Assembly: GCA_017883235.1 (NCBI GenBank)
Contig: JADGNY010000054.1
Coordinates: 1 to 40,769, forward strand
From: Thermoanaerobaculia bacterium
Lineage (GTDB): Bacteria > Acidobacteriota > Thermoanaerobaculia > Gp7-AA8
Direction of reading: 5' to 3'
DNA length: 40,769 nt
Of this stretch, positions 1 to 40,769 are shown piece by piece. Within the stretch, counting starts at the first letter, position 1. Each line of letters starts with the position of its first letter. The notes beneath the pieces are model-generated. The model worked only from the letters and a program-made list of their open reading frames with translations. It searched no databases and was not told where the DNA came from. A program made the translations under genes and the position numbers.

Positions 1-29
1 CCGCCGCCCAACCGGGATACAACGTGGGG

Positions 30-96
30 GTCCTTCGACCGTCCTGCGCCGCGCAATCGCTCCGCGATTACGCGGCTCCGGCGGCTCAGGATGACA
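30..96. repeat. Palindromic intergenic element
   Basis: The core is a stem of 13 bp with one mismatch (48-60 with 64-76, loop TCC), inside an outer segment that starts GTCCTTCGACC and ends CTCAGGATGAC. It lies just past the stop of the minus-strand gene at 111, so a transcript of that gene could fold it. There is no T-run, so a terminator role is not shown. It resembles dispersed palindromes common in the spacers of GC-rich environmental bacteria. Confidence 0.5.
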
Positions 97-110
97 GTGT
101 GCTTGTGGCA

Positions 111-887
111 CTACCGATTCAGCGCCTCTTGTTGCGACGGTATGCTGATCGAGGGCTGGATGAAGTGGGTGTGGTTGGTCTCGTTTTCGATGACCGAGGC
201 GTAGATATAGGTGTCGGGCGAGCTCGTCTCCACGAGGACCGTGAAGTCCTCGCCTTTCGTGATCAGCGGAAAGAGCGACTGCACGGAGGTGTGGACGAGC
301 GTGTTCGACGCCACGTTGAATCGCGTCACGGCGACGTTGCGCCCGGGGACGCGCTGCAGCGCCAGGGTGAAGGTTGCCTCGTGATCGCCGAGGTTGGCCA
401 GGCCGACGTTCGTGCGGAACTCGTCGCTGAAGGAGAGGCCGCTCAGCGCGCGCAGCGGAAAGTAGGTCGCGCCGTAGGTCACCGCGATCGGTTCGGGCGT
501 GGAGACGTCGGCATCGTGTACGCCGTAGACGCTGGCCAGCACGCGCACGGAGCGGGCGCTGTCGATGGTGGTGATCTTGAGTGGGGAAAGCGTCGCATCC
601 ATACCGAATGTCGAGGCCACGATGTCGGTGAAGTGCTGGCCCGATCCGGGGGCGATCGACACGAAGATGAACGGCTGATCGGGGGCGGTCGGCAGCGACA
701 ACATCACATTCGCCTCCGAACGGCCGTCGTTGAAGAGATCGATGTCCGTCTTCCAGCGGACGTTGTTGACGCCGACGACGCTGCCGACGATCGGTACGAG
801 CACGCTCACGCTCTGCGGTTGCGTCTCGGCAGCATAGGAGCCCGCCGATGCGAGGAGTAGCAGAACCGGTATCAGGGAGCGCGCCAT
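111..887 (-). CDS. Secreted protein of unknown function
   Basis: The product is 258 aa. It begins with a clear signal peptide (basic MARS, hydrophobic residues 5-16, likely cleavage after Ala20), so it should be exported. I do not recognise a family. Two segments look like copies of each other: residues 45-65 (WKTDIDLFNDGRSEANVML) and 158-177 (RTNVGLANLGDHEATFTLAL). This suggests two similar beta-rich domains. There is no lipobox, membrane anchor or catalytic motif. It starts at ATG 887 and is separated by 34 bp from the isoprenoid pair upstream on the same strand, so it could be co-transcribed with it. The assignment as a real gene rests on the signal peptide and GC-rich codon use. Confidence 0.75.
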   Translation of the reverse strand: MARSLIPVLLLLASAGSYAAETQPQSVSVLVPIVGSVVGVNNVRWKTDIDLFNDGRSEANVMLSLPTAPDQPFIFVSIAPGSGQHFTDIVASTFGMDATLSPLKITTIDSARSVRVLASVYGVHDADVSTPEPIAVTYGATYFPLRALSGLSFSDEFRTNVGLANLGDHEATFTLALQRVPGRNVAVTRFNVASNTLVHTSVQSLFPLITKGEDFTVLVETSSPDTYIYASVIENETNHTHFIQPSISIPSQQEALNR

Positions 888-921
888 CTCTTAGTACGAC
901 GAAACCTGATCGTCGCACGTT

Positions 922-1809
922 TCAAGCGAAATGAGGGCGGATGAGTCTACGTGCCACGACGACGATCTTCTGAACACGGCTGAGAGACAGCCGCTTCCGC
1001 AGGACCACCAGCGGGTCGCGCCGCAGCCGGGCCAGCACGGTGGCGTAGACGCCGCCCATCAGCAGCGTGGGGAAGCGGGTGTCGAACGACAGCTCCCTGA
1101 CCAGCGGCTCGGCGGCGCGAAAGTAGCCCGCGGCCCGCTCGATCTGGAACTCGATCAGCCGGCGCATGGCGTCGCTGCCGCGCCGGTCGAACAGATCGCG
1201 CTCGGTCACCCCGAACTGCCGCAACTCCTGCTGCGGGAGGTAGATGCGATCGCGGTCGAGATCGTCGGCCACGTCGCGGGTAACGTTCGTCAACTGCAGC
1301 GCCGTGGCCAGATTGCGGCCGTAGTCGATCGCCGCGGGGGTCCGGTATCCGTAGATGGCGAGCGAGATGTCGGAGATCGACGACGCCACCAATTCGCAGT
1401 ACTGCAGCAGCTCGTCGAATGTCTCGTAGCGCGTCTTGACCATGTCCTGCCGGCAGCCGTCCACCAGCGCCACGAAGGCGCTCATCGGAATGGCGAAGTG
1501 CTGCAAGGCGTCGGCGAGAGCCAGCGTGATCGGATGCGAAGGCCGGCCGGCGTAGGTGGCATCGAGCTCGCCCTGCCAGGCCGCGAGACGATCGAGCACC
1601 GACGCCGGGGAGTCGTTTGGTTCATCGGCGATGTCGTCCGCCCAGCGGCACCAGGCGTACGCGGCATAGACCGCGCGGCGCTTCGCCGGCGGCAGGAAGC
1701 GGAATCCCACCGAGAAGTTGGATCCGTATCGGTGCGCGATGGCGCGGCAGAAGGCGTAGGCCTCATCGACGGTCGGCGAGACCGGCAGCGGAAGCGCTTC
1801 GGAAGTCAT
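922..1809 (-). CDS. Squalene/phytoene synthase family protein (HpnC/HpnD-like)
   Basis: Members of this family join two prenyl diphosphates head to head at the membrane (farnesyl units to presqualene diphosphate or squalene, or geranylgeranyl units to phytoene). The protein is 295 aa, the usual length. Both metal-binding motifs are present: DDIAD at about residues 58-62 (context CRWADDIADE) and NVTRDVADD at about 175-183, followed by the RIYLP signature. The start is ATG 1809, because it overlaps the reductase stop by 4 nt (ATGA) and the encoded protein begins just ahead of the conserved AYAFCRAIA region; a longer frame from 1878 would add 23 unconserved residues. Whether it serves the hopanoid or the carotenoid branch cannot be told from the sequence. 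No cyclase or desaturase is in the window. Confidence 0.88.
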   Translation of the reverse strand: MTSEALPLPVSPTVDEAYAFCRAIAHRYGSNFSVGFRFLPPAKRRAVYAAYAWCRWADDIADEPNDSPASVLDRLAAWQGELDATYAGRPSHPITLALADALQHFAIPMSAFVALVDGCRQDMVKTRYETFDELLQYCELVASSISDISLAIYGYRTPAAIDYGRNLATALQLTNVTRDVADDLDRDRIYLPQQELRQFGVTERDLFDRRGSDAMRRLIEFQIERAAGYFRAAEPLVRELSFDTRFPTLLMGGVYATVLARLRRDPLVVLRKRLSLSRVQKIVVVARRLIRPHFA

Positions 1810-3065
1810 TGCGCCCCGCTCGATCCAGCACTCGGGCCGAGCGGCGGAACCTTCATCTCCGTGTCCCGGGCGCGGCACCAGTGCGGGCCCGGCTTATGGA
1901 GACAGCGTCCGTCATGTTTCCAGACCCGGCGGATGACCGGAGAGAGGAGCGACTTCCACCAACTGTTGCGGTGCCATCCGCTGAGATAGCGATGAAAGTC
2001 TTTGGCGTGCGCGGCCTGCCGCACGAACATCGACAGTCCGAAGTTTCCGCCGGTCTCATAGAGGAAGCGGTTGACGAGACTCGTTTTCTGTTTCGCCTCC
2101 AGTTTGCTCTTCCACAGCTCGTCGTAGTCGCGCTCCTCGAGAATGCTGCGCGCGGCCAGCGAGCCGCTCGTGAGCGCGTAGCGGATGCCGAGGCCGAAGA
2201 GATAGTCCTGAAATCCCGCCGCCTCGCCGACGAAGCGCGCCCCGTTCGCCGTCGCCGCGCGCTTGAGATGGAAGTTCATGTACGAGTAGCCGGTGCGTGC
2301 ATCGGCCGGTACCTCGAAACCGTGGATGCGCCGCGCCGCCGCGAGCGAGTGATCGAAGTACGAGTCGATCTGCTTGAAGTCCGCCACGATCGCGCAGCCG
2401 AAGGTGGCCACACCGTCGAGGATGAAGAGATACGAGTAGCCGCCGGGAGCGAGCTTGTGGTTGAAGTAGACGTCGATGAGCTCGGAACGTAGGTCGGACT
2501 CGGAACGTAGGTCGGACTCTCCAGTCCGACCGGGCGGGGGGTGGGCGTTTCGGCAGCGCGGGTCGGACTGGAGAGTCCGACCTACGTCCCCCACCTTCCA
2601 CGTCATCTCCTTCGCCAGCCCGTCCGGCGATGCCGGACCGGTGGCCACGATGTCGGCCTGGTCCGCCTGCAAGCGGCTGTTGAACACGACCTTCGCTCCG
2701 GCGCGCTGCGCCTGCGCCAGAAGGCCGCGGTCGAGCGTCCCCTCCTCGGCGCCGCGGTGGATGAAGTAGCCGTACGGCTCGCTGCTGCGGATCACGCGTC
2801 CTACGCCCCGATGGTCATAGAAGGTCGCCCAGTCGGTGGGGCGGAAGTAGAAGTTGCGCTCGATGCCGAGGCGGTCGAGAAAGTCGGGGACGGGCTCCGT
2901 TTCGGAGGCCCCTTCGATGATCTGCAGGTCGCCGATGAAGCGCGTGCCGACGTCGCCTTTGGCCTCGTGAACCTCGACGGCGCGGCCGGCGCGCGCGAGG
3001 ATGATTGCGGCGGCGAGACCGGACGGCCCCGCGCCCGCGATCCGGATCGGATCATGATCAGGCAT
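1806..3065 (-). CDS. FAD-dependent oxidoreductase, geranylgeranyl-reductase-like
   Basis: The 419-aa product starts with a dinucleotide-binding Rossmann motif (GAGPSGLAAA at about residues 9-18). In its second half it has the family's second FAD motif, GEAAGFQDYLFGLGIRYALTSG. It is therefore a flavoprotein of the geranylgeranyl reductase/squalene-associated group, probably acting on an isoprenoid made with the overlapping synthase (4-nt overlap). The start is ATG 3065; a TACCAT -10-like box ends 10 nt upstream and there is no Shine-Dalgarno. The odd feature is a stretch of about 35 residues (between EMTWK and LIDVYF) encoded by a palindromic repeat that keeps the frame. It is rich in R, S, P and D and contains a doubled SDLRSE. 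The protein may tolerate this as a surface loop, or the gene may be damaged. Confidence 0.78.
   Translation of the reverse strand: MPDHDPIRIAGAGPSGLAAAIILARAGRAVEVHEAKGDVGTRFIGDLQIIEGASETEPVPDFLDRLGIERNFYFRPTDWATFYDHRGVGRVIRSSEPYGYFIHRGAEEGTLDRGLLAQAQRAGAKVVFNSRLQADQADIVATGPASPDGLAKEMTWKVGDVGRTLQSDPRCRNAHPPPGRTGESDLRSESDLRSELIDVYFNHKLAPGGYSYLFILDGVATFGCAIVADFKQIDSYFDHSLAAARRIHGFEVPADARTGYSYMNFHLKRAATANGARFVGEAAGFQDYLFGLGIRYALTSGSLAARSILEERDYDELWKSKLEAKQKTSLVNRFLYETGGNFGLSMFVRQAAHAKDFHRYLSGWHRNSWWKSLLSPVIRRVWKHDGRCLHKPGPHWCRARDTEMKVPPLGPSAGSSGAQ
2483..2587. repeat. Nested palindromic repeat inside a coding sequence
   Basis: Two perfect 27-bp inverted arms (2505-2531 and 2561-2587) flank a 29-bp G-rich loop. 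Each arm is itself a hairpin of the form GGTCGGACT-CTCC-AGTCCGACC. An 18-bp direct duplication (2483-2500 and 2501-2518) precedes the left arm. The whole element is read in frame by the minus-strand oxidoreductase gene, with no stop codon and no frameshift. Confidence 0.92.
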
Positions 3066-3075
3066 CAGTCGCGGT

Positions 3076-3081
3076 ATGGTA
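3076..3081 (-). promoter_or_regulatory. -10-like box TACCAT, also a small dyad (3071-3085)
   Basis: TACCAT (minus strand) ends 10 nt before the reductase ATG, fitting a leaderless transcript. The box sits inside a perfect dyad GCGGTA-TGG-TACCGC (3071-3085), which could be an operator. It is in the 64-bp space shared with the divergent murJ. I saw no clear -35 element. Confidence 0.4.
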
Positions 3082-3129
3082 CCGCGCCGATCGGGCGCGA
3101 ATTCCGCAGTACGCTTCGCGCCATAACCG

Positions 3130-4794
3130 ATGACCGACGAGGCCATGCCGGAACGTCCCGCCAAAGCAAAGCCGCGCACCGCGGGCTTTGCCGTCCTCGT
3201 CGCCGCGGGGATTCTCCTCAGCCGCATCGCCGGCCTGATCCGAACGCGTGTCTTCGCGCACTACCTTGGTAACTCCGCGGCAGCAGGGGCGTACAACGCC
3301 GGCCTCAAGATCCCGAACTTCCTGCAGAACCTCTTCGGCGAGGGTGTCCTCTCCGCGTCGTTCATCCCGGTCTACGCGCGTCTCATCGCCGAAGACGATG
3401 ACGAGATGGCCGGCCGCGTTGCCGGAGTGATCCTCTCGCTCCTCGGCGTGATCGTCATGGTCATCGTGACCGTCTGCGTCTTCATCACGCCGTGGATCAT
3501 CGACCTCATCGCCCCCGGGTTCGAGGGCGACGTGCGGCTGCTGACGATCCGCATAGTTCAGATCCTGTTTCCCGCCACCGGACTGCTCGTCTTCTCGGCG
3601 TGGTGTCTCGGCGTTCTGAACAGTCACCACAAATTCTTCGTCTCCTACGTCGCGCCGGTGGTCTGGAACGCGGCCATGATCGCCACGCTGGTGTTCTTCG
3701 GCACGCGCACATCGCAGAGCGGCCTGGTCATCGCGCTTTCGTGGGGAACCGTTCTCGGCTCTGCGCTGCAGGTCGGTATTCAAGTGCCGTTCGTTCTCAA
3801 GTACGCGCCGCGGATCAAGCTTTCGCTGCAGACAGCGTTACCGCATGTGCGCACCGTGATCAGCAGCTTCGTGCCGGTGGTGATCAGTCGTGGCGTGGTG
3901 CAGTTGAGCGGCTACGTCGATCAGATCATTGCCAGCTACCTCGGCACCGCAGCCGTGGCCGGTCTCTCATACGCGCAGACGATCTACTTTCTCCCCATCA
4001 GCCTCTTCGGCATGTCGGTCGCGGCGGCGGAGTTGCCGCAGATGTCCGGCGCGCTCGGCACTGAAGAGGAGATCAACGCCGCGCTTCGCAAGCGTCTCGA
4101 TCGCGGGTTGCGGCAGATTTCATTCTTCGTCGTCCCGACCGTGACCGCGTTCATCTTCATCGGACGCGTGCTCGTGGCCGCGCTGTTCCAGTCAGGCCAG
4201 TTTCGCAACGATGACTCGCTCTACGTCTGGTACATCCTGATCGGCTCGACTTTCGGTCTTCTCGCGGTGACGCTCGGCCGGCTCTATTCGTCGGCGTTCT
4301 ATGCGTTGCGCGATCCGAAGACGCCTCTTCGCTTCGCTATGCTCCGCGTGTCGCTCACCGCGGTCCTGGGACTGCTGTTCGCGTTCCCGTTGCGGCCGTA
4401 CATCATCGACCTGATCGTGTTGCTGCACATGCCGGTGCCGAACCTCCCCGAGGGACCGAAGCTGCTTGGGGTGATCGGACTGACGGCATCGGCGGGGATG
4501 GCCGGCTGGATCGAGTTCGCATTGCTCCGCCGCGCGCTGGCGCGCCGCATTGGCTCCGTCAAACTGGCGCCATCATTCCTCGGCAGGTTGTGGATCTCAG
4601 GATTGGTCGCCGCGGCCGCAGGCGTCGCCTGCCATCTCTTTCTCGCGCCGCACGTCGTGCCGCATCTTCCGATGCGCCATATCAGCGAGGCGATCCTGGT
4701 GGCGGGGGCGTTCGGCGTCATCTACTTCGGCGCCGCGATCAGCCTCGGGGTTGGGGAGGCGAGGGCGACATTGCAGAGGTTCGTGAAGCGTTAG
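3130..4794 (+). CDS. murJ: Lipid II flippase MurJ (MviN family)
   Basis: MurJ moves the peptidoglycan precursor lipid II across the inner membrane. The product is 554 aa, slightly longer than usual (about 510-530) because of a short polar N-terminus. The family's opening is unmistakable: LLSRIAGLIRTRVFAHYLG, then AYNAGLKIPNFLQNLFGEGVLSASFIPVY. Many hydrophobic segments follow along the whole length, consistent with 14 transmembrane helices. The start could be ATG 3130 or ATG 3145 (MPERPAK); neither has a strong ribosome site. It is divergent from the isoprenoid pair and transcribed alone, ending directly at a palindromic repeat. Confidence 0.95.
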   Translation: MTDEAMPERPAKAKPRTAGFAVLVAAGILLSRIAGLIRTRVFAHYLGNSAAAGAYNAGLKIPNFLQNLFGEGVLSASFIPVYARLIAEDDDEMAGRVAGVILSLLGVIVMVIVTVCVFITPWIIDLIAPGFEGDVRLLTIRIVQILFPATGLLVFSAWCLGVLNSHHKFFVSYVAPVVWNAAMIATLVFFGTRTSQSGLVIALSWGTVLGSALQVGIQVPFVLKYAPRIKLSLQTALPHVRTVISSFVPVVISRGVVQLSGYVDQIIASYLGTAAVAGLSYAQTIYFLPISLFGMSVAAAELPQMSGALGTEEEINAALRKRLDRGLRQISFFVVPTVTAFIFIGRVLVAALFQSGQFRNDDSLYVWYILIGSTFGLLAVTLGRLYSSAFYALRDPKTPLRFAMLRVSLTAVLGLLFAFPLRPYIIDLIVLLHMPVPNLPEGPKLLGVIGLTASAGMAGWIEFALLRRALARRIGSVKLAPSFLGRLWISGLVAAAAGVACHLFLAPHVVPHLPMRHISEAILVAGAFGVIYFGAAISLGVGEARATLQRFVKR

Positions 4795-4880
4795 CCCTGG
4801 GACCGCGCGCGTCCCGCGCGCGTTTGATGCTCAGCATCCTGCTTCTTACAAGCGCGGGCGAGACGCCCGCGCTCCCAGGG
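4795..4880. repeat. Palindromic spacer repeat, CCCTGGGA...TCCCAGGG family, copy 1
   Basis: It begins CCCTGGGACCGCGCGCG right after the murJ stop and ends GAGACGCCCGCGCTCCCAGGG. The ends are inverted repeats, and the right arm holds its own small hairpin (GCGGGCG-AGA-CGCCCGC). Related copies lie at 22687-22771 (complete) and 29451-29478 (one arm). The right arm supplies the last codons of a truncated DUF2283 gene. Confidence 0.85.
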
Positions 4881-4956
4881 GCTCCGCCTCGTCGTATTCG
4901 CCGTCGCGGAGACTGATGAAGAGCGAGTCGTGCTCATCGTCGTAGAAGTAATTCAT
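4846..4956 (-). pseudogene. Truncated second copy of a DUF2283 gene
   Basis: A 36-codon frame opens with MNYFYDDEHDSLFISLRDGE, which lines up with the start of the intact neighbour (MRITYDKESDALAIDFRDAE). After YDEAE the homology stops, and the remaining residues (PLGARASRPRL) are simply the translation of the palindromic spacer repeat, ending at TAA. A good ribosome site (GGAGG, shortly before ATG 4956) shows that the 5' end is intact. The intact copy ends 18 bp upstream, so this was a tandem paralogue whose 3' half was lost or replaced by the repeat. A translated 36-aa peptide remains possible. Confidence 0.72.
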
Positions 4957-4974
4957 CGTCGCCTCCGAGTGAGA

Positions 4975-5223
4975 CTAGCGATGGCGGACAGGTTCGACGA
5001 GTGGCTCTTCAATCTCGGAAGAAAGTTGCTCGGGGACCATGCGCATGAGGCGATCGATGTCGACAAACTTCGATGCGTCGTAGTAAATCTCGATTCCCAT
5101 CGGCCGTCCGGACTTGTCGAAGTCGATGACGAAGCCGTCATAGATTTCTTCCGACTCGTGGTATTCGGCGTCGCGGAAGTCGATCGCCAGCGCGTCTGAC
5201 TCCTTGTCGTAGGTGATTCTCAT
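4975..5223 (-). CDS. DUF2283 family protein
   Basis: The product is 82 aa and acidic. It has the family pattern of a short beta-rich domain: MRITYDKESDALAI, then DFRDAEYHESEEI, DGFVIDFDKSGRPMGIEI, and a helical tail. Molecular function is unknown for the family. Its start overlaps the stop of the DUF4258 gene by 4 nt (5220-5223), so the two are translationally coupled. DUF4258 and DUF2283 proteins are often adjacent in bacteria and are discussed as possible toxin-antitoxin pairs; that role is inference here. Confidence 0.85.
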   Translation of the reverse strand: MRITYDKESDALAIDFRDAEYHESEEIYDGFVIDFDKSGRPMGIEIYYDASKFVDIDRLMRMVPEQLSSEIEEPLVEPVRHR

Positions 5224-5453
5224 CGCCGCCTCTTTTTGTAGTTGCGATCCCAGTGCGCTGTCTCAATGGTCTCACGATCCCCTAACGTCACGACCCGAAC
5301 ATACCTTTCCTCGGACTCGAAGTAGCCCCAAAACCGAAAGTATCCATTCGCCTGCTCTTCGACCTCGATTGGGTTACGAATGACCTGTCGGCACATTGCT
5401 TCCGTAATCTGGCGGCGGCGCAGGCGTCCCTGACCGTGTGGTGTCGCTTTCAA
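5220..5453 (-). CDS. DUF4258 family protein, possible toxin of a DUF2283 pair
   Basis: The product is 77 aa and strongly basic. The pattern HGQGRLRRRQITEAMCRQVIRNP followed by a beta-rich half (YFRFWGYFE, YVRVVTLGDRETIETAHW) and the tail NYKKRRR fits DUF4258, small proteins with a likely RelE/BrnT-like fold. The basic protein paired with an acidic DUF2283 partner is typical of toxin-antitoxin modules, but no toxicity is shown. I use the TTG at 5453, because the frame contains no ATG upstream; the true start is uncertain. It is divergent from the peptide-transport ATPase gene. Confidence 0.72.
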   Translation of the reverse strand: MKATPHGQGRLRRRQITEAMCRQVIRNPIEVEEQANGYFRFWGYFESEERYVRVVTLGDRETIETAHWDRNYKKRRR

Positions 5454-5493
5454 GCAATCCGAGGATACCTCGGCCCTCTGACACCATTCTTGC

Positions 5494-5499
5494 TACGAT
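5494..5499 (+). promoter_or_regulatory. -10-like box TACGAT of the ABC ATPase gene
   Basis: TACGAT ends 9 nt before the GTG start at 5509, and there is no Shine-Dalgarno between them. This fits a leaderless or nearly leaderless transcript. No clear -35. Confidence 0.4.
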
Positions 5500-5508
5500 C
5501 CACGCCGC

Positions 5509-6603
5509 GTGAGCGACCTTCCAACGATGGCGAGCGGGCAACCGATGCAACCGCTAGGGTTACCCGGCGGGCATGTCGCAGACATCGACGCCGCTCCCCA
5601 CGACGCCATCCTCGAAGTCAGGAACCTCCGCACCTCGTTTCCTACAGCGGGTGGATTCGTTCACGCCGTCGACAACGTCTCCTTCAACGTACGCAAAGGG
5701 GAGGCGCTGGCGCTGGTTGGGGAGTCCGGATGCGGGAAGAGCGTTACGGCGATGTCGATCATGCGGCTGGTCGCCCCTCCGGGGCGGATCACCGCGGGCC
5801 AGGTGCGATTCAAAGGGCGCAACCTGGCCGACCTCTCCGAACGTGAGATGCGCACCGTGCGCGGCAACGACATCGCCATGGTGTTTCAGGAGCCGATGAC
5901 GTCGCTCAATCCGGTGTTCAAGATTGGCGCGCAGGTGGCCGAGGCCGTACGCATCCATCAGAAGGTATCGAAGAAGGAGGCGTGGAGGCGGGCGGGGGAG
6001 ATGCTCGAGCTGGTCTCGATCCCCGATCCGATCAAACGCCTCGATGACTATCCGCATCAGCTCTCAGGCGGAATGCGGCAGCGGGTCATGATCGCCATGG
6101 CACTCTCCTGCGACCCGGAGCTGCTGATCGCCGATGAGCCGACCACCGCGCTCGACGTCACCATCCAGGCGCAGATCATGGAGCTTCTGGCCTCGCTCCA
6201 GCAACGGCTCGGGCTGGCCATTCTCCTCATCACGCACGACCTCGGCATCGTCGCCGAATTCTGCGAGCGGGTCATCGTCATGTATACCGGCCGCATCGTC
6301 GAAGAGGCGCCGGTGCGCGAGCTCTTCGCCAATCCGGCGCATCCGTATACCCGAGGATTGCTGCACTCGTTGCCGAGCGTCAGCGGCGGCGATCCCGCGG
6401 CGCCACACCGGCTGCCAACCATCAAAGGGATGGTGCCGTCGATCAACAACCTCCCGCGCGGATGCAAGTTCAATCCGCGCTGTCCCGACGTCATGGACAT
6501 CTGTCTGGGCAACGAGCCGGCGCGGATGATGGTGTCTCCCGGGCATGACGCGCGGTGTTACCTGCATGGCGACGAGGCGGATCCGGAGAGGGTGGGGGAG
6601 TAA
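5509..6603 (+). CDS. Peptide ABC transporter ATPase, OppD/DppD type
   Basis: This is a cytoplasmic ATPase subunit of a dipeptide/oligopeptide importer. In the 364-aa protein the Walker A is GESGCGKS (71-78), the Q-loop lies in [11 protein letters not shown], the signature is LSGGM (185-189) and the Walker B is [12 protein letters not shown] (205-216). The C-terminal oligopeptide-transporter domain has the expected cysteines ([14 protein letters not shown] ... ARCYL), which in some DppD proteins hold an iron-sulfur cluster. The start is GTG 5509; ATG 5527 is an alternative, with an N-terminal extension of about 30 residues either way. It is followed after 9 bp by its OppF-type partner. No permease or binding-protein gene is nearby, so those must be elsewhere. 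Confidence 0.93.
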
Positions 6604-6612
6604 GGCAACGCC

Positions 6613-7668
6613 ATGACCGCAGATCCCGTCTCCACCCAGCCGTCCCCCGTCCTCCCGCTCGGTATCGGCGAGCCGCTGCTGGTCGTCCGCGATCTCACCA
6701 AGTACTTCCCGGTGAAGCGCGGCGTCCTGGCGCACGTCGTCGCGCAGGTCAAAGCGGTCGACGGCGTCAGCTTCGGTGTCAGCCGCGGGGAGACGCTCGG
6801 CCTCGTCGGCGAATCGGGATCGGGGAAGACCACCGTCGGCCGCTGCATCCTCCGCCTCATCGAGCCGACATCGGGAAGCGTCGAGTTCGAGGGGGAGGAT
6901 GTCCTGGCCCTCGGCAATGGCGACATGCGCCGGATGCGGCGGCATATGCAGATCGTCTTTCAGGACCCGTACGCGTCGCTCAATCCGAGGATGAACGTCG
7001 GGACGATCGTGGCCGAGCCGCTGATCATCCATGGAGGCATGTCGTCAAACGAGCGCGACGCGCGGGTGGCGCAACTCCTGGAGATCGTCGGCCTCAGTCC
7101 CGACTACCGCAAGCGTTATCCGCACGAGTTCTCCGGCGGGCAGCGGCAGCGCATCGGTGTGGCGCGGGCTTTGGCCACCAACCCGAAGTTCCTCGTGCTC
7201 GACGAGCCGGTCTCCGCGCTCGACGTCTCCGTGCAGGCCCAGGTGGTCAACCTGCTTCAGGACCTTCAGGAACAGCTCGGGCTGACGTATCTCTTCATCG
7301 CCCACGACCTCTCCGTCGTCGAGCACATCTCCAGCCGCGTGGCGGTGATGTACCTCGGCAAGATCATGGAGCTGGCCGGCCGCCGCGAGCTGTACGCCGA
7401 TCCGCTGCATCCGTACACGAGGGCGTTGCTCTCCGCCGTCCCGATCCCCGATCCCACCCGACACAAGAGCCGCATCATCCTCAGCGGAGACATCCCCACG
7501 CCTCTGAATCCGCCGAGCGGCTGCGTTTTCCACACTCGTTGTCCGATCGCGCGGTTCCCGATCTGCCGCGACGCCGTGCCGCCGCTGATCGAGCACAAGC
7601 CGGGTCAGTTTGCCGCCTGCCACTTCGCCGGCGAGCCGATCGCGCCGCCGGCCACGACGCCGTCGTAG
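6613..7668 (+). CDS. Peptide ABC transporter ATPase, OppF/DppF type
   Basis: This is the second ATPase of the heterodimer that powers a peptide importer. The protein is 351 aa: Walker [10 protein letters not shown] (66-74), Q-loop in [11 protein letters not shown], signature FSGGQ (173-177), Walker B VLDEP (195-199), and the oligopeptide C-terminal domain ([15 protein letters not shown] ... FAACHF). The segment [14 protein letters not shown] is typical of OppF rather than OppD. It lies 9 bp after the OppD-type gene and is surely in the same operon. Nothing related follows, so the pair is an ATPase-only locus. Confidence 0.93.
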
Positions 7669-7712
7669 GCGACATTCGACGTTTCCCGGCGTCAAACGTA
7701 CTGGCTGCGGAC

Positions 7713-7718
7713 TACAAT
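7713..7718 (+). promoter_or_regulatory. Possible -10 box TACAAT before the export operon
   Basis: TACAAT lies in the 154-bp space before the first TolC gene, about 104 nt upstream of its start. Unlike several other genes here, this one has a strong AGGAGG ribosome site, so a leadered mRNA starting near 7725 is plausible. No convincing -35. Confidence 0.28.
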
Positions 7719-7822
7719 GCGCGCGCCGATATCGGTCCGCTTTGCCGTCTCGCAGTCAGAGGCGCACGCGAGAAACAATCCATAAACTGATGCGTAGAAG
7801 AGGCGTGTCCAGGAGGATTTAC

Positions 7823-9562
7823 ATGAATACCGCTGTTCGACGGTTGCTGATCATTGCCTGCGTTGCGAGCGCCGTGTCGCTCTCGGCGCAGACGGCGAAA
7901 AAGAAGACGGCTTCGGAGCCGCGGCCGGCCAGTACCATGACCACCGATCCGGCGCAGTCGAGTACCGACGTGCCGAAATCCGATCAGGCCGCGACCCCAC
8001 CGGTCACCGCCGACACCGACAAAGACGCGTCCGACCCGCGGGCAATGCGCCTGTCGCTCGACGATGCCATCCACACGACGCTGGAGCGAAACATCGGCGT
8101 GCAACTCCAGCGCTATGACCTGGGGATGGCAGATGCGCAGCTTTTCGGCTCGTACTCGGTGTTCGATCCGCTGGCCAGCGCCACACTCGACCACCTCAAC
8201 AGCCAGACTCCGGTCTCTTCCGCCTTCCAGTCCAGCGGCGGAACCCAGACGGATGCGAACGTGTCGCTCCGCGACACCATCCCCACCGGCGGCAGTGTTT
8301 CGATCGGTGCCACCAACCGGCGGTTCACCAGCACCGGCAACGGTACGATCTTCAGTCCCGGATTCAATACAGGCATCAGCTTCGGACTCACGCAACCGCT
8401 GGCCCGCAACTTCGGCGTCGACGTCACGCGGCGCAACATCACCATCGCACGCAACACGCTCGGCATCAACCAGGAGGCGTTCAAGGTCGTGATGCTCGAC
8501 ACCACCTCGGCCGTCGAGCAGGCCTACTACGATCTCATCTTCACCCGCCGCTTCGTCGACGTGGTGAAGGAAGCACTCTTCCTGGCCCGTGACCAGGCCC
8601 GCATCACCCAGATCCGCATCGACGTCGGCGCGTCGGCCCCGCTCGACATTCTCCAGCCTCGCGTGCAGATCGCCACCACGGAAGAGAGTCTGATCAACGC
8701 CGTGGCCGCGGTCCGGGCGGCCGAAGACCGGCTGCGCGCTCTGCTCAACGTCCCCGCGGACGAGTGGGATCGCCCCATCATCCCGACCGATTCGATCGGC
8801 TACACGCCGATGACCGTCAACGTCAGCGAGGCCGTGGCCCGCGCCTACGAGCTCCGGCCCGAGATCAAAGAGAACCAGCTCACCACGGCGATCCGTAAGG
8901 TGACCTATCAGTTCGCGCGCAATCAGATCCTTCCGCAGGTTGACCTGAACCTCGGTTACAACGTGAACGGAACGGCCGGAACGCTGGTCAACCCGATTCC
9001 GGGGTTCACTTCCACCAACTTCGGGGACGCCGCCCGGGAGGTTCTCAAAAACGACTTCCCTGGCTGGAGCGTCGGATTGACGATCGGCGTGCCGGTGTTC
9101 AATTTCGCCGCTCGTGCCGAAAGGACGCGCGCCCGCCTGGACATGGAGCTCTCGCAGGCCGTCGAAGCACAGTCCCGGCAGAACATCGGCGTCGACGTCC
9201 GCACGGCCGCGCGCGCCATCGACACCGCGGCAAAGAACATTGCAGCCACCCGCACGGCCCGTGAGGCGGCGGAGGAGAACGTCAACGCCGAGCGCAAGCG
9301 CTACGAGAACGGCATGAGCACCAACTTCCAGGTGCTGCAGATCCAGCAGCAGCTCGCGGATGCACGCGGAAACGAACTGAACGCCCTGGTCGGCTACAAC
9401 AAAGCGATCGCCGCGTATCACCGCGCGGTCGGCGACCTGCTCGATACCCGCAACATCACCATCAACGAACCGCCGGCGCAGGAACCGTCGATTTTTTCCC
9501 GTTTCAACCGCTACAATTGGCTCAACTTCTCAGCCCACGACAACGCACCCGAGGAGAAATGA
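7823..9562 (+). CDS. TolC-family outer-membrane efflux protein
   Basis: This is the outer-membrane channel of a tripartite exporter, 579 aa. A signal peptide covers about residues 1-23 (RRLLIIACVASAVSLSAQ). After a T/S/P/A-rich linker, the TolC repeat begins near LSLDDAIHTTLERNIGVQLQ, and the second repeat is near YELRPEIKENQLTTAIRK. Long coiled-coil-forming stretches follow each (for example AARAIDTAAKNIAATRTAREA). ATG 7823 is chosen because AGGAGG lies 6 nt upstream; the longer frame from 7610 overlaps the previous gene. It is the first of five closely spaced genes that also encode an adaptor, an ABC ATPase and a permease. Confidence 0.9.
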   Translation: MNTAVRRLLIIACVASAVSLSAQTAKKKTASEPRPASTMTTDPAQSSTDVPKSDQAATPPVTADTDKDASDPRAMRLSLDDAIHTTLERNIGVQLQRYDLGMADAQLFGSYSVFDPLASATLDHLNSQTPVSSAFQSSGGTQTDANVSLRDTIPTGGSVSIGATNRRFTSTGNGTIFSPGFNTGISFGLTQPLARNFGVDVTRRNITIARNTLGINQEAFKVVMLDTTSAVEQAYYDLIFTRRFVDVVKEALFLARDQARITQIRIDVGASAPLDILQPRVQIATTEESLINAVAAVRAAEDRLRALLNVPADEWDRPIIPTDSIGYTPMTVNVSEAVARAYELRPEIKENQLTTAIRKVTYQFARNQILPQVDLNLGYNVNGTAGTLVNPIPGFTSTNFGDAAREVLKNDFPGWSVGLTIGVPVFNFAARAERTRARLDMELSQAVEAQSRQNIGVDVRTAARAIDTAAKNIAATRTAREAAEENVNAERKRYENGMSTNFQVLQIQQQLADARGNELNALVGYNKAIAAYHRAVGDLLDTRNITINEPPAQEPSIFSRFNRYNWLNFSAHDNAPEEK

Positions 9563-9565
9563 GCC

Positions 9566-10339
9566 ATGACGACTGGTCAGGATAACGCCCTAGCTACGCC
9601 CGCACCCGACCCCGGCCCGAAGCCGAATCCGGTTCAACGGATCATCGGCGTTCTGTTTTCGCCCGATGCCACGTTCGCATCGATCGCCAAGCGGCCCGAC
9701 TGGGTGTTGCCGCTGGTCATCCTGTGCGTGGTCGGATTGTTAGGCGGTATCGCGGTCGCGCAGCGAGTCGATTTCAGCGCCGTGGCGCGGGATGCGATGG
9801 ACACGAATCCTCAGACCGCCAAGCTACCGCCGGACCGGGTGGCGACGATGGTTCGCTTCACGGCCGCCACGATGAAGGTGACCGCCTACGCCTCGCCGGT
9901 TCTCACGGTTATTATCCTGCTCATCGTCGGCGGCGTCCTTCTGCTCGGATTTCGCCTGTTCGGTGGTGAAGGAGATTTCAAACAGGCGTTTTCCGTCACG
10001 ATCTACGCGTGGTATCCGCGCCTTGCGAAGGGTATTCTCGCCGCGGTCATCCTTCTTTCGAAAAAAGGGATTTCGATCTGGGATCTTCAGAATCCTGTGC
10101 GATCGAACCTCGGCTTCCTGTTCGATCCAAAAACGCAGCCGGTTCAGTTTGCCCTTGGTTCCTCGCTCGATCTGTTCGCGATCTGGTCCGTCGTCCTGCT
10201 CATCATCGGTTTTGCGGCAGTGTCGCGGCTATCACGCATGCGCTCGGCAATGATTGTCGGCGGCCTGTGGATCATCGTGAACGTCATTGCCCTGATCGGC
10301 CCGTTGCTTCAGTCGCTCAAGGCCGGATCAGGACAGTAG
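9566..10339 (+). CDS. Yip1-family membrane protein
   Basis: The product is a 257-aa inner-membrane protein with about five hydrophobic segments (near residues 45-65, 108-132, 150-172, 205-222 and 228-250). A cytoplasmic N-terminus is rich in Pro and Gly, and the family-like motif VLFSPDATFASIAKRPDW precedes the first helix. Bacterial Yip1-domain proteins have no agreed function. It begins 3 bp after the TolC stop and is followed after 46 bp by the adaptor gene, so it belongs to the export operon. It may help assemble the exporter or alter the membrane, but that is inference. Confidence 0.8.
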   Translation: MTTGQDNALATPAPDPGPKPNPVQRIIGVLFSPDATFASIAKRPDWVLPLVILCVVGLLGGIAVAQRVDFSAVARDAMDTNPQTAKLPPDRVATMVRFTAATMKVTAYASPVLTVIILLIVGGVLLLGFRLFGGEGDFKQAFSVTIYAWYPRLAKGILAAVILLSKKGISIWDLQNPVRSNLGFLFDPKTQPVQFALGSSLDLFAIWSVVLLIIGFAAVSRLSRMRSAMIVGGLWIIVNVIALIGPLLQSLKAGSGQ

Positions 10340-10385
10340 CCATGTCTGAAACGATGAAGTATACCGCCACCATTCGAAGTGATCG

Positions 10386-11630
10386 ATGAAGAAAACTCTC
10401 ATCATCGTCGGGGCTCTCGTCCTCGTTGCCGTCATCATCTTTGCCAGCGTTCGGGGAGGCGGGTCGAAGGGGGAGAAGGTCTACGTCGAGCCGGTGACGG
10501 CACGCAACATCCAGGCGATCGTCACCGCCCCGGGCGAGGTCGACCCCAAGGTCAAGGTCAACATCAGCGCTTACATCATCGGCAAGATCGAGAAGCTTTA
10601 CTTCAATGAGGGTGACAACGTCGTCAGGGGACAGCGGCTGATCGACCTCGAGAGGACGGCATACCAGGCCGCCTTCCTGCGCGCGCAGGCCGCGGTTTCC
10701 GCCGCCCGGATCGAAGTCGTGCGCGCAAAGGCAGCCATGGCCACCACTGACACCGCCTACAAACGCGCCATCAATCTCGGGAAGCAGGGCATCCAGGCGC
10801 AGGAGCTGTTCGATCAGGCGCGGCAGGCGAACGACAATGCCGTCGCCGGATACGACTCCGCCAGACAAGGCGTATCCCAGGCGGAAGCTCTTCTGCAGTC
10901 AGCCCAGACCGATCTCGACCACACCACCATCCTCTCGCCTATGAACGGCAAGGTCGTACAGCTCAACGCTCATGAAGGCGAGGTCGTCATCCCCGGTACG
11001 ATGAACAACCCCGGCTCGGTCATCGCCGTCATCGCCGATCTTTCCGAGATCCTGGTCGAGGCCACGGTCGGCGAAACCGAGATCACCGGTATTCGGATCA
11101 ACCAGCCGGCCAAAATCCACGTCGACGCCATTCCGGACAAGGAGTACGCCGGCCACGTCGCCGAGATCGGCAGCTCCGCCGCGCTCAAGCAAGGGACCGG
11201 CGCGGGCATGCGCTACTTCACCGTCAAGGTTCTGATCGACAACACAGACGACCGCCTGCGTCCCGGCATGACCGCGCAGGTCTCGATCATCACCATTACG
11301 GCCGGCAGCGCGCTGTCGGTGCCGATTCAGAGCGTCGTCGAGCGCGTCCCACCGTCGTTGGCGAAGTCGAAGAGCGGTACGGACGACGAGGATGAAAACG
11401 CGCCGAAGTCCAAGTTCGTTTTCGTGGTCAAGGACGGCAAGGTGAAGCTGACCGAGGTGAAGACAGGCATCAGCGACGCCACGCATGTCGCGCTCCTCTC
11501 CGGCGTTACCGCCAAAGACCATGTCGTCACCGGACCATTCCGCACATTGAAGAAACTGATCGACGGCGATTCCGTAGAAGTGACGAAGGAAGAGTCGAAG
11601 ACTCCTCAAAGCGGGACGGCGTCAAAGTGA
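10386..11630 (+). CDS. Efflux periplasmic adaptor protein, MacA/HlyD-like
   Basis: This is the membrane-fusion subunit that links an inner-membrane ABC transporter to TolC. The 414-aa protein has an N-terminal membrane anchor (residues 4-20), then a biotinyl-lipoyl half-motif ([20 protein letters not shown]), a helical hairpin at about residues 95-175 rich in Ala and Gln, the second lipoyl half ([20 protein letters not shown]) and beta-barrel domains. A charged insert, [16 protein letters not shown], lies near residue 330. The ATPase gene overlaps its end by 4 nt. Confidence 0.92.
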
Positions 11631-12310
11631 GTCAAAACGGAAATCACCTGATCGAAATGCGCGCCCTGACGCGCACCTATCAACTCGGACCTCAGGACAT
11701 CTTCGCCCTGCGCGGCGTCGATCTCATCATCGACCACGGCGAATATGTGGCCATCATGGGACCGTCGGGCTCGGGCAAGTCGACGCTGATGAACATCGTC
11801 GGCTGCCTCGACCGCCCCTCCTCGGGTCATTACATCCTCGACGGCACACCGGTCGAGGATATGAACGACGACGAGCTGGCCGCGGTGCGCAACAAGAAGA
11901 TCGGATTCGTCTTCCAGACGTTCAACCTTCTCTCCCGCACCACGGCGCTGCAGAACGTCGAGCTGCCGCTCGTCTACGCGAAGATCGGTCGCCACGAACG
12001 GCGTGAGATGGCCGAGGAGGCGCTGACCTCGGTAGGGCTCGGCGACCGGATGAACCACCAGCCGAACGAGCTGTCCGGCGGCCAGCGCCAGCGCGTCGCC
12101 ATCGCCCGTGCGCTCGTCAACAAGCCGTCGCTGCTGCTGGCCGACGAGCCGACCGGAAACCTCGACTCCCAGACCGGCCGCGAAATCCTCGATCTCTTCC
12201 GCGAGCTCTCCTCCCGCGGCAACTCCATCATCCTGGTTACTCACGAAGACGACGTGGCGCGGGAAGCACAACGCGTGATTCATCTCCGCGACGGCAAGAT
12301 CGTCCCGTAA
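11627..12310 (+). CDS. ABC transporter ATPase, MacB/LolD type
   Basis: A 227-aa ATPase with Walker [10 protein letters not shown] (45-53), Q-loop in FVFQTFNLL, signature LSGGQ (149-153) and Walker [13 protein letters not shown] (169-180). The GNLD ending and the [10 protein letters not shown] stretch are characteristic of the MacB/LolD/FtsE group. The start is GTG 11627 within a 4-nt GTGA overlap with the adaptor gene, which implies translational coupling. The partner permease follows after 13 bp, so the MacB function is split over two proteins here. Confidence 0.94.
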
Positions 12311-12323
12311 ACTGGCGCGCTCG

Positions 12324-13544
12324 ATGTTCTTCGAAAACGTCAAGATCGCCCTGCGCGCAATCGGCGCTAACAAGATGCGCTCGATCCTCACGGTCCTCGG
12401 CGTGATGATCGGCGTGGCCGCCGTCATCGCCGTCGTCTCGCTCGTGCAGGGGATGCAGTACCAGATATCCAGCCAGCTCGAGAACGTAGGCGCCACGTTC
12501 ATCCGTGTCGCGCCCGACTTCTCCGGCATGCAACGGAATCCGTTCCTTCCCGTTCCCTCGCTCACCTACGAGGACGCCGTGGCCGTCCAGCGTGGCGCCA
12601 CCGCCATCCGCTCCTTTACTCCGCTCTTCATCGGCACGGCCTCGCTCAAGAACGGCGATACACGTCACGACACCACGCTGATCGCCTGCAACCAGAGCTA
12701 CCCCGACGTTGTCAAGCAGTTTGTCGATCACGGCCGCTTCTTCGGCACCCTCGACGAGGAAGCGAAGAAGCGCGTGGCGGTCCTCGGCTTCGAGGCCGCA
12801 CGGCAACTCCAGCTCAGCGACGGAGTCGGCAAGGATATCCGCCTCGATGACAACAATTTCACCGTCATCGGCGTGATGGAAAAGCGCGGATCCTCGATCG
12901 GCAGCGATCCCGATGACGTCGTCTACATCCCGTTCGCCACCGCCCAACTGCTCTACGGGCCGGATCGCATGCAGCACATCCCGATCGCCCTTCAGGTGCG
13001 TACCCGCGACGATATCGACCTGGCCAAGGAACAGGTGACCGACATCCTGCGGGCGCGGCATCATCTGAAAAAAGGGGTGCCCAACGACTTCCAGATCACC
13101 TCGCAGGAAGAGTTGATGAAGACGATCTCTTCGATTCTGAACACGACCACCGGCATCATGGGGGCCGTGGTCGGTATCGCTCTGCTCGTCGGCGGGATCG
13201 GCATCATGAACATCATGCTGGTGTCGGTGACGGAGCGGACCCGCGAGATCGGCATCCGCAAAGCGATCGGCGCGCGCCGCTACGACGTCCTGATCCAGTT
13301 CCTGATCGAGGCGGTGACGCTCTCCGGCTTCGGCGGCGCCATCGGTATCGCCGGCGGTTACGTCGGGGCGGCGCTCGTTCGTCTGCTGCTGAAACGCTGG
13401 ATCGAGCTCCCGCCGGTCCACACCCCGATGTGGGCCATCGTCCTCGCTTTCACCTTCTGCGCCATCCTCGGCATCATCTTCGGCATCTACCCCGCCGCGA
13501 AAGCGTCGAAGCTCGATCCAATCGAAGCGCTGCGCTACGAGTAG
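12324..13544 (+). CDS. ABC transporter permease, MacB/FtsX type
   Basis: A 406-aa permease with the MacB layout: a first transmembrane helix at about residues 18-42 (SILTVLGVMIGVAAVIAVVS), a periplasmic core of about 240 residues, and three C-terminal helices in an FtsX domain (near 275-300, 325-350 and 360-385). The coupling motif TERTREIGIRKAIGAR sits before the last two helices. Together with the ATPase, adaptor and TolC it makes a complete mechanotransmission-type exporter for a macrolide, peptide, lipid or siderophore; the substrate cannot be read from the sequence. It is the last gene of the operon. Confidence 0.93.
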   Translation: MFFENVKIALRAIGANKMRSILTVLGVMIGVAAVIAVVSLVQGMQYQISSQLENVGATFIRVAPDFSGMQRNPFLPVPSLTYEDAVAVQRGATAIRSFTPLFIGTASLKNGDTRHDTTLIACNQSYPDVVKQFVDHGRFFGTLDEEAKKRVAVLGFEAARQLQLSDGVGKDIRLDDNNFTVIGVMEKRGSSIGSDPDDVVYIPFATAQLLYGPDRMQHIPIALQVRTRDDIDLAKEQVTDILRARHHLKKGVPNDFQITSQEELMKTISSILNTTTGIMGAVVGIALLVGGIGIMNIMLVSVTERTREIGIRKAIGARRYDVLIQFLIEAVTLSGFGGAIGIAGGYVGAALVRLLLKRWIELPPVHTPMWAIVLAFTFCAILGIIFGIYPAAKASKLDPIEALRYE

Positions 13545-13545
13545 G

Positions 13546-13608
13546 GCCACCCTTCGCGCCTTCGCGTGCGATCGATGGTCACGCGAAGCCGCGAAGCCGC
13601 GAAGTGGC
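13546..13608. repeat. Imperfect inverted repeat after the export operon
   Basis: The left arm reads CCACCCTTCGCGCCTTCGCG and the right arm reads CGCGAAGCCGCGAAG followed by TGGC, with an extra tandem copy of CCGCGAAG. It starts right after the permease stop and may fold in the mRNA. It has no T-run, so termination is only possible. Confidence 0.6.
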
Positions 13609-13667
13609 AACACTGCACCGGTACACCCCCCGTGCCCCAATGCTGCGTGACGGTCTTTATCTGCGCT

Positions 13668-13710
13668 CATCTGCGTCATCTGCGGATAAGCCTTCCGCCG
13701 GCGCTACACT
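13668..13710 (+). repeat. Duplicated promoter segment, copy 1
   Basis: A 28-bp stretch (13668-13695; CATCTGCGTCATCTGCGG then ATAAGCCTTC) and, after a few bases, GCGCTACACT (13701-13710) recur almost unchanged at 14224-14251 and 14259-14268. TACACT (13705-13710) is a -10-like box ending 9 nt before the ATG of the dehydrogenase fragment. Confidence 0.85.
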
Positions 13711-13719
13711 GACGGCAGC

Positions 13720-14193
13720 ATGAAAGCCGCCGTCTGCACGCGATACGGTCCGCCGGAAGTCCTGCAGATCCGAGACGTCGAGAAGCCTGTCCCGAGGGAC
13801 GACGAGGTTCTGATCAGGATCCATGCGGCGGCGGTCACCTTCAGTGATTGTTTCGCCAGGAGCGGCTTCAGGGGTGCCCCGCGCGTAATGCAGATCCTGG
13901 TGCGGCCGGTGCTGGGTATCAGGGGGCCGAGGAGGTCGATCCTGGGGTTGGTATTGGCGGGGGAGATCGAACAGGCCGGCAAGCGCGTCCGGCGCTTCGG
14001 GGTGGGCGACCGGGTGTTTGCCTTCACCATGCTTCATGGCGGCGGCTACGCCCAGTACACCTGCCTGCGGGAAAACAAGACCATCGCTCTCGCTCCGTCC
14101 AACCTGAGCGATGAGGAGGCGGCGGCCATTCCTTACGGGGGACTCATGGCGTTGCACCACCTCAGGAAAGGCAACATTCAGAGTGGGCAACAG
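13720..14193 (+). pseudogene. Zinc/quinone-type alcohol dehydrogenase, N-terminal fragment
   Basis: About 158 codons match the start of the medium-chain dehydrogenase/quinone oxidoreductase family: MKAAVCTRYGPPEVLQI, the GroES-like domain with DEVLIRIHAAAVTFSD, GVGDRVFAFTMLHGGGYAQY and EEAAAIPYGGLMALHHL. Family members are normally about 320-340 aa. Homology stops at NIQSGQQ, just where the NADPH-binding Rossmann fold (usually AxGxxG) should begin. The rest has been lost and is followed by a second copy of the promoter segment. The frame stays open by chance to 15759 over the next gene. The remnant lacks its cofactor domain and should be inactive as a dehydrogenase. Confidence 0.85.
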
Positions 14194-14223
14194 GCACAGA
14201 TTGAAGACCGTCGTTTCTGCGCA

Positions 14224-14268
14224 CATCTGCGTCATCTGCGGATAAGCCTTCATGGGCCGCGCTACACT
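14224..14268 (+). repeat. Duplicated promoter segment, copy 2
   Basis: This is the second copy of the segment at 13668-13710: 28 identical bases (14224-14251), then GCGCTACACT (14259-14268). TACACT (14263-14268) ends 7 nt before the ATG of the DUF885 gene, with no Shine-Dalgarno, as in other apparently leaderless genes of this window. Confidence 0.85.
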
Positions 14269-14275
14269 CCCGCGC

Positions 14276-16015
14276 ATGAAACGCATTGCATTGGTCATGA
14301 CACTACTCTTCGCAGGGGCCTCCTTCGCCGCGCCGAAGAAAGCAACGCCGCCGATGAAACCGCTCACGCCTGCCGAGCTTCATACGCTCGCTCACGACTA
14401 CTACGAATGGCAGAAGAAGACCTACCCGGTCAGCGCCAGCGATCAGGGATTTCATGCCGCCGACGACAAGCTCGGCGACTTCTCGCCCGCGGCGATCGCG
14501 CGCAATGCTTCGCATGTGCGGGCGCTGCTCGATCGCGTCCGCGGCGCGGACGTCACCGGCTGGCCGAAGGACGACGTCATCGACTGGCTGCTCTTTCGCT
14601 CGCAGCTCGAAGGGGCCGACTTTCCCGAGCGCGTGCAGAAGCCGGAGGAGACCGACCCGCAGGTCTACGTCGGCGAAGCAAGCAACGCCATCTTCTCGCT
14701 GCTGAAGAAGGACTACGCTCCCGCGCGCACGCGGGCGCTGGCGGCGACGGCGCGGATGAAGGCGATGCCGGCCATGATCGAGCAGGCCGAGCGCAATCTG
14801 AAGAATCCCGTGCGCCTCTACGCGCAACTGGCCATCGATTCGGCACGCTCCATCGATCCGCTCTTCTCCTCGAGCCTGATGACGATCGCCGGCGACCTCT
14901 CGCCCGAGGAGCGCAATTCGCTCGATGCCGCGCGCGAGGAAGCCGTCGCCTCGCTGCACGGCTTCGCCGACTGGCTGGAGAAAGACCTCCCGAAGATGAC
15001 GGCCTGGAAGCCGATGGGGGAGGCCAACTACAACTACATGCTCCGCCACATCCTCCTCCTGCCGATGGATTCGCGCGATGTGGCGCACCTCGGCGAGGTG
15101 GAGCTGGGACGCTATCGCGCCTTCGAGGCCATGCTCGCCGATCCGTCGATGGCCGATCCCAATCCGGCACGCGTGAAAAACATCCCGCCCGATCAGCAGG
15201 CCTTCCTCGCCGCGTACGAGAGCCGCGAGCAGGAGATGATCGACTTCCTCAAGCAGAAGAAGCTGGTCACATTGCCGCCGTATCTCGGCTCGTTCCAGAT
15301 CCGCCAGCTCCCCGAGGCATTCAAGCCGACCAGTCCCGGGGGATTCATGAACCCGCCCGGAATCTACGACGCCGACGACGGCGGCTTCTACTTCATCCCC
15401 ACCTACAACCCGCAGAGCCACAACTTCTACCTTCGCGCCGCCATCGAGGACCCGCGTCCGATCCTCGGTCACGAAGGCATCCCCGGCCACTTCCTGCAGA
15501 TCTCGATCGCCAATCACCTCGTGAACGAGATCCGGCGGCATCACGCCGAGAGCGTCTTCATCGAGGGATGGGCACTCTACGGGGAGGAGATGCTCTTGCG
15601 CGAAGGCTTGTACGCGCCGGAGTCGGCGGGTGCGGCGCAGGTGCTGCGCCTTTCGCGCTACCGCGCCGCGCGCATCGGCGTCGATGTGAACCTGCACACC
15701 GGGCGCTGGTCATTCGAACAGGGGGTGAACTACTTCATGGACGGCGGCGGACTCGATAAGGAAGCGGCGGAAGGAGAGGCCGCGGGCGCGGCGTCGTCTC
15801 CGACGCAGAAGATCAGCTACATCACCGGCAAGTGGCAGATCATGCGCCTCCTCGGGCGCTACCGCGACGCGAAGGGGGCCGATTTCCGGCTCGGCCAGTT
15901 TCACGACGACCTGATCGCACACGGTTCGCTGCCGGTGTCGATCCTGACCTGGATCCTGCTCGACGATCCGAGCGAGATCGAACTGGCGGCCGGAATGAAG
16001 TTCGGCGCGAAGTAG
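14276..16015 (+). CDS. DUF885 family metallopeptidase-like secreted protein
   Basis: The product is 579 aa with an N-terminal signal peptide (MKRIALVMTLLFAGASFAAP). The DUF885 hallmark GHEGIPGHFLQ is present at about residues 398-408; it is a gluzincin-like variant of the HExxH zinc site. A downstream glutamate region, ESVFIEGWALYGEEM, supplies the likely third ligand, as in carboxypeptidase Taq/M3-like folds. It is probably an exported zinc peptidase; substrate unknown. The start is ATG 14276, just after the TACACT box; the upstream in-frame ATG 14252 lies inside the duplicated segment. The VOC gene follows after 23 bp. Confidence 0.9.
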   Translation: MKRIALVMTLLFAGASFAAPKKATPPMKPLTPAELHTLAHDYYEWQKKTYPVSASDQGFHAADDKLGDFSPAAIARNASHVRALLDRVRGADVTGWPKDDVIDWLLFRSQLEGADFPERVQKPEETDPQVYVGEASNAIFSLLKKDYAPARTRALAATARMKAMPAMIEQAERNLKNPVRLYAQLAIDSARSIDPLFSSSLMTIAGDLSPEERNSLDAAREEAVASLHGFADWLEKDLPKMTAWKPMGEANYNYMLRHILLLPMDSRDVAHLGEVELGRYRAFEAMLADPSMADPNPARVKNIPPDQQAFLAAYESREQEMIDFLKQKKLVTLPPYLGSFQIRQLPEAFKPTSPGGFMNPPGIYDADDGGFYFIPTYNPQSHNFYLRAAIEDPRPILGHEGIPGHFLQISIANHLVNEIRRHHAESVFIEGWALYGEEMLLREGLYAPESAGAAQVLRLSRYRAARIGVDVNLHTGRWSFEQGVNYFMDGGGLDKEAAEGEAAGAASSPTQKISYITGKWQIMRLLGRYRDAKGADFRLGQFHDDLIAHGSLPVSILTWILLDDPSEIELAAGMKFGAK

Positions 16016-16038
16016 AATTTGCTCTACGGAGGTGCGCG

Positions 16039-16791
16039 ATGCCTGTAGTAGTCGACAAATACGAGCCCGGGATGTTTTGCTGGATCGAGCTGGCCACGAA
16101 CGACGCTGCCGCCTCGAAGAGCTTCTACACGTCGCTCTTCGGTTGGGATACGAGCGACATGCCGGTTCCTGACGGCGTCTACACGATGCTTCAGAAGGAT
16201 GGCCACGACCTCGGTGCGCTGTATCAGAACAAAGACGCTCCGCCGAACTGGGCGTCGTACGTTGCCGTAGCCAGTGCCGACGATTCCGCGAAGAAGGCGC
16301 AGGCCCTCGGCGCGAACCTCATCGCTCCGCCGTTCGACGTGATGGACGTCGGCCGCATGGCCGTCGTCGCCGACCCGCAGGGGGCGACGTTCTGCCTGTG
16401 GCAGGCGAAGAAGCACATCGGCGCGACGATCCGCGGCGAGACGGGCACGTTGTGCTGGAACGAGCTGATGACGCCGGACATCGCCGCCGCGAACGACTTC
16501 TATGCGAAGCTCTTCGGCTGGAACCTGAGGCCGAGCCGCGAGTACACCGAGATCAGCGTGGGTACAGTTGGCGTAGGCGGCATGATGCAGATGACATCCG
16601 ACATGCAGGGGATGCCGTCGAGCTGGACTCCCTACTTCGCCGTCGACGATTGTGATGCCACCGCCGACAAGGCGAAGTCGCTCGGCGCCCAGGTCTACGT
16701 GAAGCCGACCGACATCCCCAACGTCGGCCGCTTCGCCGTTATCGGGGATCCTCAAGGAGCGATGTTCGACATCATCAAGCTGGCTATGTAA
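16039..16791 (+). CDS. VOC family protein with two glyoxalase-like domains
   Basis: A 250-aa cytoplasmic protein built from two similar domains. The first opens PGMFCWIELATNDAAASKSFY (about residues 9-29) and the second opens TGTLCWNELMTPDIAAANDFY (about 135-155). Each ends with a DPQGA motif (VVADPQGATF, VIGDPQGAMF). This is the vicinal-oxygen-chelate fold used by glyoxalases, dioxygenases and antibiotic-binding proteins, and resembles the CFP-30B group. The substrate is unknown. The start is ATG 16039, with the ribosome site GGAGG 7 nt upstream. It is probably co-transcribed with the DUF885 gene. Confidence 0.92.
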   Translation: MPVVVDKYEPGMFCWIELATNDAAASKSFYTSLFGWDTSDMPVPDGVYTMLQKDGHDLGALYQNKDAPPNWASYVAVASADDSAKKAQALGANLIAPPFDVMDVGRMAVVADPQGATFCLWQAKKHIGATIRGETGTLCWNELMTPDIAAANDFYAKLFGWNLRPSREYTEISVGTVGVGGMMQMTSDMQGMPSSWTPYFAVDDCDATADKAKSLGAQVYVKPTDIPNVGRFAVIGDPQGAMFDIIKLAM

Positions 16792-16834
16792 CGATTCTTG
16801 ACGGCCGCTCGCGAGCGACAGCCTGCCGGGGTTG

Positions 16835-16870
16835 GCCGCAACGCGGCGCGTTCGCCGCGTTAGCGGCAAC
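16835..16870. repeat. Hairpin and left flank of the 21-bp array
   Basis: GCCGCAACGCGGCG (16835-16848) pairs with CGCCGCGTTAGCGGC (16853-16867) with one bulge and a CGTT loop. The 17-bp string GCCGCGTTAGCGGCAAC (16854-16870), followed by AGACGG, is repeated exactly at 17349-17365 on the other side of the array (there followed by AAGACGG). Confidence 0.8.
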
Positions 16871-16875
16871 AGACG

Positions 16876-17310
16876 GTTAAACTGCCTCTCGGAGGCAGTT
16901 AATACGCTCTCGGAGGCAGTTAAACTGCCTCTCGGAGGCAGTTAATACGCTCCCGGAGGCAGTTAACACGCTCCCGGAGGCAGTTAAACTGCCTCTCGGA
17001 GGCAGTTAACACGCTCTTGGAGGCAGTTAACACACTCCCGGAGGCAGTTGAACTGCCTCCCGGAGGCCGTTAACAGCCTCTCGGAGGTCGTTAACAGCCT
17101 CCCGGAGGCCGTTAACAGCCTCCCGGAGGTCGTTAACAGCCTCCCGGAGGCCGTTAACAGCCTCTCGGAGGTCGTTAACAGCCTCCCGGAGGCCGTTAAC
17201 AGCCTCTCGGAGGTCGTTAACAGCCTCCCGGATGCCGTTAACAGCCTCCCGGAGCCCGTTAACTGCCTCCGGGAACGAGTAACTGACTCTGGGAACGAGT
17301 CAACTGCTTC
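16876..17310. repeat. Tandem array of palindromic 21-bp units, GTTAAC core
   Basis: Units begin at 16891, 16912, 16934, 16955, 16976, 16998, 17019, 17040, 17062, 17083, 17104, 17125, 17146, 17167, 17188, 17209, 17230 and 17251; partial units lie at both ends. Spacing is 21 or 22 bp in the first half and exactly 21 bp in the second. The consensus in the second half is GGAGG(C/T)-CGTTAACA-GCCTC(C/T), a near-perfect dyad around GTTAAC. The first half has a variant, GGAGGCAGTTAA, followed alternately by CACGCTC or ACTGCCTC. Twenty-one base pairs is two helical turns, so every dyad faces the same side of the DNA. No spacers, and no cas genes nearby. Confidence 0.97.
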
Positions 17311-17348
17311 TGGTGAAGCAGCTTACTGCCTCTTTGCCGGCGAATTTT

Positions 17349-17365
17349 GCCGCGTTAGCGGCAAC
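17349..17365. repeat. Right flanking copy of a 17-bp direct repeat
   Basis: An exact copy of 16854-16870, in the same orientation, placing the 21-bp array between direct repeats. It could be a target-site-like footprint, or simply another copy of a common short hairpin (GCCGC-GTTA-GCGGC). Confidence 0.8.
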
Positions 17366-17396
17366 AAGACGGTAGCCAAGGGCGCGAGCGCTTTCT

Positions 17397-17524
17397 GCGA
17401 GCACCCCTGGAAGCGGATCTTATCGATTTCGTGCCGCGTGAGCGGCACTGGAGTAATCGGGGCACTCCATCCAGTGCCGCTGACGCGGCACGATCTTGGG
17501 GGGCTCAGTACCAGGGGTGCTCGC
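17397..17524. repeat. Long double inverted repeat (about 128 bp)
   Basis: The outer arms are perfect over 14 bp (17397-17410, GCGAGCACCCCTGG; 17511-17524). The inner arms match 22 of 23 bp (17430-17452, beginning CGTGCCGCGTGAGCGGCACT; 17470-17492). The centre also has GGAGT/ACTCC. The product would be a long cruciform, or a stable RNA hairpin if transcribed. No open frame of interest lies in it. The remaining spacer, 17525-17633, holds only short palindromes such as GCCGGCGAAGCCGGC. Confidence 0.85.
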
Positions 17525-17633
17525 AAAAAACGCTCGCACCCCTACCTTCTGAAGCCGCTATCGCGGCGTCGTAACGTCCAATTTCCAGTCGCCGGCGAAG
17601 CCGGCGTATGCGTCGCTATCGCGGCGCTCCAGG

Positions 17634-17663
17634 CCCCACATCCGCCGACAGGCGGATGTGGGG
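17634..17663. repeat. 13-bp perfect hairpin downstream of the DUF1579 gene
   Basis: CCCCACATCCGCC, loop GACA, then the exact complement. It lies 18 bp past the stop of the minus-strand DUF1579 gene, where a terminator is expected, but there is no T-run on either side. Confidence 0.65.
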
Positions 17664-17680
17664 GCGGCTCTCGCGAGGAA

Positions 17681-18271
17681 TTACTTCTTCCGCGTGTAGG
17701 TGATGTCCATCATCTTGACCATCTTCCCGTCCGGGCCGGCGCCCCACATCTCGAGCGTGTGGTGATCGTCGTCGATCACGGTCAACTTCTCTTTGACGGG
17801 GGAGGCCTTGCCGGTCATCGGGTCATCCATCGTCGAATTGAACGTGAATGTGTTGCCGGAGGCGTCGCCGGTCGAGACCATCATCACGGTAGTCGCAGTG
17901 TCTATCCAGGTGCTGATGTACTTCTTCTTGATGTTGTCGTAGCCGGTGAAGCCGATGCCGTGGAAGGGCATGTTCATGAACGTGCCGGAGAAGCGCTGTT
18001 CGACCCAGCGGCCATCGAGGGCCCAGGAGTTCTCGGACACTCCGTCGCCAACCGCCGGAGGGGCGCCGGGCTGCATGAACATCTTCACGTCGGCGTTGAA
18101 CGTGCCCACCATCGCGCCGAGCTTCTTGTGAGCGTCGCCCGGCGTGGCGGCTTTCATCATTGCGTCCATCTGCGCCTTTTGATCGGCGGCAGCTTGAGCC
18201 TTCGGGTCATCCGCGAAGGCGAGGGTGGCGGTAACTGCGATCAGGACAGTGGCGGCCAGGATTCTGCGCAT
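17681..18271 (-). CDS. DUF1579 family secreted protein
   Basis: A 196-aa protein with a signal peptide (MRRILAATVLIAVTATLAFA, cleavage near Ala20). The mature part has the DUF1579 pattern: HKKLGAMVGTFNADVKMF near the start, ENSWALDGRWVEQRFSG, FHGIGFTGYDNIKKKYISTW and the C-terminal MVKMMDITYTRKK. The fold is likely a lipocalin-like barrel; no function is established. The start is ATG 18271, with the ribosome site AGAGGAGA about 7 nt upstream; the TTG at 18274 is less likely. Transcribed alone, convergent with the 21-bp array region. Confidence 0.9.
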   Translation of the reverse strand: MRRILAATVLIAVTATLAFADDPKAQAAADQKAQMDAMMKAATPGDAHKKLGAMVGTFNADVKMFMQPGAPPAVGDGVSENSWALDGRWVEQRFSGTFMNMPFHGIGFTGYDNIKKKYISTWIDTATTVMMVSTGDASGNTFTFNSTMDDPMTGKASPVKEKLTVIDDDHHTLEMWGAGPDGKMVKMMDITYTRKK

Positions 18272-18305
18272 CAATCTTCTCCTCTTTCGATTTTTGTTGG
18301 ATTAG

Positions 18306-18392
18306 CGGGGGTCGGGAGCCGGGGGTCGGGAGTCGGAGGTCGCAGAATTCTCTCCGACTCCCGACTCCCGATCCCCGCCCCCCGACTCCCGA
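18306..18392. repeat. GTCGGGAG-type inverted repeat, spacer copy
   Basis: Repeated GGGGTCGGGAG-type heptads (18306-18341) face complementary CCGACTCCCGACTCCC (18354-18392) across a short loop containing GAATTC. The same motif is found inside the coding sequence at 25561-25791. It separates the DUF1579 gene from the efflux operon. Confidence 0.8.
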
Positions 18393-18422
18393 ATAAAGAT
18401 TGTAGTCCGCCGGCCGCGGACT

Positions 18423-19649
18423 CTACTTGCTGTAGACCGTGACCTCCGCCGATGAACCGACGGCGACCTGATCGGCAGGAGGACCGTTCCACGAAATGCG
18501 CACCGGAACGCGCTGCACCACCTTCACGAAGTTGCCGGATGCGTTGTCGGGCGGAAGGAGCGAGAAGGATGCTCCGGTACCGCCGGAGAGGCTTTCCACC
18601 TTCCCCTCGAAGTCGCGCCTGCCGAGCGCGTCGACGCGGATCGTGGCCCGCTGACCGGGCCTCATGTCGGACATCTGCGTCTCCTTGAAGTTGGCGAGAA
18701 CATACGTCGTCCGTGGCACGAGCTGCACGACCGGCATGCCGGCGGTGACGTACGAACCGGCGTGGACGGCGAGCTTGGAGGCGATGCCGTCGCGCGGTGC
18801 GACGATCTTCGTGTACGAGAGGTTGAGCTGCGCCGCCTTGACCGCGGCCTCGGCGGTGGCGACGCGGGCGTGGGCAAGCCGGGCTTGCGCCTCCGCACCC
18901 GTGATCTGCGCCTGCACGGGCGCGCTTTGCTGCACGCGTCCCTGTGCAGTCTGCACGTTGGCCTGCGCCGCCTGGCGGGCGTTCTCGTTCTCGACGAGTT
19001 TGGCCCTGGCCTGCGAGAGATCGGCGTCGGCCGATGCGTGCGCGGCGCGTGCGGCATCGACCTGCGCCTTGGAGATGTCGCCCTTTCCACCGAGCTCCTC
19101 GGCGCGCTGGAAGTCGAGCAGCGCCTTCAACGCGTTCGCGCTGGCGCGCGTGACGGAGGCACGCGCCTCGCTGTTCGATGCCGCCGAGCTGTCGACATTC
19201 TCTTTGGAGCTTTGCAGTGCTCCCTGCGCCGAGGTGAGAGCGCCGCGCGCGGCCGCGGAGGTGACGGTGGTGCGGGCATCGGCATCGGCCGCCTGCGCCT
19301 GCGCGGTCTGCAGATCGCCCTCGGCCTGTGCCAGTTTGACCTGCGCGTCCGAGGGATCGAGATCGGCGATCGGCTGACCGGCGTGGACCGGCTGATTCTC
19401 CGATATGTAGACTGCAGTCACCTGTCCGGCAACGCGCGACGCTACCGGCACGATGTCGGCGGAGATCTGCGCATCGTCGGTCACTTCCTTCCCGGCCGCG
19501 AGAAAGGCGTAGATGCCGTAGCCGATCAGCAGCACCAGCACGGCGCCGCCGAGGATCAGATAGAGGCGTTTCGCCTTCGAGGAGCCGATGGCCGGCTCGT
19601 GCTCGGCGATCTCCGGCATCGCGCCGGCTGTCGTTTCGGTAGTCGTCAT
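18423..19649 (-). CDS. HlyD-family efflux adaptor, EmrA-like
   Basis: A 408-aa inner-membrane-anchored adaptor. A single transmembrane helix lies at about residues 29-50 (LYLILGGAVLVLLIGYGIYA). The lipoyl halves (VAGQVTAVYISENQPVHAGQ and the later IVAPRDGIASKLAVHAGSYV) bracket a very Ala/Gln-rich coiled-coil hairpin of about 150 residues. The C-terminal beta-barrel includes the motif PGQRATIRVDALGRRDFEG. It starts immediately (0 bp) after the MFS stop and forms a tripartite drug exporter with it and the TolC gene upstream. Confidence 0.93.
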   Translation of the reverse strand: MTTTETTAGAMPEIAEHEPAIGSSKAKRLYLILGGAVLVLLIGYGIYAFLAAGKEVTDDAQISADIVPVASRVAGQVTAVYISENQPVHAGQPIADLDPSDAQVKLAQAEGDLQTAQAQAADADARTTVTSAAARGALTSAQGALQSSKENVDSSAASNSEARASVTRASANALKALLDFQRAEELGGKGDISKAQVDAARAAHASADADLSQARAKLVENENARQAAQANVQTAQGRVQQSAPVQAQITGAEAQARLAHARVATAEAAVKAAQLNLSYTKIVAPRDGIASKLAVHAGSYVTAGMPVVQLVPRTTYVLANFKETQMSDMRPGQRATIRVDALGRRDFEGKVESLSGGTGASFSLLPPDNASGNFVKVVQRVPVRISWNGPPADQVAVGSSAEVTVYSK

Positions 19650-21278
19650 TTACATCTCCACATGCATATCGGTCTTCTCCGCGTCCTTCGGTGCCTTCAG
19701 GAAGAAGACGAGGGGAAGGACGCAGAGGAACAGGATTCCTGAGAGGTAGAAGAGCTTCTCGAACGAGAGCATCATGGCCTGACGTCGAAGCTGTCCGTCG
19801 ATCATTTGGGCGGCGGCCTGGTGCGCGGACATGACGTCGAGCCCGTGCGCCTGAAGCATGCGCTGGATGCCGGCCATGCGCGCGGCCATGGCCGGCGAGG
19901 ATAGCGAGAAGTGAGACAGCATGTCGCCGCGTGACCTGGTGCTGAAGCGAGCCAGCAGCGTCGCGAATACCGCAATACCGACGGAACCGCCGGTCTGGCG
20001 AAGCAGCGAGTTGAGTCCGGTGGCGTCGGGCAACCTGTGGCGGGGGATTGTGCTGAGAGCCATCGTCGTCAGCGGGATGAACAGGCAACTGAAGGCCACG
20101 CCCTGGATGATCAGAACCTGGACCACGTCCCTGCTCGACGTCGCCAGTGTGTAGTGTCCCATCTGCCAGGCCGTGTAGGCGAAGAGGACGATGCCGAAGG
20201 CGACCACGAGCCGCGGCGAGACTTTGTTGTAGATCCGGCCGACGATCGGCATCACCACAAGCATGCTGAGACTGCGCGGCATCAGGGCGATGCCTGCTTG
20301 CGTGGCCGAGAATCCGAGGAGCAGTTGCATGAACAGCGGCAGAAGGAACGTCACCGCCATCAGCATGGCGAACATGACCGCGCCGATCAGCGTGCCGGAG
20401 GTGAAGACGACATCCTTGAAGAGCGAGAAGTCGACCGCCGGAACGCGCGCGCTCAGCTCGCGGATGACCAGGGCTGCCAGCGAAACGATGGCAACGAGGG
20501 CGATGATCTTGATCTCGCCCGACTGGAACCAGTCGTTGCGGTTGCCCTCCTCGAGCACGTATTGCATGGTGCCGAGACCGAGGAAGAGGAGGGCGATGCC
20601 GCTCCAGTCCATGTTCTTCCGCTGCCGCACGGCCATCGTGTGCATGGCAACGCGAACGTCCTCCGGCTCATGGACGAAGCGGGAGACCATGAGCAGGGAG
20701 ACGATTCCGATCGGGACGTTGATATAGAAGATCCACGGCCACGAGTAGTTGTCGACGATGTAGCCGCCGAGGGTCGGGCCGAAGGCCGGGCCGAGCACGA
20801 CCGCCATGCCGAAGAGGGCCATGGCCATCCCCTGTTCCTTCGGCGGAAAGGTCTGGCGGAGGATGGCCTGCTCGGTCGGCTGCAGCGCTCCCGCACCGAG
20901 GCCTTGCAGGATGCGGAAGAGCACCAGCAGCGGCAGCGTCCTCACCATGCCGCAGAGCGCGGAACCGATGATGAAGAGTGCCAGGCAAACCATGTAGACC
21001 CGCTTCTGCCCGAACAGCCGCGCCAGAAAACCGGTCAGCGGCATGACCATGACCGTGGCGATGATGAACCCGGTGGTGACCCAGGTGATCTGCTCGATGG
21101 TCACCCCGAGCGAGCCGGTGAGGTGAGGGACGGCCACGTTGACGATGGAGGAGTCGATGGCCCCCATCAGCGTGCCGAAGGTGATCGACACGGTGACGAG
21201 CCATTTGTTGACCGGTTTGCGCTCCGGGCGAGTCGTCGCGCCGCCGGCCGCGTCGAACGTCGCGGCGGCGGAGGTCAC
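19650..21278 (-). CDS. DHA2-family MFS drug transporter, EmrB/QacA-like
   Basis: A 542-aa proton-driven drug exporter with 14 predicted membrane helices. Family motifs are visible: MGAIDSSIVNVAVPHL in helix 1 (with the DHA2-type acidic residue), a motif-A-like loop GFLARLFGQKRVYM, and motif C (GPAFGPTLGGYIVDNYSWPW) followed by IFYINVPIG. The start is GTG 21278, overlapping the TolC stop by 4 nt. The C-terminus extends about 30 residues past the last helix (KAPKDAEKTDMHVEM). Confidence 0.95.
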   Translation of the reverse strand: MTSAAATFDAAGGATTRPERKPVNKWLVTVSITFGTLMGAIDSSIVNVAVPHLTGSLGVTIEQITWVTTGFIIATVMVMPLTGFLARLFGQKRVYMVCLALFIIGSALCGMVRTLPLLVLFRILQGLGAGALQPTEQAILRQTFPPKEQGMAMALFGMAVVLGPAFGPTLGGYIVDNYSWPWIFYINVPIGIVSLLMVSRFVHEPEDVRVAMHTMAVRQRKNMDWSGIALLFLGLGTMQYVLEEGNRNDWFQSGEIKIIALVAIVSLAALVIRELSARVPAVDFSLFKDVVFTSGTLIGAVMFAMLMAVTFLLPLFMQLLLGFSATQAGIALMPRSLSMLVVMPIVGRIYNKVSPRLVVAFGIVLFAYTAWQMGHYTLATSSRDVVQVLIIQGVAFSCLFIPLTTMALSTIPRHRLPDATGLNSLLRQTGGSVGIAVFATLLARFSTRSRGDMLSHFSLSSPAMAARMAGIQRMLQAHGLDVMSAHQAAAQMIDGQLRRQAMMLSFEKLFYLSGILFLCVLPLVFFLKAPKDAEKTDMHVEM

Positions 21279-22585
21279 GGATGGTCTCCCGTCATGTACC
21301 GCCGGATCCCGCCTGTGGCGTGCTCGTAATCGAACTGCGCCGCCGCGGCGTCCGCCTGCGCGGCGATGGCGTCTTCATGCGCCTGGCGATAGCTGTCCTG
21401 GGCACGGTCGACTTCGACCGGCGAGCCGTATCCTGCCGCGCGGCGGTCCCGCGCGACGGTGAGAGCCTCCTCAGCAACCTGCACACTTTCATTCGCCACC
21501 GCCACCCGCGCCTCGGCGTTCTGCAGCGTCATCAGCGAGCGGCGGACGTCCTGCTCGACGTCGCGCTCGATCTGCGTGCGCCGGGTCTGCGCGTCGTGCA
21601 ATTGCACTTTGGCGCGGGCGATGTTGGCATTGATGTCGGCGTGAAACAGCGGAACGCCGAGGTTTGCGGCGATGCGGCGGGTCCAGAGAAGATCGGTCGA
21701 CCGGTTGCCGCTCAAGTCCCCTTCGAAATCGACGGAGACGCTCGGCAGCAGGCGCGCCTTCGCCGCGTCGACGGTGAGCCGCGCCGCTTTCTCCTGCTCT
21801 TCCGCCTCGCGCATCTCCGGGCGCTGCTTGCGGGCGGTATCGAGCGACGTATCGACGGGGGGAACGGTGGTTGGGGCGGAGGCGGTATCGGCGATGACGA
21901 CCTCGCGCGACTCATCGGCACCGATGGCGTTCAGCAACGCCAGCGATGCGTTCTGCCTGTCGTTCTGCGCGGCCAGCAGGGCCTGCCGCGCCCGGGCGAG
22001 CTGCAGGTTGGCCTGTGCAACATCGAGGCGGGTCCCGGTGCCTGCCTTGAACTCGTCCTGTGACGTTTGCAGAAGCCGGGTAAAGAGCGCGATGTCCGCC
22101 TCGCGCGCGCCGATCTGCGACTGCGCCCGTTGCACGATCAGATAAAGGCGCGCCACCGATGCCGCGACGTCGTTCTCCGCCTGCTCGTTCTGATAGTGGC
22201 TGGCGTTTGCGCTGCTCTTCAGCGACTGGTAATGCCTCAGCGCGGCGAGGTTGAATACCTGCACCGCCGCCGCGAGCTGGGCATCGGTGACGTTGAAAGG
22301 ACCGACGACAGGCGGCAGTCCGGGGAGCGAAAAGCCGAAGGTCTGCAGGTTGATCGACTGGTTGTAGCGTATGAACTTCGCGTCGGCCTGGGGCAGCAGG
22401 GCGTTGAGCGCCTCGGACCTGGCGATGCGCGCGAGCTGCTCGTTGGAGCGCGCCAGCTCCGCCTGTGTCCCAGTTCCGAGGGCCATACGGATGGCCTCGC
22501 CGACAGTTAGATGGAGCGGCGTGGTCTGTGCGCGCGCACTGACAGCGATTGCGAGAAGGAGGAGGGGAAGTCGTTTCAAACGCAT
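21275..22585 (-). CDS. TolC-family outer-membrane efflux protein (EmrAB partner)
   Basis: A 436-aa outer-membrane channel with the signal peptide MRLKRLPLLLLAIAVSARAQ. Two TolC repeats follow (first near LTVGEAIRMALGTGTQAELA, second near RPEMREAEEQEKAARLTVDA), each with long amphipathic helices. The start is ATG 22585; the longer frame to 22843 only translates the operator and a spacer repeat. It is the first gene of the three-gene operon TolC-MFS-adaptor, which is unrelated in sequence type to the ABC export operon at 7.8-13.5 kb. Confidence 0.92.
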   Translation of the reverse strand: MRLKRLPLLLLAIAVSARAQTTPLHLTVGEAIRMALGTGTQAELARSNEQLARIARSEALNALLPQADAKFIRYNQSINLQTFGFSLPGLPPVVGPFNVTDAQLAAAVQVFNLAALRHYQSLKSSANASHYQNEQAENDVAASVARLYLIVQRAQSQIGAREADIALFTRLLQTSQDEFKAGTGTRLDVAQANLQLARARQALLAAQNDRQNASLALLNAIGADESREVVIADTASAPTTVPPVDTSLDTARKQRPEMREAEEQEKAARLTVDAAKARLLPSVSVDFEGDLSGNRSTDLLWTRRIAANLGVPLFHADINANIARAKVQLHDAQTRRTQIERDVEQDVRRSLMTLQNAEARVAVANESVQVAEEALTVARDRRAAGYGSPVEVDRAQDSYRQAHEDAIAAQADAAAAQFDYEHATGGIRRYMTGDHP

Positions 22586-22627
22586 ACAGTTGAGTTTGCC
22601 CCGGCGTGAGGCTGCAATTGGGTGGCC

Positions 22628-22645
22628 ACCGAACGACCGTTCGGT
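22628..22645. promoter_or_regulatory. TetR-type operator dyad before the efflux operon
   Basis: ACCGAACG-AC-CGTTCGGT is a perfect 8-bp dyad, 42 bp upstream of the TolC start; a further partial half-site (TTAGTTCGG) follows. Short ACCG...CGGT dyads are typical binding sites of TetR/AcrR regulators of drug efflux. No TetR gene is within the window, so the regulator would act from elsewhere. Confidence 0.6.
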
Positions 22646-22686
22646 TAGTTCGGAGTTAAATGGATTTTTGGGACGGGTCATTCCGG

Positions 22687-22771
22687 CCCTGGGAGCCCGG
22701 GCGTCTCGCCCGCGCTTGCGAGCAACAGGATGCCAGGCATCAGCGCGGTCGAGACGCCCGCGCTCCCAGGG
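22687..22771. repeat. Palindromic spacer repeat, CCCTGGGA family, copy 2
   Basis: The left arm CCCTGGGAGCCCGGGCGTCT and the right arm ending CGCCCGCGCTCCCAGGG match with one mismatch over 22 bp. It ends 8 bp before the ketosynthase stop on the minus strand and could fold in the tail of that mRNA. Confidence 0.88.
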
Positions 22772-22779
22772 TGGCACAC

Positions 22780-24402
22780 CTACAGCTTCGCCGCGGCCGT
22801 TTCTTCGACCGCCACGTGCGCTTCCACGAACTCCGGGTCCCACGGTTTGCTGATGACGCAGGAGTTGATGCCGCCAACGCCCATGCTCAGCTTGCCGCTG
22901 TAGCCGGTCTCGACGAGGCAGCCATCGCTGGAGACGAATTTTGCGTCCTGGATTTTCACGTCGTCATGCAGATCGTCCTCGTCGAGGGCGGTCGGGTAGA
23001 TGCGTCCTTTGGACATGCCGAGGTGCTGCGCGGTCAGCTCCCAGCCGCCGCCCACGGACATGCCGTGGCCGAAGGTGCCCTTGCGCGCGGTGAAGAGGAC
23101 TTCCGCGTGCAGCATCTCCAGCGAATTGGCGATCTCGCTGGCGTCGCCGGGCGTGGCCGTGGCGTGCATGTCCCAGGTGGTGACGTCCGACGCCTGGACG
23201 TCTTCCATCGCCTTCTTCATCGCTAGCTGCGGACCGCCTTTCGACGGCGAGATGATGTGATGCGCATCCGACGACGTACCGATGCCGACGATCTCCATTC
23301 CGACGGGACGGAAACCATGCGCCATCAGCTCCATGGCATCGCCGACGATCCAGACGCACGAGCCGCCGGCGATGTGCGTCCCCTTGAACGCGGTGAGGGG
23401 ATGGGAGACGTCGGCGTCGGCGGAGAGGACGTTGGCCTTGTAGAAGGCGGAGATGACCAGCGGGTGCGGCGGGGGATCGGTCATGCCGACGACGACCGCC
23501 TTCGCCTCGCCGAGGTTGATGGAATCGACCGCCATCTTGAGTGCCACGCCGAACGACGCGCAGGCGGCCACCGGTGCGAACGCCGGCCCGACGATGCGGC
23601 CGATCATCGATACCTGCGAGGCCGCGATGTTGGCGATGTTCCAGAGCAGGTTCGGCGAGACGGAGGCCCACGGTTCGTCGGGGCACCCCCACTTCTTGTT
23701 CAGCACTTTGATTTTGTTCAGTTTCTGGCGGATCGTGCTCAGAGCTCTCGCCGTTCCCGTCGAGGGGGGCACGGGCTCCGACTGAATGTCGGCCGCTTCC
23801 GCCAGATACTGAATGAGATCGTCGCTCTTCGGCGCCCAGAAGGCTTCCCACACGTGCTTGGCATCGATCCAATCCTCGGAGCCGATCGGGAAGTCTCTCG
23901 GGTCTTGCGGCGCATCCGGGTCGGGTTGGCCGGCGATGTGGGCGCGCCGCGCCGCGCAGCGCGCGGGGGCTGCCCAGAATTCGTTCCACTTGCGGAAGGC
24001 GCGGTCGTAGGCCAGCGTCTCGGCCGCGGTTACCGTCAGCTCGCCGAGGCCGGTGCCGACGTAAACGTGCGCCTGCGTGCCGAGGGACTGGAGATACTCC
24101 TCGACACCGGGGTTCTGCGTCAGCGACTGGATAAAGGCGCCGATACACGACTGCACCATCGGCCCCATCTTGTCTCTGAGCTGGCCGAATTTCGCCGGCG
24201 GGAAGCGCTGATCGAACCAGTCGTGGTAGGTTTCGAAATCAAATTCAGGGTAGCCGACGAGGAAATTCGACGGTCCGAACCCTCTGAATGGGGTGAGCCA
24301 AGTTTCGGGGCGTTCCAGATTACGCTCGAAGGAATCGATGTCCGGAGACTTCGGTGCGACCACGCCCCATCCGAAAATACCGATTCGTTTCCGTGCGTCC
24401 AT
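22780..24402 (-). CDS. Beta-ketoacyl synthase-like protein with a large insertion
   Basis: A thiolase-fold condensing enzyme, 540 aa, whereas FabB/FabF enzymes are about 410. The catalytic triad is present in family order: Cys281 (in ACASFGVALKM), His413 (in DMHATATPGDASEI, replacing the usual HGTGT) and His446 (in KGTFGHGMSVGGG, with Lys441 upstream). The extra length lies mainly at residues 130-250, a Trp- and Pro-rich stretch (for example WNEFWAAPARC, DWIDAKHVWEAFWAPK) that does not resemble the core. No acyl-carrier protein, reductase or acyltransferase gene is adjacent, so its pathway is unknown. A TACAAT box ends 9 nt before ATG 24402. Confidence 0.85.
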   Translation of the reverse strand: MDARKRIGIFGWGVVAPKSPDIDSFERNLERPETWLTPFRGFGPSNFLVGYPEFDFETYHDWFDQRFPPAKFGQLRDKMGPMVQSCIGAFIQSLTQNPGVEEYLQSLGTQAHVYVGTGLGELTVTAAETLAYDRAFRKWNEFWAAPARCAARRAHIAGQPDPDAPQDPRDFPIGSEDWIDAKHVWEAFWAPKSDDLIQYLAEAADIQSEPVPPSTGTARALSTIRQKLNKIKVLNKKWGCPDEPWASVSPNLLWNIANIAASQVSMIGRIVGPAFAPVAACASFGVALKMAVDSINLGEAKAVVVGMTDPPPHPLVISAFYKANVLSADADVSHPLTAFKGTHIAGGSCVWIVGDAMELMAHGFRPVGMEIVGIGTSSDAHHIISPSKGGPQLAMKKAMEDVQASDVTTWDMHATATPGDASEIANSLEMLHAEVLFTARKGTFGHGMSVGGGWELTAQHLGMSKGRIYPTALDEDDLHDDVKIQDAKFVSSDGCLVETGYSGKLSMGVGGINSCVISKPWDPEFVEAHVAVEETAAAKL

Positions 24403-24411
24403 GGGGGGCGC

Positions 24412-24417
24412 ATTGTA
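24412..24417 (-). promoter_or_regulatory. -10-like box TACAAT of the ketosynthase gene
   Basis: On the minus strand TACAAT ends 9 nt before the ATG; the gap is GCGCCCCCC, without a ribosome site. This fits a leaderless transcript. No clear -35. Confidence 0.45.
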
Positions 24418-24487
24418 AGCGAATCCTGTCAGGGAACTTGCATAGTGGCGTGAATCCGGCTTTGATCACTCCGTCGATGAGGTGTCC

Positions 24488-24769
24488 GTGAGAAAAACAG
24501 CGAGGCTGTCGCTTCTGATCCTGATGCCGCTGGCGCTTCTCGCCCCCGGCTGCCGGGGGAAATTGTCGTCAGCGACCACGACCGCACCGACGACGCAGAC
24601 GATCGCTCCCGCCGCCGGCCAGCCCTCCACGAACGGCGGCGATGCCGTGACCCAGACCGTCGACGTGGAAGACGGTCGATCCGAAGACGACGGCGGCGTG
24701 CTGACCAATCCGCAGAAGGCGAAGACGCCGGCGAAGCCTGCGAAGCCGCCGGTGAAAAAGAAAAAGTAG
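24488..24769 (+). CDS. Small putative lipoprotein
   Basis: A 93-aa exported protein. The N-terminus (MRKTARLSLLILMPLALLAPGC) is a lipoprotein-type signal, although Pro before Gly-Cys is unusual for a lipobox. The mature part is low complexity: a Thr/Ala/Pro stretch, an acidic stretch (VDVEDGRSEDDGG) and a basic end (AKPAKPPVKKKK). I chose GTG 24488, because GAGG lies 5 nt upstream; GTG 24482 overlaps that ribosome site. Function unknown. It is divergent from the ketosynthase. Confidence 0.65.
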   Translation: MRKTARLSLLILMPLALLAPGCRGKLSSATTTAPTTQTIAPAAGQPSTNGGDAVTQTVDVEDGRSEDDGGVLTNPQKAKTPAKPAKPPVKKKK

Positions 24770-24780
24770 CGCGGCTCGGG

Positions 24781-24998
24781 TTGTCTGCGCTATCGCGCGT
24801 TGTCTGCGGCTAACGCCGCGTTGTCTGCGCTGTCGCGCGTTGTCGGTGGTTTGCGGCTTCGCCGCGTTTGGCGGTTGCGATCGGTTACCTTACGGTCATA
24901 CAGAGCACTCAACTGACAACGGATCCCCCCCAACCACTGACAACGCGGCGGAGCCGCAGACAACGCGCGCCAGCGCAGACAACGCGGCGAAGCCGCAG
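24781..24998. repeat. Inverted arrays of short GC hairpins, copy 1
   Basis: The left block (24781-24844) repeats TTGTCTGCGC-nnn-GCGCG and TTGTCTGCGGC-nnn-GCCGCG about every 20 bp. The right block (24938-24998) is the inverse: TGACAACGCGGCG, GAGCCGCAGACAACGCGC and so on. In between are further small hairpins (GCGGCTTCGCCGC) and an otherwise featureless centre. It ends 2 bp before the ATG of the next gene, replacing the usual ribosome-site position. A related element is at 27308-27458. Confidence 0.88.
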
Positions 24999-25000
24999 CC

Positions 25001-25960
25001 ATGAACTACGACGCATTCATCGAACGCGACCTCGACGCCGTCCCTGCCGTGATCGCCGCGTTTCGCGCGGATCACTCGGCCGAGGAGGCGTGGACGGCGG
25101 TCACGCGGTTTGCCGTGCTGGCCTTTGCGCCGTCGCAGCATTCGAAACACGCCCTTCTGGCCTGCCTTTCAGCATGGGACCTTCGCGCCGTCCTCGGCGA
25201 GCGATTCGATGATGCGATCGTCGAATGTGCGGTTTACGCCGCGGCGAGCAGACAACCGTGGAGCGAGCCTCCGATGCTCGATCCTCCGAAGCTCGCGTCC
25301 GATCGACGAGGCGATCTCGAGGAACTGCGCGCTGCCATCGCCGCATCCGATCGCCTCCGCGCCGAGCGGTGGCTGGCATCGCGTTATTCCGATCTCGATC
25401 TCGCGCACGATTACTTCACCGCCGCCTCCGACGATTTCGAAGACCTCGGCCACAAGCTGATCGTCGCCACCGCCGCCTGGCGGCTCGCCGATCTTCTCGG
25501 CGAGAAGGGGAGGTACGCCATGCTGCGGGTGGGGGTGTGGGAGATGGCGGCGTACGGGAGTCGGGAGTCGGGGGTCGGGGGTCGGGGTGAGACGCCTGAT
25601 CTCGAATCCCTTTGCGCCTCGCTCGTTACAAACATCGCCGCGAACGGCGGGGACATCGTGAGTGCCCACGAGCTGTTTCTCTTCGATGCCGCGCTTCAAA
25701 CGGTCGATGACGCGGTAATCCGGCGCGTGTGTGACCACCTTCGCGATATCAACCCCGCTTCAACCTCCGACCCCCGACCCCCGACTCCCGAGACCCCCAT
25801 CTATCGCTTCGCCCGCGACTACGGCGCCTGCCTGAAGGCGCACGCCGTCGCCAATCGTCTGCGTTCGCGGTTCCCCAACGCCGGTTTCGATGAGATGCTC
25901 GCGGCCGTGCAGCACAATCTCGATACGGCGCCGTCATTCGAGGGGATGTCGTTTGCGTAG
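25001..25960 (+). CDS. Protein of unknown function with two in-frame repeats
   Basis: A 319-aa soluble, Ala-rich and largely helical protein. I do not recognise a family, and there is no signal peptide or membrane helix. Two stretches are not native-looking: YGSRESGVGGRGETPD (about residues 185-200) and STSDPRPPTPETP (about 254-266). They are encoded by the two arms of a GTCGGGAG-type inverted repeat, both in frame. The ATG 25001 lies 2 bp after a hairpin array, so no ribosome site is seen. The 3' end overlaps the TTG start of dacB by 8 nt, so the two are probably translated together. Confidence 0.7.
   Translation: MNYDAFIERDLDAVPAVIAAFRADHSAEEAWTAVTRFAVLAFAPSQHSKHALLACLSAWDLRAVLGERFDDAIVECAVYAAASRQPWSEPPMLDPPKLASDRRGDLEELRAAIAASDRLRAERWLASRYSDLDLAHDYFTAASDDFEDLGHKLIVATAAWRLADLLGEKGRYAMLRVGVWEMAAYGSRESGVGGRGETPDLESLCASLVTNIAANGGDIVSAHELFLFDAALQTVDDAVIRRVCDHLRDINPASTSDPRPPTPETPIYRFARDYGACLKAHAVANRLRSRFPNAGFDEMLAAVQHNLDTAPSFEGMSFA
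25561..25791. repeat. Inverted repeat with both arms inside one coding sequence
   Basis: The arms 25561-25585 (beginning TCGGGAGTCGGGGGTCGGGG) and 25767-25791 are perfectly complementary over 25 bp and are separated by 181 bp of normal coding sequence. Both arms are read in frame in the 319-aa protein. A non-coding relative is at 18306-18392. Confidence 0.92.
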
Positions 25961-27305
25961 AGCGCTGCCGCTCGTAGCGCTGCTCGTTGCTTCGTACGCC
26001 GGCGCGCAGACCCTGCCGGCGCTCGCGCAGCGGATCGATGCGATCACCTCGGTGCCACCGCTCGACGCGGCTATCTGGGGCATTTACGTCGCCGACGATG
26101 CGGGGAAAACGATCTACGCCCGCAACGAGCAGACGCTCATGACGCCGGCGTCGAACCGTAAGCTTTTCGCGGCCGCGACGGCGGCATCGTGCAATGCTCT
26201 CGACCGGCAACTGACGACGGAGCTCTGGCGCGACGGTGACGACGTCATCCTCCGCGGCGGCGGCGATCCGTCGTTGGGCGGACGGTGGGCGTTCGACCGC
26301 GATGCCGTCTTCGCGCCGTTCATCGCCTCGCTTCGGGCCCGCGGAATCGCCGAGGTGCGCGATGTGATCGCCGACGCCTCGCTCTTCGATCGGGTCACGA
26401 TTCCTCCAAGTTGGAAGGTCGGCAACCTCGGCAGCGACTACGCCGTTCCGACCGATGCGCTGGCCTACAACGAGAACGTGGTGGGCGTCGTCGCCGACCG
26501 CTGCGCGCATCCGATCGTCGCCACCGATCCGCCGTTCGTTCCCGCCACGGCGGTGGTTGTGTGCGGAGCCGGCGAGCCGGCTGTTCTCTCCGATTCCAGC
26601 AATGCCATCGCCATCTCCGGCAACATGCCGGAGCACTTCCAGTGGCTCGCCGGCATCGGCGATCCCGCGCTCTACGCGGCCCAGGCGCTGCGCGATGCCC
26701 TGCGCCGCGCCGGGATCGTGGTGACAGGCAAGGCGGCCGTCAACGTCGCGCCGCGCGTCTGGCGCGAGCGGCTGGCCATCATCGAATCGCCGCCGCTGTG
26801 GCAGATCCTTTCGGTCGTTCTCAAGCCGAGCCAGAATCTCTACGCGGAGATGCTCTTCAAAGGCCTGTCGGCCGGCGACGCGCAACCGGCGTCCTACGCG
26901 GCCTCGGAGGAGATCGAACGGCGGTTCCTGACGACTGAGGCCGGCATCCCGGGTGGCGATTTCCACTTCGTCGACGGCTGCGGCCTGTCGCCGGACGATC
27001 TGGTCACGCCGCGCGCGGTCGTGACTCTGCTGCGCTGGATGAACGAACCAGTGCGGCGCGGCGTCTGGTCGCTGATGCTGGCGCAGCCCGGCGAGGAGGG
27101 GACGCTACGCCGCCGTCTGCTTCCGCTGGCCGGCCGTCTGCACGGAAAGACCGGCAGCATCAACGGCGTGAACGCCCTGAGCGGCATCCTCGAAAACCCC
27201 GACGGCACGCACCGCTACTTCTCGATCATCATCAACCACCACACCGCCGATTCGAGCGAAGCGCTGCATGCGATCGACGCGGTGGTGGCTGAGATTGCGA
27301 GGTAA
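25953..27305 (+). CDS. dacB: D-alanyl-D-alanine carboxypeptidase/endopeptidase (PBP4, S13)
   Basis: A periplasmic penicillin-binding enzyme that trims peptidoglycan peptides. The 450-aa protein has a signal peptide (MRRALPLVALLVASYAGAQ) and the three serine-transferase motifs: SNRK at 67-70 (catalytic Ser67, Lys70), SQN at 293-295 and KTG at 399-401. The S13-specific phrase NLYAEMLFKGL follows the second motif, and DGCGLSPDDLVTPRAV is also characteristic. The start is TTG 25953, because AGGGGATG lies just upstream and the signal peptide begins there; it overlaps the preceding gene by 8 nt. It ends 2 bp before a second hairpin array. Confidence 0.94.
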   Translation: MRRALPLVALLVASYAGAQTLPALAQRIDAITSVPPLDAAIWGIYVADDAGKTIYARNEQTLMTPASNRKLFAAATAASCNALDRQLTTELWRDGDDVILRGGGDPSLGGRWAFDRDAVFAPFIASLRARGIAEVRDVIADASLFDRVTIPPSWKVGNLGSDYAVPTDALAYNENVVGVVADRCAHPIVATDPPFVPATAVVVCGAGEPAVLSDSSNAIAISGNMPEHFQWLAGIGDPALYAAQALRDALRRAGIVVTGKAAVNVAPRVWRERLAIIESPPLWQILSVVLKPSQNLYAEMLFKGLSAGDAQPASYAASEEIERRFLTTEAGIPGGDFHFVDGCGLSPDDLVTPRAVVTLLRWMNEPVRRGVWSLMLAQPGEEGTLRRRLLPLAGRLHGKTGSINGVNALSGILENPDGTHRYFSIIINHHTADSSEALHAIDAVVAEIAR

Positions 27306-27307
27306 CT

Positions 27308-27458
27308 CTGCGGCTTCGCCGCGTTGTCTGCCTTCGGCGTTGTCTGCGCTGAGGCGCGTTGTCGGTTGTGGTTCGTCGCGGGTTCGTGAATCTCTGACCA
27401 CGCGGCGCGCACGCCGCAGACAACGCGCGATAGCGCAGACAACGCGGCGAAGCCGCAG
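27308..27458. repeat. Inverted arrays of short GC hairpins, copy 2
   Basis: Terminal arms 27308-27330 (CTGCGGCTTCGCCGCGTTGT...) and 27436-27458 are perfect inverted repeats of 23 bp. Inside are GTTGTCTGC units about every 20 bp, each with its own hairpin, as in 24781-24998. It begins 2 bp after the dacB stop and ends 1 bp before the stop of the convergent small gene, so it may serve both as a transcript end. Confidence 0.9.
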
Positions 27459-27459
27459 C

Positions 27460-27729
27460 TCACACCAGCATCGAGAAGTCGCGGACGGCCTGCCGCAGCC
27501 GGTCGAGGTGGCGCGCATCCTTGGTGATCCGTCGCTTGAGCTCCTCGGCGAACGGCAGGTCGTTACGGCGTTCATCGGCCGTGCCGTGCGATTCCAGGAA
27601 GTCGATCCACTTGTCGGGATCGCCGTCGAACAACGAAAAAAGCATGTGGATGCGTGCGAAGTTTGCTACCAGCACCGACAGATTCGCGGTTTCTACCCAG
27701 TCGTAGGTCTCGACAGCCATTGCCTGCAC
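27460..27729 (-). CDS. Small protein of unknown function
   Basis: An 89-aa soluble protein, not recognised. The composition is ordinary and helical (VETANLSVLVANFARIHMLFSLFDG ... ERRNDLPFAEELKRRI ... HLDRLRQAVRDF). GC-rich third positions support coding. I use GTG 27729, because AGGGGG lies 6 nt upstream; ATG 27720 (MAVETYDW) would put the ribosome site about 15 nt away. The nearest minus-strand gene upstream starts 71 bp away. Confidence 0.7.
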   Translation of the reverse strand: MQAMAVETYDWVETANLSVLVANFARIHMLFSLFDGDPDKWIDFLESHGTADERRNDLPFAEELKRRITKDARHLDRLRQAVRDFSMLV

Positions 27730-27800
27730 GGAGAGCCCCCTAAGATAGGAGTGACGGAAAGGCGTCCGTCCCTACCCCCTGAGCCAAAAATAAAATTTAT

Positions 27801-28199
27801 TTAATCAATCGCCGCGAGCTCAGCCGTTTGGCCGTTCCACGTTCCATACGACAGGCAGCGCACGCAGGTGAACGTGTACTCGGCCAGGCCGGTGGTGGGG
27901 TTCTCGGACGACTCGACTTCGAGCTCCGACTGGCAGCGATAGCAGAGGTTGGCGTCGCCGCGCTCGATATTCTCCAGAAAGCCTTCCACCTGCTGCCGGT
28001 GGAACTCCATCTGCCGAGGCCGCTGCGGAATGGTGATCGACTCCTTGCCGCGCGGGCAGGTCAGGACGATGTGGTCGGCGAAGGTGGTCTGGGCGAAGCT
28101 GCCGGTCATGATCACGCCTGGATGCTTCGGACACGCCACCGGTTTCCCGGACCAGTACGCGCGCGCCAGATCGCGAAGTTGTTGTACGTCGTTAGCCAT
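27801..28199 (-). CDS. Zinc-ribbon-like protein of unknown function
   Basis: A 132-aa protein with cysteine pairs that suggest metal binding: CPKHPG near residue 23, CPRG near 49, then CYRC near 87 and CVRC near 113. The last two form a likely zinc ribbon (CxxC ... CxxC). The N-terminal part (VQQLRDLARAYWSGKPVAC) is helical. I do not recognise a named family. The start is ATG 28199 rather than the longer frame, as a TAAACT box ends 7 nt before it. Confidence 0.75.
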   Translation of the reverse strand: MANDVQQLRDLARAYWSGKPVACPKHPGVIMTGSFAQTTFADHIVLTCPRGKESITIPQRPRQMEFHRQQVEGFLENIERGDANLCYRCQSELEVESSENPTTGLAEYTFTCVRCLSYGTWNGQTAELAAID

Positions 28200-28206
28200 G
28201 ATCAGA

Positions 28207-28212
28207 AGTTTA
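28207..28212 (-). promoter_or_regulatory. -10-like box TAAACT of the zinc-ribbon gene
   Basis: TAAACT on the minus strand ends 7 nt before ATG 28199; the gap TCTGATC is not a ribosome site. It fits a leaderless transcript. Confidence 0.4.
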
Positions 28213-28244
28213 TCCTGACGCGCCGCGAAGCGGAGCGTCAGGAT
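28212..28244. repeat. 10-bp perfect hairpin between two minus-strand genes
   Basis: ATCCTGACGC (28212-28221) pairs with GCGTCAGGAT (28235-28244). It lies 29 bp after the dipeptidase stop and touches the promoter of the next gene. It may mark the end of the dipeptidase transcript, but lacks a T-run. Confidence 0.6.
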
Positions 28245-28272
28245 CTCCGGTTCGCCCGCGCCGCCGTCACGA

Positions 28273-29379
28273 TTATCGCCGTCCCGCCTCGATCTGCCCA
28301 AAGACCCGTAGAAAGTTCCCGCCGAGGACCTTCTCCACATCCCCCTCGGACAAGCCACGCTCGAGCAGGCGGGCGGTCAGGAGCGGCAGGCCGGCCGCTG
28401 TCTGCAGACCGGTCGGCAGCGCGGGGACGCCGTCGAAATCGCTCCCGATGCCCACATGGTCGATGCCTGCCACCGCGGCGGCGTGGAGGATGTGGTCCGC
28501 GGCATCGTCCAGCGTCGCCTGCGGGCTGCCGAGGGTGTTGAACCATTCGAGGTAGAGGTCCCAGTCGGTGGCATCGTTCGGCATCTCCTCGGTGCCGGCG
28601 GCGGAGTCGCTTTCCACCTGCTTCTGCGAATTCATGATGACCTGCGCCGCAGCATCGTTCAGGAATGCGGAGAAGAAGTTGATCATGCAGACGCCGCCGT
28701 TCCTGGCCAGATCGCGAAGCATGGCGTCGGTCATGTTGCGGGGATGGCGGCAGATGGCGCGGCACGACGAATGCGTCGCCACCACCGGCACGCGCGTCGT
28801 CTCCAGCACGGCGTAGAAGGCCGCATCGGAGACGTGCGAGATGTCGACGATCATGCCGAGGTCGTTCATCGTCCGCACGACGTCGCGGCCAAAATCGGTC
28901 AGACCGTTGTGCCGTCCGGCATCGCCCGACGAATCGCACCAGTTGTTCGTGTTCACGTGCGTGAGCGTCAGATAGCGGGCGCCGAGGGAGTAGAAATCGC
29001 GCAGGATCGAAAGCGAATCCTCGATGGCATGGCCGCCCTCGACGCCGATCATGATGGCTGTCTTCCCATCGACTTTGGCCTGGCGAATGCCCGTTGCGTC
29101 GGTGCAGAAGGTCAACACATCCGGCTGACGCTTCACTTCGGCGTGAATGAGATCGATGGCGCGATAAGCAAACCGCGCCGCCCCCCGGCCGGCGTAAAAC
29201 GGCGGCACGTACGCGGCGAAGAACGATGCTGTGATCCCCCCCTCCCTCATCGTTTTCAGATCGAGCTGCGCCTCCGGGTCATGCTCGTCGAGGTGCAGGT
29301 TGTGTCGAAGGAGTCTGTACGGCGTGTCGCAATGCCCGTCGACGATGATGGCGCGGTTGTGGATGGCGGAATGACTCAT
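28273..29379 (-). CDS. Membrane-dipeptidase family (M19) zinc dipeptidase
   Basis: It hydrolyses dipeptides with a two-zinc centre. The 368-aa protein has all the expected ligands: His16 and Asp18 (DGHCDTP), bridging Glu114 (GVEGGHAIED), His182 (VDISHVSD) and His203 (ATHSSCRAICRHPRN), plus GIGSDFDG near 311-317. The length is typical. There is no signal peptide or lipobox, so the enzyme should be cytoplasmic. It may act in turnover of peptides, including cell-wall or D-amino-acid dipeptides. A TACGAT box ends 7 nt before ATG 29379 with no ribosome site. Confidence 0.95.
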   Translation of the reverse strand: MSHSAIHNRAIIVDGHCDTPYRLLRHNLHLDEHDPEAQLDLKTMREGGITASFFAAYVPPFYAGRGAARFAYRAIDLIHAEVKRQPDVLTFCTDATGIRQAKVDGKTAIMIGVEGGHAIEDSLSILRDFYSLGARYLTLTHVNTNNWCDSSGDAGRHNGLTDFGRDVVRTMNDLGMIVDISHVSDAAFYAVLETTRVPVVATHSSCRAICRHPRNMTDAMLRDLARNGGVCMINFFSAFLNDAAAQVIMNSQKQVESDSAAGTEEMPNDATDWDLYLEWFNTLGSPQATLDDAADHILHAAAVAGIDHVGIGSDFDGVPALPTGLQTAAGLPLLTARLLERGLSEGDVEKVLGGNFLRVFGQIEAGRR

Positions 29380-29386
29380 CGGCGGG

Positions 29387-29392
29387 ATCGTA
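29387..29392 (-). promoter_or_regulatory. -10-like box TACGAT of the dipeptidase gene
   Basis: TACGAT on the minus strand ends 7 nt before ATG 29379 (gap CCCGCCG, no ribosome site). Consistent with a leaderless transcript. Confidence 0.42.
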
Positions 29393-29450
29393 CTTCACGA
29401 GGCGTGGTCCCTCGCCGTCAGATCGCAAGCAGCCTGCCGGTCTTGCCCTC

Positions 29451-29478
29451 CCTGGGACCGCGGGCGTCTCGCCCGCGT
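29451..29478. repeat. Single arm of the CCCTGGGA spacer repeat
   Basis: CCCTGGGACC followed by GCGGGCGTCTCGCCCGC, the same arm as in the repeats at 4795 and 22687, without its partner. It lies in the 278-bp spacer between the dipeptidase and the low-GC cassette; I see nothing else of note there. Confidence 0.8.
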
Positions 29479-29657
29479 TGACTCGTACCGAGGCCGAACG
29501 CCCCGGAGGGGGAGAGGCCAGAAAGTACCGAGCCTCACGACTATCCTGCGTCTGACAGTCGCCCTCGGCTTGCAAAGTGACGGAGTTGTGTCCATCCTCG
29601 ACAAACCGACCTACCATCGATCCTTCCGAGGTGAATTCATCGTTGCCGTCTACATCG

Positions 29658-30104
29658 CTACCCTTTAGGAAAGAGCGGCGTTTGGATATCCGTCGGATAC
29701 TCCGCATTGTTCCAGCGGTTCAAGCCCTCTACCACTTCTGTCTGCACCGTTCGATCGGGAAGGTAGAATTCAACGCCCGAGCCGTCAGAGATACGTAACG
29801 CTTGGCGAAATTTGCCAATCTGAATGCGAAGGATCTCGATCGCCTTTTCCTGAACTGCCCTCTTCTCATCCCGCTTTTTCCACTTCGCAAAAAAGCCACT
29901 CGTAATCTCATTCAGAATTGGCTCGATCGGTAAGCGAACAGCCTTTCCTTGCTTGTTCCCTAGCTTCGTTCTTGCAATCTGCATCGCAGCGGCTGCAAGG
30001 ATGCGTTTTGCGAATTGCTGCTGGTTATATTCGTCTCGATCGCTTTCTGACCCCGGCATCCACGCGATGCGATAAAGCGGTCGCGGGTCCTCTTCATCCG
30101 CCAA
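29658..30104 (-). CDS. Cassette protein of unknown function (148 aa)
   Basis: A 148-aa protein, not recognised. The N-terminal half is helical and polar (DRDEYNQQQFAKRILAAAAM), a basic amphipathic stretch follows (FFAKWKKRDEKRAVQEKAIE), and the C-terminal part is more beta-like (GVEFYLPDRTVQTEVVEGLN). There are no cysteines, signal peptide or membrane segments. It is the last gene of the low-GC cassette and overlaps the PD-(D/E)XK gene by 11 bp, so it is made with it and may be its partner. Confidence 0.72.
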   Translation of the reverse strand: MADEEDPRPLYRIAWMPGSESDRDEYNQQQFAKRILAAAAMQIARTKLGNKQGKAVRLPIEPILNEITSGFFAKWKKRDEKRAVQEKAIEILRIQIGKFRQALRISDGSGVEFYLPDRTVQTEVVEGLNRWNNAEYPTDIQTPLFPKG

Positions 30105-30696
30105 CTCGTGGACTGCGAGTTCGCCATCCTGCTACCCGTTGTAGGGCTGGGGGAAGGCCTGACGAGTCGATCACTACTCGGCTGCCCGTGACGCGAAGCT
30201 TCAAGAGACCATGATTGGTGGTCGAAAACTTTGCCTTTTTGAGCTGACCATCGAGTTTGGCGAGTCCAGCCAGTTGGTCATGGTTGCTATCGTGCGCCGT
30301 GAGGTACAGCAAGTGCGTTTTCGCCACGGCACCCGGTTGAAGGGACAGGCAATCGCCAAGCACTATGGGCACTTGCAACAGGAGCGATCGCGCTTGCCGC
30401 TGCGAGCGATCATCGCCGTCTCCAAACATAGTCGCCTTGCATTCGACGATCAGATACTCCTTCTCATGGCCCTTCAGAAGGAGATCTGGTGAGACATTGC
30501 TACTTGCGGCGATACCAGCGTCGCGCAGCGCGCTTGCGAGTCTCAGCGGAAGTCGCAGCTCGGCCTCGATCTGGTGAACTGTATAACCGGCGCGGTAAAG
30601 GACAGGCTCGATACTTGTTCCCGATGAGGGCGTAAGCATCCAGAGAATAGCGTTAATCTGGTATAGGGGGTCGCGCACGAGTTGTTCGGGCGTCAC
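30094..30696 (-). CDS. Putative PD-(D/E)XK nuclease-like protein (200 aa)
   Basis: The central stretch holds a textbook restriction-endonuclease-like signature: Pro70-Asp71 in SNVSPDLLL, 13 residues, then Glu85-Cys86-Lys87 in EYLIVECKA. The hydrophobic strand before ECK and the polar helix after it (DRSQRQARSLLLQ) match the fold. It is therefore probably a metal-dependent nuclease, though some family members have lost activity or bind only. The upstream half (YRAGYTVHQIEAELRLPLRL) is helical. The start overlaps the 399-aa gene by 4 nt, so the two are translationally coupled. The overall family is not recognised. Confidence 0.75.
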   Translation of the reverse strand: MTPEQLVRDPLYQINAILWMLTPSSGTSIEPVLYRAGYTVHQIEAELRLPLRLASALRDAGIAASSNVSPDLLLKGHEKEYLIVECKATMFGDGDDRSQRQARSLLLQVPIVLGDCLSLQPGAVAKTHLLYLTAHDSNHDQLAGLAKLDGQLKKAKFSTTNHGLLKLRVTGSRVVIDSSGLPPALQRVAGWRTRSPRVGG

Positions 30697-31892
30697 GGCG
30701 TCACTCCGTGTTGGACGTTGACATACTCAGAGTACGGGCGATCACCGATCCATACGTTGACTGCAGGATCGAGATATTGCTGAACGTTTGTTACGAGCCT
30801 ATGAATAGAGTTCCCGCACGTCCCACGAGGGATGAGAACAATCATCTGCTGAGGAGTAATCTCGATGAACAGTTGCTGCCACAGGTGTCGGTCGAGAGCG
30901 TAGACGTGCACTTTCGAATGCCCCAAGACGATTGGATCACCCCAAAGGCCGAACCGATTTTGGCGCCGCTGAAATGTCGCTGTGATGAATTTTTCGAAGG
31001 TGTCCTGTAGCAACGGCTCGCTGAACCGAAGGCGCACGGCAGCACCCGTTAGGTTGAACGCAGTTTCCTCATGTTGCCAAGCATCAGCCTCCGTCTTTGC
31101 GATTGTGTTTCGATATGTTTCCAAGACGAATTTAACATGCGCGCGGTGATCGGCGAAGCTTGAGCTGCGATTCGTGGCCTTACCGTTGAAGTAAAAGTCA
31201 TGACCGCCTGTCGATCCATTTGCCGGAAAGCGAAGTTGCGCTATCACATGCAGTGGTGCGTAGAGCGTTCGCATCTTCGGAAGCTTCGCCTGCAGAACTT
31301 CGAGCCGATCGACCATCGTAAACCGAGTTGTGCGGCGCTCGGGGACATACTCATCGGCGTCGGAAAGCACGGCTTCGCCTTCGCCATCGGACTCAATCGA
31401 TTGGTCGAGCGGCGAATCAGTTTCGAACACGCTCGTGTGTTGAAACACGAGTCGCCCAAAACGGCGTGGCTGCTTGTTCTCGAAATTCCACTCGAGTAGT
31501 CGCTCGAATGCATGTCCGCTGATCCACAGCCGATCGAGGTGAGTAGTTGCGTTCACGAGCCGATGCACCCAACCGTCCATGAAGCGCGCTTCTTCGTGAG
31601 AATAGATGACCGGGTGTCGCGGGATGAGGCGCTCAACAAGCCCGACATATCTCTTCGTGGCCCGATCTTTGATCTTGAAAAGTGTATCGTCGATTCGGTA
31701 GATCTCGTGACCGGCCTGGCGGATCGCTTGGAGGAACTCTTGATCGTCCGCGCATTCGGGATCCTCGAGAAGGTAGCTCTTCACGAGCGGCGTGCGTGAT
31801 CGGTTCTGATCGAGTTCCGCCTTTCGCTCGAACGAGTAACCTTCGAGCTGCTCAAACGCAGCCTCGCGCGTCTTGACGTTCGCTAGTTCCAA
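30693..31892 (-). CDS. Large cassette protein of unknown function (399 aa)
   Basis: A 399-aa soluble protein, not recognised. The N-terminus has a charged helix (EAAFEQLEGYSFERKAELDQ). The middle is acidic (DQSIESDGEGEAVLSDADEY) between better-ordered parts, such as WISGHAFERLLEWNFENK. The C-terminal third is mixed alpha/beta (HVYALDRHLWQQLFIEITPQ, QMIVLIPRGTCGNS). There are no Walker, helicase, HNH or HD motifs. The start is TTG 31892, with GGAGAGG 7 nt upstream. It is the first gene of a coupled trio with the nuclease-like and 148-aa proteins and probably forms a complex with them; that is inference. Confidence 0.75.
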   Translation of the reverse strand: MELANVKTREAAFEQLEGYSFERKAELDQNRSRTPLVKSYLLEDPECADDQEFLQAIRQAGHEIYRIDDTLFKIKDRATKRYVGLVERLIPRHPVIYSHEEARFMDGWVHRLVNATTHLDRLWISGHAFERLLEWNFENKQPRRFGRLVFQHTSVFETDSPLDQSIESDGEGEAVLSDADEYVPERRTTRFTMVDRLEVLQAKLPKMRTLYAPLHVIAQLRFPANGSTGGHDFYFNGKATNRSSSFADHRAHVKFVLETYRNTIAKTEADAWQHEETAFNLTGAAVRLRFSEPLLQDTFEKFITATFQRRQNRFGLWGDPIVLGHSKVHVYALDRHLWQQLFIEITPQQMIVLIPRGTCGNSIHRLVTNVQQYLDPAVNVWIGDRPYSEYVNVQHGVTP

Positions 31893-32007
31893 TGGGTAGC
31901 CTCTCCACCCACAATACTTCTACTGGTGGGGTTTGTGTTGCAATTCTACGACATGTAGAGTTTCTGATCGAAGATCAACCACCCGCGCCTGCCCGAAGAC
32001 TCCTTGC

Positions 32008-32598
32008 TCAGGCTAGATTCGTCCCGAACGACTGTGCTCGGTACTGCAACACCGTCAGGTAGACCTCGTCGAAAAACGCGCTCAGTGGTCGTTGGCTGCT
32101 GCGGTGCTCTGCGATGATCTGATCTTTGTCAGAGTCCCCGATCCAGCCGTGAAACATCAACCACCCGAAGAGATGAGGCGTTGTCTGCACGGCGGCTGGT
32201 TCGAGCACCGACTGCGCGAGCGTTCGGGCGCGTTGGTCATCGGTGATGAACGCCTGACCGGTTCTCTTTGCGAAGGCTATCGAAGCAAGTTCACCCTTTC
32301 CGAGACGCCTTCGCTGCTGCAAGATCTCCACATCGTTGAGGTCATCAATGTCGAGGTGATGTGCCATGAAACGCCCGAGGGATTGCTCCTTCTTCAGGCG
32401 CGCGACAAGTGTCGAGTCAGCTGCGTTAGTTGACTTTCGCGGTTTGTGCAAGCATTCGTAGATGACGAAGGCGGTGCAACAGAAATGGCAGCCAGCGTCG
32501 GTAGCTCGTGCGGCAAGCAAACGCGATGACAGGATGTTCCACACTGCGCACGTGTCGGCAACATTTAGTTTCGCAAACGTTCGTGGATCAACTCCCAT
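32008..32598 (-). CDS. PIN-domain-like protein
   Basis: A 196-aa protein with the acidic residues of PIN-fold ribonucleases: Asp15 (NVADTCAVWNILSS), Glu49 (FVIYECLHK), Glu103 (GKGELASIAFAK) and Asp120-Asp121 (AFITDDQRAR). The phrase KGELASIAFA...FITDD resembles the DUF3368/DUF4411-like PIN group often found as toxins. The start overlaps the XRE/ImmA gene by 11 bp, so the two are produced together, as in HTH-protease/PIN gene pairs reported as putative toxin-antitoxin systems. Which partner is toxic is not evident here. It is separated by 115 bp from the trio downstream. Confidence 0.8.
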   Translation of the reverse strand: MGVDPRTFAKLNVADTCAVWNILSSRLLAARATDAGCHFCCTAFVIYECLHKPRKSTNAADSTLVARLKKEQSLGRFMAHHLDIDDLNDVEILQQRRRLGKGELASIAFAKRTGQAFITDDQRARTLAQSVLEPAAVQTTPHLFGWLMFHGWIGDSDKDQIIAEHRSSQRPLSAFFDEVYLTVLQYRAQSFGTNLA

Positions 32599-33727
32599 AT
32601 TGGAGCTTTTCCGAGTACATGTCGAGCACCTCGTGCAACTCGGCTTCGCACGATAACAAGAGCATCTCAGAGAGTCGTGCCGCTGAGACTTCAGCCCGAT
32701 CGTAGGCCTCGAAGCAAAGATTTACGTAGCTATCCGAAAGACCTCGCTCGATCATCGTACGCTTTCGTTCGAGTGTTCGCGTGGGCAGATGCAGGGGCAG
32801 TTCGGCATCGATCTTCGCTTCCCGGGGTACTCGACCTTTCGCGATGATTCCGCGACGGTTGTCGTCGATGAGTTCCGCATCCTTGAGCGCGAGTGCAAGC
32901 GTGAACGTGTTCACTTTGAGCTTAGTCGCCCACTCGACAGCCTGATCGGACGTGAGCCTGAAGTCACTTTGAACGCCTTGGAGGAAGTCTGGCGGGACGA
33001 GGTATCGTGCCGCAAACGCGTTGGCTCGAACCTCTCGCAGGTCCTTTCCTTGATGCTCGAACGTCACGACGAAGTCTTCGTCTACGTCGAGTAGAGCATG
33101 CGCGGCTTCGTGCGCAGCTGTAAATCGCTGCCGGAAAAGATCTTCCGAGTAGTTGACCATGACGCAGCTTCCAGCGAATGGGTGTCGTACATACACGCCT
33201 GAAATGTTCGAGTTCTCAAGTTTTCGGCGAAAGATGTGGACGCCGATACGTCGAAAGTCCGCGAACACGTCGGACGGGATCTCTGCCGATGTGTACCCGA
33301 GCGCAGTCCGCAAGTCAGCTGCGGCTTTCTGGCCCTGAGCCTTGAAAAAGCCACCGGTCTTGGTAGCGGCGAATGATAGCTTCTGTTTCTCGAGAACGCC
33401 CTGCAGAAAGGCCTCACATTCAGAGAGGAATAGGCACTCTTGGAGAGCCCATCGATCTCGAGGCGAGAACGCAGCGCCATGCTTCCGAAACAGTTTTTCA
33501 GTCTGGTCGATCGAAGCTGCCTGCTCGTTCGAAATGAGAAACCGGTAGTCACACTTGAAGAAGTCAGCCAGGATCAGAATCTCATCGCCTGTCGGTGCAC
33601 GACGCGCTTCTTCGATTTCAGAAAGATCACGGATACCGGTTGCTTCCGCGACGGCTTCGATGGACATCTCGAACTGCTCGCGGTAGCGGCGGACCTTCCG
33701 GGCCAGGAGATTCAAGTCGACTGCCAT
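32588..33727 (-). CDS. XRE-type HTH regulator with ImmA/IrrE metallopeptidase domain
   Basis: A 379-aa protein with two domains. Residues 1-65 form a Cro/C1-type helix-turn-helix (KVRRYREQFEMSIEAVAEAT ... PTGDEILILADFFKCDYRFL). Residues about 150-260 are an ImmA/IrrE-like protease with HEAAH at 206-210 and a third-ligand region at Glu232 (REVRANAFAARYLVP). Such proteins control mobile elements and stress genes by cleaving a repressor, or act as antitoxins. About 100 C-terminal residues are of unknown role. A TAATGT box ends 6 nt before ATG 33727. It is the first gene of the cassette and a likely regulator of it. Confidence 0.92.
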   Translation of the reverse strand: MAVDLNLLARKVRRYREQFEMSIEAVAEATGIRDLSEIEEARRAPTGDEILILADFFKCDYRFLISNEQAASIDQTEKLFRKHGAAFSPRDRWALQECLFLSECEAFLQGVLEKQKLSFAATKTGGFFKAQGQKAAADLRTALGYTSAEIPSDVFADFRRIGVHIFRRKLENSNISGVYVRHPFAGSCVMVNYSEDLFRQRFTAAHEAAHALLDVDEDFVVTFEHQGKDLREVRANAFAARYLVPPDFLQGVQSDFRLTSDQAVEWATKLKVNTFTLALALKDAELIDDNRRGIIAKGRVPREAKIDAELPLHLPTRTLERKRTMIERGLSDSYVNLCFEAYDRAEVSAARLSEMLLLSCEAELHEVLDMYSEKLQYGS

Positions 33728-33733
33728 GCTGTG

Positions 33734-33739
33734 ACATTA
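33734..33739 (-). promoter_or_regulatory. -10-like box TAATGT of the cassette
   Basis: On the minus strand GATAATGT precedes the XRE/ImmA ATG; TAATGT ends 6 nt before it, with no ribosome site. Probable promoter of the cassette, and possibly autoregulated by the HTH protein. Confidence 0.38.
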
Positions 33740-33851
33740 TCCTCCTGCGAGCTAACTCGGGGTCCTAAGGTGCAGCCGAAGAGGCACGATGTGCGTTAGC
33801 TGTTCGAGGAGCCGAGAGTGACGCGGACAGGCACCTCCCCACAGCTTCTTG

Positions 33852-34061
33852 CAATCCGCGCATTCGCCATGTACTCGGCGGACTCGCGATGCATCCGACG
33901 GGTTTCCGTGCGCACTCGACGTGTTTCCGCGCCGGCCGGACGATGTACGCCTCCGCCCGGACGATGCGCCGCTCCAACCGGACGATGTACTGCGCCAGCC
34001 GGACGATTTATGGCTCCAGCCAGATGGCGCGCCGTCCTATCCGGACGATGCGCCCACCTAC
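33852..34061. repeat. Second 21-bp tandem array, CCGGACGAT units
   Basis: Units CCGGACGATG-n11 start at 33936, 33957, 33978, 33999, 34020 (degenerate) and 34041, exactly 21 bp apart; weaker units can be traced back to about 33852. The sequence is unrelated to the 21-bp array at 16876. It fills the space between the divergent cassette and the LolC/E gene. The rest of 33728-34150 contains the two promoters and nothing else I can name. Confidence 0.85.
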
Positions 34062-34134
34062 GCTAATCCGCAGCAGACGCGGCGCCGAGACGGCGCCGCG
34101 CCAGCCGGCGAGACGTCAGCGCTCCTCTCTCTCG

Positions 34135-34140
34135 TACACT
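34135..34140 (+). promoter_or_regulatory. -10-like box TACACT of the LolC/E gene
   Basis: TACACT ends 10 nt before ATG 34151; the gap ACGCGCCGCA has no ribosome site. Consistent with a leaderless transcript. Confidence 0.45.
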
Positions 34141-34150
34141 ACGCGCCGCA

Positions 34151-35374
34151 ATGAACCTCTCCAGGCAGATCGCGTGGCGGTATCTGCGGCGGCCGACGGA
34201 CCGGCTGGTGTCGGCGGTCGGGTTTGTCTCCGTGCTCGGGCTGGTCATCGGGGTGATGGCGCTGGTGATCTCGATGGCGTTGATGACCGGGTATCGCGGC
34301 GATCTGCAGCGCAAGCTACTCGGCGGGAACGCGGAGATCTTCGTTTACTCCGTCGGCGGGCCGATCGCTGATACGGACCGGCTGGTGTCGCTGGTTCGGG
34401 GGGCGCCCGGAGTCGCCGAGGCGGCGCCGGTGCTGTTCAAGAACGCGCTGGTGACGACGGAGCGGATCTCGACCGGCACCGAGGTGATGCTGAAAGGGAT
34501 CGAGCCGAAGCGGGGGAAAGACTCGCCGATGATCGCGAAGATCGTCGGATCGCGAAATGCCTTCAACACGGACGAAGGGGAGCGCGGTGTGGCCATCGGA
34601 CGCTACCTGGCGAAGAAGCTGGGGGTGACGAAAGGGCAGTCGATCAGCATCACCGTGCCGGTCGAAGACAGCGGCAGCTTCCTTCCGCGCAGCGCGTCGT
34701 TCGTGGTGACGAACGTCTTCGATACCGGTTTCTACGAGTTCGACGCGCGCTGGCTCTTCATCGATCTGCGGGAAGCCGAGGCGCTGCTCAACGCTCCCGG
34801 CGCGGCAAATCTGCTGGAGGTGAAGCTCGTCCCCGGCGCCGACCTCGACCTGGTCGCGCGCGCCATCGATGCGCGCACCGACCATCGCTACGCCATCAGC
34901 GACTGGCGGGACATGAACCGGCAGCTCTTCTCGATGTTGAAGATCCAGCAGTTGGTGCTCTTCATCGTCATCGGCCTGATCGTCTTCGTCTCGACGTTCA
35001 ACATCGTCTCGACGCTGATCATGACGGTTCACGAGAAACGGAAGGAGATCGGCATCCTCTCGTCGATGGGGGCGGAGTCGGGGATGGTGAGCCGTATCTT
35101 CGTCTGGTACGGGACGATGGTCGGCCTGCTGGGCACGGCCACCGGCATGCTCCTCGGCGTGGTGATCTGCTGGGTGATCACGCGCTACAACCTGGTGTCG
35201 TTCCCTCCCGAGATCGCCCAGGTCTATTTCGTCTCGTCGATCCCGTTCGTGACCAGGCCGATCGATCTGGGGATCATCGCCGCGTTCTCGCTGATCGTGT
35301 CGTTCGGCGCGACGATCCTGCCGTCGTTGCGGGCGGCGCGGTTGAATCCGGTGGAGGCGTTGCGGCACGAATAG
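34151..35374 (+). CDS. Lipoprotein-releasing ABC permease, LolC/LolE family
   Basis: An inner-membrane permease that, with the ATPase LolD, extracts lipoproteins from the inner membrane for transport to the outer membrane. The 407-aa protein has the family layout: helix 1 at about 22-48 (VSAVGFVSVLGLVIGVMALV), a periplasmic domain, and three C-terminal helices near 270-295, 320-345 and 370-392. The family coupling motif HEKRKEIGILSSMGAESGMV lies before the third helix. The start IAWRYLRRP is typical. LolD is not adjacent. Whether it is LolC, LolE or a LolF-like fusion form cannot be decided. Confidence 0.93.
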   Translation: MNLSRQIAWRYLRRPTDRLVSAVGFVSVLGLVIGVMALVISMALMTGYRGDLQRKLLGGNAEIFVYSVGGPIADTDRLVSLVRGAPGVAEAAPVLFKNALVTTERISTGTEVMLKGIEPKRGKDSPMIAKIVGSRNAFNTDEGERGVAIGRYLAKKLGVTKGQSISITVPVEDSGSFLPRSASFVVTNVFDTGFYEFDARWLFIDLREAEALLNAPGAANLLEVKLVPGADLDLVARAIDARTDHRYAISDWRDMNRQLFSMLKIQQLVLFIVIGLIVFVSTFNIVSTLIMTVHEKRKEIGILSSMGAESGMVSRIFVWYGTMVGLLGTATGMLLGVVICWVITRYNLVSFPPEIAQVYFVSSIPFVTRPIDLGIIAAFSLIVSFGATILPSLRAARLNPVEALRHE

Positions 35375-35423
35375 ACGGGGTTGCGCGGTCTCGCCGTCAG
35401 GATGGACCGCGTCAACCCCACCG

Positions 35424-35429
35424 TATAAT
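35424..35429 (+). promoter_or_regulatory. Consensus -10 box TATAAT of carA
   Basis: A perfect TATAAT ends 9 nt before the carA ATG (gap CCCCGCCCG, no ribosome site). This is the clearest leaderless-type promoter in the window. A matching -35 is not evident. Confidence 0.6.
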
Positions 35430-35438
35430 CCCCGCCCG

Positions 35439-36545
35439 ATGCCCGCCCGACTCATTCTCGAAGATGGAACTGTGTACGACGGAGAGCCGTTTGGCTCCAC
35501 GGCCGATGCCATCGGCGAAGTCGTTTTCAATACCTCGCTGACCGGCTACCAGGAGATCGCCACCGATCCGTCGTATCGCTTTCAGATCGTGGTGATGACC
35601 TATCCGCACATCGGAAACTACGGCATCGAGGCCGCTGTGGCCCAGAACGAGAAGCCGCAGGTGGCCGGCTTCGTCGTCCGCGACGCCATCGCCGAGCCGT
35701 CGAATGCGCATTCGGAGATGTCGCTGGCCGACTATTTCGCGCGCAACGGAATCTCGGCGATTCAAGGCGTCGACACGCGCGCGCTGACGCGCAGGATCCG
35801 CAACGAGGGGGCGATGCGCGGGATGATCACCAGCGACGGCGCCCGCGGTGTCGACGGTGTGGTCGATGAGCTCCTCCGCGCGCCGTCGATGAGCGGACTC
35901 GATCTCGTGCAGCGCGTGACCGCTCTCCGTCCCTACACGTTTGACGAGCCACCGGCGCATGCGACGAAGCGGATCGCGCTCTACGATTTCGGCGTCAAGC
36001 GCGACATCCTCCGGCATCTGTCGCAGGAGGGCTGCGATGTGACCGTTTATCCGGCCACGACGCATGCGGATGAAATCCTGGCGCAGCGCTTCGACGGGGT
36101 GGTGCTGTCGAATGGCCCGGGCGATCCCGAGCCGGTGACGTACGCGCAGGAGAACATCCGTCACCTCATCGGCAAGGTTCCGATCTTCGGCATTTGCCTC
36201 GGCCATCAGCTTCTCGGGCTCGCCCTGGGCGGACGAACGTACAAGCTGAAGTTCGGTCACCGAGGGGGGAACCATCCTGTCAAGGACCTTCGCAACGGAC
36301 GGGTGGAGATCACCGCGCAGAATCACGGCTTCTCCGTCGATCCCGATTCGCTACCCGACGCCGACGTCGAGCCGACGCACATCAATCTCAACGATCAGAC
36401 TCTGGAAGGTTTCCGCCACCGCCGCGAGCCGGTGGTTGCCGTGCAGTACCACCCGGAGGCGGCGCCCGGTCCGCACGATTCGTTTCACCTGTTCGGCGAG
36501 TTCATGGCGTTGATCGACGAGTGGAAGGGGCTCACACCGCCCTGA
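35439..36545 (+). CDS. carA: Carbamoyl-phosphate synthase small (glutaminase) subunit
   Basis: CarA releases ammonia from glutamine and channels it to CarB to make carbamoyl phosphate for arginine and pyrimidines. The 368-aa protein is full length. The N-terminal small-subunit domain is clear (LILEDGTVYDGEPFGS, FNTSLTGYQEIATDPSY). The class I glutaminase triad is intact: Cys253 (IFGICLGHQLLG), His338 and Glu340 (AVQYHPEAAPGPHDS). LSNGPGDP at 223-230 is another family signature. carB, usually next to carA, is not in the window. The start is ATG 35439, with TATAAT 9 nt upstream. Confidence 0.98.
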   Translation: MPARLILEDGTVYDGEPFGSTADAIGEVVFNTSLTGYQEIATDPSYRFQIVVMTYPHIGNYGIEAAVAQNEKPQVAGFVVRDAIAEPSNAHSEMSLADYFARNGISAIQGVDTRALTRRIRNEGAMRGMITSDGARGVDGVVDELLRAPSMSGLDLVQRVTALRPYTFDEPPAHATKRIALYDFGVKRDILRHLSQEGCDVTVYPATTHADEILAQRFDGVVLSNGPGDPEPVTYAQENIRHLIGKVPIFGICLGHQLLGLALGGRTYKLKFGHRGGNHPVKDLRNGRVEITAQNHGFSVDPDSLPDADVEPTHINLNDQTLEGFRHRREPVVAVQYHPEAAPGPHDSFHLFGEFMALIDEWKGLTPP

Positions 36546-36714
36546 GTTTGAGGGTTTCGCCGTTCTGCGCCAGCCGGGCACGCTGACGTACACCTGCGAC
36601 CCAGTTCATCACATCGGTGACGTCGGAGTTTTCACGGCGAAGGTCGTCCGAGTTGCGGTCCAGCTCGGTGGTGGTCCGTTCGAGCAGGTCGTTCAGGTTC
36701 AGGAGATCAGCCAT
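36532..36714 (-). CDS. Small acidic helical protein of unknown function
   Basis: A 60-aa protein: a helical, charged stretch (NLNDLLERTTTELDRNSDDL) followed by VMNWVAGVRQRARLAQNGET. I do not recognise it. Third codon positions are mostly G or C, which supports real coding. It overlaps the 3' end of carA by 14 nt on the opposite strand. The start is ATG 36714; no ribosome site or clear -10 is seen, so start and expression are uncertain. Confidence 0.5.
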   Translation of the reverse strand: MADLLNLNDLLERTTTELDRNSDDLRRENSDVTDVMNWVAGVRQRARLAQNGETLKLRAV

Positions 36715-36809
36715 CAATAACAGTGCGACAGCACACCGTGTGCCACTCCGTGATGGTGATGTGCTACCGTCGTTTCCATCCATGCGCACCAATAGACGGA
36801 GGTAAGGGG

Positions 36810-37604
36810 ATGTTCGCGTTTCTGCTCGCGCTCGTCACCGCGCTCGCCATCCCGCCGAAGCCGGCAAAATACGTTACCGACAACGCCCACGTGCTCGACG
36901 CCGCGCGCGCAAGCGCGCTCAACGAGAAGCTGGCGCAGTTCGAGCGCGATACCTCGAACCAGATCCTGGTCTACATCGACCACAAGCTCCCGCCGGATAC
37001 GACGATTGAACAGCTGGGGAGCGAGGCCATACATCAGTGGGGCGTCGGCCAGAAAGGGAAAGACAACGGCGCCGTCCTCTTCTTCTTCACGGACGATCAC
37101 AAGATGCGGATCGAGGTCGGCTACGGCCTGGAGGCGGCTCTGACCGATGCGAAATCGCGACAGATCACGAGCACGATCATCAAGCCGCGTCTGCAGGCCG
37201 GCGACTTCACCGGCGGAGCGGAACAGGGCGTCGATGCCATGCTCGCTGCCGCGCGCGGTGAGGAGCTGAAGGGGACGGGGCGAACGGTTCGGGAGACGCG
37301 GCATCCTGTCTCGCCCGTTCAGACGCGATCAGCCTCCGACCTCGGGTTCGTCGGGTGGGTTGGCATGCTGGCGCTCTTTGTCGGACTCCCGGTCATGATC
37401 ATCATCCTTCTCGTCCGGAGCCGTCGAGGGATGGTCTCGGGCGGGCCGACGACGACCTACGTCTCCGACTCGTCCGGCTCATCCTCATCGAGCTCATGGT
37501 CAAGCTCTTCGTCGTCCGACTCTTCGTCCAGTTCCTCGTCGGATTCGGGCTTCGACGGCGGCGGCGGGGATGCCGGCGGTGGGGGCGCGAGCGACTCGTG
37601 GTGA
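36810..37604 (+). CDS. TPM-domain membrane protein (YgcG-like)
   Basis: A 264-aa protein with an N-terminal hydrophobic signal (MFAFLLALVTALAIP). The TPM domain covers about residues 20-150 (YVTDNAHVLDAARASALNEK, the beta segment NQILVYIDHKLPP, KGKDNGAVLFFFTDDHKMRI, EVGYGLEAALTDAKS). A membrane helix lies near residues 180-205, and a low-complexity tail of Ser and then Gly ends in GGGGASDSW, as is common in this family. The role is uncertain; the family is linked to membrane protein quality control and, in plants, photosystem repair. The start is ATG 36810, with the ribosome site GGAGG just upstream. Confidence 0.9.
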   Translation: MFAFLLALVTALAIPPKPAKYVTDNAHVLDAARASALNEKLAQFERDTSNQILVYIDHKLPPDTTIEQLGSEAIHQWGVGQKGKDNGAVLFFFTDDHKMRIEVGYGLEAALTDAKSRQITSTIIKPRLQAGDFTGGAEQGVDAMLAAARGEELKGTGRTVRETRHPVSPVQTRSASDLGFVGWVGMLALFVGLPVMIIILLVRSRRGMVSGGPTTTYVSDSSGSSSSSSWSSSSSSDSSSSSSSDSGFDGGGGDAGGGGASDSW

Positions 37605-38744
37605 TCAGTCCAGCGCGATGATTCCGTCTTTCCAGAGCTTGTAAAAGATGAGCATTGCATCCGGCTCGCGGATCGGGGAGATCTTGATCAGCGAGCCGAG
37701 GTCCCACTGGCCGTTGATGCGAGACAGCAGGAAGCCCTCGTTCGGCGTGAAGTTCATCTGTGTGATCTCTTCGAGCTCCTTGGCCACGCGCGGCACTTTC
37801 GAGTCGTGCAGCCCCTGGCTGCGCAGGTCGGAGAGGATGGCGGATTCCGCCCCTTTGATGGCGTTGCGTACGCGCTGATGGCTGGGATCGAGGTTCTCCG
37901 CCGCTTTCAGGAAACGCTGCGCCTTCTCGTAATCACGCCCGCGTAACGACTGCTGGGCTCGGGCGATGAGCGAAAGGATCTCGTCGTCTTCCATGGTGGA
38001 GTCATCGAACGGGGCTTCCTCGACCTTCGTCTCCTCCCGGATCGTCGGATCGGTGAGCTTTACGTAGCCTTCGCGGGCCAGGTGGTAGACGGTCGAGGCG
38101 ACGTTGAACGAAGACGAGCGGCTTTCGAGGACGATCTCGGCGAGGGAACGGCGGCCGTCGATGGCGCTTGCGACCGTTCGTTGGGCATCGTCCTCCAGCT
38201 CTTCGGGCGGAACCTCTTTGACGATCGACGGCACGAGGGCCTCATGACCGATCAACGTATGAATGCGGCCCCACTCGTCGACGCGCCGCGTGCCCTCCAT
38301 GATCAGGCCGGTGACGTCGACCTGCAGGGGGATCATCTCCATCTGCGGCAGCTCATCGTCGATGAACTCGAACTCTCCCTCGTTCCAGAGAAAGATGTCG
38401 TAGATCTCTTCCTCGGCTTTGCGGCGCATGAGACGCTGGAGGTCCTCCTCGTTGATGACGTCGATCATCACCAGGATCTTGCCGAGCAGGATCCGCGACT
38501 GCGCCTGGACCTCCATCGCCTTCATCAACTCCGGCTCGGTGATGTAGCCGTGGCTCATCAGGAACTGGCCGAGGTACTCGCGGGGATCGTTGGAGGCGGA
38601 AGAGATCACGCGGCCGTTTCGAAAGAAGATCTTCTTCTCGACGCCCTTGTTCCTGAGGCGAAGCGTGCCGGTTTTCTGCCCGAGGCTCAGCCACTGGAGC
38701 AGATCGCCCGGAAGCATCGTTTTCAGATTGCCGCTTACGCCCAT
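37605..38744 (-). CDS. DUF4388 (PATAN-like) domain protein
   Basis: A 379-aa cytoplasmic protein. The N-terminal DUF4388 domain (about residues 1-130) opens MGVSGNLKTMLPGDLLQWLS and includes KTGTLRLRNKGVEKKIFFRN. Proteins with this domain are often linked to two-component or gliding/motility regulation in Acidobacteriota and Myxococcota. A short helical repeat segment follows in the middle (LSLIARAQQSLRGRDYEKAQ ... RFLKAAENLDPSHQRVRNA, TPR-like), and a second winged-helix-like part is at the C-terminus (FLLSRINGQWDLGSLIKISP). The stop is directly adjacent to the TPM stop (convergent, 0 bp). The start is ATG 38744. Confidence 0.88.
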   Translation of the reverse strand: MGVSGNLKTMLPGDLLQWLSLGQKTGTLRLRNKGVEKKIFFRNGRVISSASNDPREYLGQFLMSHGYITEPELMKAMEVQAQSRILLGKILVMIDVINEEDLQRLMRRKAEEEIYDIFLWNEGEFEFIDDELPQMEMIPLQVDVTGLIMEGTRRVDEWGRIHTLIGHEALVPSIVKEVPPEELEDDAQRTVASAIDGRRSLAEIVLESRSSSFNVASTVYHLAREGYVKLTDPTIREETKVEEAPFDDSTMEDDEILSLIARAQQSLRGRDYEKAQRFLKAAENLDPSHQRVRNAIKGAESAILSDLRSQGLHDSKVPRVAKELEEITQMNFTPNEGFLLSRINGQWDLGSLIKISPIREPDAMLIFYKLWKDGIIALD

Positions 38745-38771
38745 GATCGAGTTGTGAGCAAAAGGGGGTGA

Positions 38772-38777
38772 ATTATA
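38772..38777 (-). promoter_or_regulatory. -10 box TATAAT of the DUF4388 gene
   Basis: Perfect TATAAT on the minus strand, 27 nt before the ATG, giving a leader of about 20 nt. It is within 25 bp of the -10 of the divergent mutase gene, so the two promoters overlap. Confidence 0.5.
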
Positions 38778-38801
38778 CCGAGCGAGCCGGGTACGCCCCG
38801 T

Positions 38802-38807
38802 TATCAT
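38802..38807 (+). promoter_or_regulatory. -10-like box TATCAT of the mutase gene
   Basis: TATCAT ends 10 nt before ATG 38818 (gap TGCGCGCGCC, no ribosome site), again leaderless-like, and overlaps the divergent DUF4388 promoter region. Confidence 0.42.
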
Positions 38808-38817
38808 TGCGCGCGCC

Positions 38818-40377
38818 ATGACCGGGGAGAAACTCTTTTTCGATTCCGACGATCTCGCCGAGCGCCACTTCGACGCCGCCACCGACCTCGGCGAGCCTGG
38901 ACGTTTCCCCTACACCCGCGGCCCGCAGGCCTCGATGTACCGCGGCAAGCTGTGGACGATGCGGCAATACGCCGGCTTCTCGACCGCCGCGGAGTCGAAC
39001 AAGCGCTATCGCTACCTGCTCGAGCGGGGGACGACCGGACTCTCGGTGGCCTTCGATCTCCCGACGCAGATCGGGATGGATTCCGACGATCCCCGCGCGC
39101 GCGGCGAGGTCGGCAACGTCGGCGTGGCCATCGATTCGATCGACGACATGGAGCGGCTCTTCGACAGCATCCCGCTCGACCGCGTCTCGATCTCGATGAC
39201 GATCAACGCGCCGGCGTCGATCCTCCTGGCGCTGCTGCTGGTCGTAGCCGAGCGCCGGGGCATCGCCTGGGTGAATTTGTCGGGCACGATTCAGAACGAC
39301 ATCCTCAAGGAGTACGCGGCGCGGGGGACGTACATCTTTCCGCCGTCGCCGTCGCTCCGCATCGTCACCGACATCTTCGAGTTCTGCGGGAAAGAAGTGC
39401 CGCGCTGGAACACCATCTCGGTCTCCGGCTATCACATCCGCGAGGCGGGATCGACGGCGGTGCAGGAGGTGGCGTTCACGATCGCCAATGGCCTGCAGTA
39501 CGTGCAGGCGGCGGTGGAGCGGGGTCTGGACATCGATTCGTTCGCGCCGCGCATCTCGTTTTTCTTCAACGCCCACAACGACTTTCTCGAAGAGGTGGCC
39601 AAGTTCCGCGCCGCGCGCAAGCTGTGGGCTGAGCTGATGCGCGAGCGCTACGCGCCGAAGAATCCGAAGTCGCTTGCGCTCCGCTTCCATGCGCAGACCG
39701 CCGGGTCGACATTGACGGCGCAACAGCCGGAGAACAACGTCGTGCGCGTGGCCTATCAGGCCATGGCGGCAGTGCTGGGCGGCTGCCAGTCGCTGCATAC
39801 GAACTCGCGCGATGAAGCGCTGGCGCTGCCGACGGAGGAGTCGGCAAAGATCGCCCTGCGGACGCAGCAGGTGCTGGCGCACGAGACCGGGGTGACGCAC
39901 TACGCCGATCCGCTGGCCGGGTCGTACGAGATCGAGTCGCGCACGCTCGATATCGCGCGCGAGGCACGGGCCTTGATCGAGCGCATCGACGCCATGGGCG
40001 GCGCGCGCGAGGCCATCGAGTCGGGCTTCGTCCAGCACGAGATCGGCGAGTCGGCCTATCAGGCCCAGCGCGCGCTGGAGGAGAAGCGCGCGATCGTCGT
40101 CGGCGTGAACGAGTTCGCCGACGACGGATCGGCGACGCTGCCGATCATGGAGATCGATGAATCGGTCGAGCGCGATCAGGTTGAGCGCTTGCGCGCCTTC
40201 CGCGCTCGACGCACGGGCGACATCGCTATGGCGCTCTCGTCACTCGACGCCGCTGCTCGCGAGGAACGGAACCTGATGCCGTTGATCGTCGAGTGCGTCC
40301 GGCAGAACTGCACGGTCGGCGAGATCGTCTCTAAATTGAAAGAGACTTTCGGCGAGCATCGGGATCAAGGGTTTTGA
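38818..40377 (+). CDS. Methylmalonyl-CoA mutase large subunit, catalytic domain only
   Basis: It forms the acyl-CoA-binding TIM barrel of the B12-dependent mutase that interconverts methylmalonyl-CoA and succinyl-CoA. The 519-aa protein covers only this domain; the B12-binding domain (DxHxxG) is absent, so it must be a separate protein encoded elsewhere. Residues that specify the malonyl carboxylate are kept: Tyr51 in [14 protein letters not shown] and Arg169 in [13 protein letters not shown] (isobutyryl- and hydroxyisobutyryl-CoA mutases have Gln in place of this Arg). [16 protein letters not shown]-like and [15 protein letters not shown] motifs are typical. The start is ATG 38818. Confidence 0.94.
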
Positions 40378-40392
40378 AGCATCCAAAAAGCT

Positions 40393-40670
40393 TTAACCAC
40401 AGAGGCACAGAGATCACAGAGAACGTCTCTGTGTCCTCTGTACTACTAACCCCTGGTTTCTGCGCGTGACGCGAAGATTTCTTCCAAAACCGCGCGGTTG
40501 CGCCGAGAGAGCAGAACTTGCGCTTCCCTATATCGAGAGTCCTTCTCCCCCAGCACTTTTCAGCTGGGGGAGAAGGTGGCGAAGCCGGATGAGGGGGCGG
40601 TGCTTGCCGTGCCTTTGGCCGACATCCACGATTTGGTTGCGGCTTCGCCGCGCTGTGCCTCTGTGGTTAA
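40393..40670. repeat. Nested palindromic spacer element
   Basis: The outer arms TTAACCACAGAGGCACAG (40393-40410) and its exact complement (40653-40670) enclose a second palindrome, CCTTCTCCCCCAGC (40541-40554) with 40563-40576, followed by GGTGGCGAAGCCGGATGAGGG. A small GCGGCTTCGCCGC hairpin (40639-40651) abuts the right arm. No gene is visible. The last 99 bases of the window (40671-40769) show nothing I can support. Confidence 0.85.
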
Positions 40671-40769
40671 CTAGTTCCTGTCCCGCGTGAGGGTAAACCG
40701 CGATCGCTTTCGCGATGGAAGGGTGGCGTACGGTCACGATGTCTGGTGCGCTGGTGTAGCGGGGATATG

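Follow-up and report, generated by a model that had tools for sequence, protein, structure and literature searches.

A low-GC island combining a predicted toxin-antitoxin module with a conserved gene pair for a putative clamp-docking nuclease

Do five tightly packed genes in a stretch of deviating base composition form one defence system, or do they belong to separate modules that arrived together? This question is raised by positions 29,658–33,727 of the window, by which we mean the whole 40,769-nucleotide stretch of Thermoanaerobaculia DNA analysed here. All genes, gene parts and motifs given below, as well as the intergenic gap, refer to the minus strand. Gene 1 (32,588–33,727, 379 aa) encodes a fusion of an XRE helix-turn-helix and an ImmA/IrrE-type metalloprotease (M78, COG2856), followed with an 11-bp overlap by gene 2 (32,008–32,598, 196 aa), which encodes a probable PIN-domain RNase. 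Gene A (30,693–31,892, 399 aa) overlaps by 4 bp with a 200-aa ORF carrying a predicted PD-(D/E)XK nuclease domain (30,094–30,696), which in turn overlaps by 11 bp with a 148-aa ORF starting at a TTG codon (29,658–30,104). A previous reading of the DNA, made without database searches and termed the sequence-only reading below, had described five packed genes, and the ORFs and their overlaps are indeed present, but a gap of 115 bp (31,893–32,007) parts genes 1 and 2 from the rest. This gap contains three short inverted repeats, although operator-like palindromes are not clearly above chance level, and a promoter and terminator scan as well as an Rfam search gave no result.

The low GC content reported for the cassette was reproduced, amounting to 0.553 for 29,658–33,727 and 0.563 for the approximate extent of the insert (29,408–34,036, no strand assigned), compared to 0.641 in the respective remainder of the window. 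The cassette is an insertion that is clean relative to a genome of the same genus (G254), in which the flanking dipeptidase and LolE-like genes are only 298 bp apart and thus represent an empty site. The sequence-only reading had missed this insertion. All ORFs adjoining the cassette in the window are of the housekeeping type, and the source is a soil-type bacterium.

The three ORFs downstream of the gap had been regarded as a trio of 399, 200 and 148 aa, which turned out to be a duo. Judged by sequence comparison, the 200- and 148-aa ORFs together make up one gene B, split in two by a +1 frame change. Compared with loci L033 and L014, in which B is a single ORF, the 200-aa ORF matches the N-terminal half of the protein (42% identity, E 4e-53), while the 148-aa ORF matches its residues 220–365 (31% identity, E 3e-22), and a B profile search recovers both halves in the window. 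Among the relatives B is almost always one ORF of 332–368 aa. A tblastn search with the L033/L014 proteins follows frame −3 up to 30,127 and frame −1 from 30,098, whereby the frame change falls into 30,094–30,134. Its match to the C-terminal half of single-ORF B proteins rules out the 148-aa ORF as an independent family, even though direct comparison to distant B proteins gave no match and only a nearer Acidobacteriota relative exposed it as part of B. As happened here, a split gene may be mistaken for one more unknown member of a cassette.

Whether B still works in this genome is a separate matter. The frame change is located in the interdomain linker, which the B model predicts with low confidence (residues 191–230, pLDDT 64–68), both halves remain open, the catalytic residues and the terminal motif are kept and the codon-position GC pattern is intact, so that a two-piece enzyme appears possible. 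On the other hand, the ratio of C- to N-terminal identity averages about 0.84 for the window B versus 1.03 in intact pairs, and the branch values are 1.42 in the C-terminal and 0.77 in the N-terminal half, compared to 0.64 and 0.52 for its sister. This acceleration of the C-terminal part points to a relaxation of constraint. It also makes sequencing error less likely as the only cause of the split, and comparison of the neighbouring genes to the same-genus genome revealed no second frame of the kind that would suggest an error-rich assembly. Further broken B genes are known, interrupted early in L056 and L061 and late in L015; as these breaks sit elsewhere, programmed frameshifting is without support. 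The split B of the window may thus be either a tolerated two-piece enzyme or a first step of loss. That the A-B module is decaying here, with genes 1 and 2 as the sole functional ones and B killed by the frameshift, falls just short of an even chance in our judgement and would be consistent with whatever role A-B has elsewhere.

A and B do form a conserved pair. Some 35 loci were found in Acidobacteriota, Bacilli, Halanaerobiales, Chloroflexi, candidate phyla and archaea, about 30 of which, spread over many phyla, show A directly followed by B, typically with a 4-bp overlap. In a survey of 396 genomes of the phylum, all four genomes encoding B also encode A. The distribution is sporadic (5 of 396 genomes), with no copy in the same-genus genomes surveyed. 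Relatives are found on four plasmids and one viral contig, and in locus L050 the pair travels as cargo of a Tn7-like transposon. A retron-type reverse transcriptase occurs among the neighbours, and a MazF gene is located upstream in eight Bacilli-type loci. Most loci, however, have housekeeping surroundings without other defence genes, and most are without a cognate methylase. A first scan of genome contigs with a single protein as query gave no match. The pair has no family name in Pfam, NCBIfam or PADLOC, no profile of PADLOC-DB 2.0.0 matched A, B or one of their relatives in a meaningful way, and our literature search found neither a clamp-binding anti-phage nuclease nor a described A-B system. 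The suggestion of an undescribed defence system consequently stands as far as undescribed is concerned, for A-B and the libraries searched, whereas the defence part is deduced from context only.

Within B, the 200-aa ORF contains the motif PD..ECK, in agreement with the PD-(D/E)XK-like assignment of the sequence-only reading, with D71 and E85-C86-K87 as predicted catalytic residues (30,436–30,486). In the alignments A2 and A6 the proline, the E-C-K and a subsequent glutamine are conserved in at least 90% of B proteins, and HSDR_N_2 matches weakly in 5 of 26. Among solved structures, many of the best matches to the nuclease domain (B model pLDDT 86) are PD-(D/E)XK enzymes, such as BsmI (Z 6.5 over 146 residues), SfsA (5.7) and EndoMS (5.2), all below a Z of 8. 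These data suggest B to be a PD-(D/E)XK nuclease that carries another domain at its C-terminal end. B ends in a peptide that resembles sliding-clamp-binding motifs of the QLSLF type (QTPLF, 29,670–29,684). Of 28 B proteins, 18 carry a QL[S/D]LF-type motif within their last 22 residues, as in DQLSLF of L004, compared to 1.1 expected. Roughly one in three B proteins, the haloarchaeal one among them, lacks the motif or has an imperfect version. The C-terminus resembles a tag by which B would dock on the DNA-replication clamp. A similar end is found in NucS, a clamp-activated PD-(D/E)XK nuclease with an N-terminal DNA-binding and a C-terminal nuclease domain, whose actinobacterial C-terminus reads [E/K][L/Y][T/R]LF (PMC8228993). 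B shares with EndoMS/NucS the nuclease type and, by motif only, the C-terminal clamp-type peptide (PMC8228993), but its domain order is reversed with the nuclease motif N-terminal, there is no detectable sequence match, and it is always paired with A and sporadic in distribution.

For A, the AF2 model (mean pLDDT 86.4) aligns with CENP-L (Z 8.6 over 195 residues; Foldseek E 4.8e-4), a value barely above the usual background of 7–8, and with RdgC (Z 6.6 over 193 residues), while the C-terminal part aligns weakly with TBP-type folds. Likeness of the RdgC and CENP-L folds to each other and to TBP has been reported previously (PMC4080450), and we predict a saddle fold of this RdgC/CENP-L (Iml3)/TBP type for A. 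It differs from these saddles in being paired with a nuclease and showing no detected sequence similarity, with matches near background level. A search of PDB sequences gave no meaningful match. All 31 members of the A family match phrog_22469, apart from which tblastn found no phage relatives, and in a Foldseek search against viral models the RdgC of a Klebsiella phage ranked fourth with an E of only 0.04. Many polar residues are invariant among the relatives of A.

Taken together, A-B might be a nuclease system that is tethered to the replication clamp and acts against invading DNA as it replicates, A being the partner that binds DNA or exerts control, a reading that we consider evenly poised between right and wrong. 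The C-terminal peptide of B would dock on the bacterial sliding clamp (DnaN), the saddle-shaped A, which probably binds DNA, would position or restrain B, and the complex would load at active replication forks via the clamp. During replication, phage or plasmid DNA that A has identified as foreign or abnormal might then be cut by B. The modest fold matches and the short motif behind the proposed clamp binding count against this reading, as do the absence of a cognate methylase from most loci and their mostly housekeeping surroundings, which fit a role in repair too. The full version, an anti-mobile-element system across bacteria and archaea in which the clamp delivers the nuclease to forks under control of a CENP-L/RdgC/TBP-saddle protein, with a two-piece nuclease working in this very genome, is doubtful. 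If the clamp-tethered reading is right, A-B represents a system of two genes that is widespread and unnamed as a family in the searched libraries, and the conserved C-terminal peptide predicted to bind DnaN offers a directly testable handle. Clamp guidance would explain how a methylase-less nuclease finds replicating invaders, and if A is linked to RdgC and kinetochore CENP-L as predicted, the saddle fold would gain a prokaryotic branch of conflict systems.

The same clamp-type peptide, together with EndoMS/NucS and RdgC among the fold matches, would also suit an accessory NucS-like nuclease of DNA repair or recombination that the clamp recruits to mismatches or stalled forks, A being its RdgC-like DNA-binding subunit, without a role in defence. 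The many loci amid housekeeping genes and the conserved position of A-B in three Halanaerobium species are in line with such a role, but the very sparse, mobile distribution, the repeated loss of B and the restriction, MazF and retron-type reverse transcriptase neighbours make it unlikely.

We see still less reason to regard A-B as a toxin-antitoxin-like pair, in which B would be a toxic nuclease and A, encoded first and overlapping B, its inhibitor or regulator. A is kept where B is frameshifted or absent (the window, L015, L056, L061 and L035), and the MazF-type toxin gene upstream in the eight Bacilli-type loci would be in keeping with such a pair. As the loci were gathered by searches with A, however, loss of A would be noticed less, and A exceeds the typical antitoxin size, while its invariant polar residues suggest an activity or ligand of its own.

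L038 shows an almost gapless order of helicase, A, B and methylase, L015 is similar with ResIII helicase and N6/N4 methylase genes abutting A-B, and in L036 and L017 these genes are partly present. A-B could accordingly do the cutting in a type III-like restriction-modification system, with solitary copies such as that of the window as orphans. Since neither the helicase nor the methylase gene adjoins A-B in at least 25 other loci, the cassette lacks adjacent Mod/Res genes and neither A nor B is a Mod or Res protein, we deem this improbable.

The preferred clamp-tethered reading concerns A-B only, and genes 1 and 2 appear to follow their own course. A single five-gene defence system with its own regulator is hardly tenable: the genes were co-inserted as one low-GC block, but the gap separates the two pairs, and phmmer searches found no relatives of gene 1 or 2 among the ORFs of the other A-B neighbourhoods scanned, by which the unity of the five genes was rejected. 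The neighbourhood survey that the sequence-only reading had proposed shows A and B travelling together, without genes 1 and 2 in the other loci scanned. An island with two independent modules, genes 1-2 and A-B, is the best explanation. This agrees with the other option offered before, an HTH-protease/PIN toxin-antitoxin module beside a separate nuclease operon, since A-B occurs without genes 1 and 2 in all other neighbourhoods scanned and an XRE-COG2856 gene next to a PIN gene is a published arrangement of predicted toxin-antitoxin operons (Makarova et al. 2009, PMC2701414).

Genes 1 and 2 fit an XRE-ImmA/PIN module of this predicted kind, known since 2009, in which gene 1 would act as antitoxin or regulator and gene 2 as RNase toxin. 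The HTH-protease assignment of gene 1 was borne out by Pfam matches above cut-off (PF06114, E 1.3e-17; PF01381, E 1.3e-6) and by an HEXXH motif, read as HEAAH. The PIN assignment of gene 2 is less firm, with a match to PF01850 (E 0.026) below Pfam's cut-off, although the acidic PIN motifs ADTCAVW, GKGELASIA and ITDD are visible. Like the published operons, gene 1 fuses XRE and COG2856/M78 and is overlapped by a PIN-like gene, but gene 2 is divergent, with relatives found neither in 396 genomes of the phylum nor in plasmids, and gene 1 has no close relative at E 1e-20 in 297 genomes of the phylum. In the PADLOC search the PIN-like gene 2 gave no match to RmrT, the partner of RmrA in RosmerTA (RmrA/RmrT); its matches there are PDC-S70 (E 3.6e-5) and PDC-M69C (E 0.008). 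Gene 1, in turn, resembles RosmerTA in scoring with several RmrA models (E 2.4e-16) and also matches phrog_2439 (E 1e-26).

The 399-aa, 200-aa and 148-aa ORFs, which the sequence-only reading had taken for a trio of separate unknown genes, make up only two: gene A (31892-30693, minus strand) and a single gene B, split in the window into the 200-aa (30696-30094) and 148-aa (30104-29658) ORFs on the same strand. The B protein of an Acidobacteriota relative (L014/L033) is matched by the 200-aa ORF over residues 10-208 (42%, E 4e-53) and by the 148-aa ORF, in a different frame, over residues 220-365 (31%, E 3e-22), and a B profile recovers both pieces, which identifies the 148-aa ORF as the C-terminal half of B. 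A +1 frame change lies within 30094-30134, and relatives carry intact copies of B. In the AlphaFold2 model of the relative's B, the break maps to a low-confidence linker (191-230) that parts the nuclease domain (~10-212 in structural matches) from a C-terminal domain (~236-357). The ratio of C- to N-terminal identity is ~1.03 in pairs of intact relatives versus a mean of ~0.84 in pairs with the window, and branches on a fixed tree measure 1.42 (C-terminal part) and 0.77 (N-terminal part) for the window, compared with 0.64 and 0.52 for its sister, all values for the window sharing one sequence and not being independent. The lower ratio and the longer C-terminal branch suggest that the split is genuine and of some age, with constraint relaxed, and not simply an error of sequencing. 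Codon-position composition, catalytic residues and the terminal motif are preserved in the two parts.

B is broken also at loci L056, L061 and L015, and no B follows A in L035, while the B frame of L059 (9103-10113) is open without the E-C-K catalytic motif and, from its sequence, possibly encodes a catalytically dead protein. Because A served as the query that gathered these loci, its own loss would be under-seen among them. In three Halanaerobium genomes (L055, L056 and L058) A-B is inserted at the same place next to flagellar genes, on the opposite strand, with a frameshifted B in L056 only. A decayed remnant of the pair is found in another Acidobacteriota genome (G064, locus L016, 6992-7663), where A has lost an internal segment and a piece of B lies on another contig.

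Neither A nor B received a name in profile searches of Pfam, NCBIfam and PADLOC, the sole match of A being an uncharacterised PHROG. Searches with the 399-aa protein returned plasmid-borne relatives (Metabacillus, Lysinibacillus, Halobacterium and Methanocaldococcus jannaschii) as well as relatives in one viral contig and in four other genomes of the phylum. Further relatives occur in 29 genome contigs from Acidobacteriota, Aminicenantes, Bacillota, Halanaerobiales, Chloroflexi, Brocadiia, Methanothrix and others. Within the phylum A is sparse (5/396 genomes), with none in the same-genus, same-family and same-class relatives within a 61-genome set, and all four B-holding genomes among the 396 also hold A. 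Almost everywhere B directly follows A as a single ORF of 332-368 aa, usually overlapping it by 4 or 8 bp. On the M. jannaschii plasmid (L003, NC_001732) the archaeal A-B relative has an uncharacterised gene and an OLD-family nuclease as neighbours, and VapBC-type genes lie downstream.

The proposed PD-(D/E)XK-like character of B was borne out by the motif P-D/E ... E-C-K, which together with a following Q is kept in at least 90% of B proteins, the first acidic residue being D or E. HSDR_N_2 matches are weak and found in 5/26 members. Many PD-(D/E)XK enzymes are among the nearest solved structures, with modest Z values: BsmI (Z 6.5, rmsd 3.7, 146 residues), SfsA (5.7), McrBC (5.3) and EndoMS (5.2). 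A QL[S/D]LF-type motif stands in the last 22 residues of 18/28 B sequences, where 1.1 would be expected judging by windows from the body of these proteins; tails read, for example, DQLSLF, EQIPLF and SQPSLF, and QTPLF in the window. The PD-(D/E)XK mismatch endonuclease NucS of actinobacteria has [E/K][L/Y][T/R]LF at its end, and its C-terminus is required for sliding-clamp binding and activation (PMC8228993). B shares the nuclease type and a similar ending, but its domains come in the reverse order and its sequence showed no relation to NucS, which rules out B as NucS itself. As its tail resembles the clamp-binding C-terminus of NucS, B may by analogy work like a clamp-activated nuclease, and we file A-B among clamp-associated PD-(D/E)XK nuclease systems, with clamp binding as a predicted property. 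An accessory repair function of the pair is the best-placed alternative, if an unlikely one. We favour, at roughly even odds, a defence role in which B would be tethered to the replication clamp and cleave replicating foreign DNA, with A as its putative DNA-binding or controlling partner.

The model of A (pLDDT 86.4) is best matched by CENP-L (Z 8.6, rmsd 4.9, 195 residues), with Iml3 also among the best matches, followed by E. coli RdgC (Z 6.6, 193 residues), and its C-terminal part weakly resembles TBP and AdoMetDC-type folds. Given the published resemblance of Iml3/Chl4 to RdgC and TBP (PMC4080450), the CENP-L, RdgC and TBP matches of this predicted structure are mutually consistent, but all of them lie close to background. 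Among the polar residues that are invariant in bacterial and archaeal A are K38, E43, R92, D120, H249, E268, D334, H336, C359, N361 and R365.

A PemK/MazF-domain gene of ~240 aa lies upstream of A in eight Bacilli-type loci, directly so in seven, with a transposase gene in between in L006. In L050 (Bacillus sp. 522_BSPC; 1164-6879 and 7039-10198) a MazF-like gene and A-B immediately follow the TnsB/TnsC/TnsD-type genes of a Tn7-like transposon and are its probable cargo, and in L044 (Metabacillus idriensis, 5031-6761) a reverse transcriptase-trypsin fusion gene precedes the MazF-A-B set. That A and B themselves form a toxin-inhibitor pair seems rather improbable. In L038 the pair sits between a ResIII helicase gene (before A) and an N6/N4 methylase gene (after B), and in L015 between a methylase gene (before A) and ResIII (after B). 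A methylase gene follows the pair in L036, and in L017 A is accompanied by a helicase of related type. L052 has a methyltransferase-helicase fusion upstream and L047 a C5 methylase nearby. Housekeeping genes flank most remaining A-B loci. Among the functions considered for A-B, that of the restriction component in a type III-like system is the least probable.

The cassette (29658-33727) is indeed low in GC, with 0.553 versus 0.641 in the rest of the window. Positions and overlaps of 11, 4 and 11 bp for its five ORFs were exact; a 115-bp gap (31893-32007), however, parts genes 1-2 from the other three. The cassette is an insertion, because its flanks, a dipeptidase and a LolE-like transporter gene (83% and 85% DNA identity), are only 298 bp apart in the same-genus genome G254 (L029) as against ~4.8 kb in the window, where no integrase or tRNA marking the cassette was found. 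Just upstream of gene 1, a 21-bp minisatellite (33890-34050; consensus GCCGGACGATGTACGGCTCCA, several imperfect copies) is apparently absent at the same-genus empty site. Elsewhere in the window, a tmRNA-like gene called by ARAGORN over long ORFs (20522-21137, tag APENRSAA) is probably spurious, as Rfam finds no tmRNA there.

Genes 1-2 (33727-32008, minus strand) had been read as an XRE/ImmA protease and a PIN nuclease. In gene 1 an XRE HTH and an M78/ImmA metalloprotease are fused, and PADLOC RmrA models (RosmerTA antitoxin) also match it. The PIN match of gene 2 is weak (E 0.026), and the acidic motifs expected of such a protein are in place. No relatives of gene 2 were found among 396 genomes of the phylum, plasmids or viral contigs, nor of either gene in the A-B neighbourhoods of other loci scanned. 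With its XRE-M78/ImmA fusion and weakly PIN-like neighbour, we place this gene pair in a known kind, the XRE-COG2856 fusions adjoining PIN toxins predicted to be toxin-antitoxin operons (Makarova et al. 2009, PMC2701414).
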